Positions 1 through 64,000 of a DNA stretch of 64,000 nucleotides are shown here, one piece after another; the stretch's first letter is position 1, and every line of letters starts with the position of its first letter. Both the position numbers and the translations under genes were made by a program. The DNA lies in contig JAQTOP010000009.1 of assembly GCA_028713285.1 (NCBI GenBank), positions 1 to 64,000 of the forward strand, read 5' to 3'. Below the pieces are notes generated by a model that was not told the DNA's origin, made no database searches, and was given only the letters and a program-made list of their open reading frames with translations. Origin of the DNA: Terrimicrobiaceae bacterium. GTDB lineage: Bacteria; Verrucomicrobiota; Verrucomicrobiia; Chthoniobacterales; JAATET01.

Positions 1-506
1 TCGAGCGGCATGGAAACACTCTCGCCGCGACTCATCGCGGCGACGGCGGGAAAGAGAATTTGCTCCTCTTTCATCATGTGGCTGTCGAGTTCCTGAGACA
101 GTCCGCAAAACACGTCGAAGACCTTGACGAGCGACGGGGTATGGCCGCCGTGGACTTGCGCCACGCGCTGGGCCATGGCGTGAAGGCGCGGCAACTCCCG
201 CTTGAGGAAACCGTGATGCGTCTCGACGATGTAGGTTGCCAGCTCATGTGGAGAAAGTTCGGCCGGATTCGCGAGGGGAGCGTGCTTGTCCGTCCATTCC
301 GCTTCGAGCTGCCCAACGACGCTGTCAAGCGGGACGCCGCTGGTTCGGCAGGCCTCGCGCAGGGTGCGCCGGCCCTGGCAGCAGAAATCAATCGAAAGGG
401 ACTGGAAGATGCGCGAACGACCGGGCCGTTCGGCCACAAGCTCGCCGACAGTGCGGTCGATTAGCCGGGTGCTCTCGGGTGAAATGACGTTGGGTTTGTG
501 GCTCAT
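1..506 (-). CDS. Iron-sulfur cluster repair di-iron protein (RIC/ScdA/YtfE family), 3' end outside window
   Basis: Repairs Fe-S clusters damaged by nitric oxide or oxidants in the cytoplasm (family knowledge). Reading from an ATG at 504-506, the first 45 residues form the ScdA_N (DUF542) domain with the diagnostic motif IDFCCQGRRTL (Cys42, Cys43). A hemerythrin-like four-helix domain follows, with ligand-type residues visible in ETHHGF, HGGH and HMMKEE. 168 codons are visible and the gene runs off the left edge; the family is usually about 220-245 residues, so roughly 50-70 are missing. It lies 166 bp downstream of the CxxCxxCC gene, behind an A+T-rich gap that probably carries its own promoter. 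Family assignment is secure; the end cannot be seen. Confidence 0.9.
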   Translation of the reverse strand, partial: MSHKPNVISPESTRLIDRTVGELVAERPGRSRIFQSLSIDFCCQGRRTLREACRTSGVPLDSVVGQLEAEWTDKHAPLANPAELSPHELATYIVETHHGFLKRELPRLHAMAQRVAQVHGGHTPSLVKVFDVFCGLSQELDSHMMKEEQILFPAVAAMSRGESVSMPL

Positions 507-620
507 AACGGCGGCATCATTCCACGGAACCTTCCTTAAAACAAGATAAAAAGGTAGTTATATAGTGATTGTGTTGGTTTTTCCTTTGAGATCAGAGAAG
601 ATGGACGTGTTGATTGGCTC
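507..620 (-). promoter_or_regulatory. A+T-rich leader and probable promoter of the RIC gene
   Basis: Against a strongly GC-rich background this gap is A+T-rich. Read on the minus strand it contains ATATAACT-like and ACTATA-like -10 candidates around 555-570 and a purine-rich AAGGAAGG about 20 bases before the ATG. No clear FNR or NsrR operator was recognised. The promoter call rests on composition and position only. Confidence 0.3.
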
Positions 621-672
621 CGTCCTGATGGGAGAAACCGAAGGGTCGGCCGTTCCCGACGACCGCGGCGCT

Positions 673-1233
673 TCAACTGGCTTTGGTCTCCGATGGTTCC
701 CCGCCCCTCCCCGGGGCCGCCTCGATCCGGAAGTCTGCCGCCAGGATTGCCTCGAGGTCCGCGGCGGCGGATTCCAGGTCATTCCGGAGGTGGGTGTCTT
801 CCACGGAGAGATTGCTCGGTTGCGCCATCGCCGATTCGCAACGCGCGCGGAGGCACCGCTTGTCATGCCTTTCTCCCGCCTGGTGAAGAAGGGCTTTGAC
901 GCGAGCCACCCGCGTGCGGGCGCCCCGGATTTTATCAAGCGCCGCGGCTTCGGTGGATTCGCCCGCCCTCACACGCTTCACCTGACGGCATTCGAAAACG
1001 CGGCATCGTTCCGGACGATGCGGGTAAATGGCGCAGTGCGATCCGCGGTGGGCCGGACAGGGCTGCAGGATCAAGCCCCGCCCTTTCTTGCGCTTGAGCT
1101 TCAACCCATGCGCCGCGAGGTCCCTGGCCGAATCCCCCGGTTGAAGCCGGACGCCATGGAACATCGTTCCATCGCAGCACATCCCGCAGGCGGCGCACAA
1201 TCGAGCGGCGGCCGACGAAATCTCCGGCTTCAT
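673..1233 (-). CDS. YkgJ-family cysteine cluster protein
   Basis: Small cytoplasmic protein (186 aa) of the zinc/iron-chelating CxxCxxCC family (UPF0153/YkgJ); the biochemical role is unknown. The N-terminus carries LCAACGMCCDG (C-x2-C-x2-CC), followed by CPAHRGSHCAIYPHRPERC and a further Cys in VFEC, the standard layout for a bound metal. The C-terminal half (about 110-186) is charged, helical and not recognisable. It lies 48 bp downstream of the DUF3300 gene on the same strand and could be co-transcribed with it. The ATG start leaves the first cysteine near residue 13, as is usual in the family. Confidence 0.8.
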   Translation of the reverse strand: MKPEISSAAARLCAACGMCCDGTMFHGVRLQPGDSARDLAAHGLKLKRKKGRGLILQPCPAHRGSHCAIYPHRPERCRVFECRQVKRVRAGESTEAAALDKIRGARTRVARVKALLHQAGERHDKRCLRARCESAMAQPSNLSVEDTHLRNDLESAAADLEAILAADFRIEAAPGRGGEPSETKAS

Positions 1234-1281
1234 TCCAAGCGATGCATCCCGCTCCGCACGATGGGACGGATGCGCTCCCGG

Positions 1282-3093
1282 TCAATTCTCGTCTTTCTTT
1301 TTCTTCTTCTTATCGCCGCCGGAGCCCTTGTTTCCGCTCCCTTGGTTTTGATTCAACGAGGCGTTTGGATGCGCCTGCGGGTGCTGGACCTGCGCCTGCT
1401 GGCGGTGGGGATGCTGCTGAGGGCTCTCGGAAACATGGTGCGAGGGCTGACTCTGCTGGACCGATTGCGGGTGCGGACGCGGATTTTCCTGATGGTATTG
1501 CGGAGGAGAGGACGGGGTCCTGGGTTTCGCGTGTGGAGGACTGGCGTCGCTTTGAATGCCGGGCGCTGGAGACACATGATGCTTCGCGTTCCCCTGGCCA
1601 TTGTTCGAGTGATGGCGGTTTCCGTTTTCCTGATGTCCTGCCCCGGGAGCGCCGCCCGCCTGGCCATCATTCACCGAGGGCGCAGCGCCCGGGTTCGGCA
1701 CGTTGTGTTTGCCGCCGCCGGGATTGTTCGGGTGGTTGCCCTTGTGATGACTTCCAGTCGCCCCGGGAGCGCCGCCCGGCTGGCCATTCACCGAGGGCGC
1801 AGCGCCCGGGTTCGGCATGTTGTGTTTGCCACCGCCGGGATTGTTCGGGTGGTTGCCCTTGTGATGACTTCCAGTCGCCCCGGGAGCGCCGCCCGCCTGG
1901 CCATTCACCGAGGGCGCAGCGCCCGGGTTCGGCACGTTGTGTTTGCCACCGCCGGGATTGTTCGGGTGGTTGCCCTTGTGATGATTCCCATTCGCGCCGG
2001 GTGAATTGGGGCCCTGGCCGGGAACGTTCGCGGGCGCTCCGGCTGCAGCCGCGGCCTTCGGGTGTTGAATTCCTGCGGCATTGCCCTGCTGGTTCGCGCG
2101 GAACCGCGCGGGCCTCGGGACCCGCGCGGAATGTTGGGCAAGATTCGCGGCGCCCGGCGCGGTGTTGTGAACCGCGTGCGGATTGGCGCGGGCGATGCGG
2201 GCATTCCCGAGGTTTTGGCGCTGGCGCTGGGCGAACTGGCGCTGGCTGTATGCGCTCGGATGCCAGCGATTGACCGTGGTATTGTTCGTAACATTGTTGT
2301 TCACGATATTTGTATTCACGACGTTGACGGAATGGTTGCCGCCGCGGTCGTTCCAATACGCCTGGTTGTTCCAGCCGCATCCGTCGCCGTGATAGAAATC
2401 CCGGTGATACCAATCGAAGTCGTAGTTCAACCAGGCTCCCACGGCGAGGCCGGCTCCGAAGGTGATCAGCGGACCGTAGTCCGGCGGCGCGGGCTGCACA
2501 TAAACAACCTCCGGGTCGTATTGCGGAACATAGATGACCTCCGGATTCGTCGGGACAATCCGGATATTATCATGTTGCACGACGACGGTTTGCTGCGGCG
2601 TATCGGCAAGGTTCCCCTTGCTCTTCGCTTCCGCGCGGAGTTGTTGAATCGCGTTCATGACGTCGGCAGGCTGCTCGACGAACGCCTCCCCGACGGACGA
2701 TGTCCATTCGAGATTCTCGTCCATCCATTTCAAAACGTCCGGATAGCGCACGAGGGACTTCACGCTGTCGTCCCACGGCTCGCTGGCAACCTGGTTGGGG
2801 TCGCCATTGTTGTTGAGATAGCGCGCGGCGAGCGTGACGTCGGAAGGAACCGTGGCTGCCGGGAGGATGATCGCCACGAGGGCGTCGGGATAGAGCGCGA
2901 TGGGTCCCAGGAGGTCCGCCAGATCGTCGGCGGAAAGTTTCTGCGGCGCATTCTCTGCGGTCGCCTCCGGCGCCGGCGTCGATGTCAGGGCCTCGAGCGG
3001 GACCGCGGCGACTGTGGACAGCAGCAGCGCCGGAAGCAGAAGCCGCCGAATCTGGAATGGATTTATCATCGAGTGGGGTGTTTGGATTTTCAT
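1282..3093 (-). CDS. Exported DUF3300 protein with Gly/His/Asn-rich tandem repeats
   Basis: Family of unknown function, exported. From the chosen start (MKIQTPHSMINPF) there is a signal peptide (RRLLLPALLLSTVAAVPLEA). The DUF3300 domain spans about residues 55-215 (LADLLGPIALYPDALVAIIL, RYPDVLKWM, PEVIYVPQYDPEVVYV), then a short hydrophobic patch and a long low-complexity tail. The tail holds three near-identical 39-residue repeats (HHKGNHPNNPGGGKHN, NPGAAPSVN) and ends in a Lys run (GDKKKKKKDEN). An upstream in-frame ATG at 3175-3177 would add 28 residues that look non-coding. An internal ATG at 3067-3069 would also keep the signal peptide. Good family call; exact start uncertain. Confidence 0.8.
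   Translation of the reverse strand: MKIQTPHSMINPFQIRRLLLPALLLSTVAAVPLEALTSTPAPEATAENAPQKLSADDLADLLGPIALYPDALVAIILPAATVPSDVTLAARYLNNNGDPNQVASEPWDDSVKSLVRYPDVLKWMDENLEWTSSVGEAFVEQPADVMNAIQQLRAEAKSKGNLADTPQQTVVVQHDNIRIVPTNPEVIYVPQYDPEVVYVQPAPPDYGPLITFGAGLAVGAWLNYDFDWYHRDFYHGDGCGWNNQAYWNDRGGNHSVNVVNTNIVNNNVTNNTTVNRWHPSAYSQRQFAQRQRQNLGNARIARANPHAVHNTAPGAANLAQHSARVPRPARFRANQQGNAAGIQHPKAAAAAGAPANVPGQGPNSPGANGNHHKGNHPNNPGGGKHNVPNPGAAPSVNGQAGGAPGATGSHHKGNHPNNPGGGKHNMPNPGAAPSVNGQPGGAPGATGSHHKGNHPNNPGGGKHNVPNPGAAPSVNDGQAGGAPGAGHQENGNRHHSNNGQGNAKHHVSPAPGIQSDASPPHAKPRTPSSPPQYHQENPRPHPQSVQQSQPSHHVSESPQQHPHRQQAQVQHPQAHPNASLNQNQGSGNKGSGGDKKKKKKDEN
1643..1995 (-). repeat. 117-bp in-frame tandem repeat (three copies) inside the DUF3300 gene
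   Basis: The same sequence recurs with an exact 117-bp period: the core GGATTGTTCGGGTGGTTGCC begins at 1721, 1838 and 1955. Copies are almost identical; the copy at the low-coordinate end carries a 3-bp insertion that adds one Asp. The period equals 39 codons, so the array adds or loses whole protein repeats without breaking the frame. Confidence 0.9.
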
Positions 3094-3351
3094 GGAATTT
3101 GAGAACCGGAATTGTCCGGCGGAAAGAGTGATTCGCGCTGCGCGAGGAGAGTGGTGCGGGTTTCGGAACGGGAGCAACGAAGGGACCTCTATGTATTCAA
3201 GTTCGCGTGCGGCCGGTCCTGCGGTTGGATTGGGTGGTCAAGTTTTGAATTCCTTGCAGTGGTTCAACGCATGGAGACGGGCGTTCATTCAATCGCCCAA
3301 GAAATCCCCGGGCGGACGCGCGACGAATGCGAGGGAGAATGGGTCGGCGAC

Positions 3352-4281
3352 TTATTCGATCGATTCCGGAAGCCGGATCTCGGGTTGCCCGCAGAGGCGC
3401 TTGGAGAGATCGACGGGATCGCCAACCTGCACCGCGTGCGGATCGATCTGATACGTCCAGACTTCAAAGTTGGTCAGGAGGGCCTGTCCATAGAGCGTGG
3501 TGAAGGCGCAGTTCACCGCGTCGTAGCCCGTCGAGATTCGGATGCGGCCGATGCGGGGGACGTTGAAGCGTGCATCGAAGACCTGCCACCTGCCGCCCAT
3601 ATAGACCTCGAAGTAGGCATGAAAATCCTCCGGGGTCCCGGGATTTTGGAACCCGATGTCCGGCACATAGCCGCTCACGTAGCGGGCCGGGATATTGAAT
3701 GTGCGGCACAAGGCAACCGCCGTATGCGCGAGATCGCGGCAGACTCCGTAACGTCGCTGGATGATGTCGTGAGCCGAAAGATTCGGGCTGCCAGAGAGGG
3801 TGCGGTATTCGATGTTCCGATGCAGCCAATCGCAGATGCCCCGCACGCGCGCGAGCCCATTGGGAAGATGTCCGAAGCGCTGCCAGGCGAAGTCCAGCAG
3901 CTTGTCGGAATCGCAGTAGCGCGTCGGCAGCGTGTAGCGCAGGATCGACGGCGGCAACAGGTGCGGTGGGATGGGCTCGTCGAGCAAATCAAAATCCTCG
4001 GGAACGCTCGGCACCCTCACGACGGCGTCGTAGCGCAGCACGTTGCGGCCCGGCGTCAGCACCATGCGATAGACGATGTTTTCGTGGTCGTCCTCGAATT
4101 GTGTGGCCGGGAGGTCCGGCTCGAAACTCACGCGTTCCTGACGAATCGACTGAAGGGCATCCTGTCGCGGTTTGAAGGCGAGAAGAATCGGGGTCTCCGC
4201 GCTGGTTTCATAGACCAGCTCGCATCCCACCCGCACAGCCAGATCCAGGGCCGGGACCGGAGATGGGCGCGTTTTCTGCAT
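3352..4281 (-). CDS. Transglutaminase-like cysteine protease family protein
   Basis: 309-residue cytoplasmic protein with a bacterial transglutaminase N-terminal domain (LDLAVRVGCELVYE, about residues 10-130) and a transglutaminase-like core. The Cys-His-Asp triad is visible: Cys in RYGVCRDLAH, His in EDFHAYFEVYM, Asp in WQVFDARFN. Such proteins are papain-fold peptidases or amidases of mostly unknown substrate. The start at ATG 4279-4281 sits just before the conserved domain; an alternative ATG at 4303-4305 adds 8 residues. It follows the DUF885 gene by 62 bp on the same strand, so two peptidase-like genes are probably co-expressed. Confidence 0.85.
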   Translation of the reverse strand: MQKTRPSPVPALDLAVRVGCELVYETSAETPILLAFKPRQDALQSIRQERVSFEPDLPATQFEDDHENIVYRMVLTPGRNVLRYDAVVRVPSVPEDFDLLDEPIPPHLLPPSILRYTLPTRYCDSDKLLDFAWQRFGHLPNGLARVRGICDWLHRNIEYRTLSGSPNLSAHDIIQRRYGVCRDLAHTAVALCRTFNIPARYVSGYVPDIGFQNPGTPEDFHAYFEVYMGGRWQVFDARFNVPRIGRIRISTGYDAVNCAFTTLYGQALLTNFEVWTYQIDPHAVQVGDPVDLSKRLCGQPEIRLPESIE

Positions 4282-4343
4282 GAGGGCACCCGATGACCGG
4301 CGCATGGGGCCGGATTCTCTCAGCTCTCCGTCGCCCCACGAAG

Positions 4344-6032
4344 CTATTTCGCCGTCACTCGCGAGACCGGCGCGGATTCGCCCCGCATCCGCGCATCGAG
4401 AATCCAGCGCCAGGGCAGCGCGCCGTGGCTGAGCATCCAGTCGTTGAAGCGGCGCAGCGGCCAGCCTTCGAGCCCGCAAAAATGGGCGTGCAGCCGCTCA
4501 ACTTCCAGGCGGCCGAGCAGGTAGCTCATGGGCACGGTCGGCGACGAGGTGTACCAATTCACGTCGCCCTGCGCTCGCGCCCGCGTGAAGCCCACGCCAT
4601 CCATCAGCATGCGGCAGGCGCCGTCGTAGGTGAGCGAGCCGTCGTGCAGGCCGCAATCGATCACGATGCGCCAGGCCCGCCACAATGCGTCGTGGAGCTG
4701 CTGCAGGCGCGCGAGCGGCTGCCGCACGAGCCCGTGCTCGACGCAGAGCTTCTCGCACCAAAGCGTCCAGCCCTCGTAAAAAATCGAGTGCGCAAACAGC
4801 CGCCGCAGCTTGCTCGGGTGCTGGTTTTGAATGGCGAATTGCAGGTGATGCCCGGGATACGCCTCGTGCGCGGCGGTCAGCTCGATGCCGAAGTGCTGCC
4901 GCACCTCGGCGAGCTTCCGTGCCGGGTCGCTCTCGGTGAGGCTCAGGTCATTCACCCAAAAAATGCCAACCTGCCGGCGCGAGTAGGCGGGCGGTTGATT
5001 GTAGGCGGCGGTCGGAAATTGATGCCGCAGGAACGCGGGCACCGGCAGGACGTCGAGCGACTCGCCGACCGGCAGCGTGACAAGGTCGAGGCCGCCAAGG
5101 CGCTCGCGAATCTTCGTCGTGACTTCGCGATAGAGATCGATGAGTGGCCGGTCGGGCGTCCACGCCGCGGCTGCCTGCGCGAGCGCGGCGGCGGGATTCT
5201 TTGCGCCCAGCCTCCGGGCCTCTTCGCGCAGCTCGCCGTTGAAACGCTCGATCAGCGCGAACCCGTTCGCGCGAATCTCGGGCAGCGACTGGTCGAAGCC
5301 CAGGCGTTCGCGCATGAGGAACTCGAAGCCCTCGCGGCCGACGGCATAGCCGTCTCTTGCGCCGGGCGGTTTGCGGCGAATCGCGGCGGCGTAGTCCACG
5401 AGAGCGCGTTTCGCGGCGGCGAGCAGTCTCGAGGTGCGCTCCGGTCGCGCGGAAACGGCGGCGAGTTCCGACTCGAGGCCGGTAAAGAATTCGACGCCGC
5501 CTTTCGCGGATGCCGCAGCCAGCCCCGTCCAGAGCGGCACGGGGCGGCGCACGCAGCGCGCCCCGGCGGCGAGGTAGGCGGGCAGTTTCTCCAGCCGGGA
5601 CTCGATCGCGGGCAGCACGCGGCGGAGCGAGCGGGCGTGGCGCACGACGAGATCGAAGATCGCGTGCGTCGCGCCATCGACATGCTGCTGCGGATTCGTC
5701 CGCCACCGTTCGTGCCGGTCGTCGTAAAACTGCTGCGTGCGCAGCATCGCGAGGAAGCCCCGCCGGTCGAGATAGGCGTCGCCCGTAAATTCCGCCTCGG
5801 GCAGCGCCTCCACCGCGGCGAGCGTGCGGGTCGTCGAGTCATTTTGCGCGGCGTGCGTTTCCGCGTCGTTGACGCTCAGACTGGAATCGAATTTCGACAG
5901 CCCCAGCGCGCTCGCATTCTCGGGAAAACGCGCGTAGCCCTCGGCGAGCCAGGCGTCGGCGAGGCGGTAAAATTTCCGCTCCGGACCGGCGGGTGATTTA
6001 TTCGACGACGTCGAGGAGCTTGCCATTGTCAT
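4344..6032 (-). CDS. DUF885 family protein, metallopeptidase-like
   Basis: About 562 residues, matching the usual DUF885 length. The C-terminal half has the family signature HEAYPGHHLQ (an HExxxxH-type zinc-binding pattern) followed by YEGWTLWCEKL, which supplies the downstream Glu. DUF885 members are predicted zinc peptidases or carboxypeptidases and few have a defined substrate. No signal peptide is evident, so it is probably cytoplasmic. The start is ambiguous: ATG codons at 6030-6032 and 6024-6026 both overlap the end of the upstream gene by about 30 bases, which suggests translational coupling; a further upstream ATG at 6086 lies deep in that gene and is less likely. Confidence 0.8.
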   Translation of the reverse strand: MTMASSSTSSNKSPAGPERKFYRLADAWLAEGYARFPENASALGLSKFDSSLSVNDAETHAAQNDSTTRTLAAVEALPEAEFTGDAYLDRRGFLAMLRTQQFYDDRHERWRTNPQQHVDGATHAIFDLVVRHARSLRRVLPAIESRLEKLPAYLAAGARCVRRPVPLWTGLAAASAKGGVEFFTGLESELAAVSARPERTSRLLAAAKRALVDYAAAIRRKPPGARDGYAVGREGFEFLMRERLGFDQSLPEIRANGFALIERFNGELREEARRLGAKNPAAALAQAAAAWTPDRPLIDLYREVTTKIRERLGGLDLVTLPVGESLDVLPVPAFLRHQFPTAAYNQPPAYSRRQVGIFWVNDLSLTESDPARKLAEVRQHFGIELTAAHEAYPGHHLQFAIQNQHPSKLRRLFAHSIFYEGWTLWCEKLCVEHGLVRQPLARLQQLHDALWRAWRIVIDCGLHDGSLTYDGACRMLMDGVGFTRARAQGDVNWYTSSPTVPMSYLLGRLEVERLHAHFCGLEGWPLRRFNDWMLSHGALPWRWILDARMRGESAPVSRVTAK

Positions 6033-6858
6033 CCGTCTTCGACAGCGCGGCGGCGACCATTTCGTTGGCCAGGTCGCGCATTTCATTCACTTCGGATTGC
6101 GATGGCGGGCGCTCCCCCGCCTTGCTTTCGATGCTGTAGATCGTCTTGAGCCTGGAAAGCAGCAGCGCGACGAGCGGGGTTTGCTTCAGGCGCGGATTCA
6201 GCGTGTCGAGGCGGTCGATGAAGTAGCTGATGACGTCGAGGCGCTTGAGGCCGGCGGCGCGCTGCGGGGTGTATTTGTCGGCGGTCGCATTCACCGCGAA
6301 TTGGAAGCCGCGCAGCCACCCGCCGAAGCTGATCAGATGAGCCATCTCCTCGTCGTGGAGGTTCATCATCGCGCCCTCCACGTCGCTCTGCGTCTTGATG
6401 AGTTCTTCGCGCAGGCGCATCCAGTCGCCCTTCTGCCCGAGGTCGATGAGGCTCGCGGCGCGCTTCGTGAGGCTGTCGCCAACGCCCAGCGCGCGGGCCT
6501 GCCGGATGAGCGCACGGCCGATGTTCTGGATGCTCTGCGGACGCTCATTGATCACGATCACGAAGCCGTCCGCGACGATCATTCCGAAATGCAGCGCGGT
6601 CTGGAAGCGGTTCGGAAACGTCGCGGTGAGGTCGTTCGACTCGACGAGCTTCATCGGGATCGGCTGAAAGCTGTCGAGGTCGAGGAGCAGCTTCTGGATT
6701 TGCGGGGTGGTGGTGTCGTTCACCCCGAGTTCCTCGCGCATGTGGCCCTCCGCTCCTTCGGACAACCCCTGCATCAGGTCCTCCCCCTCCTCGCCCAGCG
6801 CCGGGTGGATGGAAGGCAACGCCCCTGCCAGGAGAATCGCCAGCAAACGAGGAAACAT
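5998..6858 (-). CDS. Conserved exported protein of unknown function
   Basis: 286 residues, not recognised. It begins with a short signal peptide (MFPRLLAILLAGALPSIHPALG) after an ATG at 6856-6858. The mature part is mainly alpha-helical, with a segment TALHFGMIVADGFVIVINER and many charged residues, and no catalytic motif that I can name. It overlaps the start of the DUF885 gene and is divergent from ald, with about 100 bp of shared upstream DNA. It is probably the first gene of the minus-strand group running to the transglutaminase-like gene. The long frame continuing upstream to 7977 lies opposite ald and is not coding. Confidence 0.6.
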   Translation of the reverse strand: MFPRLLAILLAGALPSIHPALGEEGEDLMQGLSEGAEGHMREELGVNDTTTPQIQKLLLDLDSFQPIPMKLVESNDLTATFPNRFQTALHFGMIVADGFVIVINERPQSIQNIGRALIRQARALGVGDSLTKRAASLIDLGQKGDWMRLREELIKTQSDVEGAMMNLHDEEMAHLISFGGWLRGFQFAVNATADKYTPQRAAGLKRLDVISYFIDRLDTLNPRLKQTPLVALLLSRLKTIYSIESKAGERPPSQSEVNEMRDLANEMVAAALSKTDDNGKLLDVVE

Positions 6859-6960
6859 AAGGTGCGCGCAGCGTGCCACAGCCTGCGGCGGTTGTCCATG
6901 CGGCCTTCGACGGGAAAAGAATCGCCTTTCGTCCGCGTCGCGCTGGCCGATACTGCGGAT
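6859..6960. promoter_or_regulatory. Divergent intergenic region between the exported unknown gene and ald
   Basis: This 102-bp gap separates oppositely oriented start codons, so it must hold promoters for both directions. No convincing -35/-10 pair or operator palindrome stands out in this GC-rich stretch. Confidence 0.3.
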
Positions 6961-8061
6961 ATGGTCATCGGCGTTCCGAAGGAGATCAAGGAACAGGAAG
7001 CCCGCGTCGCGCTGCCCCCGTCGGCGGCGTATCAATTGATCAAGCGCGGACACGAAGTCGTCGTCGAAACCGGAGCCGGCGCCGGGTCGGGATTCACCGA
7101 CGAGGAATATCGCACCGCGGGCGCGAAGCTTGTGCCGGAGCACGTCGAGGTCTTCGCGCGGGCCGATCTTATCGTGAAGGTGAAGGAGCCGCTGCCGGAG
7201 GAATCGGGGCTCCTGCGCAAGGGCCAGATCCTTTTTACCTACCTGCACCTCGCGGCGAACAAGCCGCTCACCGAGGCGCTGATGCGATCCGGCGCCACCT
7301 GCATCGCCTACGAGACGGTCGAGGTGAATCGCCGCCTGCCGCTCCTCGAACCGATGAGCGAGATTGCCGGCCGCATGTCCATCATCGTCGGCGCCTATTT
7401 TCTCGCCAAGCACCAGGGCGGCAAGGGCGTGCTGCTCGGCGGCGTGCCCGGCGTGCTGCCCGGCAAGGTCGTGGTGATCGGCGGCGGCACCTCCGGCGTG
7501 AACGCCGCCCGCATGGGCACCGGCCTCGGCGCGGACGTGACGATCCTCGAAGTCGATCTCGAGCGCATGCGGTTTCTCGACATCACGATGCAAACCGCGC
7601 ACACGCTCTATTCCAGCGAGGCGAGCCTGCTCGAGCTGCTTCCCACGGTCGATCTGCTTGTCGGCGCCGTCCTCGTTCCAGGCGCCAAGGCCCCGAAGCT
7701 CATCAACCGCGAGATGCTCCGCATGATGAAGCCGGGCAGCGTGCTCGTGGACATCGCCATCGACCAGGGCGGGTGCGTCGAGACCTCGCACCCCACGACG
7801 CATCACGACCCCGTCTTCACCGAGGAGGGCGTGCAGCATTATTGCGTGGCGAACATGCCCGGCGCCTACGCCCGCACCGCGACCCAGGCGCTCACGAACG
7901 TAACCTACCGCTACATCGAGGCGCTCGCCGATCTCGGGTTCGAGGAAGCGTGCAAGCGCCAGCCCGGCCTCGCCCATGGCATCAACGTTCAGGACGGCAG
8001 GGTTACGCTCAAACCGGTGGCGGATGCCCTCGGTCTCGCGTATTCTCCGGCCTCCGTCTGA
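6961..8061 (+). CDS. ald: Alanine dehydrogenase
   Basis: Catalyses NAD-dependent oxidative deamination of L-alanine to pyruvate and ammonia, or the reverse. 366 residues, close to the usual 370. It begins [20 protein letters not shown], the classic family N-terminus; the substrate Lys lies in [10 protein letters not shown] and the catalytic His in YLHLAANK. The NAD-binding Rossmann motif is [19 protein letters not shown]. The C-terminus has the conserved [15 protein letters not shown]. Its stop overlaps the proA start by one base (TGATG), so the two are translationally coupled and head the operon that reaches bioD. The open frame extends far upstream, but only ATG 6961 fits the family start. 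Confidence 0.95.
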
Positions 8062-9332
8062 TGCAGTTGCCCGAATTGATTCGCGACATCGGGCGTCGCG
8101 CCCGCGAGGCGTCGCGCTCGCTGTCCACCCTCACCACCGAAACGAAGAACGCCATCCTCCGCGCGATGGCGGATGAATTGCTTGCCCGAGAATCCGCCAT
8201 TCTCGATGCGAACGCCGCCGACGTCACCGGCGCCTCCGCGCACGGCCTCGCGCCCGCCGCCCTGGACCGGCTGCGTCTCACGCCGGAGCGCCTGCGCGCC
8301 ATTGCCGCGGGCGTGCGCCACGTCGCGGAGCTGCCCGATCCCGTGAACGAAGTGCTCGCGGAATGGACGCGGCCCAACGGCATCCGCATTTCCAAGGTGC
8401 GCAAACCCATCGGCGTGATCGGCATCATTTACGAGTCGCGCCCCAACGTGACGAGCGACGCCGCGGTGCTGTGCATCAAGACGGGCAACGCCGTGATCCT
8501 CCGCGGCGGCTCGGAAAGCCTGCGCTCGAATCTCGCCATCGCGGAGGCTCTGCAGGCCGGCGGCGCGCGCGCGGGACTGCCGGCGGACGCGGTGCAATTG
8601 ATCCCCGTCGCCGACCGCGAGGCGGTGAAGCTGATGGCTCGGATGGACGACTGCATCGACGTGCTCGTGCCGCGCGGCGGCAAGTCCCTCATCGAGGCGG
8701 TCGTCTCGACGGCGCGCATGCCCGTGATCAAGCACTACGACGGCGTCTGCCACATCTACGTCGATGCCGCCGCCGACCTGGAAATGGCCGCCCGCATCCT
8801 CGTCAACGCGAAGTGCCAGCGCCCCGGCGTCTGCAACTCCGCCGAGTGCGTGCTCGTCCATCGCGACATCGCCGCCGCGTTTTTCCAGACGGTCGCGCCG
8901 CAGCTCGAGGCTCACGGCGTTGAGCTGCGCGCCGATGAGGCGTCCTTCGTCCAACTGTCCGCGCTCGACTACCGTCCGCTGGCTCGCGCGACGGAAGAGG
9001 ACTACCGGACGGAATATCTCGCTCTCATTTTGAGCGTGCGCATCGTGTCCGGCGTCGCCGAGGCGATCGACCACATCGAGCGCCACGGCTCGCATCACAG
9101 CGATGCGATCGTCACGAGCGACGAAGGCGCCGCCGAGCGATTCCTGAACGAGGTGGACTCCGCGACCGTTTATTGGAATGCCTCGACGCGGTTCACGGAC
9201 GGCGGCGAGTTCGGCTTCGGCGCGGAGATCGGGATCAGCACGGACAAGCTCCACGCGCGCGGCCCGATGGCATTGCCCGAGCTCACGACCTACCGCTACC
9301 TCATCCGCGGTGAGGGCCAGATTCGCGAATGA
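8061..9332 (+). CDS. proA: Gamma-glutamyl phosphate reductase (glutamate-5-semialdehyde dehydrogenase)
   Basis: Second step of proline synthesis: NADPH-dependent reduction of glutamyl-5-phosphate to the semialdehyde. 423 residues, standard length. Family motifs visible are KPIGVIGIIYESRPNVTSDA, NAVILRGGSES, DVLVPRGGKSLIEAV, the catalytic Cys in KCQRPGVCNSAE, and NASTRFTDGGEFGFGAEIGIS near the C-terminus. The ATG overlaps the ald stop by one base and the stop overlaps the acylphosphatase start by four. No proB is present in this window. Confidence 0.96.
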   Translation: MQLPELIRDIGRRAREASRSLSTLTTETKNAILRAMADELLARESAILDANAADVTGASAHGLAPAALDRLRLTPERLRAIAAGVRHVAELPDPVNEVLAEWTRPNGIRISKVRKPIGVIGIIYESRPNVTSDAAVLCIKTGNAVILRGGSESLRSNLAIAEALQAGGARAGLPADAVQLIPVADREAVKLMARMDDCIDVLVPRGGKSLIEAVVSTARMPVIKHYDGVCHIYVDAAADLEMAARILVNAKCQRPGVCNSAECVLVHRDIAAAFFQTVAPQLEAHGVELRADEASFVQLSALDYRPLARATEEDYRTEYLALILSVRIVSGVAEAIDHIERHGSHHSDAIVTSDEGAAERFLNEVDSATVYWNASTRFTDGGEFGFGAEIGISTDKLHARGPMALPELTTYRYLIRGEGQIRE

Positions 9333-9604
9333 ACGCGGCGCGGCAGGTTCTCTACGACGGCCGCGTGCAGGGCGTCGGCTTTCGCTATTCGGTGAAAACC
9401 ATCGCCCGGGGCTTCGACGTGACCGGCTGGGTGCGCAACCTGCCCGATGGCCGCGTCGAGTTGCAGGCCGGCGGCGAGGCGGACGAGGTCGAGGCGTTTC
9501 TCGCCGCGATCCGCGAAAGCGCGCTTGCGGTGCTTATTCAAAAGGAGGAGATTTCCATCGTCCCTCCGCCGCATGGCGTGCGAGGGTTCACCATTACCGG
9601 TTGA
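9329..9604 (+). CDS. acyP: Acylphosphatase
   Basis: Hydrolyses carboxyl-phosphate bonds of acyl phosphates. 91 residues, the standard size of this single-domain ferredoxin-like fold. The active-site loop GRVQGVGFRYSV contains the catalytic Arg, and VTGWVRNLPDGRVEL contains the catalytic Asn. It starts inside the last codons of proA (ATGA overlap). Placement after proA, whose substrate is an acyl phosphate, may be functional or just housekeeping co-transcription. Confidence 0.93.
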   Translation: MNAARQVLYDGRVQGVGFRYSVKTIARGFDVTGWVRNLPDGRVELQAGGEADEVEAFLAAIRESALAVLIQKEEISIVPPPHGVRGFTITG

Positions 9605-9608
9605 GAAA

Positions 9609-10463
9609 ATGCCCGCCGCCGTTTCCCTCCGCAATCTCACGCGCGTCTATCCCGTGCCGCTGCGCCGCGAGCGCCTCGTTGCCGTGCGCGACCTTTCGCT
9701 CGAAGTGCGCGAGGGCGAGGTTTATGGCCTGCTCGGGCCGAATGGCTGCGGCAAGAGCACCTCGCTCAAAATGCTCCTCGGCCTCGTCACGCCGACCTCC
9801 GGCACGGCCGACGTATTCGGCCATGACAGCCGCGCTTTCGCCGCCCGCAGCGAGGTCGGCTTCCTGCCGGAGAATCCGTATTTCTACAAATTTCTCACCG
9901 GCGCGGAGACGCTGCGCTTCTATGGCAAACTCTGCGGCCTGCGCGGCGCGAAATTGAAAAACCGCATCGACGAACTCCTCGCGCTGGTCGGCCTCGAAGA
10001 CGCGCGCGACCGCCGCGTGGGCGGTTATTCGAAGGGCATGCTCCAGCGCATCGGCCTCGCGCAGGCCATCATCCAGGACCCGCGGCTCGTCGTCCTCGAC
10101 GAGCCGACGGCCGGCGTCGATCCCGTGGGCTCGCGGCAGATTCGCGACATCATTCTCGATCTCAAGGCCCGGGGAATGACCGTCCTCCTCACGTCGCACC
10201 TCCTCGAGCAGGTGCAGGAAGTCTGCGACCGCGTCGGAATTATGGGGCGAGGACGGCTCCTGCGCGAGGGCGACCTCGATGAGCTCGTCTCCGTGGACAA
10301 CCAGACGCAGTTCGTCGTCGAGAACGCGCCCGCCGGCCTCGCCGCGCAGATCGAGGCGCTCGTCGTGCAAACCGGCGCCACGCTCGTCGAGACGCGCCGC
10401 CCGCAGCGCACGCTCGAGAAGGTCTTCCTCGAGGTCACCCGCGCCGGAGAGTCCAACCCGTGA
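9609..10463 (+). CDS. ABC transporter ATP-binding protein (ABC-2 type, orphan ATPase)
   Basis: 284-residue nucleotide-binding subunit. Walker A is GPNGCGKST, the signature region is VGGYSKGMLQRIGLAQA (YSKGM in place of LSGGQ, typical of drug or ABC-2 exporters), Walker B is LVVLDEPTAGVD, and the switch His is in LLTSHLLEQV. A C-terminal extension (about 225-284) resembles that of CcmA/NatA/YhaQ-type ATPases. The gene starts 4 bases after the acylphosphatase stop and ends overlapping the bioD GTG by four bases. No ABC-2 permease lies beside it; the next permease, at 11.9 kb, has its own ATPase. Substrate unknown. Confidence 0.88.
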   Translation: MPAAVSLRNLTRVYPVPLRRERLVAVRDLSLEVREGEVYGLLGPNGCGKSTSLKMLLGLVTPTSGTADVFGHDSRAFAARSEVGFLPENPYFYKFLTGAETLRFYGKLCGLRGAKLKNRIDELLALVGLEDARDRRVGGYSKGMLQRIGLAQAIIQDPRLVVLDEPTAGVDPVGSRQIRDIILDLKARGMTVLLTSHLLEQVQEVCDRVGIMGRGRLLREGDLDELVSVDNQTQFVVENAPAGLAAQIEALVVQTGATLVETRRPQRTLEKVFLEVTRAGESNP

Positions 10464-11104
10464 ACTTTTTCATTACCGGAACGGACACCGATGTCGGGAA
10501 AACATTTTTCACCGCCCTGTTCCTCCGCGCGCTCCGCTCGGCGGGGATCGACGCAGTCGGCTTCAAGCCCATCACCTGCGGCGGCTGGGAGGATGTCGAT
10601 GCGCTCGTCGAGGCGGGGGGGAATGTCGAACCGCGCCTCGCGGTGTGCGGGATGAAGCTCGACATGCCCGCGTCGCCGCTCACCGCGGCCTGGGCGGAAC
10701 AAACGGTCATCGACACCGCGTCGATCTTCGCGGCCTACCGCGAGATCGCTTCGCGCCACGAAATGGTGGTCGTGGAAGGCGTTGGCGGCTGGCTCGTCCC
10801 CATCACTCCCGAGTATTGCGTGGCCGACCTTGCGACGGAGCTGGGGCTGCCGGTGATCGTCGTCGTGCGAAACCGCATCGGCGCGCTGAACCACACGCTA
10901 TTGACGATCGAGAATCTGCGCAGACGAGGACTTTACTGCGCGGGCCTCGTTTTGAATCACGTCGGGGTGACCGACGAACTCGCCGCGCACTCGAATCGCG
11001 CCACGTTTGAGTTGCTGCGCACCGCGCCGGTGCTGTGCGAGCTGGTGCAGGGGCAGCAGACGCTTGACCTCGCGCTTCTCTCCCTTCCGGGTCTCCGCCG
11101 ATAG
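10460..11104 (+). CDS. bioD: Dethiobiotin synthase
   Basis: ATP-dependent carboxylation of 7,8-diaminopelargonate to dethiobiotin, the penultimate biotin step. 214 residues, normal length. The P-loop is [10 protein letters not shown] at the N-terminus, the substrate Lys is in GFKPITCGG, and [12 protein letters not shown] is the conserved switch segment. The start codon is GTG at 10460, overlapping the preceding stop (GTGA). No other biotin gene is visible, so bioD is separated from bioA/B/F here. Confidence 0.92.
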
Positions 11105-11105
11105 C

Positions 11106-11861
11106 ATGCCCGCCGCCGCGCCAGCCATTCCGGCGAATGTTCCGACGAGCGATGGGGCCGGGCCGATCTTTCGCGTGCGGAGTCTCTGCAAAATCTACAT
11201 CACCGGCGAGCTCGAGGTGCGCGCGCTCGACGGTGTCGATCTCGATCTTTTCGCGGGCGAACTCGTCGTGCTGCTCGGCGCTTCCGGCAGCGGAAAGTCC
11301 ACGCTCCTGAACAACCTCGGCGGTCTCGACGTGCCGACCTCGGGCACGCTCACCTATCGCGGCCGCGACCTCGCCGGCGCGGACGAGGACGAACTCACGC
11401 AATTTCGTCGCAACGCAGTCGGCTTCGTTTTCCAATTCTACAACCTCATCCCGAGTCTCAACGCGCGGGAAAACGTCGCGCTCATCACCGAGATCGCGCC
11501 GGACCCCATGACGCCCGAGGACGCGCTCGCGCTCGTCGGGCTCACCGACCGCATGGACCACTTTCCCTCGCAGCTCTCCGGCGGCGAGCAGCAGCGCGTC
11601 GCCATTGCGCGCGCGATTGCGAAGCAGCCCGAGGTGCTGCTCTGCGACGAGCCCACGGGCGCGCTCGATGTGCGCACAGGCATCACGGTGCTCGAAGCGG
11701 TGGAGCGCGTGAACCGCGAACTCGGCACGCTCACCGTGCTCATCACGCACAACGCCGTGCTCGCCGGCATGGCCGACCGGGTCGTTCATCTCTCGGACGG
11801 TCGAATTTCGCACATCGACCGGAACGACGCGCGCCTCCCGGCCAGCTCGCTCGTCTGGTAA
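11106..11861 (+). CDS. ABC exporter ATP-binding protein (MacB/LolD/DevA-like)
   Basis: 251-residue ATPase that would power the FtsX-type permease encoded 6 bp downstream. Walker A is GASGSGKST, the signature is [14 protein letters not shown], and Walker B is [12 protein letters not shown], all characteristic of the LolD/MacB/DevA group. A short Pro/Ala-rich N-terminal extension precedes the domain (first about 20 residues). Together with the 787-aa permease and the HlyD-like protein it forms a tripartite exporter set. The ATG follows the bioD stop by one base, so expression may be linked to the biosynthetic operon. Confidence 0.92.
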
Positions 11862-11867
11862 CCCGGC

Positions 11868-14231
11868 GTGCATCCGCTCGATCTCAAGCTCCTGCGCGAC
11901 ATCGGCCAGATGAAGGGCCAGATCTTCGCCGTCGGCCTCATCATGGCGTGCGGCCTCGCGATGATGATCATGGCGCGCAGCCTCATTCTGTCGCTGGAAT
12001 CCACCCGCGCTGCCTACTACGAGCGCTATCAGTTCGCTGACATTTTCAGCGATCTCAAGCGCGCGCCGAACAGCCTGCGCGCACGGCTTGCGGCGATTCC
12101 CGGAGTCGGCGCGGTGGAGACACGCGTGACGGGCCGCATCCGGTTGAATCTTCCCGGGCTCAGCGAGCCGGCGGACGGCAGGATCCTCTCGATTCCCGAC
12201 GACCGCCCGATGCGGCTCAACCGGCTCTTCCTGCGCGCGGGCCGCCTGCCCGAGCGCGGCGGCGCGAAGGAAGTCGTCGTGGGCGAGGCCTTCGCGAAGG
12301 CGCACGGTTTCCAGCCCGGCGACACGGTGGATGCGATTCTTTACGGCGCGGAAGAGCGGTTGAAAATCGTCGGCATCGCGCTCTCGCCGGAGTTTGTTTT
12401 CGAGACGCGGCCCGGCGACACGGTGCCGGACAACAAGCGGTTCGGCGTCTTCTGGATGAACGAACGCGAACTCGCGTTTGCCTTCAATCTCCACGGCGCC
12501 TTCAACAACGTCCTCATCGACGCCGCGCCGGGCGAGGACACGGCGCCGATCCTCGCCGCGCTGGACCGCGTCCTCGCGCCCTACGGCGGCCTCATCGCCT
12601 ACGACCGCCGCGATCATCCGTCCGCCCGCCAGCTCGACAACGAGATTGGAGTCCTCAACGGCCTGTCTTTCGCCTTTCCCATCGTGTTTCTCAGCATCGC
12701 GGCATTCATGACGAGCGCCGTGCTCACGCGGCTCATCCGGCTGCAGCGCGAACAAATCGCGCAGTTGAAGGCCTTTGGCTACTCGTCGCGGCAGGTCGGC
12801 GCGCACTACCTGAAATTCGCGCTCGTGACCGTGTTGATCGGCCTCGGCGTCGGAACGGCTGTCGGCTTCTGGCTCGGCGGCCACATCGTCCAGCTCTACC
12901 ACAAGTTTTTTCAATTTCCCTCGCTCACGTTTCATCCCGCCTACGCCGCCATCGGCGCGGCGTCTCTCGTGAGCGCCGGCGCCGCGCTCCTCGGCGTGCT
13001 CGGCGCGGTGCGGCAGGCCGTGCGGCTGCCTCCCGCGGAGGCGATGCGGCCGGAACCTCCGGCGGACTTCCGGCCTTCGGCGTTCGAGCGGCTGGGGCTC
13101 CAGCGGTTCTTCAGCCCATCGCTGCGCATGGCGCTCCGCAATCTCGAGCGCAAGCCGTGGCAGGCGTTTTTCACGGCGCTCGGCCTGATGCTCGCGACGG
13201 GCATCCCCGTCGTGCCGGGCGCGATGCGCGACGGCATCCACTACCTGCTCGAATTCCAATGGGACCTCGCCCAGCGGCAGGACTTCACCATAAACCTCAT
13301 CGAACCCGGCTCGGCTTCCGCGTTCACCGACATCGAGCACCTGCCCGGCGTGCTCGCGGCCGAGCCGTTTCGCGCCGTGCCCGCGCGGCTGACGTTTGGA
13401 CATCATTCCTATCGCACGGGGGTGACCGGCGTTCCGCCGGATGCGCAATTGAATCGCGCACTCGACCGCTTCGGCCGGCCGCTGCCGCTGCCGCCGGATG
13501 GACTGCTCGTCTCGGCGAAGCTCGCCGAAATCCTTCACGCGAAGCCCGGCGATTCAGTCTGGGTCGAGGTGCAGGAGGGGCGGCGGCCGCGCGTGCTCGC
13601 GACCGTGCAGGGACTGATCACCGACTATTCCGGTTTGAGCGCCTACATGGACATCGACGCCTTGCGCCGCCTCTTGCGCGAGGGCGGCACGATCAGCGGT
13701 GCGCACCTCGCGATCGATGCGCTCCAGCGCGCAGCCTTTATGGAAGCCGTGAAGGAGGCGCCGCGCATCGCGAGCCTCGGAGTCAACAATTCGGTGCGCG
13801 AGAGCTTTCGCAAGACGACCGCGGAATCCATCTCGCTGATGCAGGGACTTTATTTTACCTTTTCGGTCATCGTGGCATTCGGCGTGGTCTATAACAGCGC
13901 GCGCATTGCGCTTTCCGAGCGGAGTCGCGACCTGGCGACGCTCCGGGTGATCGGATTCAGCATTCGCGAGGTCGCCGCGGTCCTCATCGGCGAGCTTGCC
14001 ATGCTCACGCTCGTCGCGCTGCCGCTCGGGCTCGGCGTCGGCGCGGCGCTCGCGAGCTGGATCGTCTCCGCCGCGAGCACCGACACGATCCGCATGCCGC
14101 TCATTCTCAGCCCGCGCACGTTTTCCACCGCGGCGCTCATCGTCGTTGCCTCCGCGCTGGTTTCCTTCGCGGTGGTGAGCCGGCGCATTCGCAGCCTCGA
14201 CCTCCTCGGCGTGCTCAAGGCGCGCGATTGA
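11868..14231 (+). CDS. ABC exporter permease with two FtsX domains
   Basis: 787-residue inner-membrane permease of the large LolE/YbbP-like type. There is one N-terminal membrane segment (FAVGLIMACGLAMMIMARSL), a periplasmic part, a first FtsX domain (membrane segments near residues 265-400), a second periplasmic domain and a second FtsX block at the C-terminus (ISLMQGLYFTFSVIVAFGVV onward). A GTG start at 11868 is the only suitable one near the ATPase stop. Such permeases act mechanically with HlyD-type adaptors to move lipids, lipoproteins or small molecules out; the cargo is unknown here. Confidence 0.9.
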   Translation: MHPLDLKLLRDIGQMKGQIFAVGLIMACGLAMMIMARSLILSLESTRAAYYERYQFADIFSDLKRAPNSLRARLAAIPGVGAVETRVTGRIRLNLPGLSEPADGRILSIPDDRPMRLNRLFLRAGRLPERGGAKEVVVGEAFAKAHGFQPGDTVDAILYGAEERLKIVGIALSPEFVFETRPGDTVPDNKRFGVFWMNERELAFAFNLHGAFNNVLIDAAPGEDTAPILAALDRVLAPYGGLIAYDRRDHPSARQLDNEIGVLNGLSFAFPIVFLSIAAFMTSAVLTRLIRLQREQIAQLKAFGYSSRQVGAHYLKFALVTVLIGLGVGTAVGFWLGGHIVQLYHKFFQFPSLTFHPAYAAIGAASLVSAGAALLGVLGAVRQAVRLPPAEAMRPEPPADFRPSAFERLGLQRFFSPSLRMALRNLERKPWQAFFTALGLMLATGIPVVPGAMRDGIHYLLEFQWDLAQRQDFTINLIEPGSASAFTDIEHLPGVLAAEPFRAVPARLTFGHHSYRTGVTGVPPDAQLNRALDRFGRPLPLPPDGLLVSAKLAEILHAKPGDSVWVEVQEGRRPRVLATVQGLITDYSGLSAYMDIDALRRLLREGGTISGAHLAIDALQRAAFMEAVKEAPRIASLGVNNSVRESFRKTTAESISLMQGLYFTFSVIVAFGVVYNSARIALSERSRDLATLRVIGFSIREVAAVLIGELAMLTLVALPLGLGVGAALASWIVSAASTDTIRMPLILSPRTFSTAALIVVASALVSFAVVSRRIRSLDLLGVLKARD

Positions 14232-14239
14232 TTCTTCCC

Positions 14240-15487
14240 ATGGAACGCCGCACGCAACCCATGCCAGCGACGATCCGCCGCGCGCGCAGGACAGGCGCCG
14301 GGCGCAAAGCCATCCCGTGGATCCTCGGCGCGGCACTCGCTGCTTTGATCGTCTGGGGCCTGCTGCCGAAGCCAATTCCGGTCGATGTCGGCACGGTCAC
14401 GCGCGGGCCGCTCAAGGTCACCGTGCTCGAGGAGGGCAAGACGCGCATCCGCCACCGCTACGTCCTCTCGTCGCCAATCCCCGCCTATTTGGAGCGCGTG
14501 CCTCTGCGCGCCGGCGACGCCATTATCAAGGGTGTGACCGTGCTGGCCACGCTTGCAGCGGCGCCGGCGAGTTTTCTCGACCCCAGGGCGCGCGCGCAGG
14601 CCGTGGCAGCCGAGCAGTCCGCCGAAGCCGCCATCGAGCAGCGCGGCGCGCAGGTCGGGAGCGTGCGCGCGGAACTCGACCTGGCGCTGAAGGAGCTCAA
14701 GCGCAACGAGCAACTCCGGCGCACCGGCGCCATCGCGCAATCGCAGTGGGACACCGCCGCAAATCACGTGGACGTGCTCCGGCGCAACCTGGACTCCGCC
14801 GAATTCGCGCTCAAGGTCGCGAACTTCGAGCGCGAGCAGGCGCGCGCCGCGCTCATGCAGATGGAATCGGCCTCCCCGCAGGCGGGGAAGCCCGTGGAGA
14901 TTCGCGCGCCGGTGTCGGGCCGGGTGTTGAACGTCTTCGAGGAGAGCGCGCGCATGGTGAATGCCGGCCAGCAGATCATTGAAGTCGGCGACCCCGGCGA
15001 CATCGAGGCGGACATCGAGATGCTCTCGACCGACGCGGTGAACGTGAAATCGGGAGCGGAGGTTTCCATCGAGCAATGGGGCGGCGGCTACCCGCTGCCG
15101 GGGCACGTCTCGCTTGTCGAACCGGGCGGCTACACGAAGATTTCCGCGCTCGGCGTCGAGGAGCAGCGCACCCTCGTGCGGGTGGAATTCGACGATTTGC
15201 CCGCCGGCGTTTTCGGAGACCGGTTTCGCATCGAGGCGCGCGTGACGACCTGGGCCGGCGGCAATGTCTTGCAGGCGCCGACCGGTGCATTGTTCCGGCG
15301 CGGGAATGATTGGATGACGTTCGCGCTGGACCGCGGCCGCGCGAAGCCCGTGAAGGTGAAGATCGGACACAACAACGGTGTCGCCGCGGAAGTGCTCGAC
15401 GGTCTGCGCGAGGGCCAGCGCGTCATTCTCCACCCACCCGACACGCTGTCCGCAGGCAGCAGTGTAAGCGTGCGCCCCGCCGAGTAG
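14240..15487 (+). CDS. HlyD-family periplasmic adaptor protein
   Basis: Adaptor of the tripartite exporter, anchored by one N-terminal membrane helix (WILGAALAALIVWGLLPK). 415 residues: a lipoyl-like segment, a coiled-coil hairpin (about residues 115-220, rich in E/A/R), a returning lipoyl half (PVEIRAPVSGRVLNVFEESA) and beta-barrel domains (QRTLVRVEFDDLPAGVFGD). The ATG at 14240 lies 8 bp past the permease stop; an overlapping TTG at 14228 is a possible alternative. Position and domain order match MacA/DevB-type proteins. Confidence 0.9.
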   Translation: MERRTQPMPATIRRARRTGAGRKAIPWILGAALAALIVWGLLPKPIPVDVGTVTRGPLKVTVLEEGKTRIRHRYVLSSPIPAYLERVPLRAGDAIIKGVTVLATLAAAPASFLDPRARAQAVAAEQSAEAAIEQRGAQVGSVRAELDLALKELKRNEQLRRTGAIAQSQWDTAANHVDVLRRNLDSAEFALKVANFEREQARAALMQMESASPQAGKPVEIRAPVSGRVLNVFEESARMVNAGQQIIEVGDPGDIEADIEMLSTDAVNVKSGAEVSIEQWGGGYPLPGHVSLVEPGGYTKISALGVEEQRTLVRVEFDDLPAGVFGDRFRIEARVTTWAGGNVLQAPTGALFRRGNDWMTFALDRGRAKPVKVKIGHNNGVAAEVLDGLREGQRVILHPPDTLSAGSSVSVRPAE

Positions 15488-15506
15488 CTGCTATCGTTCC
15501 GAGGCA

Positions 15507-15905
15507 ATGAACCGCTGGCTGCTCCTTTTCGCATGGCTCGTCGCAGGCTGCTCCGCTTTGCCGGAGGAAGGCCCCGCCATTCAAATCGTCCACGGCACGC
15601 TGACCTTCCCGCAGGCCACGGCGTTGCCGCCGTCGGCGACCGCTCACGTGACCATCGTGCCCGCCGTCGCCGCTTCGGAATCCGCGCCGGTCGCGCAAGG
15701 CAATTTTCCTGCGAAGACGGGAACTGCAATTCCGTTTCAATTGAAATTCCCCGCCGAGAAGGTCGCGTCTGGCGAGTATCTCGTTCTGGCGCAGGTCATC
15801 GACCACGAAAAGGTCTGGTATTCCAACCTCAGCACGCCGCTGCGCGTCAGTTTCCTCGCGGAGCCGGGCGAACTCGTGATCGAGCTGCGGCCCGAGGCGC
15901 ATTAG
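15507..15905 (+). CDS. YbaY-like lipoprotein
   Basis: 132-residue predicted lipoprotein: the signal peptide MNRWLLLFAWLVAGC ends in a lipobox (LVAGC). The mature domain has the YbaY pattern, an immunoglobulin-like beta-sandwich (IVHGTLTFPQATALPPSATA, IPFQLKFPAEKVASGEYLV, VIELRPEA). The role of the family is uncertain; in Escherichia coli it is linked to the outer membrane. It starts 19 bp after the adaptor gene and is the last gene of the exporter group. Confidence 0.75.
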   Translation: MNRWLLLFAWLVAGCSALPEEGPAIQIVHGTLTFPQATALPPSATAHVTIVPAVAASESAPVAQGNFPAKTGTAIPFQLKFPAEKVASGEYLVLAQVIDHEKVWYSNLSTPLRVSFLAEPGELVIELRPEAH

Positions 15906-15950
15906 GGCAGTCCCGATTCAAGGCGACGCGGCTCCCACACTTTATTCATT

Positions 15951-17855
15951 ATGCAATTAGCTTCGATCTTTCAGAACCATGGCGTCCTTCAACGGGATTT
16001 GCCGCTGCCCGTCTGGGGCTGCGGCGAGCCGGGTGAGCGGGTGATCGTCCGCCTGGCCGGCAATGAGGCCCGCACCGAGGTGGACGGCGGGGGACATTGG
16101 CTGCTGCGTCTGCCGCCCCTTCCGGCCGGCGGACCGCATGAACTCAGCGTCGAGGCGCCATCGGGTCGCGCGGAGGTGAGCGACCTTCTCGTGGGCGAGG
16201 TCTGGCTTTGCTCGGGCCAGTCCAACATGGAGTGGAAGCTGGATCAATGCGGCCCGGATTGGATGGCGGACGCCCCGGACCTCCCGCAGGTGCGTCTTCT
16301 TACCGTTACGACTCCGCCCCGGCTGGGCCGCGCCGTCTCGGTGGACGGAAGTTGGAAGAGATGCACCCCGGTATCGCTGGCCGATTTTTCGGCGGTCGGC
16401 GGCTATTTCGGCCTCGAGTTGCACCGCGCCCTCGGCGTCCCGGTGGGCCTGATTTGCAATGCCTGTGGAGGCTCGCGCGTGCAGGCATGGACGAGCCGCG
16501 AAGCCCTGATGCGGGATCCCTCGGGGCGGGATGAGATCGGGTTCTACGAATCGATCGTGTGGCAAACCCAGGGCGCGGTCCGGCGAATGACTCGTGAGGA
16601 GTGGGAGCGAACGGGCGCGCCGCAGGATCCGGGCAATCTCGGTTTGGGACGCGGCTGGGCCGGCGCCGATTTTGAGGACGCGGAATGGCCGACCATGCCG
16701 GCGCCGGGGCCCTGGCAGCGGCATGGGCACAATCACAGCGGCGTTTTCTGGTTCCGCCGGACGGAGCAGGTGCCCGAATCGTGGGTGGGTCGCGATCTCG
16801 AACTCTCCCTGGGAGCCATCGACAAGCATGATGAAACCTGGGTGAACGGCGAACGCGTGGGATCCATGGGGTGGGAAACGCCGGACGCCTGGTGCACGCA
16901 TCGGGTCTATCCCGTGCCGGGCCGTCTCATTGGCGCTGACAGGCGGGTGGTCATCGCGGTGCGGGCACGCTCGCACGTTTACAACGGCGGCTTTATCGGG
17001 CCGGCCAGCGCCATGTGTCTGCATCGGTCGGGTGATGCTTCGGAAGCGCTTCCGCTGACAGGGAACTGGCGATACACGGTGGAGCACGACTGGGGGATGG
17101 TCGTGCCGCCGGAACCGGATTGGGGGGCAGGCAACATCCACTCGCCTCACATCCTGTTCGATAACCGCCTTGCCCCGCTGGTTCCTTACGGTCTGCGCGG
17201 AGTGTTGTGGTATCAGGGCGAGTCCAATGCCGGAGAAGCCGGACTCTACCGGCGGATGCTGCCCTTGATGATCCAGGACTGGCGCCGCGTCTGGGGGCAG
17301 GGCGATTTCCCGTTTTTGCAAGTTCAGCTCGCCAATTTCGGCGTGCCGTCGCAGCAGCCGGGCGAGAGCCGATGGGCGGAATTGCGCGAGGCGCAGCTCG
17401 AGATCCTGGCGGAACCGTCCACGGGCATGGCGGTGGCGATCGACGTGGGCGAGGCTTACAACATCCACCCGGCAAACAAACGCGATGTCGGGTCGCGCCT
17501 GGCGCGCTGGGCTTTGGCGGAAACGTATGACCGCGGCGGACTGCCATCCGGCCCGCTGTTTTCCGGCATGAAGATCGAAACCGGAGGGCGCGTGCGCTGC
17601 TCGTTCCTCCACGCCGCAGGAGGGCTCGTGTCGCGAGGGGGCGCGTTGCGTCACTTCACCCTGGCGGGCAGGGACCGCGTCTTCCATTCCGCCGAGGCCG
17701 CCATTGAAGGCGGGACGGTGGTCGTCTGGAGTGCGGAGGCGCCAGAGCCTGCGGCGGTGCGCTATGCCTGGGCTGACAACCCCGAGGGATGCAACCTCTA
17801 CAATACGGAAGGACTTCCCGCTTCGTCGTTCCGCAGCGACGCGTGGCCTGCTTAA
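15951..17855 (+). CDS. Sialate O-acetylesterase-type SGNH esterase
   Basis: 634-residue carbohydrate esterase predicted to remove O-acetyl groups from sugars. The N-terminal beta domain is followed by the SGNH block I motif WLCSGQSNMEW (catalytic Ser). A jelly-roll galactose-binding-like insertion at about residues 215-345 (GVFWFRRTEQVP, DETWVNGERVG) splits the hydrolase, as in larger sialate O-acetylesterases. Later motifs are GVLWYQGESNAGE and IDVGEAYNIHPANKRDVG, which hold the conserved Gly/Asn block and the Asp-His pair. No signal peptide is obvious at the ATG, so it may be cytoplasmic or the true start may differ. It leads the sugar-acid gene group. Confidence 0.88.
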   Translation: MQLASIFQNHGVLQRDLPLPVWGCGEPGERVIVRLAGNEARTEVDGGGHWLLRLPPLPAGGPHELSVEAPSGRAEVSDLLVGEVWLCSGQSNMEWKLDQCGPDWMADAPDLPQVRLLTVTTPPRLGRAVSVDGSWKRCTPVSLADFSAVGGYFGLELHRALGVPVGLICNACGGSRVQAWTSREALMRDPSGRDEIGFYESIVWQTQGAVRRMTREEWERTGAPQDPGNLGLGRGWAGADFEDAEWPTMPAPGPWQRHGHNHSGVFWFRRTEQVPESWVGRDLELSLGAIDKHDETWVNGERVGSMGWETPDAWCTHRVYPVPGRLIGADRRVVIAVRARSHVYNGGFIGPASAMCLHRSGDASEALPLTGNWRYTVEHDWGMVVPPEPDWGAGNIHSPHILFDNRLAPLVPYGLRGVLWYQGESNAGEAGLYRRMLPLMIQDWRRVWGQGDFPFLQVQLANFGVPSQQPGESRWAELREAQLEILAEPSTGMAVAIDVGEAYNIHPANKRDVGSRLARWALAETYDRGGLPSGPLFSGMKIETGGRVRCSFLHAAGGLVSRGGALRHFTLAGRDRVFHSAEAAIEGGTVVVWSAEAPEPAAVRYAWADNPEGCNLYNTEGLPASSFRSDAWPA

Positions 17856-17930
17856 TCGCAATTTCCACGCCGCGTCGATTCCTCCCGGCATCGGTTGAAC
17901 CGGCGGACGAATTCGGATAGGCAATTCAAC

Positions 17931-18692
17931 GTGAGCCCGTCCCTCCACATCGATGAATTGACGACAGTGCAAGTTGGCGACTTGATCCGCGCCGGGTGGA
18001 CGACGGTGATCGTGCCGCTGGGCGCCACCGAGCAGCATGGGCCGGCATTGCCCTTGTTGGTGGATAATGAACACGGCCTGCAGACGGCCATGCGCGCGGC
18101 GAGGCTGATCGGGCGGACACTCGTCGGTCCGGTGATGACGCTGGGTCACTCGCCGGAGCACACGCACTTTGCCGGCACGGTATCGCTGGCAAAGGCGACC
18201 GTGGCCGGAATCATCCACGACATCGCGGAAAGCCACGCCCGCAGCGGGTTCCGGCTCGTCTATTTCTGGATCGCGCATGGCGGGAACCATTCCATCCTCC
18301 AGGAAATGCTGCCGATCCTGGAAAACAAATGGCCGGGCTGTCGCGTCACCGGGTTGCGGGACATTGGCGAATACATTTCCGCGACCTGGGATCGCGTGCC
18401 GTTGCGGGAAGGCATTCCGCTGGCCCGGTCGGGATCGCACGCGGGGGAGTTTGAAACCTCGATCATGCTCGCGGCGCGGCCGGAGCTCGTGCGGATGGAT
18501 CGGGCCGAGGCGGGCAACCCCGCGCCGTTCGACTCGATCTGCGAGCAGATGATGCGCGACGGCATGGAAGCTGTTTCCTCGAACGGCGTGCTGGGCGATC
18601 AGCGCGGCGCGGATGCAGGACGCGGCAACATCTACCTCGATGCGCTGGCGGAATATCTCGCCGCCGGGATTCGAAGGGAGCGGGGCTCGTGA
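17931..18692 (+). CDS. Creatininase-family amidohydrolase
   Basis: 253 residues from a GTG at 17931 (MSPSLHIDELTTVQVGDLI); a TTG at 17895 would add 12 residues that do not match the family. Metal-site motifs are clear: PLGATEQHGPALPLLVDNEHG, IAHGGNHS and SGSHAGEFETS. The family includes creatinine amidohydrolase and enzymes acting on cyclic amides or formamides in cofactor synthesis; members also occur in sugar-catabolic operons with unknown substrates. The stop overlaps the next gene's GTG by 4 bases. Specific substrate unknown. Confidence 0.85.
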   Translation: MSPSLHIDELTTVQVGDLIRAGWTTVIVPLGATEQHGPALPLLVDNEHGLQTAMRAARLIGRTLVGPVMTLGHSPEHTHFAGTVSLAKATVAGIIHDIAESHARSGFRLVYFWIAHGGNHSILQEMLPILENKWPGCRVTGLRDIGEYISATWDRVPLREGIPLARSGSHAGEFETSIMLAARPELVRMDRAEAGNPAPFDSICEQMMRDGMEAVSSNGVLGDQRGADAGRGNIYLDALAEYLAAGIRRERGS

Positions 18693-19738
18693 AGCCGCAT
18701 CGAGTGGCCTTCGTGGGGCTGGGCCGCGTGGCGGACGTGCATTACGCCGCGCTCCAGGCGGCGGGGCCGCGCGCCCGGCTCGCGGCGGTGTGCGATGTGC
18801 GCGCGGAGGCCGTGGAGCAGCGCAAGCAACAATGGGGTGTGCCGGGTTTCACGTCGTTCGAGGAATTGCTGCGCTCGGTCGAGGTCGATGCGGTGTGCCT
18901 GTTTCTGCCGCACGACGTGCATCTGGAATTCGTCACGCTCGCCTCCCGATTCAAGAAGCCGATATTTTTGGAGAAGCCGATTGCGATCTCGGTCGAGGAG
19001 GCGCAGCGGATCAATGGCGTGTGCCGCGACGCGGGAGTGCGGCTGATGGTCGCGCACAATGGGCTGTTCCATCCGGCGTTCGAGCGGATGGTCGCGCTGG
19101 TGCGGGCGGGGTTGATCGGGCGTCCGCTCTTCGCGCAGGCGCGGTCCACGCAATGGCTGGATTTTCGACCGTGGGATTTCCGCTTGAGCAGCAGGAAGAC
19201 AGGCGGTGGAGCGTGGATGGATTGCGCGGGGCATCTCGTCTATCGGCTGCGGGAGGTGTTCGGCGAGGTGGCGGATGTCTCCGGCATGACGGGGAACCTG
19301 GTGCGCGCCGAGATGGAAGGGGAGGACTTTGCGTCGGCGGTATTGCGCTACGAATCGGGCGCGATGGCGCAGATCACGGTGAGCTATGGATTGAAGCTGC
19401 CCGGCTACGAACACGACTGGCCGCAAGGCTGCGAGCAGTCGCTTTTGATTTCGGGCGACCGTGGCGCGGTGGAATACGCGATCTGCCCGCATCCGAGCCT
19501 GCGGCTGTTCAGCGAGGTCGAGGGCGGGCGCTCGCCGGCGTTGCAAGGCTGGATCGTGCAGGAGACGCCTGAGCCGTTCGAGTTCAGCTTCGTGCGGCAA
19601 CTGGCGCACTTTCTCGATTGCCTCGACAGCGGAGAGGAGGCGCGGGTGACGGGCGGGGATGCGATTGAGACCCTCAAGGTCCTGCGGGCGCTTTACGACA
19701 AATTGTCCGATGCCGGCGGCGCCGGAGAAGCAATATGA
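18689..19738 (+). CDS. Gfo/Idh/MocA-family oxidoreductase
   Basis: 349-residue NAD(P)-dependent sugar or polyol dehydrogenase. The N-terminal Rossmann domain has VGLGRVADVHYAALQ, the conserved EKP motif is IFLEKPIAISVEEA, and the C-terminal alpha/beta domain includes GGGAWMDCAGHLVYRLREVF. The start is GTG 18689 overlapping the upstream TGA, and the stop overlaps the next ATG by 4 bases. Together with the neighbouring acid-sugar dehydratases it could oxidise a sugar to its lactone or acid, but the family is too broad to name a substrate. Confidence 0.9.
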   Translation: MKPHRVAFVGLGRVADVHYAALQAAGPRARLAAVCDVRAEAVEQRKQQWGVPGFTSFEELLRSVEVDAVCLFLPHDVHLEFVTLASRFKKPIFLEKPIAISVEEAQRINGVCRDAGVRLMVAHNGLFHPAFERMVALVRAGLIGRPLFAQARSTQWLDFRPWDFRLSSRKTGGGAWMDCAGHLVYRLREVFGEVADVSGMTGNLVRAEMEGEDFASAVLRYESGAMAQITVSYGLKLPGYEHDWPQGCEQSLLISGDRGAVEYAICPHPSLRLFSEVEGGRSPALQGWIVQETPEPFEFSFVRQLAHFLDCLDSGEEARVTGGDAIETLKVLRALYDKLSDAGGAGEAI

Positions 19739-20916
19739 AGATCGATCAAGTCCGGATCTTGCGACTGGAGCAATCCTTGTGGGGCCCCTTTTGGGAAGCG
19801 CAAAAAAAAGCGCCGTCGGCCTCGCCGCTCTCGCGTTACGCCGAGTATGCGGGGTCGCTCGATTCGTGGTGGTGGCCGCAGGCCCTGGTGATCGTTCGAA
19901 TCGACGCGGGCGGGTATCATGGCATCGGCTGGGCGGAGGACGGCACCGGCGCGGCGCAGGCGGTGCTCGAGCGGCATTTCAAGGGTCTGCTGGAGGGGCA
20001 GGATGCCGGGCGAATCGAGCGGTTGTGGGATATTCTCTACCGGGCATCGATTCCCTACGGGCGCAAAGGGGTGGCGATCGAGGCTTTGAGCGCGGTGGAC
20101 ATCGCCCTGTGGGATCTGGCCGGAAAGGCTGCGGGAAAACCGGTGCATGCATTATTGGGGGGAGCGCTGCGCGACCGGCTGCCGGTGTATGCCAGCCACC
20201 TGCAACCGGTGGCGAATGACCTGCTGGTCGAAGAGGCGCGGGCTTACATGGAGGAAGGCTACCGCGCCATGAAAACGCGTTTCCCGGCTCATGCGGGAAT
20301 GGGGGCCGCGGGCATCCGCCGGAATGTGGAACATATCGCGCTGCTGCGCGAGACGATCGGGGCGGGGGTTGATTTGATGGCGGACGCCTACATGGGATGG
20401 GACCTGCGCTTTGCCAGGCGGATGACGAAGGAACTGGAGCCATTCGACCTGGGCTGGATTGAAGAACCGCTGCTGCCCGACGAGCTGGATGCATATGTCG
20501 CGTTGTGCAGGCACAGCCGCATCCCGATTTCCCACGGAGAAAATGAATTCACGCCTTATGGATTCCACCAGATTCTTCAGGCGCGGGCCGCGCACGTGTT
20601 GCAGCCGGATGTGCATCGCGCCGGCGGAATCACGGCGGTCCGAAAAATCGCGGCGCTGGCCGAAGCTGCCGGAGTGGAAGTGATCCCGCATGCGTTCAGT
20701 GCGCCGACGGTGCAGGTCATGGCGGCCCTGCCCAATTTCCGGATTTTGGAGTATCTCACGGTCCCGGTCTGGGCTCGAAAAAATCTGGAAGAAATGGTGC
20801 CGGTATTTTTGGGCGAGCCCCGTGTCGAACACGGCGAAGTGGGATTGAACGACCGGCCCGGTCTGGGGATCGAGCTGAATGCCGATGCCTATCCGGAATT
20901 GAAACCTTTGTGCTGA
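19735..20916 (+). CDS. Enolase-superfamily (MR/MLE) acid-sugar dehydratase
   Basis: 393 residues with an N-terminal capping domain and a TIM barrel. Catalytic and metal residues can be followed: the KxR motif (MKTRFP), metal Asp in MADAYMGWD, Glu in WIEEPLLPDE, Glu in SHGENEFTPYGF, and the general-base His in VEVIPHAFS. This pattern resembles rhamnonate or other hexonate/pentonate dehydratases more than racemases, so removal of water to a 2-keto-3-deoxy sugar acid is the likely reaction. It overlaps the Gfo/Idh gene by 4 bases. Exact substrate undetermined. Confidence 0.85.
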   Translation: MKIDQVRILRLEQSLWGPFWEAQKKAPSASPLSRYAEYAGSLDSWWWPQALVIVRIDAGGYHGIGWAEDGTGAAQAVLERHFKGLLEGQDAGRIERLWDILYRASIPYGRKGVAIEALSAVDIALWDLAGKAAGKPVHALLGGALRDRLPVYASHLQPVANDLLVEEARAYMEEGYRAMKTRFPAHAGMGAAGIRRNVEHIALLRETIGAGVDLMADAYMGWDLRFARRMTKELEPFDLGWIEEPLLPDELDAYVALCRHSRIPISHGENEFTPYGFHQILQARAAHVLQPDVHRAGGITAVRKIAALAEAAGVEVIPHAFSAPTVQVMAALPNFRILEYLTVPVWARKNLEEMVPVFLGEPRVEHGEVGLNDRPGLGIELNADAYPELKPLC

Positions 20917-20919
20917 ACG

Positions 20920-21942
20920 ATGCATTACCAAAAGGTCGTTGAGCACCTTCGAGCGGCGGACCTTCCGGTGCGGGAAATCGTCTCGCCGTCGGGCGGAAGG
21001 GCGGTGGTAACGACCACCGGAGGTTGCCTGGCCGGCCTGTGCGTCGAGGGCGAAGAAGAGAACATCCTCTACACGAATGAGGCCATTGCCCAGCCCGGCT
21101 GGCCGCGGGGAAAGGTGTCCACCCAGATCGGCGGGCTGCGTTTGTGGTTCGCCCCCGAATACGCGTATTTCTGGAAGGGGAAGCCCGATGCGCGCGCGCT
21201 GCACAATTATGTCGTGCAGGAAAACTGCGATCCCGGCGCCTACAAGATCACTCACGCGGACGCCAGCAGCGTCCGATTGGGGATGACGACCTCGCTCGAG
21301 GATTTTCGCGACGGAAGCAGGATCGAATTCGCCGTCGAGCGTGTCATCAGCGCCGTGCCTGCCCCGGTGAAGCCGGGGGCATTGCGCTACATGGGACTGC
21401 GCATCCAGCATCGCCTTGAACTGCTCCGCGCCAAACCGGGCCAGAGGATCGATTTGTGGAACGTGCTGCAAATGCCGACGGGAAGCCGCCTCCTTGTGCC
21501 CACACGCGGCCCGACGAAACCGATGGTCTATTTCAACGCGTTTCACAACAGCGATTGGGAGGCGGGCGCGGACGCCCTCACATGGGATTTTCGCGGAACG
21601 GCCAAGGCCAAGGTCGGCCTGGATCTTGCGCAGGTCACGGGTTGCGCGGGCGTGTTGCGTCCGCTCGCGAGAGGCCGGTTTGCGGCGATGATCTGGCAGT
21701 ATCCGCTATGCCCGGGGATGGTCTATTCCGACGGCCCGTCGGAAGCGCGCGCCCGCAATCAAATCGTGCAGGCTTGGGACGGTTTCGGATTCGGCGAATT
21801 GGAAACCCACAGCCCGTCGGTGAGTCTGGAAGATCCCATTTTCGCCGAGCACTCGCTGCTGTGGTGCTTTTGCGGCGACTTCGATCGTGTCAATGCTGTC
21901 GCCGCCGAGTTGCTTGACCGCAGATGGACGAAGCTGCCATGA
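20920..21942 (+). CDS. Conserved protein of DUF6786/mutarotase-like type
   Basis: 340 residues, soluble, no signal peptide. The beta-strand-rich pattern with GLRLWFAPEYAYFW and a late segment of aromatic strands resembles DUF6786, a galactose-mutarotase-like beta-sandwich family; I am not certain of the name. It starts 3 bp after the dehydratase stop inside the sugar-acid operon, so binding or epimerising a sugar derivative is a reasonable idea, but no catalytic residues can be assigned. Confidence 0.5.
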   Translation: MHYQKVVEHLRAADLPVREIVSPSGGRAVVTTTGGCLAGLCVEGEEENILYTNEAIAQPGWPRGKVSTQIGGLRLWFAPEYAYFWKGKPDARALHNYVVQENCDPGAYKITHADASSVRLGMTTSLEDFRDGSRIEFAVERVISAVPAPVKPGALRYMGLRIQHRLELLRAKPGQRIDLWNVLQMPTGSRLLVPTRGPTKPMVYFNAFHNSDWEAGADALTWDFRGTAKAKVGLDLAQVTGCAGVLRPLARGRFAAMIWQYPLCPGMVYSDGPSEARARNQIVQAWDGFGFGELETHSPSVSLEDPIFAEHSLLWCFCGDFDRVNAVAAELLDRRWTKLP

Positions 21943-21997
21943 ACACCTTCCAAACCAGAGCCGGAGAATGCCCCGAACTCTGCGCCCCTCACACCCT

Positions 21998-22633
21998 ATG
22001 AGCCTCGACACCTCGAACAAGCCCCGCTGGCTCTTCATCGCAGACAGCATCACCGACTACCGCCACAGCCAGGATCCCGAAGGCCTTGGATTGGGCTACG
22101 TGCGAATGATCCAGCAATGGCTTGCCGCACGCGGCAAAGCGCCGGAAATGCTCAACCGCGGCATCAGCGGCGATACCGTTCGCCGCCTGGCGGCACGGTG
22201 GGCGGAGGATGTGATCGATCTCAAGCCGGATATGCTGTCGGTCAAGATCGGGGTGGATGATGTCTGGGCTTTGCTCCACCCCGATCGGCGGGCCGATGGC
22301 GTCCCCATCGACGAATTCCACGGCACTTATGACCACTGTCTGGCGACGGTCCGGGAACGTATGCCGGACTGCGAACTGGTTCTCTGCGAGCCTTGCGGCA
22401 TCTGGTCCCCTGTATCGGAGCAGGGCAATGTGGAGCTGCAGCCGTATCTGGAAGCCATTCGTTCGCTCTCCGAAAAATACCGGGCGCGCGCCTTGGTGAA
22501 ACTGCACGCCGCGTTCCTTGATGCCATTGAGGCCCGTCCGGAAATCGACTGGGTGGTGGACGGAATCCATCCCAGCCCTCCCGGCGACATCCTGATCGCC
22601 CATGCGTGGATGAAGGCCTCCGGAAATCTCTAA
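21998..22633 (+). CDS. SGNH/GDSL hydrolase with altered block residues
   Basis: 211-residue SGNH-fold hydrolase. Block I reads FIADSITD (Ala replaces the usual Gly; Ser17 kept), block II Gly is in NRGISGDTVRRL, block III reads KIGVDDVW, with Asp where GxND proteins have the oxyanion-hole Asn, and block V is DGIHPS with the Asp-His pair. Esterase or lipase activity is inferred from the fold; the Asn-to-Asp change may alter it. It begins 55 bp after the DUF6786-like gene and lies 6 bp before the second dehydratase. No export signal. Confidence 0.82.
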   Translation: MSLDTSNKPRWLFIADSITDYRHSQDPEGLGLGYVRMIQQWLAARGKAPEMLNRGISGDTVRRLAARWAEDVIDLKPDMLSVKIGVDDVWALLHPDRRADGVPIDEFHGTYDHCLATVRERMPDCELVLCEPCGIWSPVSEQGNVELQPYLEAIRSLSEKYRARALVKLHAAFLDAIEARPEIDWVVDGIHPSPPGDILIAHAWMKASGNL

Positions 22634-22639
22634 GCACCC

Positions 22640-23749
22640 ATGAAAATCACAAAAATCGAAACCTTCCTGCTGCACGTCCCGGTGACGGGCAGCCAGATCG
22701 CGGACAGCGCGCATCGCATCACGCACTGGGGCGTGCCCGGCGTGATCCTGCACACGGCGGGCGGGCTGCGCGGCTACGGCTACACGGGCACGCATGCGCA
22801 TACGGCCCTGGACCGGTTGATCACCGACTGCATCGCGCAGACCTACGGGCCCCTGCTCGAGGGGGAGGACGCTCAGGACGTCCAGCGGCTCTGGCGCAAG
22901 CTGTGCCATTTTCCACCGGCGCAATGGGTCGGGCGCAGCGGCATCACGCAACTGGCCCTGGCGGCCGTGGACATCGCGCTCTGGGATTTGAAGGCGAAGG
23001 CGGCCGGGCTGCCTTTGTGGAAGCTGCTCGGCGGTTGTCGTCCCGGTGGGATCGAGGCCTACAATACCGACGGCGGCTGGTTGAACCTGACGACCGCGCA
23101 GGTTGTGGAAAATTGCCGCCGCTTTGTTGGTGAAGGCTATCCCGGCGTGAAGATCAAGGTCGGTTCGCCGAACCCGAACGACGACCTCCGCCGCATCGAG
23201 GCGGTGCGCGCCGCCATCGGGCCGGACGTCAAATTCATGGTCGATGCAAACGGCAAATGGGATCTGCCGACCGCGCTGAATACCGCCCGCAAATTCGAGG
23301 ACTACGACATTTATTGGTTCGAAGAGCCGCTGTGGTATGACGACGTCGAAGGCCATGCCGCGCTGGCCCGCGCGACCCGCACGCCCGTCGCGCTGGGGGA
23401 GCAATTGTATTCGCTGGATGCGTTCGCGGCATTTGTCCGGGCGGGCGCGGTGCATTTCGTGCAGGCCGACGTCACGCGCGTGGGCGGGATCACCGAATGG
23501 TGGCAGGTGGCCGATCTGGCGCTGGCGCATCATCTGCCCGTCGCGCCGCACGCGGGTGACATGGGACAGGTGCATCTGCACACCGCGCTGGCGCACCCCG
23601 CCTGCACGATGGTCGAATTCATCCCGTGGATCCGCCATTGCTTTGAAGAACCCATCGTCGTGAAAGACGGACTGTTCGTTCCGCCGCAACAACCCGGCGC
23701 CGGCTCGACGGTGACCGCCGGCGCGCTTCAGGAGTTCGGAATCCGGTGA
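22640..23749 (+). CDS. Enolase-superfamily (MR/MLE) acid-sugar dehydratase, second copy
   Basis: 369 residues. Barrel motifs are KxK (PGVKIKVG), DANGKW (metal Asp with Asn), WFEEPLW, VALGEQLYS (metal Glu) and VAPHAGDMGQVHLHTALAH (His base). The last motif resembles lyxonate or galactonate dehydratase subgroups, so dehydration of a sugar acid is likely. It differs clearly from the enzyme at 19.7 kb (KxR, GENE, IPHAF), so the operon has two specificities. The stop overlaps the following kinase GTG by 4 bases, which supports a direct pathway link to 2-keto-3-deoxy acid phosphorylation. Confidence 0.86.
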   Translation: MKITKIETFLLHVPVTGSQIADSAHRITHWGVPGVILHTAGGLRGYGYTGTHAHTALDRLITDCIAQTYGPLLEGEDAQDVQRLWRKLCHFPPAQWVGRSGITQLALAAVDIALWDLKAKAAGLPLWKLLGGCRPGGIEAYNTDGGWLNLTTAQVVENCRRFVGEGYPGVKIKVGSPNPNDDLRRIEAVRAAIGPDVKFMVDANGKWDLPTALNTARKFEDYDIYWFEEPLWYDDVEGHAALARATRTPVALGEQLYSLDAFAAFVRAGAVHFVQADVTRVGGITEWWQVADLALAHHLPVAPHAGDMGQVHLHTALAHPACTMVEFIPWIRHCFEEPIVVKDGLFVPPQQPGAGSTVTAGALQEFGIR

Positions 23750-24711
23750 GCGAAGCCCGTCCATGCACCGCCTGCTGCTTTGGGGAGGTTTTGGGATTGA
23801 TTTCCAATGCGCCCCCTGCGCGCCTGGCCGACTGCGCAGCCGCGGACCTTGGCTTTGCGGGCGCCGAGTCCAATGTGGCCATTTCGCTCGCACGGCTGGG
23901 CCATTCCACGGACTTTGTGACTGCGCTGGGAGACGATCCATTCGGATGGAGAATTCTCAAAAGCCTGCGTGCGGAAGGTGTGCGGACGGACGGAGTCGAA
24001 ATCGCGGTGGAGGCGCCCACGGCCTTGATGCTGCGCGACCGGCCCGCGTGGGGGGAGCCCGCCGTTTACTACTATCGCCGGCCATCGGCGTTTGGTTCCC
24101 GCTGTTCCGCTCTGGCGGAGCGAATCCCGCTGGAGAATGCGGATATTTTATTTCTCACCGGCATCACCCCCGCTCTGAGTGCGGAATGCCGCGATGCGGT
24201 GGAAGGATTGCTGGATCGGGCGGATGCGCTGGGGACGCAGGTGTGGTTTGATATCAATTTTCGCGGGAAACTCTGGAGTCGCGAAGAGGCTGGGGCGTTT
24301 ATGAGGAAGCATCTCGACCGCTTTCACGGAATTTTTGCCAGCGTGGCGGAAGCCCGGCTCGTCTTTCCGGAGGCGGGAGAGCAAGAAATCGCATGCCGGT
24401 TTTTCGACGGAGGAACCCGTGAGCTGGTCCTCAAGGCCGGATCCGATGGAGCTTCCTACCATTCCCGAGAGAGGACTTTAAAACATGGCCCATTTCACAT
24501 TTCCGCCGAAATCGACCCGATCGGCGCTGGGGACGCATTTAACGCAGGGTTTCTTTCCGCACGATTCGACGGCCTCCCGATCAAGGATCAACTGGAACGG
24601 GGCTGCGCCTTGGGAGCGCTCGCCTGTCTCACCCGCGGGGATTGGGAGGGGGCTCCCACGCGTCCCGAACTGGAACGTTTCATTCGTCGTGAGACCGCCA
24701 GCCACCGATGA
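23746..24711 (+). CDS. PfkB-family carbohydrate kinase, probable 2-keto-3-deoxygluconate kinase
   Basis: 321-residue ribokinase-fold kinase. Visible motifs are the N-terminal CFGEVLGLIS, the substrate-binding GGxxxN-like segment FAGAESNVAISLARLG, and the C-terminal DPIGAGDAFNAGF with the catalytic Asp. The pairing with two acid-sugar dehydratases suggests phosphorylation of a 2-keto-3-deoxy acid (KDG-type), ready for aldol cleavage; fructokinase is the main alternative. It starts with GTG overlapping the dehydratase stop (GTGA). Confidence 0.82.
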   Translation: MSEARPCTACCFGEVLGLISNAPPARLADCAAADLGFAGAESNVAISLARLGHSTDFVTALGDDPFGWRILKSLRAEGVRTDGVEIAVEAPTALMLRDRPAWGEPAVYYYRRPSAFGSRCSALAERIPLENADILFLTGITPALSAECRDAVEGLLDRADALGTQVWFDINFRGKLWSREEAGAFMRKHLDRFHGIFASVAEARLVFPEAGEQEIACRFFDGGTRELVLKAGSDGASYHSRERTLKHGPFHISAEIDPIGAGDAFNAGFLSARFDGLPIKDQLERGCALGALACLTRGDWEGAPTRPELERFIRRETASHR

Positions 24712-24719
24712 ATGCATAG

Positions 24720-25544
24720 GCCGCCTCCGACAGCAGGGTCTTTTGTTCAGGCGAGGCCGTGGGCAGAATTGTGGAAGCGGGCCGGCTCGTGCGCACCATG
24801 AGCGTCGGCGATTTGGTTTTTACCAACGGCGGGGATTTGTGGGGCATGACGCATCTGTTTGGAGGCAGCCACGCCCGGCAGTTGGTGGCGGAGGAAGCGT
24901 CCGTCGTGAAACTGTCGCCGCAGTCGCCGTCGTTGAAGACGATGGCGTATGCGGCCCTGGGCGCGGTCGCGCGGGAATGCGTCTGCCGGATGAAAGTCGA
25001 GCCGGGAGGAATGATGGTGGTTTTTGGATTGGGCATGCTGGGACAGTTGGCCGGCAGGCTGGGGCAGCTCCCGGGGCTGCGCGTTATCGGAGTCAATCGT
25101 TCGGCGTGGAAAGTCGAAGCGGCACGGGCCCTGGGCTTCGACGCGGTCTGCGCGCCCGATGCGCCGGAGATCGAAGCGGCGGTGAAGGCGCTGGGGTTTG
25201 GCCCGCCGAAGCTGGCCTTGGAAACCACCGGCCGGCAGCAAATTTTTGATCTGGCGCTGGCGACGCTGGGCTCGTTCGGCGAGTTGAGCCTTGCGGGCTA
25301 TTACCCGGAGAAATTCCCGGTGGACTGGGATGTCTGCCACGGCAAACAAATGAGCATCCACAATCCCGTGGGCCTCGGCGCGCAACTGCCGAAGGTGATC
25401 CTGGCCATCGAAGGGGGCCGCCTGAATATCGAGCCGTTGATTCGTCACGCGATTTCACCGAAGGAGATCACGGAGTTTTACGCGGACCTGATCGCGAACC
25501 ATTCGAGGTATCTCGGCGTGATCATTGATTGGAGCGCCGGGTGA
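24720..25544 (+). pseudogene. Zinc-binding alcohol dehydrogenase lacking its N-terminal part
   Basis: The readable frame (GTG 24759, 261 residues) encodes the end of the GroES-like domain (VGRIVEAGRLVRTMSVGDLVF) and a complete Rossmann domain (VVFGLGMLGQLAGRLG). Normal medium-chain dehydrogenases are about 340 residues. The in-frame sequence upstream (SRVFCSGEA) still looks like protein but ends at a TAG at 24717-24719, right after the kinase stop, so about 60 N-terminal residues with the catalytic zinc ligands are missing. It could be a deletion remnant, or still be translated from GTG as a partial protein. The stop overlaps the GH9 GTG by 4 bases. Confidence 0.6.
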
Positions 25545-27394
25545 TCGATCCTCTTCCGTTCGCGGACGGACGGGGCGGCGTGGAAAAATTCAAAATGAAG
25601 GAAATCGACAAACCCAATATCATCGTCAACCACACGGGCTTCTTCACGCAGGGAAGCAAGCGAGCCGTCTTTCCCGCGACGGCTCAGGAAGAGTTCGAGC
25701 TTCAGGACATGATGCAAAATGATGCGGAAGCGCCTCTGGGAGCATTTGAAAACTGGAAGACGGTTTTTCGCGGGCGATTGGAAGCGTGCGCGCCGGCCTT
25801 TGGAGAGTATCGCACGGGAGATTTTTCCGATTGGACGACGCCCGGGATCTACCGGCTCGTTTTGCCCGAAGGCGGGGGCCGTTCGCTGATCTTCGCCATT
25901 CACGACGGAATCCTTTCCGACGTGCCCCGGCTCTTTCTTGACTACCTTCACGCCAATCGCTGCGGCGTCTTTGAGAATGACTGGCGCGGTCCGTGCCATC
26001 TGGACGACGGCAGGTTGCGCGCTTCCGGGAAGCTCATCGATGCCACCGGCGGCTGGCACGACGCGGGCGATACGCGCAAGTGGATGGCCCATTGCACACT
26101 GCCCGCCTGGGCGATGGCGGTTTACAAGGAACGCCACGGGCGCGGATGGGATCACTGGCAGGAGGACCCCTGGCGGGATGACCTGCTGGCCGAGATCGCC
26201 TGGGGCGTCTCCTTCATTCCCAAGATGCAGGATCCATCCTCCGGGATGATTTATTCCGACGTCGGAGGCGGCGGGGATTCCCGCAAACGGGAGGGGATGA
26301 ACTGGTGGGTCGAAAACCTCTCCGGCTGCTACGCCGACAACGCCGACAACCGCTTCACCGACAACATCCCCGGCAGCGGGGACGAGCGAAACATTCGCGA
26401 GGAGTATAACGCGGTCGTTCAATACTCCAACATCAGCATCCTCCATCAAACCGCGCGGTTACTGGAGCAGGGCGATCCCGCTCTGGCAGAAGATGCGCGT
26501 CGCGTCGCGGCGGCGTGCTGGCGCTTCATGGAAGGTCGGCTCGAAGACACCTATCACGGCTGGACTTCCGTGCGCGCATGGAGGCTGCTGGCGGCGCTGG
26601 CTTGCGATGCCGGCCCCGTGATCGTCGAAGAGGCGCTGGGTCGTTTGCTCGAGTTGCGGGCTCCCTCCATTGGATTTTGGTTCATGGATTCGCGAAAACG
26701 GGATTTCTATCGCGGCGCCCTCCAATCCGCGCAACCGCTGATCGCGCTGGCCGCATTCGCGGAAAAATTTCCGTCCCATCCCCGCCGCCGGGAAGTCCGG
26801 GATGCGGTCGTCGAGTGCCTGGAGCGGTATGTCGAACCGCTGCGACGCACGAACCCGTTCGGCATCGTTCCTTACGGCCTATACATGCGGCCAGCCACGG
26901 AAGGCGATCGGTATCGCGAATGGAGCGACGGTCATTGTTACCGCTTCTTCATGCCGGATTGTTCGAAGCAAAAGCTCAATAGCGGACTGGCCGGCCATTG
27001 GACGAGCTGGGCCCACGCCCTGGCCTGGTGCGGTGAAGTGTTTGATTTGCCGGAGTTCCGGACCGGCGCGCTGGATCAGCTCCATTGGCTGCTGGGGAAC
27101 AACCCCGTGCAGGCTTCGTTCCTTTCCGGGATCGGTTACAACCATCCCATGCCGCACAGCCGGGCGTTTGGCTATCTGAACGGCGGGCTGATGAACGGCC
27201 CTCGGGGCAATGCGAAAGACGAAATGTTCGTCGATCTCGGCGCCCACGGGGACTGGTCCACGTGCGAGTATTGGAATGCTCCCCTGGCCAACGCCCTTTT
27301 CGCCTTGTCCTACCTCCTGCCGAAACATCGCGAACCGCGCGGAAAAATTGGCACCCGGACGCAGGCGCATGGCGACCCGGGCAGTGTTGATTGA
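25541..27394 (+). CDS. Glycoside hydrolase family 9 protein without export signal
   Basis: 617 residues from GTG 25541, which overlaps the dehydrogenase stop; an ATG at 25595 is an alternative. An N-terminal immunoglobulin-like CelD_N domain (NIIVNHTGFFTQGSKRAVFP, about 25-110) precedes the (alpha/alpha)6 GH9 barrel. Catalytic features are GGWHDAGDTRKW (nucleophile and base Asp) and DWSTCEYWNAPLANALF (acid Glu), with LLGNNPVQASF and GYNHP between. GH9 enzymes are endoglucanases or exo-glucosaminidases/glucosidases. With no signal peptide this one is probably cytoplasmic and may trim imported oligosaccharides. It is the last gene of the sugar operon. Confidence 0.88.
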   Translation: MIDPLPFADGRGGVEKFKMKEIDKPNIIVNHTGFFTQGSKRAVFPATAQEEFELQDMMQNDAEAPLGAFENWKTVFRGRLEACAPAFGEYRTGDFSDWTTPGIYRLVLPEGGGRSLIFAIHDGILSDVPRLFLDYLHANRCGVFENDWRGPCHLDDGRLRASGKLIDATGGWHDAGDTRKWMAHCTLPAWAMAVYKERHGRGWDHWQEDPWRDDLLAEIAWGVSFIPKMQDPSSGMIYSDVGGGGDSRKREGMNWWVENLSGCYADNADNRFTDNIPGSGDERNIREEYNAVVQYSNISILHQTARLLEQGDPALAEDARRVAAACWRFMEGRLEDTYHGWTSVRAWRLLAALACDAGPVIVEEALGRLLELRAPSIGFWFMDSRKRDFYRGALQSAQPLIALAAFAEKFPSHPRRREVRDAVVECLERYVEPLRRTNPFGIVPYGLYMRPATEGDRYREWSDGHCYRFFMPDCSKQKLNSGLAGHWTSWAHALAWCGEVFDLPEFRTGALDQLHWLLGNNPVQASFLSGIGYNHPMPHSRAFGYLNGGLMNGPRGNAKDEMFVDLGAHGDWSTCEYWNAPLANALFALSYLLPKHREPRGKIGTRTQAHGDPGSVD

Positions 27395-27734
27395 AGTCAG
27401 CGGCAAACAGGAGAGAAAAAACGGAGGACCACCTTTTCCACCCGCCAATCCTTCGTCCTGAACGTCGGCGACATCAGCCAGAGGGATCGGATCCTGCACG
27501 CGATAAAGGCGTGTTTATAGATAACCGGACATCAATAGCGGTTCTGATTGCGAGGCTGGAAGCCTCGCTGCACACGCTGGAAGCGTATGCTCCCCATAGA
27601 TCCCATGCGACCACTCCACGCAATAGATCGTCCGATTATTTGTGAGCGTTGGTATGAGCCGACGCCTCGAATACTCCAGACACCGTCTGGAGTGACACCG
27701 TTGATTCCCGGACAGCGTCTGGGGAAATCGCGAC
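27395..27734. repeat. Intergenic stretch with short tri-nucleotide-loop hairpins
   Basis: No gene is seen in these 340 bases. They contain several perfect or near-perfect palindromes with 3-base loops: GCGAGGCT-GGA-AGCCTCGC at 27550-27568, CGCT-GGA-AGCG at 27575-27585, and ACTCCAGAC-ACC-GTCTGGAGT at 27673-27693, then a decayed copy (GACAGCGTCTGG) near 27711. The loops GGA and ACC and the CTGGA core recur. This looks like a family of small repetitive hairpins, which could also serve as a terminator between the convergent GH9 and toxin genes. Confidence 0.6.
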
Positions 27735-28073
27735 CTATCCGGCAAGGATCTCGTGCAGCCCGTCGATCACTTGTTCCAGTTCCTCGACGGATACGCTTCC
27801 AAGCTTCTTTACGAGCCGTTTCACCGAAAGCGTGCGGATCTGGCTGATCTTCACCCAGGAGCGTTTTGGCAACTTCCCCGTGCCGAGTTCCAGCGTGAGC
27901 GGAAATCCGGCGCGCGGTTCCTGGCTTGTCAACGTGCAGGCAATGACTGTCCCTGAGCGCTCGTTGAAGACATCCTGGCTCAGCACCACGACCGGGCGTC
28001 GGCCGGATCGTTCATGGCCCTTCGTCGGGTCGAGTTCCGCCCAGACGATATCGCCCCTCAATATTCTGGCCAT
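27735..28073 (-). CDS. MazF/PemK-type mRNA interferase toxin
   Basis: 112-residue endoribonuclease toxin of a type II system. Typical MazF motifs are RGDIVWAELDPTKGHERSGRRPVVVLSQD at the N-terminus, VIACTLTSQ, and WVKISQIRTLSVKRLVKKLG carrying the conserved Asp/Gln-Ile-Arg segment. The ATG at 28071-28073 lies inside the end of the antitoxin gene (16-base overlap), the usual antitoxin-first arrangement. It ends convergently with the GH9 gene. Confidence 0.9.
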   Translation of the reverse strand: MARILRGDIVWAELDPTKGHERSGRRPVVVLSQDVFNERSGTVIACTLTSQEPRAGFPLTLELGTGKLPKRSWVKISQIRTLSVKRLVKKLGSVSVEELEQVIDGLHEILAG

Positions 28074-28279
28074 TCCGCCATATCCTTCGCGATCCCTTCC
28101 TCGGCCATTTCCTGCTCCTCGGTTCGCGAAAGCTTTGCGCACTCCCGCGCGAGCCGGCTGCGATCCAGGCGCGCGAGCTTTTCGGCCACGGCTTTCTGAA
28201 TCCCTTCGCTCCGGCTGCGGAAAACGTCTCGCTTCACGAGGCTGTCCAACCGGCGAAGCAAACGGTCGTCAATCGACAC
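28058..28279 (-). CDS. Antitoxin of the MazF-type toxin (ribbon-helix-helix type)
   Basis: 73 residues from a GTG at 28277-28279: VSIDDRLLRRLDSLVKRDVF is a ribbon-helix-helix-like DNA-binding start, followed by RSRSEGIQKAVAEKLARL and an acidic C-terminus (EEQEMAEEGIAKDMAEWPEY) suited to bind the toxin. The frame remains open upstream to 28489, but that part shows no protein-like pattern. It overlaps the toxin start by 16 bases. Autoregulation by the pair is expected from the family. Confidence 0.8.
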   Translation of the reverse strand: MSIDDRLLRRLDSLVKRDVFRSRSEGIQKAVAEKLARLDRSRLARECAKLSRTEEQEMAEEGIAKDMAEWPEY

Positions 28280-28289
28280 GTCACTCGCC

Positions 28290-28730
28290 TCGCCGGAAGT
28301 GCCGTGTTGCCAGAAAACCTGCCGGGTCTGTGGCCTGCCGACGGCTCCGGCTCGAAGCTCAAGGATTTGTGCGCCTGCTTCGACGGCGCACACACTTTCG
28401 AGGAGCGATACGACGAAACCAATGTCGAACGGCGTCCGATTCCCAAAGCGACACCTAAGGCAAGCCGGCCATCGTTGAGCCACCGCCAATTCCGCCCGGC
28501 GGCAAGTTCTCCAACTCAGTTGCGCCCGGCGTTGGAGAGGTTCAAAGCTTGGCCGAAGAAATTTCGGACTTGGTGACAGCGCTCGCCGGCATGGAACCTG
28601 AGATCAAAATCCGCGTGAGTATTAAGACACAACCAGCCCAGGACTACTCGGCTGCCAAAAAGTCCTCGAACGCGTCAAACAGGGTCGGGCCGTCTGATTT
28701 TCTACCGGGTGGAAACTGGCGATTGAGCCT
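28290..28730 (+). pseudogene. Decayed gene remnant, possibly C-terminus of a DUF499-type ATP-binding protein
   Basis: No intact gene lies here. Two plus-strand frames carry protein-like fragments that join across a frameshift near 28440-28500: LPENLPGLWPADGSG with FEERYDETNVERRPIPK, then PPGGKFSNSVAPGVG and EEISDLVTALAGMEPEIKIR VSIKTQ. The second fragment resembles the end of DUF499-type proteins (helix, then a beta strand of alternating E/I/K residues). This is a weak resemblance judged by eye; the region may instead be non-coding. Confidence 0.3.
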
Positions 28731-28742
28731 CGAACGGCACGC

Positions 28743-29849
28743 CTATGCGCAGACCGTTTCCCGGGGCAGGCTTCGCCGAATGTCCGCCGCGCGATCGAAA
28801 ATCTCCTCCCGCGTGACGCCCGCCTCGGCATACATCGCGAAAATATTGGCGTCGGGCGTCTCGGGCGGGATGGTGTGCGAGGCCGCCAGGATGTAGCCGC
28901 CGCCATCCGCCGCCATGATATCGAGCAGGTTGCGCGTGGCCCGGCGCACGTCATCGACGCTGCCGTTGGGAAGCATGTCCTGCGTGTCCACGCCGCCCAT
29001 GAATGCGAGCTGGCCGCCGAATTCCCTTTTCAATTCCACGGCGTCCATGCCGGGGCAATTGCATTGAACGGGATTAAGCACATCCAGGCCCATTTCGACC
29101 AAATCGCCAATGATTGAGCGCAAGGCGCCGCAGCAGTGATAGGCCACCCAGAGCCCGCGCTTGCGACCGACATCGAACACCCGCTGCAAATGCGGACGCA
29201 CGATGCGCCGCCACGTCTCCGGGCTCATCATCATCCCGGTCTGGCTCGCGACGTCGTCGCCGGTCCAGAGCCAATCCAGCGGGAACCGGTCGCACGCCGC
29301 TTCTCCAAGCGCGATGGCGAAATCGGCGCAATGCCCCACCATCTCCGCGGCGAATTCCGGGTCGTCCGCAAAATCCATCAGCGCATTTTCCATCCCGCGC
29401 AATCGCCAATACATCTCGAAACCGCACGGCGAAATGTCGCAGCCGAGAAACCGTTCTCCGGCGTTTCGTGCCACGGGCTCCATCTGCCGGAGCAGGTCCT
29501 CCTGGTGCTGATACGGAAACGGGTAGGCGCGCACGGCATCGAGTTCGGCCTCGTCAGCCAGCGGGAATCGGTCGATCTGGTTGAATGCCCCGTCCTTGAC
29601 CCAGTGAATCCCCCAGTAGTCCGTATGCGATTCACCGTCCCGCTCGTGGACGATGCCCTCCATGGCGTAGTTGTTGTTCACCCACGCCTGGCACGCGTCG
29701 TTTCCCATCGCCTCGCCGACGCGTGCGGGCGGAATCTCCAGCAAATTCCCCAAACGCGCGCCGGTCTCCGGGTGGAACCACATGAAAACGGGGACGCGAT
29801 CTACCGGCCTGCGTTCCAACGCCGCATGCACTCGCTCTTTTGATGTCAT
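28743..29849 (-). CDS. Uroporphyrinogen decarboxylase/MtaA-family methyltransferase-like protein (copy 1)
   Basis: 368 residues, UroD fold, start ATG 29847-29849 (MTSKERVHAALERRPVDRVP). Members include heme-pathway UroD and MtaA-type enzymes that move methyl groups from corrinoid proteins. Metal-site residues are visible as His238 and Cys240 in AYHCCGALRS (HxC); the third position, usually Cys, is His325 in AASHTIPPETP. The N-terminal Arg-rich region of true UroD is absent, so heme synthesis is unlikely. It lies 31 bp downstream of the phytanoyl-CoA-dioxygenase-like gene, in the same operon. Confidence 0.85.
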   Translation of the reverse strand: MTSKERVHAALERRPVDRVPVFMWFHPETGARLGNLLEIPPARVGEAMGNDACQAWVNNNYAMEGIVHERDGESHTDYWGIHWVKDGAFNQIDRFPLADEAELDAVRAYPFPYQHQEDLLRQMEPVARNAGERFLGCDISPCGFEMYWRLRGMENALMDFADDPEFAAEMVGHCADFAIALGEAACDRFPLDWLWTGDDVASQTGMMMSPETWRRIVRPHLQRVFDVGRKRGLWVAYHCCGALRSIIGDLVEMGLDVLNPVQCNCPGMDAVELKREFGGQLAFMGGVDTQDMLPNGSVDDVRRATRNLLDIMAADGGGYILAASHTIPPETPDANIFAMYAEAGVTREEIFDRAADIRRSLPRETVCA

Positions 29850-29880
29850 GGGCGCTCGGGCGATCCTCTTCGGTGGAGGG

Positions 29881-30696
29881 CTAGTATTTGAAGGTCGCGC
29901 CTGCTTCCTCGATACTGACCGCCTTGAAATCCGGCCGGGCAAAACGCTGGAACGGAACCGCGCCCGCGGGATTGTGGCGGTATTCGTCCACTCCCCGGCA
30001 AAGGTAGGCCTTGAAGTTCGGGTTTACCGAGAGATCGTTTTTCACCTCCGTGCCGGAGTAACGAATCGTCAAGCCCGCGCGGCGGCGTGCCGAGGGATTG
30101 GCCGGGGAGCCATGGATCGCGCGGTCATCGTGCAGGGAAAGCTCGCCGGCCTTCAGCTTGAATTGCACGGCGGTGTCCTCGCGGAACATCCCACTCTCCA
30201 GCTCAAGCGTGAGGACGGAGTCGGTCTGGCCGGAATGTTTGTGCTTGATCACGCCGCCCTTGTGCGAGCCCGGGATGATCTTCATCGCGCCGTTCTCGGC
30301 ATCCACGTCGTCGAATGCCAGCCACACCGTGACGCTGTGCTGGGGTTTCATCGGCCAGTAATAGGCGTCCTGATGCCAGCCGACCACTGCCTTGCTGAAC
30401 GGCTCCTTGATGAAAAAGCTGCTCGCCCACATGAAAAAGTTCGGTCCGAGAATGCCTTCGACGAGATCGAGAATCCGGGGATTGACGCAAATATCGTAGA
30501 GATACGTGCTGGTCTCGTGCCATTCGCGAATGTCCTTGGTCGTTTCCCCCGGCTTGAGCAGCTTCAACAGGTCGGGCAGTTCAGCGTTCATCTCCGCCAT
30601 TTCTTCCTGCGAGTAAATCGGCGGGAGGTCAACGAGGTATCCGTTCGTGGCGTAGAAGGCTTTCTGGTCGTCGGTGAGGCGGTAATTGTTGTTCAT
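29881..30696 (-). CDS. Phytanoyl-CoA dioxygenase (PhyH)-family Fe(II)/2-oxoglutarate oxygenase
   Basis: 271-residue oxygenase, cytoplasmic. The iron facial triad can be assigned: His108 and Asp110 in GWHQDAYYWP and His195 in DDRAIHGSP, with the 2-oxoglutarate Arg probably in RRRAGLTIRYSG. Such enzymes hydroxylate small molecules using O2 and 2-oxoglutarate, including oxidative demethylation. It is divergent from an AraC regulator at 30.8 kb, which probably controls it, and is followed closely by UroD-like copy 1. Substrate unknown. Confidence 0.88.
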   Translation of the reverse strand: MNNNYRLTDDQKAFYATNGYLVDLPPIYSQEEMAEMNAELPDLLKLLKPGETTKDIREWHETSTYLYDICVNPRILDLVEGILGPNFFMWASSFFIKEPFSKAVVGWHQDAYYWPMKPQHSVTVWLAFDDVDAENGAMKIIPGSHKGGVIKHKHSGQTDSVLTLELESGMFREDTAVQFKLKAGELSLHDDRAIHGSPANPSARRRAGLTIRYSGTEVKNDLSVNPNFKAYLCRGVDEYRHNPAGAVPFQRFARPDFKAVSIEEAGATFKY

Positions 30697-30801
30697 GGGG
30701 CGGACTGTATCGCTGCCCGGCGGAGGCGGCTTCCAAAGTCTTTCGTCAAATTGTATTGAAAATTACATAACGATGAAACATTGTGCTGCGCCTGCGGGAT
30801 C
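30697..30801. promoter_or_regulatory. Divergent promoter region between the PhyH operon and its AraC regulator
   Basis: 105 bp between opposite starts. The half nearer the regulator is unusually A+T-rich (TTGTATTGAAAATTACATAA around 30750-30770), giving TTGTAT and TACATA-like promoter elements. The TTGT..ACAT partial dyad is a candidate operator for an AraC-type protein. No experimental pattern is known for this regulator. Confidence 0.4.
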
Positions 30802-31704
30802 ATGAAAATCATCCGGGAATCCACCCACATCAGCGGCTTCCTTTACGACAAGCCCGTGCAGGAGCTGCCCGCGCTTACGCACTGCGGCGAGACGCTTTGC
30901 GCGCGGGGCCACGCGATCGCACCGCACGCGCACCCGGGGTTTGAATTTCACTACCTGTCGCGTGGCGCCTACGGCTGGAGCGTCGGGAGGCAAGCGACGG
31001 ACCAGCGAATGGGCGACATTTTCGTCAACTATCCCAACGAACTTCACGCCACCGGCCCCGGGACCTACCCGGAGTCGCATTTTCTGTGGATCGGCCTGCA
31101 TTTGAGCCAGCTTGGAGCGGAAGGGAAGCGTCTGGCGGCGTTGTTGCGCCGAAAAAACTGCCGGGTCCTGCCCGGGTGTCACGAGGCCGAGCCGATCCTG
31201 CGCGGGCTCGTCTCCCAGGTCATCAGCCATCGCGCCCACCGGTCCGCGGCCACGCTCGCCTACTTGCAAACATTGATCGCGGTGATCCAGCAGCGCGCGA
31301 TGTCCGCGGATTCCGAATCCCACGGCGACGCCGCACGGCTGCCCTATTCTCACAGCATTCAGAAGGCCGTGTCCTACCTCGAAAAGAATCTGGATCGGCG
31401 CCTCCCGCTGAGCGAACTCACCGCCGCGGCGACCATGCGGCACGTGCCGCATTTCTGCGCCCAATTTCACCGCGAAGTCGGCGTCACGCCCGCGGCCCAT
31501 CACCGGCGGCTGCGGCTGCACGCGGCGCGGGAGGCGTTGGAGCAGCCGGCATTCACGATCACGATGGCCGCGCTACAATTCGGTTTCAGCTCCTCGCAAC
31601 ATTTCAGCGTGTGTTTTCAGCGCGAGTTTGGCGTCAGCCCCATGCGGTGGCGGAACGATCCAACCCACCGGTCCGGGAGTCCTCCCGACCGAAACGCAGA
31701 ATAA
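30802..31704 (+). CDS. AraC-family transcriptional regulator
   Basis: 300 residues: an N-terminal cupin-like effector domain (IAPHAHPGFEFHYLSRGAYG, GDIFVNYPNELHATGPG) and a C-terminal pair of helix-turn-helix motifs (LPLSELTAAATMRHVPHFCAQFHREVGVTP; MAALQFGFSSSQHFSVCFQREFGVSP). It is divergent from the PhyH/UroD-like operon and is the obvious candidate regulator of it. The ATG at 30802 is chosen because the seven upstream residues are not conserved-looking. Confidence 0.9.
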   Translation: MKIIRESTHISGFLYDKPVQELPALTHCGETLCARGHAIAPHAHPGFEFHYLSRGAYGWSVGRQATDQRMGDIFVNYPNELHATGPGTYPESHFLWIGLHLSQLGAEGKRLAALLRRKNCRVLPGCHEAEPILRGLVSQVISHRAHRSAATLAYLQTLIAVIQQRAMSADSESHGDAARLPYSHSIQKAVSYLEKNLDRRLPLSELTAAATMRHVPHFCAQFHREVGVTPAAHHRRLRLHAAREALEQPAFTITMAALQFGFSSSQHFSVCFQREFGVSPMRWRNDPTHRSGSPPDRNAE

Positions 31705-31753
31705 AGAAATCGGCTTTTCCCTTTGGCGCTGAGCGTTCCGAGAAAGGGTGGCT

Positions 31754-32830
31754 TCAACTGCGGCCGTCGCACGCGAGATTCAATCTCCGGCGAATATCCT
31801 CTGCTTCTGCATCCGTGCCTGCCGATGTAACCATGCCAATTCCGCGAGGCGGTATGATTGAGAAAAGCTCCTCGATTTCATCGGGAAAGACATACGTGAA
31901 TACGCTCTTGCCGGCCTTTTGAAGCATTTGGATGGCGGGAAGCACTTCCATTGCTTTCGTTCCCGGATTGGATCCAAGCTGAACGGCGTGCAGACCGGGA
32001 ATCCGCAGCAGGAAGTCGCGCAGATGGCGCTGACAGGCGGTGCCGTCCAGATGGAAAATGCAGTCGTCATAAAGCCCGCCCAAGGTGGAAAATTCCTCCG
32101 CGAAGAATTCCTTATACATGTCGGTTGACAGCATGATGGAGAGGTCGTTCTGGAGGATGCCGACGCTGCCGGGCGACCACAGGCAAAGCCATGACGACGT
32201 GCCATTCCCCGCGGATTCAAGAATTTCGTCGATGCGCTTGTTGCAGGTCACCTGGATATCCAGCATCCGGCGCAAAACCTTCTTTACCAGATCGGGACGG
32301 TCCAGCATTTCCTCCAGCAGCCGGTCGCTCCCGATCAACGCGGCCAGATTGTCTCCCAGCCCTCCAAGGTCGGGAATGACGGGGGCAAAGCCTCCGGACT
32401 TTGCCTCCCTTGCCGCGGTATGGCAGAAGCTTTCGACCATTTGCCACCAGGGATTTCCAGGATCAAACGCAATGTCTTCCAGGGTGGCCAGATCATCGGT
32501 GCAGGGGTGGAACCAGACCGTGTCGGGCCCAAACTCCACCCGCGATCCCAGAAACGCGCTTAGCATCGTGGGGCCGATCGGCATGCGCAGTGCGGGGATG
32601 GAATCGTCAAAGTCAAAGCGTCCCGCATCCCGAATTGCCCTTTTGAGCAGCACATCGGGATCGGTCCAATAGCGCGTGAGATCGTCGCGCTGCAGGGACT
32701 TGAGATGATCGTCCGTTTCTGAGATTCCCGGCCTGGGCGTGCTGATCAAGAGCAGGGGACGCTCGCAAGGCTCTCGTCTCCAAAAGGCGACGTGCCTTCG
32801 TTTGCGTGTTTCCAGGTTCTGGCCTGTCAT
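31754..32830 (-). CDS. UroD/MtaA-family protein with altered metal site (copy 2)
   Basis: 358 residues, recognisable as UroD-like by overall pattern (LCLWSPGSVGILQNDLSIML, the Tyr/Phe-rich barrel and a Gly-rich C-terminus). At the usual HxC zinc position it reads His260-Leu-Asp262 (FHLDGTACQRHL), so the Cys ligand is replaced by Asp, and no Cys is found at the third ligand position. It may bind a different metal or none, or bind a sugar or amine substrate instead. It lies 100 bp after the DUF6580 gene on the same strand, at the end of the mtaC/mtaB-like operon. Confidence 0.75.
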   Translation of the reverse strand: MTGQNLETRKRRHVAFWRREPCERPLLLISTPRPGISETDDHLKSLQRDDLTRYWTDPDVLLKRAIRDAGRFDFDDSIPALRMPIGPTMLSAFLGSRVEFGPDTVWFHPCTDDLATLEDIAFDPGNPWWQMVESFCHTAAREAKSGGFAPVIPDLGGLGDNLAALIGSDRLLEEMLDRPDLVKKVLRRMLDIQVTCNKRIDEILESAGNGTSSWLCLWSPGSVGILQNDLSIMLSTDMYKEFFAEEFSTLGGLYDDCIFHLDGTACQRHLRDFLLRIPGLHAVQLGSNPGTKAMEVLPAIQMLQKAGKSVFTYVFPDEIEELFSIIPPRGIGMVTSAGTDAEAEDIRRRLNLACDGRS

Positions 32831-32930
32831 TGTTGCGCCGCTTCTCAGCCGTTACGGGTCAAATCAAGACGCTATCGACCTCGATCGGCGCTGACACACT
32901 TGGTCACGCCGGATCAAAAAGATTTCCCGT

Positions 32931-33539
32931 TCAAATGCTCTTCGATACGCGAAGCCGGCAAGGCCGCAATGGCTGCTCCGGGGTGGACATCGAATTGGAC
33001 GTGAATCGCCTGCCCAGGGCAAAGCAGCCCACGAAGAGCAGCGTGAAAACGACGTCGCTCGCCAGCGAGTTTCGGAAAAACATCCAGGTCGGCGGGTAGC
33101 CGGGAACGCCGAGGGTGAGCGCCTGCCACCAGCCTGTGTCGGTCTTCGCGTATTCGGGCGCGGCAAGCCAGGAGACGGTGTTCGTGACCACGTAAAAGCC
33201 CGTCGAGCCGGCGACGCTGGCGAGCAGAAAGCTGCCGACACGCTTGCTGGCGCTCAGGCGCAAGCCGACGAGTGCAATCGCGAGCAGGGCGAAATAACGC
33301 GCGAACATCTCGCCGGTCGCAAGCGCGACTCCGAAGTGCCAGTTCAGCATGATGTCGGAAGCCAGTAGGATGGCCAGCGGCAGCGCCAAAGCGATGCGGC
33401 GCGGGAAAAGACTCGGAGCGCAAAGCGCAATGGCTGCGACGGGCGCGAAATTGGGGAGCCAGGAATCGCCGCCCGCGGTAAAGCCGAGGACGACGCGGTA
33501 AAGGACGGCGACAGCGAAGAGGATGAATGCGGGGATCAT
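32931..33539 (-). CDS. DUF6580-family integral membrane protein
   Basis: 202 residues, five or six membrane helices: IPAFILFAVAVLYRVVLGF, an LPNFAPVAAIALCAPSLFP loop-helix, IALALPLAILLASDIML, YFALLAIALVGLRL and a late FTLLFVGCFALG. The pattern, with the LPNF..VAA.AL.. segment after the first helix, matches DUF6580, a putative transport family resembling ECF substrate-binding components. It lies 64 bp downstream of the MtaB-like gene, so import of a corrinoid precursor or of the methyl donor is possible but untested. Confidence 0.75.
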   Translation of the reverse strand: MIPAFILFAVAVLYRVVLGFTAGGDSWLPNFAPVAAIALCAPSLFPRRIALALPLAILLASDIMLNWHFGVALATGEMFARYFALLAIALVGLRLSASKRVGSFLLASVAGSTGFYVVTNTVSWLAAPEYAKTDTGWWQALTLGVPGYPPTWMFFRNSLASDVVFTLLFVGCFALGRRFTSNSMSTPEQPLRPCRLRVSKSI

Positions 33540-33603
33540 AATTGCGGGTTGTTTGATGGGTTGATTGCTTGGATCGGGTTCTTGATGGAGTGGCACTTGG
33601 CGG

Positions 33604-34983
33604 TCAGGTTAGCCCGTATTCGGCGGCGATGAATTTCGTCGAATCCGCCAGCGCAAGTTGTTGGGAAATGAATTCGCCCTCGCTGTCCGGCAGATCGTCG
33701 AGGGTGTCATCAAGGGTGTCGAACCAGCCCGCTTCGTTGCCGGCGATGCGCAGCCGCCCGGCGGCGTTTGCTTCGCGCAACAGCGAGACGGCCTTGCGGG
33801 CCACGGCGATGCCGGCGTGGTAATGCGAATCGCTCCCAACGATGGCGCGGGCCAGCTCGACGGAGGATTCCGGCGAAATGATGAACGCCTGCGGATCGGT
33901 GGCCACGTCGGACTCGACCAGCCAGCGCTGCAGCATGCGCGCGGAGTCCCTGCCCTCGGCGCGGGCGCAATTCATGAGCCGGCAATCGTAGATAAGCTGC
34001 TCCATGTAGCAGGTCGGCGCCATGCCGCCGAGCAGCTTGATGTTTTGCACCGATTCGTTCGACCAGGTGTCGCACGTGGCGGCCGCGAGATTCCCCATCG
34101 GGCTGAGATGCGCGCAGGCGGAAGTCTTGCCCTCCATGGCCATCGGGAAGCCGGTGATCGCCTTGAGGATCGGGTTTTCGTAGCCGCAATCCTTGCCCGG
34201 CCCGACCGCGCCGCATTCGTAGGCCACGAGGGAGCGGACGGCGGTCACCGCGCGCACGACGGCGGCGAACACGCGGGGAATCATCTTTTGCTCGGCAAGC
34301 ACCATCGCGGTGTTCCCAAATCCGCACGCGGTGTCGCCTGCGCAATAGACCCCGTGCTTCTTCGCGATATCGTTCAAATGGGTCCACAGGAACCGCATGT
34401 CCCGTTCACCGAGGATGCAAAGCGAGAAAATGCTCGCCGCGAGATCGCCGTTGACCAGCGCCTCGTCGTGCAATTCCTTGCCGCCGACGGATTCAATGCT
34501 CAGCAACTCCGCGCCTGCCGCGGCCGAGCCCTCGAAAAGCTGGAGCATCGCCTCCCAATACCGCCCGCGGCGCATGAGCGGAGGCCGCTCGAATTCGCGG
34601 TTGTCGTTCGGCGTCATGCGCAGCACGCTCTTCAGCCCGCTGCGGGCCTTTTCCCGCTCCATTCCCTCGATCAGGATGTTCACGATCTCCATCCCCCACT
34701 CCGGATGCTCGGTCATCGGCGGCAGCGTCTCGAACTCGATCACCACGCCCGGCGCGGTCAACTCCGCCGCGCGACCGAGCGCTCCTTCGATGATGTCCGC
34801 GTAGTTGCGCCGGACCTCCGCCATGCCTGCGGCGTCGATGGTGATGGGCGGCAGCGTGAAGTTCAGTTCCGGATAGACCGTGCCGCCGCCGATTACCATG
34901 CCTTCGCGCGTGGTGAGAGGATGCGGAGCGACTCCGAAGATGAGTTCAGCCGGATCATCGATGGCCAGGGAGGTGTATTTCAT
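33604..34983 (-). CDS. Methanol:corrinoid methyltransferase MtaB-like protein
   Basis: 459 residues, full length for MtaB. Zinc-ligand residues line up with the site known in archaeal MtaB: Glu164 (SIESVGGKE), Cys220 (CAGDTACGFGNTAM) and Cys266 (VGPGKDCGYENPIL). MtaB cleaves the C-O bond of methanol and transfers the methyl group to Co(I) of its corrinoid partner; bacterial homologues may use other methoxy compounds. The partner MtaC-like gene lies 27 bp upstream on the same strand. Assignment to the MtaB family is strong; the methyl donor is inferred. Confidence 0.92.
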   Translation of the reverse strand: MKYTSLAIDDPAELIFGVAPHPLTTREGMVIGGGTVYPELNFTLPPITIDAAGMAEVRRNYADIIEGALGRAAELTAPGVVIEFETLPPMTEHPEWGMEIVNILIEGMEREKARSGLKSVLRMTPNDNREFERPPLMRRGRYWEAMLQLFEGSAAAGAELLSIESVGGKELHDEALVNGDLAASIFSLCILGERDMRFLWTHLNDIAKKHGVYCAGDTACGFGNTAMVLAEQKMIPRVFAAVVRAVTAVRSLVAYECGAVGPGKDCGYENPILKAITGFPMAMEGKTSACAHLSPMGNLAAATCDTWSNESVQNIKLLGGMAPTCYMEQLIYDCRLMNCARAEGRDSARMLQRWLVESDVATDPQAFIISPESSVELARAIVGSDSHYHAGIAVARKAVSLLREANAAGRLRIAGNEAGWFDTLDDTLDDLPDSEGEFISQQLALADSTKFIAAEYGLT

Positions 34984-35010
34984 AACGGATGGGATTCTTT
35001 TGAGGAGAAA

Positions 35011-35646
35011 TCAGGCCTTCGCGCGCAACAGCTCCAGAGCGGCATCCACGGCCGAGCCTGCGTCCCGCGAATAGCCGTCGGCGCCGATCTCCTCCGCGAA
35101 CTCACGGGTGATGGGCGCACCGCCGACCACGATCTTGACCGGGATGCCGGCGTCGCGGATCGCCTTCACCGTGGTCCGCATCGCGGGCATGGTGGTCGTC
35201 AGCAGCGCGGAAAGCCCGACGAGATGCGGTTTGTGCTGCGCGATGGCTTCGACGAATTTCGCCGGCGGCACGTTCACGCCAAGGTCGATCACTTCCATGT
35301 TCGCGCCCTTCCACATCATCGCGACGAGGTTCTTGCCGATGTCGTGAAGATCCCCCTCGACGGTGCCGATGATGGCCGTGTGCTCGGGGCGGACGCCCGC
35401 GGCCACCAGCAGCGGCTCGAGGATTTTCAGCGCCTCCTTCATCGCGCGGGCTGCCACGAGCATCTCGGGAACGAAAATCTCGTTTTTCTTGAACCGCTCG
35501 CCCACCACCGTCATGCCCGGCACGAGGCGATCCTGGACGATGGACTTGGCGTCCTCGCCCGCGTCGAGGCACTGTTGGACAAGATCGGGGACTTCCTTGC
35601 GCCGTCCGTTGATCACCGCCTGGGTAAGAGGATGTAGCTCGTTCAT
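35011..35646 (-). CDS. Corrinoid-binding methyltransferase subunit, MtaC-like
   Basis: 211-residue cobalamin-binding protein: an N-terminal helical cap (about 1-85) and a Rossmann-like B12 domain. The B12 motif DxHxxG is Asp99-Leu-His101-Asp-Ile-Gly104 (EGDLHDIGKNLV), with GLSALLTTTMPAM and VGGAPI completing the signature. The protein carries the methyl group between MtaB and an acceptor methyltransferase. The start ATG 35644-35646 is taken because the open frame upstream crosses the divergent intergenic region. Confidence 0.93.
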   Translation of the reverse strand: MNELHPLTQAVINGRRKEVPDLVQQCLDAGEDAKSIVQDRLVPGMTVVGERFKKNEIFVPEMLVAARAMKEALKILEPLLVAAGVRPEHTAIIGTVEGDLHDIGKNLVAMMWKGANMEVIDLGVNVPPAKFVEAIAQHKPHLVGLSALLTTTMPAMRTTVKAIRDAGIPVKIVVGGAPITREFAEEIGADGYSRDAGSAVDAALELLRAKA

Positions 35647-35764
35647 GGGGCCGGAGCGTAGCGGATCGGGGTCCACCGATCTTGTGATCTCGGACGTTTC
35701 TTTTGTGATCCGGTGCTCGCCGATTGCGTGCCGCGCGGGAGGTTTGTAACAAAATGAACCCTGG
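35647..35764. promoter_or_regulatory. Divergent promoter region between mtaC-like and homocysteine methyltransferase genes
   Basis: 118 bp between opposite starts; it must drive both the corrinoid operon (minus strand) and the acceptor methyltransferase pair (plus strand). It includes TTTCTTTTGTGATCCGG and TTTGTAACAAAATG, whose TTTTG/CAAAA pieces form an imperfect dyad. A cobalamin riboswitch box was sought and not found. Confidence 0.35.
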
Positions 35765-36670
35765 ATGATGCAAACCGACCTTCTTAGCAATCTCACCGCG
35801 CGTCCGCTATGCTGCGACGGCGCGATGGGAACGCAGCTCCTTGCCCGCGGCCTCGCGGGAGGCGCGTGCGGCATGTTGTGGAATGTGGATCGTCCCGCCG
35901 ATATTCGCGCGATTCACGCCGCGTATCGCCGCGCCGGATGCGACTTGATCACCACCAACTCCTTTGGCGGTTCCGCGTTCGCGCTGGCGCGCCACGGTCT
36001 TGGGGATCGCGTGGACGACCTGAACCGCGCCGCCGCGCAAGTGGCCCGCCAGGCGGCCGGCGAGACCGGATGGGTGCTTGGAGACGTCGGTCCGTTCGGC
36101 GATTTTCTCGAACCGCTCGGCGACACGACGGCGGATGAACTGCTCGACCTGTTCCGCGCGCAAATCGGAGCGCTGGTTGCCGGCGGTGCGGATGCGATTC
36201 TTGTCGAAACCATGAGCGACCCCGCCGAGGCAATCGTTGGGGTTGAAGCCGCAAGGTCATGCTGCCCCGATGTTCCGGTGATTGTTACGTATGCCTTTCA
36301 AAAGACCGCGGCCGGAGAGTTTTGCACGATGATGGGCACGGGCGTGCGCGAGGCCATCCATCGCGCAATTGACGCCGGTGCGCGCATCGCCGGAGCGAAC
36401 TGCGGCACGTCTCTCGATCTCGAAGACTACGTTGAACTCGCAAGGCAGATCGTCGGCGCGGCGGGCGGAACCCCTGTCATCATCCAACCAAACGCCGGCT
36501 CGCCCCGCATGGAAGGCGGACGCACGGTTTACAGCGCCACGCCCGAGGAAATGGCCGCGGCCGCACTGCGACTGCTCGACGCCGGGGTGCGCATCGTCGG
36601 CGGATGTTGCGGCACCACGCCCGACCACCTGGCGGCCATCGGCTCGGCCCTCAAAACCAGGACTACCTGA
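35765..36670 (+). CDS. Stand-alone homocysteine S-methyltransferase (MetH N-domain type)
   Basis: 301-residue zinc methyltransferase of the Hcy-binding family, equivalent to the first module of MetH. The zinc cysteines are Cys213 (GANCGTS) and Cys281-Cys282 (GGCCGTTPDH); the N-terminus CCDGAMGTQLL and TNSFGGS are family motifs. It would pass a methyl group to homocysteine, forming methionine. It lacks folate, B12 and activation modules, but it is divergently adjacent to the MtaC-like corrinoid gene, which could supply methylcobamide. The alternatives are S-methylmethionine or betaine as donor. Confidence 0.88.
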   Translation: MMQTDLLSNLTARPLCCDGAMGTQLLARGLAGGACGMLWNVDRPADIRAIHAAYRRAGCDLITTNSFGGSAFALARHGLGDRVDDLNRAAAQVARQAAGETGWVLGDVGPFGDFLEPLGDTTADELLDLFRAQIGALVAGGADAILVETMSDPAEAIVGVEAARSCCPDVPVIVTYAFQKTAAGEFCTMMGTGVREAIHRAIDAGARIAGANCGTSLDLEDYVELARQIVGAAGGTPVIIQPNAGSPRMEGGRTVYSATPEEMAAAALRLLDAGVRIVGGCCGTTPDHLAAIGSALKTRTT

Positions 36671-36675
36671 AAAAT

Positions 36676-37680
36676 ATGAATTCCCGCGAACGCTACATCC
36701 ACATGCTCGAAGGCCGCGAGGTGGACATTGTTCCGCGCATCCCGATCCTCATGGGCTTCGCCGCGCATTTCATCGGCTCGAATTACGCGGCGTTTGCCTC
36801 GGACCATCGCGTGCTTGTGGAAGCCAACATTCGCTGCGCGGAGGCGTTTGGAATCGACCAGATGAATACGATGTCCGATCCGTATCGCGAGACGCAGGGC
36901 TTCGGCGCGGAAATCATCTACGAAGAGCATGGCGTCCCGCGCTGCCTGCGCCCTCCTTTCGAGGATGAACTGAATCCCGCTTCCATCCGGAAACCCGATC
37001 CGCTGACTTCCGCGCGCATGCGCGACCGGATTGACGCCGTGCGCGAATACAAGCGCCGCGTCGGCGGCCAATACTCCATCATGGGCTGGGTCGAGGGGCC
37101 CGCCGCCGAGGCCGCCGATCTGCGCGGCCTGGAAAATTTTCTTTGCGATTTGATGGAAGAGCCGGAACTGGCCTGCGAATTGATGGATCTCTGCGTGGAT
37201 CTTGCCATCGACTTTGCCCGCGCCCAGGTCGAGAACGGCGCGGATACCATCGGCGTCGGCGATGCGATTTGCAGCCAGATGTCGGCGGAACTGTATCGCA
37301 CCCTGGTCTGGCCCCGTGAGCAGCGGCTCGTGGACGCGATTCGCGCGATGGGTGTTTACGTGAGGCTGCACATTTGCGGCAACATCACGCACCTGCTGCC
37401 GTTCCTTGCGAAACTCGACGTGAACATCGTCGATATCGACTGGCTCGTGGACATGCGGCAGGCGCGCGACGTGCTCGGGCAGGGCAAGGTGCTCGCCGGG
37501 AATCGCGATCCGGTCGCGTCCGTTCTTCGCGGCGCACCCGAAAGTATTCGCGGGGAATTCCGGGAAATTTACATGAATGTCGGAAACCGCTACATGGTGA
37601 ACGCCGGCTGCGAAATCCCGCCCGGCACACCGCACGAGAACGTGCGCGCCGTCTGCGCGCCGATTCCGTTTCGCAGGTAG
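36676..37680 (+). CDS. UroD/MtaA-family methyltransferase with complete zinc motif (copy 3)
   Basis: 334 residues from ATG 36676, 5 bp after the homocysteine methyltransferase gene, so they form one operon. The full MtaA-type zinc set is present: His232 and Cys234 in RLHICGNITH and Cys312 in VNAGCEIPPGTP. Bacteria lack coenzyme M metabolism of the methanogen type, so the acceptor would be another thiol or tetrahydrofolate, or the enzyme may act on a methylated substrate. Of the four UroD-like proteins here this is the most likely active methyl-transfer partner of MtaC. Confidence 0.88.
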   Translation: MNSRERYIHMLEGREVDIVPRIPILMGFAAHFIGSNYAAFASDHRVLVEANIRCAEAFGIDQMNTMSDPYRETQGFGAEIIYEEHGVPRCLRPPFEDELNPASIRKPDPLTSARMRDRIDAVREYKRRVGGQYSIMGWVEGPAAEAADLRGLENFLCDLMEEPELACELMDLCVDLAIDFARAQVENGADTIGVGDAICSQMSAELYRTLVWPREQRLVDAIRAMGVYVRLHICGNITHLLPFLAKLDVNIVDIDWLVDMRQARDVLGQGKVLAGNRDPVASVLRGAPESIRGEFREIYMNVGNRYMVNAGCEIPPGTPHENVRAVCAPIPFRR

Positions 37681-37709
37681 GGAATCTGCGCGACGGCTCT
37701 CCTGGCCGG

Positions 37710-38600
37710 TTACAAAGCCTGCGCGTGTTTTGCGAGCGACCGCTGACAGGCGCGCGGCGACTGGCCGGTGTATCGTTTGAAGACGGTTGCGAAGTATTGT
37801 GACGAGGAGAAGCTCAACCGGAAGGCGGTGTCGGTGACGGTGATTCCGGGTTGGGCGAGCAGTTTTTTTGCCGCGGAAATCTTGCAGCGCAACACATACT
37901 CGGCGGGCGGGATGCCAATCTCCTGTTTGAAGCGCGTTTTGAACCGCGAGACGGACAACGCCGCGCGCTCGGCCAGTTCCCCGACGGTCAGCGGTTCTTC
38001 GATCTGCGCTTCGATGTGGCGCAGCAAGTCGTTGATGCCCCTCGAGAGGGCGGCCTTCGGCTGCTGGCGTGAGCATTCGAGAAATTTCAGGAGAAACTCC
38101 ACCAGCTTCGAGTTGATGAAAACACGGCGCAACGGGTCCCCTGCGGAGCGGGCGGCGGACATGATTTCATCCAGCAGTGTCTGGAGCAGCGGGACCCCGG
38201 CGAAATGCCGATGGGGAATCGCCAGCAGTTGCGCCACCAATTTGCGGGTATCGACCGGCTGACAGTTCAGGAATCGCGCGGGTTTGCGAGGCAGGGTGAA
38301 AAGTATCCAGTAAAGGACGCCCTTTTCCTGGGGTGCTTCGCCGGAACTGTGCTTCTCGTCGGGAAACGTGACAAACATATCCCCGCCGCGAAGCACATAG
38401 TCGCGTCGTCCCACCCGGTAAATCTGCGTGCCCTTGGCGAGAAAGCATATTTCCATTGCGCCGCGGTGCGCGTGCTGCACCAGGCAGGGGTGTGCGTTTG
38501 TGTAGTTGTAGCGGCCCACCATCGGCACTTCAGGAATGCCCAGGGGCCGCAAGTCGTGGGCGATCCTTTCGTGCAGTTGCGTTGTGATTGAGCCCGCCAC
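37710..38600 (-). CDS. AraC-family transcriptional regulator
   Basis: 296 residues from a GTG at 38598-38600. There is a cupin-like N-terminal domain (HAHRGAMEICFLAKGTQIYRV, GDMFVTFPDEKHSSGEAP) and a C-terminal AraC DNA-binding domain (LTVGELAERAALSVSRFKTRFKQEIGIPP; DTAFRLSFSSSQYFATVFKRYTGQSP). The gene is convergent with UroD-like copy 3 and divergent from the desaturase gene, 65 bp apart, which is its likely target. The open frame runs upstream into the desaturase gene, so a start inside the gap is preferred. Confidence 0.88.
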   Translation of the reverse strand: MAGSITTQLHERIAHDLRPLGIPEVPMVGRYNYTNAHPCLVQHAHRGAMEICFLAKGTQIYRVGRRDYVLRGGDMFVTFPDEKHSSGEAPQEKGVLYWILFTLPRKPARFLNCQPVDTRKLVAQLLAIPHRHFAGVPLLQTLLDEIMSAARSAGDPLRRVFINSKLVEFLLKFLECSRQQPKAALSRGINDLLRHIEAQIEEPLTVGELAERAALSVSRFKTRFKQEIGIPPAEYVLRCKISAAKKLLAQPGITVTDTAFRLSFSSSQYFATVFKRYTGQSPRACQRSLAKHAQAL

Positions 38601-38665
38601 GTTTGATTTTGTACTGCGGTACGCGCCTGAAAGCCAGTCGCGATCTTCCGGGTTAGGCTGTCGGC
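38601..38665. promoter_or_regulatory. Divergent promoter region between AraC regulator and desaturase
   Basis: 65 bp between opposite starts; it includes TTTGATTTTGTACTGCGG and GGGTTAGGCTG. It is short enough that the two promoters and any operator must overlap. No element could be assigned with confidence. Confidence 0.3.
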
Positions 38666-39682
38666 ATGAATCCAGAACGAAAACAGCAGCCGGTGGATTG
38701 GTACCGGACCCCGGTGAGATCCGACCTTCTAAAAGGCCTTCACGAGCGCAGTGACGCGCGGGGGTGGATGCAATCCCTCGGCTATCTCGGCCTGCTCGTC
38801 CTGACGGGCGGCCTGGCCTTCTACGCCGCGGGCCACTGGCCGGTCCCGGTGCTGATCGCCCTCCTCCTTCTTCACGGCACATTCTATGCCTTTCAGATCA
38901 ACGCCGTTCATGAACTCGGCCACGGGACCGTCTTCAAGACGAAAATCCTGAACCGCGTGTTCCTGCCAATCTTCGCCTTCCTTGGCTGGATCAACTTCGA
39001 GATGTTCGAGAAGAGCCACGCGCGGCATCACAGATACACGTTGCACCCGCCCGAAGATCTGGAGGTCGTGCTCCCGATCAGGATTCTCGTCAGCCGATTC
39101 TTCCTCCAAAGCTCCTTCAACCCGATGGAATTGATTCGGCTGGTCAAATACAACCTCCTCATCGCATTGGGAAAATTTTCGGGCGAGTGGGAGTTGAAGC
39201 TCTTTCCGGACGATGATCCGGAGCGCCAGCCGCCGATCCGCTGGGCACGCATCCTCCTCGTCGGACACGGGTTGATTTTGATCACCTCCATCTATTTCCA
39301 CTTATGGATGATTCCCGTGCTTGTCACCTTTGCCCCGTTTTATGCCGGCTGGCTGTTTTTCCTCTGCAACAACACCCAACACAACGGATTGCAGGACAAC
39401 GTGTCGGACTTCCGGCTCTGCTGCCGGACATTCACTGTCAACCCGGTCGTGCAATTCATCTACTGGCACATGAACTATCATATCGAGCACCACATGTATG
39501 CCGCCGTGCCCTGTTACAATTTGGGTAAATTGCACGAGTTGATCAAATATGACCTGCCTCCCTGTCCACACGGCTTGATCGCGACATGGAAGGAAATTGC
39601 CGCCATTCAGCGGCGGCAGGAAGCGGATCCCGCCTATCAATACAAGGCCCCTCTTCCGTCCACGCAACTTGCTGGATATTGA
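38666..39682 (+). CDS. Membrane fatty-acid-desaturase-type di-iron oxygenase
   Basis: 338 residues with two hydrophobic hairpins and the three histidine boxes of the di-iron desaturase/hydroxylase superfamily: His82-ELGH, His118-ARHH and His272-IEHH (NYHIEHHMY). It sits in the inner membrane and uses O2. It is not obviously a lipid desaturase; similar proteins hydroxylate or demethylate small substrates. It is divergent from an AraC regulator and followed 53 bp later by UroD-like copy 4, so the pair is probably one operon within the methyl-transfer locus. Confidence 0.88.
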   Translation: MNPERKQQPVDWYRTPVRSDLLKGLHERSDARGWMQSLGYLGLLVLTGGLAFYAAGHWPVPVLIALLLLHGTFYAFQINAVHELGHGTVFKTKILNRVFLPIFAFLGWINFEMFEKSHARHHRYTLHPPEDLEVVLPIRILVSRFFLQSSFNPMELIRLVKYNLLIALGKFSGEWELKLFPDDDPERQPPIRWARILLVGHGLILITSIYFHLWMIPVLVTFAPFYAGWLFFLCNNTQHNGLQDNVSDFRLCCRTFTVNPVVQFIYWHMNYHIEHHMYAAVPCYNLGKLHELIKYDLPPCPHGLIATWKEIAAIQRRQEADPAYQYKAPLPSTQLAGY

Positions 39683-39735
39683 CAAACACGGCAGGGCTTT
39701 TCTCCATCCCCATCCAATCCCCTCATCAAACGACT

Positions 39736-40953
39736 ATGTCCCTTCCAGGCTGCCTGCCCACCGACCGTTTCGCTCACTCCGATTTCGCCCGCTTTGATTT
39801 TGCCGCGCACAATGCCGAACAGGCCGGGATGTGGGACGCTTTCAATGCGGGCCGCCCGACGACGCGCATCCCGATCATTCTCGGCACCAACACGCGGTAC
39901 TTCATTTACAACGGGAGCGCCAATCCGGACGGGCTGGACTTCCGAGGCTATTCCGAAGACCCGGACGTCATGTTCGACGCGCAATTGCGGTTCCAACGCT
40001 GGAGCAAGTTCAATCTGCTCCAGGATATTGAACTTGGGTTGCCGGAAAAATGGACCATTTCGCCGGATTTTCAGAACTATCGCGAAGCAGCGTGGTTTGG
40101 ATGCGAAATCCACTACTTTCCCGGCCAGGTGCCCGACACGATGCCCGATTTCGCCGATGCGCCGGAGCGGGCAATGGAAAACGGCGTCCCGGATCCATTT
40201 GGCGGGCTGATGGCGCGCGGTGTGGAGTATTGGGAGCACTACAAGGCGCGGGCCGAACGGGAGACATTTCTGGATCGACCGGTCGAGGCTGCGGTTCCGG
40301 GGTATGGAATCGGCACCGACGGCCCGATGACCGTCGCGTGCAATTTGTTCGGCGCCGACTTCGTCTGCGAGACGATGGCGGATGACCCCGATCGCTTGCA
40401 CAAGCTTCTGGACTTCGTCACGGAAGCCACCATTCAGCGGATGATTGCATGGCGGAAGTTTTGTGGACTTCCCGTGCCGCAGGAAGACGGTTTTGGCTTC
40501 GCGGATGACAGCATCGCGCTGATCTCGACCGCGATGTATCGCGAGCACGTGCTTCCGCATCATCGCCGCCTCTGCGACGCACTGAGCGGACCGTCGTCGT
40601 CCCGGGGCATTCACCTCTGCGGCGATGCCACACGTCATTTCAAGACATTGGTCGAAGAATTGAACATCCATTCGTTCGACACCGGCTTTCCGGTGAATTT
40701 TTGCGCGATGCGACGCGAGCTCGGCCCGGAGGTGCGCCTTCAGGGCGGACCGCATGTGGATTTCCTCATGCGCGCCACCCCCGGCGAAGTGCGCGAGGAG
40801 GTGCGGCACATTCTCGATTCCGGGATTCTGGAGGGCGGGCGGTTTCTGCTCCGCGAGGGCAACAATCTCGCGCCCTACACACCACTGGAAAACACCGAGG
40901 CGATGTATCACGCGGGACGCGAGTTCGGAAAAATCGCGGACCAACGTGATTGA
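39736..40953 (+). CDS. UroD/MtaA-family protein, long form (copy 4)
   Basis: 405 residues, about 50 longer than copies 1-3, with an extended N-terminus that contains DAFNAGRPTTRIPIILGTNTR in place of the usual first strand. The HxC motif is kept (His293 and Cys295 in GIHLCGDATRHF), but the third ligand region reads LREGNNLAPYTP, with Asn instead of Cys. The ATG at 39736 is chosen from the spacing to the desaturase stop and from family length. Its function may be methyl transfer from a substrate specific to the desaturase operon; this is inference. Confidence 0.82.
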   Translation: MSLPGCLPTDRFAHSDFARFDFAAHNAEQAGMWDAFNAGRPTTRIPIILGTNTRYFIYNGSANPDGLDFRGYSEDPDVMFDAQLRFQRWSKFNLLQDIELGLPEKWTISPDFQNYREAAWFGCEIHYFPGQVPDTMPDFADAPERAMENGVPDPFGGLMARGVEYWEHYKARAERETFLDRPVEAAVPGYGIGTDGPMTVACNLFGADFVCETMADDPDRLHKLLDFVTEATIQRMIAWRKFCGLPVPQEDGFGFADDSIALISTAMYREHVLPHHRRLCDALSGPSSSRGIHLCGDATRHFKTLVEELNIHSFDTGFPVNFCAMRRELGPEVRLQGGPHVDFLMRATPGEVREEVRHILDSGILEGGRFLLREGNNLAPYTPLENTEAMYHAGREFGKIADQRD

Positions 40954-41035
40954 TTGGGAGAACAAGCCTCAAGCCGCCGGCGCCTTTGCAACGATTGATC
41001 AATGAACGGCTGGAAAGAGTCATCACGCGTGAGCT

Positions 41036-41863
41036 TCACCCGGGCACTGACAACGTGCGAAACTGCGTGGGCGAACGCCCGGTGATTTGCTTGAACCGGC
41101 GGGAGAAATGGAATTCGTCGTTGAATCCCAGTTTCGCCGCGATTTCCTTGTTGGTCAGCCGCCCCTCATGCACCAGCCGGCAGCCTCGCTCGATCACTCG
41201 CGTCATCCGGTAGCGCCATGGCGGGGCACCCGCAAGTCGGGCGAATTTTTTGCGAAAGGTCTCCACAGATATGCCGAGCCGCCGAGGCACATCCTCGACG
41301 TACAGTTCCTCTCCGATGCCGGCATCGAGCAGTTCGCAGGCGCGGGCGAGCCATTCCTCATCGCGGGCGGCGGCGGGATTGCGTTGGTAATGGGTGAACA
41401 CGCCGGACAGCACCGACTGCAATCTGCACACACGCTCCAGGGCCGGCAAATTTGGTGCGACGACTTCTTCAAACCGCCGCAGCCAGTATTCCAGCGGTTC
41501 CAGGTGGTAGATGGGCGCATCGGGCGCCAGGACACCGCGTTTGCGCCAGAGATCGAATACCGGCCCGTCGAAAACGATGTAGATTTCATCCCAGCGTCCG
41601 CCGGGCGCCGGACTATACCAATGCCCGATGTCGGGAAACAACAGAAGCAGGTCTCCCGCCCGCGCCTCTTTCCGGCGGCCAAGCGCGTCTTCATACCGTC
41701 CCCCTCCACCCACCAGATAGACAATCGCATAACTGCCCAAAATGCGCATTGGCCCGGTCGTTGAACCGGTGCTCTTGCGAATCGTTCCGGCCAGCGTGAT
41801 GCGTCCCAGCGGGCAACCGGCTGCGCTTTGAAAAAGCTGCCGGGTCTGGATGGCGATCGACAT
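41036..41863 (-). CDS. AraC-family transcriptional regulator
   Basis: 275 residues from ATG 41861-41863 (MSIAIQTRQLF). The N-terminal sensing domain has GSYAIVYLVGGGGRYED and GDLLLLFPDIGHWYSPAPGG, and the C-terminal HTH pair is LYVEDVPRRLGISVETFRKKFARLAGAPP and NKEIAAKLGFNDEFHFSRRFKQITGRSP. It is convergent with UroD-like copy 4. Upstream lies a broken PhyH gene in the opposite orientation, the same regulator/oxygenase arrangement as at 30.8 kb, so its original target may be lost. Confidence 0.88.
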   Translation of the reverse strand: MSIAIQTRQLFQSAAGCPLGRITLAGTIRKSTGSTTGPMRILGSYAIVYLVGGGGRYEDALGRRKEARAGDLLLLFPDIGHWYSPAPGGRWDEIYIVFDGPVFDLWRKRGVLAPDAPIYHLEPLEYWLRRFEEVVAPNLPALERVCRLQSVLSGVFTHYQRNPAAARDEEWLARACELLDAGIGEELYVEDVPRRLGISVETFRKKFARLAGAPPWRYRMTRVIERGCRLVHEGRLTNKEIAAKLGFNDEFHFSRRFKQITGRSPTQFRTLSVPG

Positions 41864-41914
41864 GAATTGCCAAAAAATACATGATATTTCCCATGGGAGC
41901 CATTCTTTTTTCGG

Positions 41915-42086
41915 TGGTTCCGGGTCGGTTCGGCACTTCGACTTCACGTGGATGCGGATGATGAAACAGGGAAAGGGCACCGCTCCCCACTGCGACGTCG
42001 TTTACATGGGGCGGGGAGACCGTGAGAAATTGCTGACGGCTTGGATTCCCATGGGAGAGACCGTAGGCGAATTCGGGCATCCGTGA
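41915..42086 (+). pseudogene. Fragment of a phytanoyl-CoA dioxygenase (PhyH)-like gene
   Basis: The plus-strand frame reads FDFTWMRMMKQGKGTAPHCD, then VVYMGRGDREKLLTAWIPMGETVGEFG, a close match by eye to the core of PhyH-type oxygenases, including the HxD iron motif (HCD) and the conserved YMGRG..LTAW.P.G block. Only about 50 residues remain. The frame ends at a stop by 42086, just before a repeat element, and the distal His and the C-terminus are absent. It is not similar enough in detail to the intact gene at 29.9 kb to be a recent duplicate. Confidence 0.55.
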
Positions 42087-42122
42087 ACGTAGGAATCAGC
42101 TCGGAGCTTTCACACTCGGTGC

Positions 42123-42250
42123 GTGTCATTTCGAGCGGGCAAGCACGCCGGCAGAATGTCAGCGCTCCGACCGTGCTCCTGCGAAGCGGCGTCCCTGCAT
42201 TTGCAGGTCTCAATAATCAGCGGGATTCCTCGTTTCGCTCGGAATGACAC
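42123..42250. repeat. 128-bp intergenic element with inverted ends
   Basis: GTGTCATTTCGAGCG at 42123-42137 is the reverse complement, with one mismatch, of CGCTCGGAATGACAC at 42236-42250. The interior also holds GCATTTGCAGG-type short dyads. The layout resembles a REP- or MITE-like repetitive element. It sits between the broken PhyH gene and the next AraC gene and may mark the rearrangement that broke the former. Confidence 0.55.
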
Positions 42251-42329
42251 ATTGCGGACGCTTTTGCTCGGATGCGGGTTGGCGTTGGTCGGCAAATCCG
42301 GAATTGGAATTCGCCCTGTTTGGTTCGCC

Positions 42330-43085
42330 TCAAGGCGCGGGTGCGTTGCCATTGCTGGGCGGCTTCGCGCCGTTCGTTTTGTTCGCCTCGCGGAACTGCC
42401 TTGGCGTCATCTGCTTCGCCTGCTGGAAGACGTGGGTGAAATAACTCTGGTCGCAAAAACCGCACGCGCCGGCAATCTCGGCGAGTGACTGCTCGGTCCT
42501 CAGGAGCAACTCAGACGCCAGATCGACACGGCATTGCCGCATCAGATCGGTGAAGGAGCGACCCGTCCGCTCCCGCAGCAGGCGCGAAAAATGGCTTGGT
42601 GAAATGCCGGCGAATCGCGCGATTTCGTCGCGCGTGACATCGCGTTGCAGATTCTCGCGCATGTAATTGAGCGCTTTCGTGACCATCAACGACGGCGTAA
42701 AATCCTCCTGCCGCTCCATGGCGGCGAACATCCGCTCGAGTGTCGCGCGCAGCCATTGGGCGAGCTGTTCGTCATCGTCGATCCCCGCGAGTTCCGTGAT
42801 GCATTGGAAATTCATCCCGAGGACGTCCGCCTGGGCCGCGCCAGCTTCGACCGCCGCGCGGGAAATCATCACCACGAGTTCCAAGAGCAAGCCCTTGAGG
42901 AGATCGCTCCGTTCCTGTCCAGCACTGTAAATGTGAACCAGCACATGATTGACAATGCGTATGGCCTCCCCGCGGTCGCCGCGTTGAATCGCGGCCAGCA
43001 GCGCGGGCTCCTGGTAGAGATAAAACTCGCGAATCCGGTCGTAGGGCCGGTGTTCGAGGAGTGGGACGGAAGGAAAATCGTTCAT
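42330..43085 (-). CDS. AraC-family regulator without a recognisable N-terminal sensor (PocR C-half-like)
   Basis: 251 residues: a helical N-terminal part (YQEPALLAAIQRGDRGEAIRIVNHVLVHIY) like the linker region of PocR-type regulators, then a standard AraC HTH pair (VTRDEIARFAGISPSHFSRLLRERTGRSF; IAGACGFCDQSYFTHVFQQAKQMTP). No cupin or PocR ligand domain is present. The ATG overlaps the RACo stop by four bases, so it is the third gene of the DUF1638-RACo operon and probably regulates the locus. Confidence 0.85.
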   Translation of the reverse strand: MNDFPSVPLLEHRPYDRIREFYLYQEPALLAAIQRGDRGEAIRIVNHVLVHIYSAGQERSDLLKGLLLELVVMISRAAVEAGAAQADVLGMNFQCITELAGIDDDEQLAQWLRATLERMFAAMERQEDFTPSLMVTKALNYMRENLQRDVTRDEIARFAGISPSHFSRLLRERTGRSFTDLMRQCRVDLASELLLRTEQSLAEIAGACGFCDQSYFTHVFQQAKQMTPRQFREANKTNGAKPPSNGNAPAP

Positions 43086-44731
43086 GGCAGCATGAGGTGA
43101 TCGACGAAACGGTCCTCGAAATCCTCTTGAAGATTCAGTTCGAGCACCTCCACCCTCGATCGCAAGGACTCCATCTCATCCAGGGCCGTCCGGTCCAGCA
43201 GCGCAAGCAGCGTGCCGGCGAGCGCGGTGTTTCCCACGACACGCACCTGTTCCTCGCGGAACCCGGGCAGCAGCCCCGCGGCGATCGCGTGGCCGACGTT
43301 CAAATGCATGCCGAATCCGCCGGCCAGATACACCCGCGAGATTTCACCGGCTTCGATGCCTGCTGCCTCCAGTAAAGTTTCAATGCCCGCGCCGATGGCC
43401 GCCTTTGCCTGCAACAACACGGCGACATCCACCTCGCTGATGCGCGCTTCGCCCGCGATTCGCAGCGCTCGCGTTCCATCGGTCTCGATGCGGTCGCCCG
43501 GCGGCACCAGCTTCCACGCGGCGGGATCAAATCTTCCCGACTCGAGCAGGAATCCGCACCGTCTGCCGGCCGACAGAAAATCGACATACGCCGATCCGCA
43601 GATGCCGGTCGCACGGACCGCTGGGATATTTCCAATCGTCTCCGCTTCCACGCGGAATGGATCGAGCGTCAGATTGATTCCGCTGATCGCCCCGTCGCGA
43701 GCGCGGGTGCCGCAACGCAACCCGGAGCCTTCGAAAGCCGGGCCCGCGGCCGTTGCGCAGGCTGTCAGCCGCCCGCCGCTTTGCAGCACGATCTCGCCGT
43801 TTGTGCCGATATCGACAAGCAGGCTGGGCGCTTCATCGAAAATCATGCCGGTCGCATACACGCCCGCGACGATGTCCGCTCCGATGTAAGCCGCGATTCC
43901 GGGAAGCAGTTGCAGCGGCGTGTCCGGCGAAAGGGCGTCGCCGTTTTTGCCCGCGGCCAGCCCGATGCCGGAGGCGGTCAGGCGTTTGCCCTCGATGAAG
44001 CACGGCACGAATGGCGCGACGCCGAGCGGGGAGGGGTCTACGCCCGTGAGAAGGTGCAGCATCGTCGTGTTGCCCGCGATTGCGCCGCCCGCCAGCCGCG
44101 ACGGCGCGCGCCCGGCCCGGTCGCACGCGCGCAGCAGGAGCGGCGAGATGGTTTCTGAGACGGCGGCGAATTGCATGGCCGCCAGAGCCTCGCAGGAACG
44201 CGCGGCGTCGATCCGCGTCAGGACGTTGTCGCCAAATCGGATTTGCTCGTTGAATCCACCGGTCCGCGAGAGGACATCGCCCGTCGCGAGATCGATAAGC
44301 AGCACCGCAACCGTCGTCGTTCCGAGATCGACGGCGAATGCCGTGTCCCGTCCGCCCGGCGCCGGCTCAAACAACGGCAGGTGCGCGCACGGGACATCGA
44401 TGCGAAACGTGTCGATCACCTGCGGTCGATGCTCGATTCGCGAACGCGCCGGAATTCGCAGCACGACATGCGCGCGGTCCATCACCCGCGCCCGGCACGC
44501 CTGCACCGTCGCCGGAGCGGAAGCGGCATCCGGTCCGACGGACACCGCTCCTCCGCGCATTTGCACCTCGCAGCCGTGACACAACCCGCGCTGGCCGCAA
44601 CGGGTGTTCAACGGGAAGCCGTGCTCCGCCAGCAGATCGGCGAGCGAGCGTCCGGCAGCCCGCGGGTCCACGACAAACTCACGCGGTTCTTCGTCCTCGA
44701 TCTCAACGACGATCCGCGTTCCCCCGCTCAT
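43082..44731 (-). CDS. RACo-type reductive activator of corrinoid proteins (2Fe-2S/DUF4445)
   Basis: 549 residues. An N-terminal plant-type 2Fe-2S domain has Cys45, Cys51, Cys54 and Cys79 (NTRCGQRGLCHGCEV; VQACRA), then a linker and the ASKHA-type DUF4445 domain (FAVDLGTTTVAVLLIDLATG, AIAGNTTMLHLLTGVDPSPLG, LLVDIGTNGEIVL, VYLAGGFGMHLN). These proteins use ATP and an electron to return inactive Co(II) corrinoid to Co(I). The start ATG 44729-44731 overlaps the DUF1638 stop. This gene is the strongest evidence that the neighbouring MtaC-like protein works in catabolic methyl transfer. Confidence 0.93.
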   Translation of the reverse strand: MSGGTRIVVEIEDEEPREFVVDPRAAGRSLADLLAEHGFPLNTRCGQRGLCHGCEVQMRGGAVSVGPDAASAPATVQACRARVMDRAHVVLRIPARSRIEHRPQVIDTFRIDVPCAHLPLFEPAPGGRDTAFAVDLGTTTVAVLLIDLATGDVLSRTGGFNEQIRFGDNVLTRIDAARSCEALAAMQFAAVSETISPLLLRACDRAGRAPSRLAGGAIAGNTTMLHLLTGVDPSPLGVAPFVPCFIEGKRLTASGIGLAAGKNGDALSPDTPLQLLPGIAAYIGADIVAGVYATGMIFDEAPSLLVDIGTNGEIVLQSGGRLTACATAAGPAFEGSGLRCGTRARDGAISGINLTLDPFRVEAETIGNIPAVRATGICGSAYVDFLSAGRRCGFLLESGRFDPAAWKLVPPGDRIETDGTRALRIAGEARISEVDVAVLLQAKAAIGAGIETLLEAAGIEAGEISRVYLAGGFGMHLNVGHAIAAGLLPGFREEQVRVVGNTALAGTLLALLDRTALDEMESLRSRVEVLELNLQEDFEDRFVDHLMLP

Positions 44732-45480
44732 GGCGCGTCTGCTTTTTCGTTGGCAGGCTCGGACCGCATGACGTTTGCGTCGGCGGAATTGGCGAGCTGC
44801 GAACCGGGTTCGATGATTTGAAAGCGTTCCGGATCCCACCGGCCCCACAGCAAATCGCGCAGCAACGACGGATCGCCGCGTATGCGCTCGAACCGCCAGC
44901 CCAGCCAGTCCGCGCACCGGCGGGCGTAGGCCGCTTCGTCCTCGGCGTCGTCGGTGCCGAGATCGAGATAGACCGCGGTGTCGTGCAGAGCCCATTGCTC
45001 CCGCTCGTTTTCGAGCAGGAAGTCCACGTTGTCCTCGTCGAACTGCCTGGAAAGTTCTGTCCGGAGCAGGGCGAGCCTTTCGGGGCCGGGCACCCGCCGC
45101 TCACGGTTCCAACCCGGCGTGTAATAATAGCAGGAGGGACAGCCGCGTTGCTGCTCCGCGAAGCGCTCCTTGCTCCCCATGAAAATCGCGATGCAATCGT
45201 GGGTGCGCGGAATCACGAGAGGGTGTCGTTGCGGCCGCAACCCCGCCGTTCCGCAGCCGCAAAGACCGTAGGCAAGCGCGATGGCATCGACGTCATCGCG
45301 CGCGTCGATTTCGTCCACCGCCGCCTGCAAGATCTCCCGGAGCTTGTCGGGACGGTCGTGCAGACCCACCTCGAAAAACTTCACCGCCGGGAGATGAGCG
45401 GCGCCTGAGGCGAGCAGCGCGATCTCCCGTTCAAACACCGAGCAGGCAAGCAAGCCGACCCTTGGAACCGGGGATGACAT
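44728..45480 (-). CDS. DUF1638 family protein
   Basis: 250 residues from ATG 45478-45480; a GTG three codons upstream is an alternative. Family motifs are LACSVFEREI at the N-terminus, YGLCGCGTAGL, PRTHDCIAIFMGSKERF and GCPSCYYYTPGWNR, with several conserved Cys and His that suggest a metal site. DUF1638 genes recur beside corrinoid methyltransferases and RACo, but no activity is established as far as I know. First gene of the DUF1638-RACo-AraC operon, divergent from the ABC importer. Confidence 0.85.
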   Translation of the reverse strand: MSSPVPRVGLLACSVFEREIALLASGAAHLPAVKFFEVGLHDRPDKLREILQAAVDEIDARDDVDAIALAYGLCGCGTAGLRPQRHPLVIPRTHDCIAIFMGSKERFAEQQRGCPSCYYYTPGWNRERRVPGPERLALLRTELSRQFDEDNVDFLLENEREQWALHDTAVYLDLGTDDAEDEAAYARRCADWLGWRFERIRGDPSLLRDLLWGRWDPERFQIIEPGSQLANSADANVMRSEPANEKADAP

Positions 45481-45611
45481 GTCCCACACAAATAGGCCGT
45501 TTCCCTGTGGGTGGCAAGCCAGCCGATGGCAAGCCCCGCGGCTGGAAATTCTCTTGCTTAAGACGACTGCGGGAGCGACTTTTGGCCAGGGCCAGCATGG
45601 GGGAGTTTCCT
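45481..45611. promoter_or_regulatory. Divergent promoter region between DUF1638-RACo operon and ABC importer, with Shine-Dalgarno
   Basis: 131 bp between opposite starts. On the plus strand GGGGGAGTTTCCT lies directly before ATG 45612, a good ribosome-binding site that favours this start over the ATG at 45597. TTGCTT at 45553 is a possible -35. Shared control of the importer and the corrinoid operon is possible. Confidence 0.45.
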
Positions 45612-46682
45612 ATGAAAAATAAAATCACTCACCTCGCCGGGACGTGTGTGGTGGCCTTCGCCGCATTGCTGTCATTCACCCAGTTCGGACATGCCGCGGA
45701 CAAGACGCTGCGAATCATCGGCTGGGAGGGCTACATGGATCCGTCCTTCACGGCGGAATTCACCAGGCGCACCGGCTACAAGATCGTGCCGACCTATTGC
45801 GGATCGAGCGACGAAATGTATGCCAAGATCAAGGCGGGAGGCGGGAGTTCGTATGATCTCGTGACAGCCTCCGGCGATCTCACGCGCAAGCTTTTCGACG
45901 CCGGCCTGCTGCAACCTATCGACCTCGCAAAGGTGCCCAACTACGACAAGCTCTTCCCGCTTTTCAAGAGCCCGCCTTACAACACCTTCGACGGAAAGAA
46001 CTACGGCATCTCGATTGCGTGGGGTCCGGACCTCTTGATCTACGATCCCGAGCAGGTCACCGACGCCGAGGCGGGCACGTGGATGTCGTTCTTCGATCCG
46101 AAATTCAAAGGCAAAATCAGCATCAACGACTACAGCATTTTCCTGGCCGACATTAAGCTGTGGTTCTACGGGCCGGAGAACATCTTCGCCATCGACGAGC
46201 AGGAGCTCCAGACGAAGATCAAGCCAAAGCTAATGCCCCTGCGTCCGCAGATTCGCAAATTCTGGACGAGTCAGGGCGAGCTGACCCAGCTCTTTTCCGG
46301 CAAGGAGATCGCGATGGCCTGGGGCTGGCCGGTGACCGTCGTGCAGCTTAAGAAGGACGGGTTCCCGGTGAAGGCGACCGTGCCCAAGGAAGGGACCACC
46401 GGCTGGTCCGACAGTTGGATGATCATCAAGGGAAGCCCGAACAGCGCCATCGCGCAGGAGTGGATGAATTACATGCTCGAGGGCGAAGCGCAGAAGAAGC
46501 TCGTCGCTGCGAGTGGATACTGGCCGGTGAGCAGCGCGATCGTCCCCTTGCTCAGCAAAGCCGAGCGGGCCGATCTCCATATCGACGACCTCGATACGTA
46601 TTTCAAAACGATCCATTTTTGGGAGACCGTTCCGAACCTGGATCAATGGAATGCGTTGTGGAACGAGTTCAAGGCTCAGTAA
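45612..46682 (+). CDS. Periplasmic substrate-binding protein, spermidine/putrescine (PotD/PotF)-like
   Basis: 356 residues with a clear signal peptide (LAGTCVVAFAALLSFTQFGHA) and the PotD fold: LRIIGWEGYMDPSF, YCGSSDEMYAKIKAGGGSSYDLV, YDPEQV..WMSFFDPKFKGKIS and WGWPVTVVQLKKDG. PotD-type proteins bind polyamines, but homologues bind other small amines such as mannopine or betaines. It leads an importer set of two permeases and an ATPase, and is divergent from the corrinoid-activation operon, so a methylated amine ligand is conceivable but speculative. Confidence 0.88.
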   Translation: MKNKITHLAGTCVVAFAALLSFTQFGHAADKTLRIIGWEGYMDPSFTAEFTRRTGYKIVPTYCGSSDEMYAKIKAGGGSSYDLVTASGDLTRKLFDAGLLQPIDLAKVPNYDKLFPLFKSPPYNTFDGKNYGISIAWGPDLLIYDPEQVTDAEAGTWMSFFDPKFKGKISINDYSIFLADIKLWFYGPENIFAIDEQELQTKIKPKLMPLRPQIRKFWTSQGELTQLFSGKEIAMAWGWPVTVVQLKKDGFPVKATVPKEGTTGWSDSWMIIKGSPNSAIAQEWMNYMLEGEAQKKLVAASGYWPVSSAIVPLLSKAERADLHIDDLDTYFKTIHFWETVPNLDQWNALWNEFKAQ

Positions 46683-46728
46683 CAGGCGGCCCTCCGGATC
46701 GGGCTGAGCGGCTGCGCGAGGAGGCCTG

Positions 46729-47593
46729 ATGCCGGCGACCGCCGCCGTGCAGCACAGGCGGGCAGGCCTTGGTTTCTGGGCCTGCTTTTTGCCGTCATTT
46801 TCGTGGATGGCGGTGCTTTATTTTCTCCCGCTCGGCGTGCTCCTGGGCCTGGCGTTTCAAAAGCACGAATACGTGCAGGTTGTCCACGAGTTCACGCTCG
46901 AGAACTTTGCGACCGCGTTCTCCGAGTCCTATCGGCCCACGCTCGTGCGGACGCTGTCGGTCGCTGCTTCGGTGACGGCGATCGACATGGCCGTCGCGTT
47001 TCCGGTCGCCTATTTTCTGGCTTTCCACGCCGGCCGCTTCAAGCCGCTCCTCACCGTCCTCGTGCTTCTGCCGCTGTGGAGCAGCTATCTCGTGCGCGTC
47101 TTCGCGTGGCGGATCATTCTCGGCCGCACGGGCATTCTCAACTGGGCGCTGATGAAGCTGGGCATCCTCGACGAACCGTCGCCGGCATTTGTTTACAACC
47201 TGTTCTCGATGGGGCTGACGCTTTGCTACATCTGGCTTCCCTTCATGATCCTGCCGCTCGTGACGGCCTTCGAACGCCTGCCCCGCAATCTCCTCGAGGC
47301 GTCCGCCGATCTCGGCGGAAACGCGCTCGTGACCTTTCGCCGCGTGGTCGCCGCTGGTGATGCCGGGGATGCTGGCCGGCGGACTGAGCGTGTTCAGCCT
47401 CACCAGCGGCGACTACATCACGCCGTCCCTGATCGGGGGCCCGGGCGACTCGCTGGTCGGCAACATCATCGCGGAGCAGTTCGGCGTGGTGTCGAATTAT
47501 CCGCTGGGCGCCGCGCTGTCGGCGATCGTGCTCCTTGTTCTATTTGCGCTCATGGCGATTCTCGCGCGGCGCGGTGTGCTGGAGGGCCTTTGA
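46729..47593 (+). pseudogene. PotB-like ABC permease, interrupted by a frameshift
   Basis: The first frame encodes a normal permease start (after GAGGAGGCCTG-ATG) with five membrane helices up to LGGNALVTFRRVV near 47349. The rest (PLVMPGMLAGG, FSLTSGDYITPSLIGG, and IIAEQFGV to a stop at 47593) continues in the next frame. A gain of one base or loss of two near 47350 explains it; homologues would read RVVxPLVMPG there. In the original frame translation does not stop but runs through into the next permease in frame. Either a sequencing error or a real lesion in an otherwise intact importer. Confidence 0.85.
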
Positions 47594-47595
47594 AT

Positions 47596-48375
47596 ATGAT
47601 TCCGCGCAACACCGGCAAATGGCTCACGGGGTTCTTTACGCTCGGCGTGTTCCTTTTCATGCACCTGCCGGTGGCGGTGATCGTGCTCTTCAGCTTTAGC
47701 GACAAGCACGTGCTGACTCTGCCGATTCGCGGATGGACGCTGGATTGGTATCGGCTGGCGATCGAGGACGAGCGGCTGCGCACGGGCCTGATGAACAGCT
47801 TGAAAGTGGCGTCGTCCGCGACCCTCGCCGCGACGCTGCTGGGCACGCTCGCGGCATTCGCGGTGGCCCGCTGGCGGTTCTTCGGCCGGGGCGCTTTTCG
47901 ATCCGCGGTGGTGATTCCGATTCTGCTGCCCGGGATCGTGACGGGCGTGGCGATGCTGAGCTTCTTTGGCACCGCCGGGCTGCCGCTCGGGCTCCTCACC
48001 GTGATCATCGGCCACGCGACCTTCGGATTTCCCGTGGTTTTCAATACGATGAATGCGCGCTTCGGGCAGTTGCCGCGCAGTCTCGAGGAGGCGGCGGCGG
48101 ATCTCGGAGCAACGCCTGCGCAGGCGTTCTGGCGGGTGACGTTTCCGGCGATTCGGTCCGCATTGATCGCGGGCGCGCTGCTGGCATTCACGCTGAGCTT
48201 CGATGAGATCGTGGTGACCATTTTTCTCACCGGTCCGGACAACACGCTGCCGATGGAAATCTACTCGCGCCTGCGATTTGGGATGACGCCCGAAATCAAT
48301 GCCGTCGTGACCCTGATTCTGGTTGTCTCGGGGGTTCTCGTCGTGATGAGCACATGGTTTGGACGAAGGACATGA
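47596..48375 (+). CDS. PotC-like ABC permease
   Basis: 259 residues, six membrane helices (FFTLGVFLFMHLPVAVIVLF, SSATLAATLLGTLAAFAVAR, AVVIPILLPGIVTGVAMLSFF and later ones). The EAA cytoplasmic loop is seen as LEEAAADLGATPAQAFWRVTFPAI. It is the second membrane subunit of the importer. The ATG lies 3 bp after the PotB stop and the stop overlaps the ATPase ATG (ATGA). Confidence 0.9.
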   Translation: MIPRNTGKWLTGFFTLGVFLFMHLPVAVIVLFSFSDKHVLTLPIRGWTLDWYRLAIEDERLRTGLMNSLKVASSATLAATLLGTLAAFAVARWRFFGRGAFRSAVVIPILLPGIVTGVAMLSFFGTAGLPLGLLTVIIGHATFGFPVVFNTMNARFGQLPRSLEEAAADLGATPAQAFWRVTFPAIRSALIAGALLAFTLSFDEIVVTIFLTGPDNTLPMEIYSRLRFGMTPEINAVVTLILVVSGVLVVMSTWFGRRT

Positions 48376-49466
48376 ACTCTGGCGCGCAACAGATTCCGGC
48401 CGTCGAATTGATCGGCGCGACCAAGCGCTACGGCGCGCTCCGGGCGGCGGACTCCGTGTCGCTGCGCGTGGAGGCAGGCGAATTCTTTACGATCCTCGGC
48501 TCCTCGGGATCGGGCAAGACAACGACGCTGCGCTTGATCGGCGGCTTCGAACTGCCGGACGAGGGCCGCGTCCTCATCAATGGGCGCGATGTGTCGAAGG
48601 ACCCGGCCCACAGACGCAACGTGCATACGGTCTTCCAGGATTACGCGCTGTTCCCGCATCTGACCGTTTACGAGAATATCGCCTTCGCCTGCCACCTGAA
48701 GGGAGTGCGGGGCGGCGCGCTGCGGGAGCGCATCTCCAACGCGCTCGATCTCGTCCAGCTCGGCGGCTACGAGAAGCGGAAGCCGTCGGAGCTCTCCGGC
48801 GGCCAGCAGCAGCGGGTCGCCCTCGCGCGCGCCATCGTGGATCGCCCCGCGGTGTTGTTGCTGGATGAGCCGCTCAGCGCGCTCGATGCGAAGATTCGTG
48901 GCGAAGTGCGCGAGGAACTCAAGCTGCTGCAGCGCAACACGGGGCTGACGTTCGTTTACGTCACCCACGATCAGGAAGAGGCGCTCACGATGTCCGATCG
49001 CGTCGCGGTGATGCGCGGCGGACGCGTCCTGCAGATCGGATCGCCGATCGAGATCTACGAGCGGCCGGCGGACCTTTTCGTCGCGTCGTTCATCGGCAAG
49101 GCGAATTTCCTTTCCGGCACGCTGCGCGCGGTTGAGGCCGATCGCGGCACGGTCGAGACGGCCGTCGGCCGCGTCGAGGGATGCCTGGCGGCGGCCGCAT
49201 CGGTCGGCGCTGCGGTGAGCATCATGATCCGGCCTGAGAATCTGCGCCTGCGTCGCGAGGCGGATTCCGCGCCGCGCGCCGTGATCCGGCAGGCCAGCTA
49301 CCTCGGCCACGGCACCGAGTATCTGCTCCATTCCGGCGAGCTCGTCTTCCGTTGCCTCGAGCTGCGCCGGCGCGGCTCGACGCCGCTGCGCGAGGGCGTC
49401 GAGATCGGCTACGAGTGGAATTGGGACGAGGCGCTCATCTTCGCCGCGGATGGCGGCGGCCCGTGA
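48372..49466 (+). CDS. PotA-like ABC importer ATP-binding protein
   Basis: 364 residues. Walker A is GSSGSGKTTT, the signature LSGGQQQRVALARA, Walker B VLLLDEPLSALDAK, and the H-loop YVTHDQEEAL, followed by a C-terminal TOBE domain (about 275-364, SIMIRPENLRLR), as in PotA/MalK-type ATPases. It completes the importer and overlaps the PotC stop by four bases. Confidence 0.93.
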   Translation: MNSGAQQIPAVELIGATKRYGALRAADSVSLRVEAGEFFTILGSSGSGKTTTLRLIGGFELPDEGRVLINGRDVSKDPAHRRNVHTVFQDYALFPHLTVYENIAFACHLKGVRGGALRERISNALDLVQLGGYEKRKPSELSGGQQQRVALARAIVDRPAVLLLDEPLSALDAKIRGEVREELKLLQRNTGLTFVYVTHDQEEALTMSDRVAVMRGGRVLQIGSPIEIYERPADLFVASFIGKANFLSGTLRAVEADRGTVETAVGRVEGCLAAAASVGAAVSIMIRPENLRLRREADSAPRAVIRQASYLGHGTEYLLHSGELVFRCLELRRRGSTPLREGVEIGYEWNWDEALIFAADGGGP

Positions 49467-49536
49467 GCGGCCGCACATTGCACTCGCGTTGCCCCCCCTG
49501 CGGATTGTTGAATCGCCCTCGGCTCACCCGTCCAAT

Positions 49537-52500
49537 ATGACCCTTCCGCCACGATTCCTTCGTCGGGCAATTCTCGTCGCGGCGGCAGCGCTGCCCTTGT
49601 GCATCCGCGCAGCTTCGCCGGCCGGCGGCAGCGCCCGGGAAATCCCAGAACCGCTTCGACCCTGGGAGTCCTGGGCCCTCTGGGGCGACGACCATCGCGC
49701 CTGCCCCACGCCATTCAGCGACGCGACGAAGCACCTTTGCTTCTGGCCCTCCATCCTTGCGCTCCAGATCGACGCAGCGACCGGTTCGTTCGATCTAGGC
49801 GTGACGGTTTTCGAGGAGACCTGGATTCCCCTGCCCGGCGGCAACGACCTCTGGCCGCTTGACGTGAAGGCAAACGGCGCGCCGCTGCCGGTCGTCGAGC
49901 ACGAAGGCCACCCCGCGGTGAAGCTCCCGGCCGGCGTGTATCGGCTCGCGGGCGCCTTTCGCTGGAACGAAATCCCGCAGAGCATCCTCCTGCCGCGCGA
50001 GATCGGAATCCTTGCGCTCACCCTCGATGGCAAGCCGGTCGAGGCCCCGGCGTGGGACGCGCAGGGCCTGCTGTGTCTCAAGCGCGACGCCTCCTCCGAG
50101 GTGGCGGACAAGGATTTCCTCGCGGTGAAAGTCTATGCGGTGATCGAGGACGGCATTCCCCTCTGGTTGCGCACGGAAATCGAGCTGATCGTCTCGGGCA
50201 AAAGTCGCGAGGAGCAGCTCGGCAGCATCCTGCCGGCGGGATGGAAACTCGCGGCGGTGGATAGTCCGATCCCCGTCGCCGTGGATGATGCAGGCCGCGT
50301 GAAGGCGCAGGTGCGGGCCGGCAAATGGACGCTGCGGGTCGATGCCTTCCGCCTCGATAACCCGACGGAATTTCGCTATGCCGCCGATGCGAAGCCCGCC
50401 GTCGGCGAGGAACTCGTCGCCTTCCGCGCGCGTCCTGATTTCCGCATGGTCGATATCGTCGGCGCCCCATCCGTCGATGTTTCGCAGACGACCTTCCCCG
50501 GCAAATGGCGGGACTTGCCGGTCTATCAATGGGACACCGCCGCACCCTTCCGCATCGAGGAGCGCATGCGCGGGATGGGCCTGCAAAAGCCCGAGGGATT
50601 GCGCATCGCCCGGCAATTGTGGCTCGACGACAGCGGGCGAGGGCTCACCTTCCGCGACAGCGTCATCGGGACGATGCAGCAAATCTGGCGGCTCGATGCC
50701 GCGCCCGGGCAGGACCTCGGCTCCGTGCGCAGCGGCGGCCAGGGCCAGCTCATCACCCGCAACCCGAAGAACGGCGCGCCGGGCGTCGAGATTCGCACCC
50801 GCGCCATCCAGCTCGACGCCACCGGCCGCATGGCGCGCTCCGCGGGACTCTCCGCCACCGGCTGGCAATCGGACGCCGACGCCCTCAACGTCACGCTGAA
50901 TCTCCCGCCGGGCTGGCGGCTCTTCGCGCTCTTCGGCGCAGATTGGGTGCATGGCGACTGGCTCACCGCGTGGACGCTGCTCGATCTCTTTCTCCTGCTC
51001 ATTTTTTCCCTCGCGGTTTTCCGGCTCTGGGGCGCGGGCCCGGCCATCCTCGCCTTCCTCGCGTTCGGTCTTTCCTATCACGAACCCGGCGCGCCGCGTT
51101 ACGCCTGGCTCGTGCTCCTCATGCCGCTGGCGCTCCTGCGCGTGGTCCCCGCCGGTTGGGGCCGACGCCTGCTCGTCGTCTGGAAATGGCTTGCGATTGC
51201 CGTGCTCGTTTTCGTCCTCGTTCCGTTCGTGGCCCGGCAGGTGCAGCAGGCGCTCTATCCGCAACTGGAAAACGTCGGCCCTCAGCGGCTCGACGCCGTT
51301 TCCGCCGCCCCGGAAGCGCCCCGGGAGTTCGCGGAGAATGCAACCATGAGCACGGATGCGCAGGCCGGTGTCGCTCGCGAGGACAAGTCGTCAGAGGACG
51401 GCAAACAACAATTGGAGCGGCCGTATTCCTTCGGCACGAGTTCCATGCGCGTTCGCAAGAGCCCGGCCGCGCAAAACAGCAATCTGCTCTACGACGCGAA
51501 CGCCCGCATCCAGACCGGTCCCGGCGTTCCGGATTGGAGCTGGCGGATCGCGACGTTCGGATGGAACGGCCCCGTGCTCGCCTCGCAGCAAGTCCATCCC
51601 GTGCTCATCTCGCTGCCCCTCGAGCGCCTGCTCACCGTCCTCCGCATCGCGCTCCTGCTCGCGCTCGCCGCCGTTTTGCTGAATGCCCGGCGGCTGGGCG
51701 GCTCGCTGTTCCGCGTCTCGCGTGCAAGCGCGGCCCTCTGGATCTTCGCGCTTTGCGCGGCGGCCACCGCCCGCGCCGAGTTTCCGGACGAGACCATGCT
51801 TACTACGCTGCGCGAGCGCCTGCTCGAACCGTCCGACGCCTACCCGACCGCCGCCGCCATCCCGTTTGTCTCCCTCGGTTTGAAGGATCGCCATCTCAGC
51901 ATGGATGCCGAAATCCACGCAGCCATCCGCACCGCCGTTCCGCTCCCGGGGCGGCTGCCCGCGTGGTCGCCGGTTTCCGTGCTCATCGATGGCAAGCCGG
52001 ATGTCGCCCTGCGCCGCGATGACGGCTACTTGTGGGTCGTCCTGCCGGAGGGCGTGCATCAGGTCCACGTCGAAGGATTGCTCGCGAATGTCACCGAATG
52101 GGAATGGACCTTCCAACTCAAGCCCCATCGCGTGAGCATCGAGTCGCCCGGCTGGACATTCAGCGGAGTGCGGGCGGACGGCGTGCCCGAGCAACAGGTC
52201 TTCTTCGCCCTCAAGCAGAAATCCACCGCCGGCGAGGCGGGCTACGACCGGCAGGATTTCAAGACAGTCGCCGCGATTGATCGCAACCTCGAGCTCGGCC
52301 TCGTCTGGCAGGTGCATACGACCGTGACCCGCCTTTCGTCCCCGGGCAAGGCCATCGCGCTGCGCGTTCCGCTGCTGCCCGGCGAAAACGTCCTTTCTTC
52401 GAACGTCGTCGCAAAAGGCGGCTTCATCGAAGTCCGCCTCGGCGCGCGCGATCCGTCGTTCACCTGGGAGAGCGAACTCTCCGTGTCCCCCGGCATCCGG

Positions 52501-53637
52501 CTTGCCACGAAGGCCGATGATTCCTGGGTCGAGCGTTGGAGCCTGGTGGCCTCTCCCGTCTGGAATGTCGCCATCTCCGGCCTCTCGCCGACCTTCGAGC
52601 CGGGCAATCCGGAACTCGTTCCCGTCTGGCATCCTTGGCCCGGCGAAGGCGCATCGCTTGCCATTAGCCGGCCCGCAGCCATCGCCGGCGCCACCGTCAC
52701 GGTCGGCAGCGGCACGCACGAGACGACCATTGGCAAACGCCAGCGCGCCTCCACGCTTGACCTCGCGGTGCGGTGCAGCCTCGGCGAGGATTTTCTGGTC
52801 GATCTGCCCGCCGATGCGGAGATCACCTCGCTCACGCAAAACAACCGGGCCATCCCAGTGCGAAAGGACGGCACGAGGCTTATCGTCCCGCTGCGTCCCG
52901 GCGAACAGTCCGTCTCCATCGCATGGAAAACCAACACGCCGCTGGCCATGCACGCCGCCGCCGGGACGGTGCGCCTCCCCGTCGAAAGCGCGAACATCGA
53001 GACCGTCCTCAACATGCCCGACGACCGCTGGATCCTCTGGACGGACGGCCCTCTGCGCGGCCCCGCCGTGCGATTCTGGAGCATCCTCGTCTGCGCGTTG
53101 CTCGCCGCGATCGTCCTCGGCCGCGTGGCCCTTTCCCCGCTGCGTCCGCTCGAATGGATGTTGCTCGCCATCGGCCTGACCCAGGTCCCGCTGCCCGCCG
53201 CCGTGGCCGTGGTCGGGTGGCTGTTTTTCCTCGTCTGGCGCGGGCGCGACTCGTTCCTTCGTCTCCCGGCATGGGTCCACAACCTGCTCCAGCTTTTCCT
53301 CATCGCGCTCACGGCCGGCGTGCTCGGGATTTTCATCGCCGTGGTCGCAGCGGGACTCCTCGGCAGCCCGGAAATGTTCATCGTCGGCAACGGCTCGACC
53401 CGCACGACACTGCGCTGGTATCAGGCCCGATGCGACGGCCTCCTCCCGCGCCCCGGCTGCCTGTCGGTCTCGATCTGGTGGTATCGCTTCCTGATGCTCG
53501 CCTGGGCGCTCTGGCTCGCCGCCGCCCTCATCCGCTGGCTCCGCTGGAGCTGGCAGCAATTCAGCAGTGGCGCCTGCTTCCGCCGGGGGAACCGAAAAAC
53601 ACCGCCGCCATCGCCGCCGGCCGTCGCGCAAAGGTGA
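49537..53637 (+). CDS. Very large membrane protein of unknown function
   Basis: 1366 residues, not recognised. From ATG 49537 (MTLPPRFLRRAILVAAAALPLCIRA) there is a signal peptide; an in-frame ATG at 49450 would overlap the PotA gene. A long exported beta-rich region (about 40-465) is followed by a membrane cluster (about 470-570: LLDLFLLLIFSLAVFRLW, YAWLVLLMPLALLRVV, WLAIAVLVFVLVPFVARQV), two more helices near 695-745, a second exported beta-rich region (750-1170), and a C-terminal group of four or five helices. It starts 70 bp after the importer ATPase. A surface or envelope role is likely from topology only. Confidence 0.65.
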   Translation: MTLPPRFLRRAILVAAAALPLCIRAASPAGGSAREIPEPLRPWESWALWGDDHRACPTPFSDATKHLCFWPSILALQIDAATGSFDLGVTVFEETWIPLPGGNDLWPLDVKANGAPLPVVEHEGHPAVKLPAGVYRLAGAFRWNEIPQSILLPREIGILALTLDGKPVEAPAWDAQGLLCLKRDASSEVADKDFLAVKVYAVIEDGIPLWLRTEIELIVSGKSREEQLGSILPAGWKLAAVDSPIPVAVDDAGRVKAQVRAGKWTLRVDAFRLDNPTEFRYAADAKPAVGEELVAFRARPDFRMVDIVGAPSVDVSQTTFPGKWRDLPVYQWDTAAPFRIEERMRGMGLQKPEGLRIARQLWLDDSGRGLTFRDSVIGTMQQIWRLDAAPGQDLGSVRSGGQGQLITRNPKNGAPGVEIRTRAIQLDATGRMARSAGLSATGWQSDADALNVTLNLPPGWRLFALFGADWVHGDWLTAWTLLDLFLLLIFSLAVFRLWGAGPAILAFLAFGLSYHEPGAPRYAWLVLLMPLALLRVVPAGWGRRLLVVWKWLAIAVLVFVLVPFVARQVQQALYPQLENVGPQRLDAVSAAPEAPREFAENATMSTDAQAGVAREDKSSEDGKQQLERPYSFGTSSMRVRKSPAAQNSNLLYDANARIQTGPGVPDWSWRIATFGWNGPVLASQQVHPVLISLPLERLLTVLRIALLLALAAVLLNARRLGGSLFRVSRASAALWIFALCAAATARAEFPDETMLTTLRERLLEPSDAYPTAAAIPFVSLGLKDRHLSMDAEIHAAIRTAVPLPGRLPAWSPVSVLIDGKPDVALRRDDGYLWVVLPEGVHQVHVEGLLANVTEWEWTFQLKPHRVSIESPGWTFSGVRADGVPEQQVFFALKQKSTAGEAGYDRQDFKTVAAIDRNLELGLVWQVHTTVTRLSSPGKAIALRVPLLPGENVLSSNVVAKGGFIEVRLGARDPSFTWESELSVSPGIRLATKADDSWVERWSLVASPVWNVAISGLSPTFEPGNPELVPVWHPWPGEGASLAISRPAAIAGATVTVGSGTHETTIGKRQRASTLDLAVRCSLGEDFLVDLPADAEITSLTQNNRAIPVRKDGTRLIVPLRPGEQSVSIAWKTNTPLAMHAAAGTVRLPVESANIETVLNMPDDRWILWTDGPLRGPAVRFWSILVCALLAAIVLGRVALSPLRPLEWMLLAIGLTQVPLPAAVAVVGWLFFLVWRGRDSFLRLPAWVHNLLQLFLIALTAGVLGIFIAVVAAGLLGSPEMFIVGNGSTRTTLRWYQARCDGLLPRPGCLSVSIWWYRFLMLAWALWLAAALIRWLRWSWQQFSSGACFRRGNRKTPPPSPPAVAQR

Positions 53638-53653
53638 CGGAAATTCGCGAAGC

Positions 53654-53743
53654 TTAAGAACCCTTGCGAACAGGTTGGGGCTTCGGCTTTTCCTGCTTGG
53701 GCTTTTTGGCTTCTTTTCGATGACTGTTATTACCTTTGGCCAT
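53654..53743 (-). CDS. Tiny lysine-rich protein (29 aa)
   Basis: Reading MAKGNNSHRKEAKKPKQEKP and ending KPQPVRKGS, this is a very basic, unstructured peptide. Similar short MxKGNNSxKKExKKPKxxK proteins are annotated as hypothetical in many bacteria, which is why it is called despite its size. The ATG at 53741-53743 is preceded by CCAGGATCCC, a weak ribosome site. It ends 16 bp from the stop of the convergent 1366-aa gene. Function unknown; nucleic-acid or ribosome binding would fit the charge. Confidence 0.55.
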   Translation of the reverse strand: MAKGNNSHRKEAKKPKQEKPKPQPVRKGS

Positions 53744-54248
53744 GGGATCCTGGGTGTGATGAATCGGTTTTTTTTCGCGCCGAGGCGCAACTCGATTCGA
53801 AACGTAAAGGATCCGCCGCGAGACGGCCAACTCGAAACGCAACCCAATCGGAAGGAGTCTCCATTTCTCCCGCCACCCGTGACGCGTTCTTTGCGTTTTA
53901 CAGAGGCAAGTATCTCCACCAGTGATCTTTCCAAAAAGAAAGTGTTGACAAAAGATTCAGGTATTTCGTAGACGGTTTGCAGCCATGCCCCCCATGCGCC
54001 GCCGTTGGTCCCCGTTTTTGCGCCATCGATCTCCTGCATTGAATGGTAGTGGCCGTGCCAACGGTCATCGATCCCTTCCCGTCCGGCTCGACCGCCTCGT
54101 TTTGCCAATGAATTCTTTCACTCAGACACGCACCCCCTGCTTTGCATTCCTTTTGGGGAGTGCTGAGATCCTTAGTCACATCAATAACCCCCCTGTAGAA
54201 ACATCCCTGCCGGCAGCCAAAACTGCCGGCTCGAAGAAATACCCCCCA
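53744..54248 (+). promoter_or_regulatory. Leader region of the beta-helix protein with promoter candidate and hairpin
   Basis: 505 bases without a convincing gene. A TTGACA -35 box lies at 53945-53950, followed 18 bases later by a weak TAGACG; the surroundings are A+T-rich. Close to the start codon a perfect 8-bp hairpin GCCGGCAG-CCAAAA-CTGCCGGC spans 54209-54230, ending 18 bases before ATG 54249, where it could influence translation or mRNA stability. Short open frames crossing the region on either strand have no protein-like character. Confidence 0.4.
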
Positions 54249-57200
54249 ATGAAAAAAAACCAATCCCCGCTCGGACTCCGGACCCTCATCGTCTCGGCAG
54301 CCTTCTTCCTCACCATCGCGCCTGCGGCAAAAGCCATCGATATCCCCGTCCTGACGTGGAACGACCCCGCTGGCAACCCGCGCTCCGACTGGCTGAACGT
54401 CAAGACCCAATACGGCGCCGTGGGAAACGGCGTCGCCGACGATACCATCGCCATCAACAACGCTTTAAGGGATGCGTCGGTGAATTCCCAAGGGGCGCCA
54501 GTGTCCTCGCAAACGACGGTCTATCTGCCGGCTGGCACTTATAAAATCTCAAACACCCTCGCGTGGAACACAAGTGGAGGTGTCCCCGTCGCCCGGTATT
54601 GCGCCGGGGTTTCGCTCATTGGCTGCGGCAGGAACACCATTATCAAGTGGGCCGGCCCTTCCGATGGGACGATGTTTTTGTCGGACGCGGCGAGCCGCAG
54701 CCGTTACGTCGGGATTACGTGGGATGGCAGTGGCGTCGCAGCGATAGGCATCTCCCACAAATCATCCGCGACGAACATGGAAACCCGCGTGACGCATTCG
54801 AACGAAGCGTTCAAGAGCTTTAAAAAAGCGGGTATTTACAGTTATGGAGGCAATCAGGTCGCCGGCGCCTTTGCGACGGCAGAGGTCTTTGTCACGAACT
54901 GTTTCTTTTGGGGATGCCTCAATGGCGGCAGCGCATTCGGTGCGATGGTCGGAGAAGTAAAGGCCAACAACTACATGTGGATCTTCGATGGCTGTGAATT
55001 CAGGTATTGCGACACGGCCGTGAGCGCTCCCCTCGGGAAAACGGTAATCGTCAACAGCCATTTTGCGCACTCCACGGTTACCGACATTTATTCGGGCTCC
55101 GGATACGATCAGCGCGTGCGGCGATGCACATCGGTGGCTTCCAAGCAGTTCTTTTCCAGCCTCTCGGGATCGACCAATGCCATCGGGCATATTATTCAGG
55201 ATTGCCGGATCGACGGGTGGACCAATGCCACGGGCGCCATTACTCTCGGTAACCGGGGGGGGAACCTGGTTGCCGATTGCGTTTTCACCAATCCACCCAA
55301 TACCAGCGCGCCGATTGTACTGACTCATTCGGCCGGTCCGAATTACACGGCGAAGCTAATGGTTTCGAACAACTACTGCCCAACCATCGCGAACCTGGTT
55401 TCCGCCCAGGCCGGCGACGGCGTGCAAACCATTCCGAATGGAGCCGTCGTAAACGTCCTGACACTGCCGAATACGCATTTTCTCAACGAAACAACAATCA
55501 ACGACAGCGCCCACATTCTCGATGTGACTGGGTCGTCATACGGCGCCGACAAGACGGGCGCGACGGATGCCACAGCAAAAATACAGCAGGCGATTGATGC
55601 CGCGAAGATGGCGAACAATGGCTCGATCGTTTATTTTCCGGTCGGGCGTTATCAAATCACGAATAGCCTGACGGTTTCCGGCGGCAACTACTCCATTCAG
55701 GGCTCGGGTTACTGCAGTCAAATTCTTTGGAATGGAGCGAGCGGAGGCACAATGATGACCGTCACGACGCCCCAGAATATTACGTTGAGCAATTTCAATT
55801 TGAAGACTCCGGGACTAACCACGACGACAAAGGCTATGCAGGTGACCTCGACCGGCGCGAGCAATCTGACGATCGATTGCGTTACGAGCTATGGATATAA
55901 TGGAAACTCCCAGTCCTGGGAATCCCATGGAAATCCCGGCGCGCCGGGAGTGGTCCTTACCGGGTTGCCGGCGAATTCGAGCGTCTATATCGCCCAACTT
56001 AATAGTCCGCTAACTGTGGACAATTGCGGTCCCGCGAAGATTCTCGTCAAACATCAGTATGACGGTCCGCTAAAGGTCAAAGGGGCGACGGCACTGAAAA
56101 CCGGGTATCTCGAGTTCATCACGAAAGAGGAGTGCGCCGACCAAAATTTCCTCTCGACCACCCCCTGGGCCGTCGATGTGGACGACAACCAGAATGTTTC
56201 CATCGCCGATTATTATGGCGAGGCGAACAACGGCGAGCTTCGCGTGCGGCGGGGCGCCGCCACGGGGACCGTCCCGGGAGTGGTGGCCATTCAAGGAATC
56301 AAAACGGAGGGTGAAGTCCAGCCGATGATGAGCTTCGAGAACTTCCTTGGCCGGGTTCTCTATGGATTCTCCTGGTTCAAGAATGCCACCGGCAGTCCCT
56401 TCAATCTGACGCAAACGGGCGCCAATGCGTGCGATATCGCCATTCTCGGCAATATATTCGAAGCGCCCGCTCCCGTGTTCAACGCAGGCACGGGCGGCAA
56501 CTGGATCCGGCTGCAAAATATCGACAACAGTTTATTGGGCAGTGCTTCGTTCCTGCCGGATGTCACGCCAGCCAACTATCTGGACAAGGTTGCCGTCGGC
56601 CTCGATGACATTCGCAAGGTTGGCAAGGACGATCTCAGCGCGCGGTATGGCATTCTCAACCCGGTGGTCGATTCCGGTGTCGACCTCGACCCTGTCAATC
56701 CGAACCCAACCACCGGGCTTGGCTACGCCCCCCCCAGTCCATGGTCCACAACGGGCGCTGGCGCCTATGGCAGCGGAATCCGCAATGTCACCGTCGCCAA
56801 CGGAGGATCACCGTTTGCCTCCACGAATTTCGGCAGTGCGGTCCGCGCCGGCGGACAAAGCATCCTGGTGGTGGATAATACCGGATCGGCGACGGGCACC
56901 CGTCTGGATTTCGCGCAAACATTTACTGCGCTGAAAGCAAGCCAGGCGGGAATCTTCACCTTCGATTTCCGTATGAATGCCGCGGGAACCGGCAACGACC
57001 TCAGGATTCGGCCCTTTGCAAACGGTATCGCGGGGTGCAATATTCATCTCTACCTCAATACCATCTTCGCGGTAATTGGCGGCACCGACACGAGTCTGGG
57101 GACTTTGACCAATGGAACCTGGTATCGGGTGCAGGTGGTGATGGGTGCGCCAGCCAGCCCGGGCACGGCAAAGCTTTATCTCACTCCATGGACGGGTTCC

Positions 57201-57365
57201 GGCCCGGGCACCACGACCAGCTATACGATTGATGGCATTGGCGCGTCCCAGTCTGCTGGATTCAGTCGCATCGGGTTGAACACAGCCACTCCCGGGCAAG
57301 GCGTGAATATCAATGTCGATAACATGATCCTTCAGACCGGCGAGGATTTGGCGGCTGCCCCATAA
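54249..57365 (+). CDS. Secreted tandem pectate-lyase-like beta-helix protein
   Basis: 1038 residues. The signal peptide is MKKNQSPLGLRTLIVSAAFF ending at AKA. Two pectate-lyase-superfamily (GH28/GH55-like) beta-helix domains begin with the typical start motif: QYGAVGNGVADDTIAINNAL (about 50) and SSYGADKTGATDATAKIQQAI (about 430). A C-terminal laminin-G-like sandwich follows (about 845-1035: FTFDFRMNAAGTGNDLRIRP, NGTWYRVQVVMG). Such architecture suits exported polysaccharide lyases or hydrolases. No PEP-CTERM or sorting tail is seen. The ATG was chosen for the signal peptide; the frame is open further upstream without coding character. Confidence 0.8.
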   Translation: MKKNQSPLGLRTLIVSAAFFLTIAPAAKAIDIPVLTWNDPAGNPRSDWLNVKTQYGAVGNGVADDTIAINNALRDASVNSQGAPVSSQTTVYLPAGTYKISNTLAWNTSGGVPVARYCAGVSLIGCGRNTIIKWAGPSDGTMFLSDAASRSRYVGITWDGSGVAAIGISHKSSATNMETRVTHSNEAFKSFKKAGIYSYGGNQVAGAFATAEVFVTNCFFWGCLNGGSAFGAMVGEVKANNYMWIFDGCEFRYCDTAVSAPLGKTVIVNSHFAHSTVTDIYSGSGYDQRVRRCTSVASKQFFSSLSGSTNAIGHIIQDCRIDGWTNATGAITLGNRGGNLVADCVFTNPPNTSAPIVLTHSAGPNYTAKLMVSNNYCPTIANLVSAQAGDGVQTIPNGAVVNVLTLPNTHFLNETTINDSAHILDVTGSSYGADKTGATDATAKIQQAIDAAKMANNGSIVYFPVGRYQITNSLTVSGGNYSIQGSGYCSQILWNGASGGTMMTVTTPQNITLSNFNLKTPGLTTTTKAMQVTSTGASNLTIDCVTSYGYNGNSQSWESHGNPGAPGVVLTGLPANSSVYIAQLNSPLTVDNCGPAKILVKHQYDGPLKVKGATALKTGYLEFITKEECADQNFLSTTPWAVDVDDNQNVSIADYYGEANNGELRVRRGAATGTVPGVVAIQGIKTEGEVQPMMSFENFLGRVLYGFSWFKNATGSPFNLTQTGANACDIAILGNIFEAPAPVFNAGTGGNWIRLQNIDNSLLGSASFLPDVTPANYLDKVAVGLDDIRKVGKDDLSARYGILNPVVDSGVDLDPVNPNPTTGLGYAPPSPWSTTGAGAYGSGIRNVTVANGGSPFASTNFGSAVRAGGQSILVVDNTGSATGTRLDFAQTFTALKASQAGIFTFDFRMNAAGTGNDLRIRPFANGIAGCNIHLYLNTIFAVIGGTDTSLGTLTNGTWYRVQVVMGAPASPGTAKLYLTPWTGSGPGTTTSYTIDGIGASQSAGFSRIGLNTATPGQGVNINVDNMILQTGEDLAAAP

Positions 57366-57509
57366 CGCGAATCTTCGCGACGGTTTCCGCGATCTTCGAG
57401 GCGGTTTAGAAGACCAGAATCGTCGCGGGGTAGCCCGGCTCCGCGGGCTGACGGGATCGTCGCCGGATCGGATGGCCCTGACATCAACCCTTCGGCAGAT
57501 ACGAGAAAA

Positions 57510-57534
57510 GGGGTCAGTCAAAGATTCTTGACAG
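57510..57534 (+). repeat. Left inverted 25-mer flanking the RAYT gene
   Basis: GGGGTCAGTCAAAGATTCTT at 57510, ending in GACAG, pairs with the reverse complement of 58588-58612 at 22 of 25 positions. It lies 28 bp before the transposase ATG, the position expected for REP-type sequences next to a RAYT gene. Confidence 0.75.
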
Positions 57535-57561
57535 TTTTCGGAATCGGTTCAGGTTTTGCGC

Positions 57562-58608
57562 ATGGCGAGAGGCATCCGGGTGGAATTTGCTGGGGCGTTT
57601 TATCACGTGATGGCGCGTGGCAACCGCCGGGAGGATATTTTTTTCGGCGACGAGGACCGGCGGTTTTTCCTCAAAACCTTGTCGGATGCCTGCGAGCGGA
57701 CCGGTTGGAGGGTGCATGCCTGGGTGCTGATGGACAACCATTACCACCTTCTGATCGAGACGCCGGAACCGAATCTCGTGGAAGGGATGAAATGGCTCCA
57801 GAACACCTACACCCGCCGCCTCAACACGAGGCACCGGCTCTGGGGGCGGGTTTTCGGCGACCGCTACAAGGCCGTGTTGGTCGAGGGTGGGAGCGCGGAT
57901 TATTTCTCGGCATTGCTCGATTACATACACCTCAATCCGGCACGCGCAGGGGCGGTGAAGGTGGCTGGCGGCGGCAGCGTGGGGGATTACCCTTGGAGCA
58001 GCGTGCGGATGGTCTATGCGGGTGGAGACAGAAAGCGTTTTCCGTGGGCGTGCGTGGCGGCGGGATTCGAGGCGTTCGGCCTAGGCGATACGGCGGCCGG
58101 ACGAAGGGAGTTTGTGGGGCGGCTTGACAAACGCGCGCGCGAAGAAATGGAGGCCGCCGGCGTCGTGCCTGTGCCGGCGACAATGGACGCGCGCCTGAGC
58201 CATTTGCGGAGGGGCTGGTATTGGGGTTCGCAGGCGTTCGCCGAAAAAGCGCTCGCCCTTGGCAAGGACCTCATCAAGTCGCGCCGGAACGCCGCCTACC
58301 GCTCCGGCCTGGTTTACCGGGCCCATGGCGCGGAGGAAGCGGAGCGGATTCTCAAGAAAGGGCTGGAACTGCTCCAACTCCAAATTGCGGACCTCGATAA
58401 GGTGCCCGGCTCGGATGCCAGCAAAGTCGCGCTGGCGGAATTGCTCTCGACAAAAACCAGCGCGCCACAGGCATGGACTGCCGCGGAACTAAAAATGAAA
58501 AGCGCAGCGAATGTCTCCCAGCAGCTCCGCCGGATCCGCTGCACAAGGGGGCCGCGACGGAAAAAATACGAGAAGGCGAAAAGAATTCTGTCAGATATCT
58601 TTGACTGA
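57562..58608 (+). CDS. REP-associated tyrosine transposase (RAYT, Y1_Tnp family), long form
   Basis: 348-residue HUH single-strand DNA transposase. MARGIRVEFAGAFYHVMARG is the classic start; the HUH motif is DNHYHLLIETPE, the catalytic Tyr is probably in WLQNTYTRRLN, and LDYIHLNPARAG with YPWSSV are family motifs. The C-terminal about 160 residues, helical and basic, are longer than in enterobacterial RAYTs and may bind the repeat DNA. The gene is framed by inverted 25-mers, and its own stop codon lies in the right one. RAYTs are usually domesticated and act on REP hairpins. Confidence 0.92.
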   Translation: MARGIRVEFAGAFYHVMARGNRREDIFFGDEDRRFFLKTLSDACERTGWRVHAWVLMDNHYHLLIETPEPNLVEGMKWLQNTYTRRLNTRHRLWGRVFGDRYKAVLVEGGSADYFSALLDYIHLNPARAGAVKVAGGGSVGDYPWSSVRMVYAGGDRKRFPWACVAAGFEAFGLGDTAAGRREFVGRLDKRAREEMEAAGVVPVPATMDARLSHLRRGWYWGSQAFAEKALALGKDLIKSRRNAAYRSGLVYRAHGAEEAERILKKGLELLQLQIADLDKVPGSDASKVALAELLSTKTSAPQAWTAAELKMKSAANVSQQLRRIRCTRGPRRKKYEKAKRILSDIFD

Positions 58609-58612
58609 CCCC
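58588..58612 (-). repeat. Right inverted 25-mer flanking the RAYT gene
   Basis: CTGTCAGATATCTTTGACTG followed by ACCCC is the inverted partner of 57510-57534 (three central mismatches). The last codons of the transposase (Phe-Asp-stop) are encoded inside it, so the repeat and the protein C-terminus are constrained together. Confidence 0.75.
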
Positions 58613-58899
58613 ATTCCGACCCATTCCCATGCTCCAGGGCACCGCCCTTGCCGGAGGCCTCCGCGCCAGCGGAGAGCGGCAAGACAAGGCGGCACTATAT
58701 TTTGCGACTGTTGTGTGATGTCATAGCCAGCAGGTCGCGTGACAGGCCGCATTCGATTGGGGCATTCCGCGCACCGCGCGGGTCTGATTGATAAGGGCAA
58801 ACGTTGACGGCAGGGCGGCCCGTGGAAGATTTGATCGCGCTTAGCACTGGCGCGGCCCATGCCTTTGCATGGGGCGTGACAGCGCGATTGAGGCGGGAG

Positions 58900-59733
58900 C
58901 TACGGGGATTTGTGTCGCAGCAGAAACACCGCCGCAGCCACGATCAGCGCACCCAGGATCGCCATCGGCAAGATCGGGAAGCCCGTGGAGGCGGGGTTTT
59001 CCGGGGCCACCGTGGGGGTAGTTGTCGCGCTCGGTCGTGGCGTCGATAATTTTTGTTCGGAGTTTTGGGGGGGGTCAGCAGTTCGTATTGCCGGTGATGC
59101 AGAAGCATCCATCTCGGTCAACCACCGAGGCACGTTTGTTTGGGTCGCCGCAGGCACTAGCCGCTTAGTAATTGCCCATTTTTGCCATGCCAAGAAGTCT
59201 TCCGCTTTATAAGCTCCGGGAGGTTTATCTGTAGGCGCATCGGGCAAATTCATTGCTCCCAATGCCTGTGCCGCGCTAATCGCATTAACATCGGCCAGCA
59301 TGTCACCATGCCCCTCTCTCACCTCGAACCTGAACAAGTAAGGAGCCACTATAGTGACCGAGTCTGGCGTAGCGAGCATAGACAATACTTCAAATGCGTC
59401 CTGATCTACACCTTGTTTCTCGGTAGATGCAGCAAGCCTCTTTCGGAAGTAAGATATTGTTTCAGGATTTTTTATAATAGCTTCGCGTGCAATCTGATAT
59501 TGCTCGGTGTCTTTTGGAAATGAGCGCAAAAATCTTGTCAAAAATGGAATAGCTCCGGGGGCAGGAATATTTGACATTTCAAGTAAAGCAGAAATGTCTC
59601 CTTTATCTACACGTTGCGCGATACTTCCAGTTATTCCACTCGTAGTAGAATTGTTGTCTGCTGCACTAGCGAGGCCAATTTTGAAGCAAACGCAAAAAAG
59701 CAAAAGACCCGATAAACTAAGATTTAGTCTCAT
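58900..59733 (-). CDS. Exported protein with C-terminal membrane anchor, function unknown
   Basis: 277 residues. It has an N-terminal signal peptide (LSGLLLFCVCFKIGLASA), a helical region (about 30-160) with HEAT-like character (ISALLEMSNIPAPGAIPFLTRFL; DAFEVLSMLATPDSVTIVAPYL), a Pro/Thr-rich linker (about 205-250) and a C-terminal membrane helix (LPMAILGALIVAAAVFLLR) followed by RHKSP. The end resembles a cell-surface anchoring tail. It begins one base after the stop of the metzincin-like gene, so the two are probably made together. Base composition is lower in GC than upstream genes. Confidence 0.65.
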   Translation of the reverse strand: MRLNLSLSGLLLFCVCFKIGLASAADNNSTTSGITGSIAQRVDKGDISALLEMSNIPAPGAIPFLTRFLRSFPKDTEQYQIAREAIIKNPETISYFRKRLAASTEKQGVDQDAFEVLSMLATPDSVTIVAPYLFRFEVREGHGDMLADVNAISAAQALGAMNLPDAPTDKPPGAYKAEDFLAWQKWAITKRLVPAATQTNVPRWLTEMDASASPAIRTADPPQNSEQKLSTPRPSATTTPTVAPENPASTGFPILPMAILGALIVAAAVFLLRHKSP

Positions 59734-59734
59734 G

Positions 59735-62335
59735 TCAGGGGTTGATAATATCCCATTCTGGTTTGATCAGTAAAATGGGAGCTTCAGGGGTTTCCTGGTA
59801 ATACATGAGCCTCTTTTTGGCGTCCGAGTTAGGAAGAAACGTGGGATTCGGTTGCCCATTAGATAATGTTCGTTCGTTCGAATGTTCGAGCTTGAATAGA
59901 TGCCCTATCTCATGCGCCGCAACATTTAACATGTCCCACGAGCCATCTCGCATAAAAGTGAGCTTTTGACTATCCGCGGCGTGAGTAGCGCCTAAAACAT
60001 TGTGGCTGAAGACTCCATTTCTGCCACTTATGAAATCCTTAACATAATAAACATGATAGGGCTCCCCTCGGTTTATTATGATTTTGTCTTCTTCATATGA
60101 AGTGACACCATTCGCGTCCAAGACATCCAACAGCTTGTTTTTATTGAGATCGTAATTGGCCGTAATCGCGTCTCCCTCAACTACGTTAACGTAAGTGTTG
60201 GTCTGAATGCCGAAAACCCTATCCAGATAGGCTTTTAACGTCGCCGAGGAAGGTTTGCCGGTGGGGGATATGTCTTTGTGGATTCCATTTCCAAATGGAA
60301 TGACTTCTTCATCATGACTATCACAATGGGTATCACTGACCCCATCTGGACCTGTCGTGACAGTATTACCGTCGCTGACATCATCGTTACCTGGCACACT
60401 CCAGAGCACGCTACTCTTCTTTCGAATGCAGACTTGACCTGCAATGCCCTCTCCAGGTTGAAGCGGCATATAATCGGTCGGGCCATATCGTTGAGTCACT
60501 GCATGTATTATGACGGTCTTGTTGGCTTGGTATTTTTTTACAGAAAGTTTTAGCCCCTCGGTTCCAAAGGCCGTTCCGATGCCGATAACTACAGATGAAT
60601 CGTCTCCTAAAGTTGGACTGCTGACCGTGAGAGTTTCTGGCGATTGGTTTGTGTGATCTGGCGTCACCGTTGCCCCGCCAGGGCCGGGAACCACCTTAAA
60701 CTTAATTTCTAAATTCGCATTTGCGGGAGTAATAGCCTTTGTCCAATTCTGCTGATCCTTGGGAACCATAAGCCAATTAGGAACGCTTTCCCCATCGAAT
60801 CCCGAGGCAGGATTCACCTCTTTAAACTCATAGGGGACCAGCAGCAAAGCATGCTCATCGGAAGCCTTTTTTGCGGTGCCGACCAGGATGGCGTTTGTCG
60901 GGCTGATTCGGTTGATGGAAACATTCGACCATTCCTTGATATTCTTGCACAAGTCGGCAAGGGGGCGTTTGCGTCCGTTTCTCCAGATGGCATTCCCGAG
61001 CGGGATGACCAGATGATCGCTGATCGATCGCCCAGCCACCGCCGAAGCACCTGCGGAGGCCATGCCTTTGAGATCGAAGCTCACTGGGGCGCCGTTATTG
61101 TAACAGTAAAGTTTCGATGCAAAGAACGGCGATGCATAGGTGCCTGTGGCCAGCGTGCCTACAAAATATGGCCCTTCGCCCTGGCCGATTGTTGACGGGG
61201 TCAATCCGACTGCGTAGGTACAATTCGGGACGAGCAGCGGCGCGGTCGTCGGCGCGGCAATGAAGTAAACATCGTATCCATACAAGGCCGACGCGCTATA
61301 GGCATGCGCCATCATGGCACCCTGTGCGTTGGCTTCCACTGGGTTCAATTCCGTTTGAAAACCAATTGAGCCCTGGCTGTTAATCGGGCCTTGAGTCGAT
61401 GGATCCAAAGTCGATGGGGTCCCGTAAGTGACCCAGCCGCCGGAGTGACCATACTCGGCGCCTCCTCCGCTGGCGGGTATCACCCCCCAAGTATTCGCTC
61501 CCCAATAGGCACCTGGTGTCAATGTGCTCTCCAATGACGGTCCCGCGCTCGCCTTGTAAGCACTATAGGTGAAAACATGGCTATCATTCACCGAGCCCAG
61601 ACCATAGCCCACTTGGATACGAATTGGCACACCCTGTCTCGTATCCGCATGAGCAGCCGCGCCCGCGTAGGCAATCAGGTAATAACTATACAGAAATCCC
61701 GGAAGGAAGCTGGTATCGAGGATATACGGGATAGGCATGCCCGCAGAATGGTAATTGTCTGCAGATCCGTAATAGGGTATGGCCGCGTCGCCGCTTGCGA
61801 ACTGCCTAATCGAGGTTGTGCCGTTACTCTCGTCATTGGTAAACTGTTCGTCTTGCACTGAGTAGGTCGTTCCATCCTGCAAAGGGCCAATGCGTACATT
61901 GGCGCCAAGATCGCTTGTCATTCCATTCTCGAAGGCGTAGTAGCGCCGGCTGGAATGGCCGTTGATATCAACAATCCATCTCTCAAGCAAGACTTTCGCG
62001 CGGTCGTTCACGCCCTGGGGCGTACCTACATCCTTGGTCTTTCCCAAGTCGATCAAGACATAGTTGGTCTCCGGCGCGGCGGCAACTTTCATGGCCCCTT
62101 CGAGTGGGACGGCGTCCTCGCCATCCATGAGAAGATCGAAGTCGCTATAGGGATTATATGGATAGGTTTTACAAGCAGCCTCCGCGTCATTCGTCAGTCC
62201 GTCTCCGTCGGGGTCTTCATCGGAATATCTCGATCCGTGATCCGACTCTCTATCTCTAGCGTACGCCATCGGAGGGGCACACACTCCAACGAGTAATGTC
62301 AATGCGAGACAAGGCAATAGCCGGAAGTGAACCAT
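59735..62335 (-). CDS. Secreted metzincin-like metalloprotease
   Basis: 866 residues with a signal peptide (LALTLLVGVCAPPMAYA) and an acidic calcium-binding-like segment (YSDEDPDGDGLTNDAEAACK, about 37-56). A long unrecognised middle follows, and near residue 806 the zinc motif HEIGHLFKLEH (HExxHxxxxxH) with a later RLMYYQ that can serve as the Met-turn. These features define metzincins; the enzyme would cleave proteins or glycoproteins outside the cell. It lies between two other exported proteins on the same strand, with 7 and 1 bp gaps. Confidence 0.75.
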   Translation of the reverse strand: MVHFRLLPCLALTLLVGVCAPPMAYARDRESDHGSRYSDEDPDGDGLTNDAEAACKTYPYNPYSDFDLLMDGEDAVPLEGAMKVAAAPETNYVLIDLGKTKDVGTPQGVNDRAKVLLERWIVDINGHSSRRYYAFENGMTSDLGANVRIGPLQDGTTYSVQDEQFTNDESNGTTSIRQFASGDAAIPYYGSADNYHSAGMPIPYILDTSFLPGFLYSYYLIAYAGAAAHADTRQGVPIRIQVGYGLGSVNDSHVFTYSAYKASAGPSLESTLTPGAYWGANTWGVIPASGGGAEYGHSGGWVTYGTPSTLDPSTQGPINSQGSIGFQTELNPVEANAQGAMMAHAYSASALYGYDVYFIAAPTTAPLLVPNCTYAVGLTPSTIGQGEGPYFVGTLATGTYASPFFASKLYCYNNGAPVSFDLKGMASAGASAVAGRSISDHLVIPLGNAIWRNGRKRPLADLCKNIKEWSNVSINRISPTNAILVGTAKKASDEHALLLVPYEFKEVNPASGFDGESVPNWLMVPKDQQNWTKAITPANANLEIKFKVVPGPGGATVTPDHTNQSPETLTVSSPTLGDDSSVVIGIGTAFGTEGLKLSVKKYQANKTVIIHAVTQRYGPTDYMPLQPGEGIAGQVCIRKKSSVLWSVPGNDDVSDGNTVTTGPDGVSDTHCDSHDEEVIPFGNGIHKDISPTGKPSSATLKAYLDRVFGIQTNTYVNVVEGDAITANYDLNKNKLLDVLDANGVTSYEEDKIIINRGEPYHVYYVKDFISGRNGVFSHNVLGATHAADSQKLTFMRDGSWDMLNVAAHEIGHLFKLEHSNERTLSNGQPNPTFLPNSDAKKRLMYYQETPEAPILLIKPEWDIINP

Positions 62336-62342
62336 CGGAAAT

Positions 62343-63572
62343 CTACGGAGATGCGTCGTTATGAGAAATGATTCGATAGAAATAGACCAAGTCTGGAGCC
62401 AAGCCGGTATCGGTATAGGAGGTTGTATTTCGAGGTAGCGTTGCTACTCGAATCCAGCTATCGCCGTCTGCGGTGCGTTCCACATAGAAGGCCGTTTCAT
62501 TGTCCGAGCGGTCTTCCCAACGGACAAGAGCTTCGGTGGACCCGTGATCGCTGGTAATTTCGGGTTTCCCGGGCGCAATAGGATCGTTACCCGGATCGCC
62601 CACGGAGGCGGAAAATGTCACTTCGGCTGAGCCGTAAACGTTCGTTGATTGAGCTTTGACAGTGATGGTTATACCGCTTGCGGCCGGACCGGATGGCAAC
62701 GTCAGCGACACATAGTGGAGTCCGGGGCTCGTCATTCCAGAGGAAGACAGGGAACCGCCTCCGAGAGGGGGCATGAAAGATACGCCCCCTGTAGGCGATG
62801 GTGCACCGTTCGTGTTCGTAAGGTTGACAGTTAGTGGCTGAGAAAGTGTTTGTCCGGGCAGGTCCCCCTGGTTGTTCCCGGAAACGATCGTCAGTACAGG
62901 CGGTTGGCCGTTCCAGAAATCCGTTGGATCGGTATGTCCCAAGTATTCCTCCAAGTTCGACAGGCCGTCGTCGTCGGGGTCGGCATTGGGGTCGGTTCCG
63001 GCAAAATAGTAGTAGTTCTGCCACCATGTCGGCAGTTGGCCCGCCGGGGCGCCCAAGTCAAAACTAAACGCCATTTTGAGTTGGCCGACATTAGTTATCG
63101 CGTAATTTTCGGATGCCGGTGTGGCTTGGTTCCATGGATACGTGCCCGCGCCGGTGAATCCGTGCGCGACGAGATTGGCATGCGTGTCGTAGCCGGCTTC
63201 CAGCAAGCGGTCGTAAAACGGCTTCGCCACGGCCTTAAGCTGGCCCAAATTAATAGGTGCATAATTATCAGTGACGTTTATCGTGGAGAAGCCGCCCACC
63301 AGGGCGTCGATTGCGCTTCCCGCCCCGCCCGGTAAATTGGCGTCCAAATGCGCCTTCGCCTTCTTTGCGACGTTCTTCAATTGGCCCAGGTTCGCCGGGG
63401 CATAGTTATCGCTCACGGCGTGCGAGGCGTTCGGATCGATGATTTTCGTCTGGTCGTCCGTCCACCATGCCGGCTGCGCGGCAAACATCGCGCTGACCCA
63501 TGGCAATGCAATGGCGAGGCTCACGCAGAGACGCAAAGGCGCGGAGAATGAGGCGGGGCGGGCGACGTTCAT
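62343..63572 (-). CDS. Exported GQLK-repeat and fibronectin-type III protein
   Basis: 409 residues from ATG 63570-63572, signal peptide LCVSLAIALPWVSAMFA. Three repeats near the N-terminus share NYAPxNLGQLK: DNYAPANLGQLKNVAKKA, DNYAPINLGQLKAVAKPF and ENYAITNVGQLKMAF. A calcium-binding type-3-like loop follows (DPNADPDDDGLSNLEEYLG, about 195), then a beta-sandwich and a C-terminal fibronectin III domain (ALVRWEDRSDNETAFYVERT). The GQLK repeats occur in exported verrucomicrobial proteins as far as I know; function unknown. It lies 7 bp upstream of the metzincin-like gene, so an operon is likely. Confidence 0.75.
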   Translation of the reverse strand: MNVARPASFSAPLRLCVSLAIALPWVSAMFAAQPAWWTDDQTKIIDPNASHAVSDNYAPANLGQLKNVAKKAKAHLDANLPGGAGSAIDALVGGFSTINVTDNYAPINLGQLKAVAKPFYDRLLEAGYDTHANLVAHGFTGAGTYPWNQATPASENYAITNVGQLKMAFSFDLGAPAGQLPTWWQNYYYFAGTDPNADPDDDGLSNLEEYLGHTDPTDFWNGQPPVLTIVSGNNQGDLPGQTLSQPLTVNLTNTNGAPSPTGGVSFMPPLGGGSLSSSGMTSPGLHYVSLTLPSGPAASGITITVKAQSTNVYGSAEVTFSASVGDPGNDPIAPGKPEITSDHGSTEALVRWEDRSDNETAFYVERTADGDSWIRVATLPRNTTSYTDTGLAPDLVYFYRIISHNDASP

Positions 63573-63614
63573 TTTGGGGGTTTTTCCCTTCGCGGCTTTG
63601 CGTCTTCGCGTGAG
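63520..63614. repeat. Pair of inverted 27-mers between the GQLK-repeat and YadA-like genes
   Basis: CTCACGCAGAGACGCAAAGG at 63520 (27 bases to 63546) and the reverse complement of 63588-63614 agree at about 23 of 27 positions and are separated by 41 bases. The left arm lies inside the signal-peptide codons of the GQLK-repeat gene, and the right arm is 5 bases past the stop of the YadA-like gene. ACGCAGAGACGCAAAGGCGC-type sequences recur in many bacterial genomes. The pair could fold into a large hairpin and act as a terminator. Confidence 0.65.
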
Positions 63615-63618
63615 ACCC

Positions 63619-64000
63619 TTAGTCCCCGTTGCCGTTTCCAAACTCGCCCATCACGATGTCGCCCTGGCGCTTCGCCATTTTGATTGCGCCATTCTTATAG
63701 ACGACGAGCGCGGAGGATCGGGCGTTATCGGCCGTTCCGTTGCCGATCTCGAAGAGCGGGTCGGTGGCCACCCAGGACCAAGAGTCGCCCCCGCCGACAT
63801 TGTAGCAGCCGACAGCGAAGGAGCTATAGGCGTCGGCTCTGGTCGAATATCCAATGGCCGCCGCGTTGTAGCCATTTGCAAAGTTATTGGAGCCGATGGC
63901 TATCCCATTATACCAAGCCCAGTTGCCGTAGCCGATGGCAACGGACGATCCCATGTAGGCGCTTGAAGGGCCGATTGCAACCGCATTCGTATCATCGGTA
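63619..64000 (-). CDS. YadA-head-like repeat protein, 5' end outside window
   Basis: The minus-strand frame is open from the right edge to the stop at 63619-63621 (127 codons visible). It shows the left-handed beta-roll repeats of trimeric autotransporter adhesin heads: AVAIGPSSAYMGSSVAIGYG, NGIAIGSNNFANGYNAAAIG, ADAYSSFAVGCYNVGGG. It ends with a short tail (GAIKMAKRQGDIVMGEFGN) and has no membrane anchor domain, unlike true YadA proteins. Probably the end of a longer exported protein; surface or phage-tail-like function cannot be told from this fragment. Confidence 0.7.
   Translation of the reverse strand, partial: TDDTNAVAIGPSSAYMGSSVAIGYGNWAWYNGIAIGSNNFANGYNAAAIGYSTRADAYSSFAVGCYNVGGGDSWSWVATDPLFEIGNGTADNARSSALVVYKNGAIKMAKRQGDIVMGEFGNGNGD

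Follow-up and report, generated by a model that had tools for sequence, protein, structure and literature searches.

A probable methionine synthase in pieces: a stand-alone homocysteine methyltransferase paired with a corrinoid protein and a methyl-harvesting enzyme

Introduction

The window analyzed in this study, a stretch of 64,000 nucleotides from a Terrimicrobiaceae bacterium, encodes an MtaB-like methyltransferase, an MtaC-like corrinoid protein and a stand-alone homocysteine S-methyltransferase (HMT). The locus raises the question of which molecule accepts the methyl group carried by the corrinoid protein. The original prediction, made from the window alone, was that the methyl group could pass from MtaB to MtaC and then directly to homocysteine. 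No report of an MtaB-MtaC-homocysteine route was found in the literature. This study was concerned with the identity of each module, the company it keeps in related genomes, the shared promoter and the possible sources of the methyl group.

Genomes compared

Two sets of genomes were used. The first contained 197 related genomes, in which HMT orthologs were defined by at least 59% identity (the next best matches, at 43%, were fusions) and MtaC orthologs by at least 52% identity. The second contained 42 genomes of the HMT clade from Verrucomicrobiota and Planctomycetota and was collected independently, by a pattern scan; matching contig coordinates show that no fewer than five of the 42 also belong to the first set. 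The comparison genomes are drafts, and many are metagenome-assembled.

Gene organization of the locus

Table 1. Positions in the window of the genes and the promoter element discussed in this study.
Feature	Position	Strand	Evidence
mtaB-like, presumed methyl-donor module (methanol or other substrate:corrinoid methyltransferase)	33604-34983	-	PF12176, 539 bits
mtaC-like stand-alone corrinoid protein, methyl carrier, 211 aa	35011-35646	-	PF02607 + PF02310
Operator-like conserved element, common mtaC/HMT promoter	35678-35717	.	Two CTTGTGAT-type half-sites, 21-bp period
Stand-alone HMT, MetH-N type, presumed acceptor module	35765-36670	+	PF02574, 221 bits (cut-off 22)
URO-D family, MtaA/CmuA-like; candidate second donor-side (or thiol-side) methyltransferase	36676-37680	+	PF01208, 208 bits
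AraC42, AraC-family regulator, candidate ligand of the mtaC/HMT operator	42330-43085	-	HTH_18/HTH_AraC
RACo/RamA-like ATP-dependent corrinoid reductive activase	43082-44731	-	PF14574, 222 bits; PF17651, 147 bits
DUF1638 protein, partner of the RamA-like activase in Phaeobacter split MetH	44728-45489	-	PF07796, 128.7 bits
Predicted membrane protein (DUF6580), next gene downstream of mtaB	32931-33596	-	PF20221, 109 bits

The mtaC and HMT genes are divergent, as predicted, and are separated by 118 bp (Table 1). The mtaB gene lies just downstream of mtaC on the same strand, and the URO-D gene at 36676-37680 begins 5 bp past the end of HMT and is co-directional with it; HMT and this URO-D gene probably form one operon. 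AraC42, the activase and DUF1638 form a block (42330-45489) about 7 kb from mtaC/HMT. The URO-D gene behind HMT, the activase and DUF1638 add to the genes named in the original prediction. Alignment of homologs indicated that the catalytic residues are intact in MtaB, MtaC, HMT, the URO-D protein behind HMT and the activase. On the basis of the co-occurrence tests reported below, the gene arrangement is not due to chance.

Several other genes were noted in the window. A three-gene ABC importer (solute-binding protein, permease and ATPase) at 45462-49466(+) is divergent from DUF1638. At 28743-30696(-) a URO-D gene, which by eye is without the last zinc cysteine, adjoins a gene for a PhyH (phytanoyl-CoA dioxygenase-like) protein, and AraC regulators lie close by. 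The gene at 27735-28489(-), with an antitoxin upstream, has by eye the look of a putative MazF/PemK-type toxin. Of 50 MtaC loci, 12 have a homolog of the DUF6580 protein near MtaC, in most cases 22-57 bp away (e.g. L032, L159 and L161). This predicted membrane protein recurs beside mtaC or mtaB and might transport a corrinoid or the methyl substrate.

Identity of the homocysteine enzyme, the corrinoid protein and the activase

HMT is a protein of 301 aa that scored far above the PF02574 cut-off in the profile search (Table 1). The three zinc cysteines that marked it as MetH-N type in the original prediction (Cys213, Cys281 and Cys282) were found at those positions and are invariant among 42 orthologs. 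In a sequence search of solved structures, the MetH homocysteine domain was matched at 6e-44, MmuM at 1e-14 and BHMT at 3e-13. The AlphaFold2 model has a pLDDT of 92.7, and its top 16 structure matches are all MetH. By sequence and by predicted fold, HMT is thus nearest to the MetH homocysteine domain. In the tree, the 44 close homologs of HMT form a single clade (SH-aLRT 89), separate from both the HMT-MTHFR fusions and the MetH of the same organisms.

The MtaC-like protein contains the B12-binding_2 and B12-binding domains, and the histidine of its DxHDxG motif (His101) is invariant in 51 homologs. The listed open reading frame reaches 35874. In the homolog alignment the conserved start (MNELHP...) lies at 35646, so the gene was assigned to 35011-35646(-); the start at 35874 is without homolog support. 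The protein scored below the NCBIfam methanogen equivalog cut-offs (125 against 420 and 130 against 450). The original prediction was corrected in that the protein is nearer to the generic MtgC/MtbC/1y80 type than to methanogen MtaC.

The activase matched the AcsV model with 303 bits. Its open reading frame was listed to 44995; as judged from the translation, the likely start is 44731, overlapping the stop of DUF1638. Its iron-sulfur cysteines (Cys133, Cys139, Cys142 and Cys167 in the numbering of the listed frame) are conserved. In the split MetH of Phaeobacter, the RamA-like protein and DUF1638 are both required (PMC5764234).

Co-occurrence of HMT and MtaC

Within the first set, HMT was present in eight of 197 genomes and MtaC in ten. 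All eight HMT genomes have MtaC (Fisher p = 9e-13), and the six genomes with MtaB are all among these eight (p=4e-10); both p-values are optimistic because the genomes are phylogenetically correlated and relatedness was ignored. MtaC without HMT was identified in two relatives (G013 and G066), and the route is absent from the three same-genus genomes.

Within the second set, MtaC was present in 41 of 42 genomes. In the one exception (G207), HMT is preceded by purU, the gene for formyl-THF deformylase, and the contig ends 353 bp upstream of this pair; in the related genome G200, a contig breaks off precisely at the operator that separates mtaC from purU-HMT. Half of the HMT loci (22 of 44) have MtaC within 3 kb. 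The two genes are divergent with less than 200 bp between them in six loci in addition to the window, and same-strand gaps of 9-17 bp occur in two. DUF1638 and the activase are also frequent neighbors at the HMT loci (n=44). HMT and MtaC appear to be an invariant pair in these genomes. The conserved core consists of HMT, MtaC, the activase and DUF1638, and MtaB would be only one of several methyl sources.

Sources of the methyl group

The MtaB of the window matched Methanosarcina barkeri MtaB (2i2x_A) with E=1e-90, and the zinc ligands Glu164, Cys220 and Cys269 of the latter correspond to Glu164, Cys220 and Cys266. The score on the NCBIfam MtaB_Meth model was 418 bits, under the methanogen equivalog cut-off of 720, and methanol is therefore only the presumed substrate.

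A second candidate was identified in relatives. The family designated c3 is a divergent URO-D family of about 343 aa with an invariant H234-x-C236...C320 motif, and in many Verrucomicrobiota its gene either separates mtaC from HMT or adjoins them (L056:8190-9221(-) and 19 other genomes). Its predicted structure has a pLDDT of 80, was built from just seven sequences and is uncertain at the C-terminus; it fits URO-D, MtaA and, weakly, MetE folds. c3 is a candidate methyl-donor enzyme of a new URO-D family. A genome search identified no c3 in the window genome, which rules it out as the methyl donor there. MtaB is present in 16 and c3 in 20 of the 42 HMT-clade genomes, and every genome of the 197-genome set with both HMT and MtaC has MtaB and/or c3. 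MtaB, c3 and perhaps the URO-D enzyme behind HMT look like interchangeable methyl sources. The original prediction was refined in this respect: its HMT-MtaC core stood, with MtaB as one of several sources.

The URO-D protein at 36676-37680 belongs to the MtaA/CmuA family. It has an intact zinc motif (H232-x-C234...C312), its nearest PDB entry is 4ay7, a methylcobalamin:CoM methyltransferase, and it scored 162 bits on TIGR01463, under the cut-off of 235. These properties would suit an enzyme that takes the methyl group from MtaC and passes it to another thiol, coenzyme-M-like or small, with HMT doing a separate job. Homologs lie beside MtaC/HMT in L058 and L170, the one in L058 (61% identity) between the two genes. 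However, close homologs (at least 40% identity) were identified near HMT in only six of 44 loci, two of them within 3 kb, whereas the pairing of HMT with MtaC is near-universal. In addition, the gene is co-directional with HMT, and URO-D enzymes such as CmuA can equally be donor-side. For these reasons a URO-D acceptor seems unlikely, and HMT is preferred as the acceptor.

The window also encodes, at 31754-32830(-), a URO-D-like protein that matched no Pfam family. In G200, a genome without MtaB, c3 or a pterin methyltransferase, the gene directly after mtaC encodes a homolog with 31% identity (L150:774-1898(+)), so this protein may represent a further donor family.

Apparent absence of a folate link in the window genome

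The original prediction had noted that no pterin methyltransferase is visible in the window and had named such an enzyme elsewhere, paired with MtaC, as one finding that would speak against direct transfer. The search was extended to the whole assembly, which is 97.8% complete. It contains three PF00809 proteins, namely MetH and two that score above the equivalog cut-off for dihydropteroate synthase (DHPS). The latter two (C30 and C118) were considered as pterin partners and rejected, since reading through them and the cut-off both identified them as DHPS. No stand-alone pterin methyltransferase of the MtgD type (PF00809) and no MtrH were identified in this assembly. A folate acceptor for MtaC is therefore not apparent, and the observation made on the window holds for the whole assembly.

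The same genome encodes an HMT-MTHFR fusion and a MetH that is complete, with a reactivation domain of its own. The split route is thus an extra and not the sole methionine synthase of the organism, and it is likely an accessory use of environmental methyl groups. Its sporadic presence among related genomes, including its absence from the same genus, is consistent with an accessory route.

The relatives are more varied. A stand-alone protein related to methyl-THF:corrinoid methyltransferases was identified in 15 of the 42 HMT-clade genomes. It adjoins MtaC in G221, and in other relatives it lies within an operon of MTHFR, the methyl-THF:corrinoid-type methyltransferase (PtMT) and formate-THF ligase (FTHFS), for example at L223:2555-6734(-) and L232:2396-6654(-). 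In those organisms the operon suggests that methyl groups are oxidized or that MtaC is linked to folate. The folate-free state is therefore true of the window genome and many relatives, not of all. In such other genomes, a pterin methyltransferase would seem to be another interchangeable methyl source for the HMT-MtaC core. Five of the 42 genomes are without MtaB, c3 and the folate-type protein.

These relatives bear on a second alternative, in which the locus is an ordinary split synthase of the Phaeobacter type that draws on 5-methyl-THF through a pterin methyltransferase encoded elsewhere, while MtaB sends surplus methyl groups to THF. Ruegeria uses MtgD in that way, and the 15 genomes above also speak for it. 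The PF00809 inventory of the window genome argues against it, as does the absence of the folate-type protein from 22 of the 28 genomes that have MtaB or c3, a tendency to mutual avoidance (Fisher p=0.015). We regard a hidden folate supply as quite improbable in the window genome and retain the folate-free route.

The shared promoter and its regulator

The intergenic region between mtaC and HMT has diverged among the window and its relatives, save for a block of about 40 bp with the consensus nGTCTTGTnATnnGGnATnATTCTTTGGTGnTnnnGTGCT. The block holds two CTTGTGAT-like half-sites with a period of 21 bp. A half-site period of 21 bp is typical of AraC-family sites. The element was matched once in the window, at 35678-35717, and never in 100 shuffles; a reversed control of 1.07 Mb also gave no match. 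It lies between mtaC and HMT or between mtaC and purU-HMT in L016-L022, L045, L049, L052, L056 and L165; in L038, L172 and L174 it separates mtaC from the ortholog of AraC42. In many clusters an AraC42 ortholog (44-76% identity) adjoins MtaC, HMT or the activase, and AraC42 is a candidate for the regulator that binds the mtaC/HMT operator. Riboswitch control of the shared promoter was dropped, there being no Rfam match anywhere in the window. The purU gene lies directly upstream of HMT, behind the operator, in L018, L020, L025, L045, L049, L052 and L165.

Four AraC regulators surround the cluster, together with several URO-D-like genes, and related clusters swap donors. Such surroundings would also fit methyl disposal or energy metabolism, with methionine only a transit form on the way to SAM and other products and the cluster serving mainly to demethylate methoxylated or methylated substrates for catabolism by means of several URO-D genes. 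No downstream gene of methionine catabolism was identified beside the cluster, and this reading is very unlikely. It is harder still to credit that HMT works independently, on S-methylmethionine or betaine, and was placed near mtaBC by chance: it shares the Pfam family of the S-methylmethionine- and betaine-homocysteine methyltransferases and has PRK07534 (betaine-homocysteine) as its second NCBIfam match, but it falls under the cut-offs of both families (226 against 338 bits for PRK07534 and 111 against 215 for PRK09485), its predicted fold speaks against BHMT and MmuM, it is nearer to MetH by about 30 orders of magnitude in E-value, and it is tied to MtaC by co-occurrence, adjacency and a common operator.

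Discussion

In our judgment the locus probably encodes a methionine synthase in pieces, in which a methyl-harvesting enzyme takes the place of the folate module. By comparative genomics the route from MtaB through MtaC to homocysteine appears well supported: HMT and MtaC are nearly inseparable, they share an operator, and HMT resembles MetH. We infer the following flow of methyl groups. MtaB, a zinc enzyme, would take the methyl group of methanol, or of a similar methyl compound, and pass it to the cob(I)alamin bound by the MtaC-like protein. Once methylated, this carrier would dock directly on the HMT barrel, where zinc-bound homocysteine would take the methyl group to give methionine and cob(I)alamin. 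Cobalt that is oxidized to Co(II) would be reduced again by the RACo-type activase with DUF1638. Expression of mtaC and HMT is probably switched jointly, through the AraC-type operator that lies in their common promoter.

A broader reading is that of a folate-free synthase of exchangeable parts, widespread in Verrucomicrobiota and Planctomycetota, with an invariant HMT-corrinoid core, its own activase and a pluggable harvester, either MtaB or URO-D. We put the chances of this reading at about even. If it is true, environmental methyl groups enter methionine while bypassing one-carbon folate metabolism.

These results matter for several reasons. First, they suggest which enzyme may act as the acceptor in bacterial genomes that have MtaB/MtaC-type genes but no recognized second methyltransferase, a gap noted in other metagenome-assembled lineages (PMC11264602). 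Secondly, the link between demethylation and methionine synthesis described in 2025 (PMC12478193) would be extended to a folate-free form, other donors and other phyla. Third, if the route is true, methionine could receive its methyl groups directly from methanol that is released as plant or algal polymer decays. Lastly, the analysis names specific targets for tests, namely the genes of the cluster, their conserved operator and the new URO-D family.

Comparison with known systems

Several known systems share parts of this design. The methanogen MtaABC system has an MtaB with the conserved Glu/Cys/Cys zinc site and an adjacent corrinoid carrier. However, the acceptor in the window appears to be HMT and not MtaA, and MtaB and MtaC both fall under the methanogen equivalog cut-offs. 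The core methionine synthases (MesA/B/C/D and core-MetE) also methylate homocysteine without folate, with the methyl group probably coming from a corrinoid protein in most families (PMC7857596, PMC7005905). They have a MetE/URO-D fold and use corrinoid proteins of the Wood-Ljungdahl pathway or methanogenesis, whereas the window has a MetH-type (PF02574) enzyme and a corrinoid protein proposed to be charged by MtaB. The Type 1 mlp clusters combine MtaA-like URO-D proteins, a corrinoid protein and an activase, and were proposed to salvage methyl groups into methionine from methyl-selenium or methyl-sulfur compounds (Kountz and Balskus, PMC10418091). HMT or MtaB is not reported in the core of those clusters; the window has one good MtaA-family member (36676-37680) and weaker URO-D genes, in an order that differs from the mlp core.

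The split MetH of Phaeobacter inhibens (PMC5764234, 2018) likewise has HMT, a corrinoid protein, a RamA-like protein and DUF1638 as separate genes, but it includes a third, pterin-binding piece and has no methanol-type donor enzyme. The MtgBCDE system of Ruegeria pomeroyi (PMC12478193, 2025) has a separate homocysteine module (MtgE), a corrinoid protein (MtgC), a RamA-like activase and DUF1638, and its substrate methyltransferase feeds the same corrinoid protein that serves methionine synthesis. The demethylation of betaine and the synthesis of methionine share a single MtgC there, and methionine formation depends on a pterin protein, MtgD (PMC12478193). The Ruegeria donor is MtgB (PF06253), which acts on betaine, and most such genomes are without MetH. 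In the system of the window, in contrast, MtgD is absent, MetH is also present, the predicted donor is MtaB (PF12176) or URO-D, and the hosts are Verrucomicrobiota and Planctomycetota. The closest known systems are thus split MetH and MtgBCDE, and the system of the window is a folate-free variant of them.
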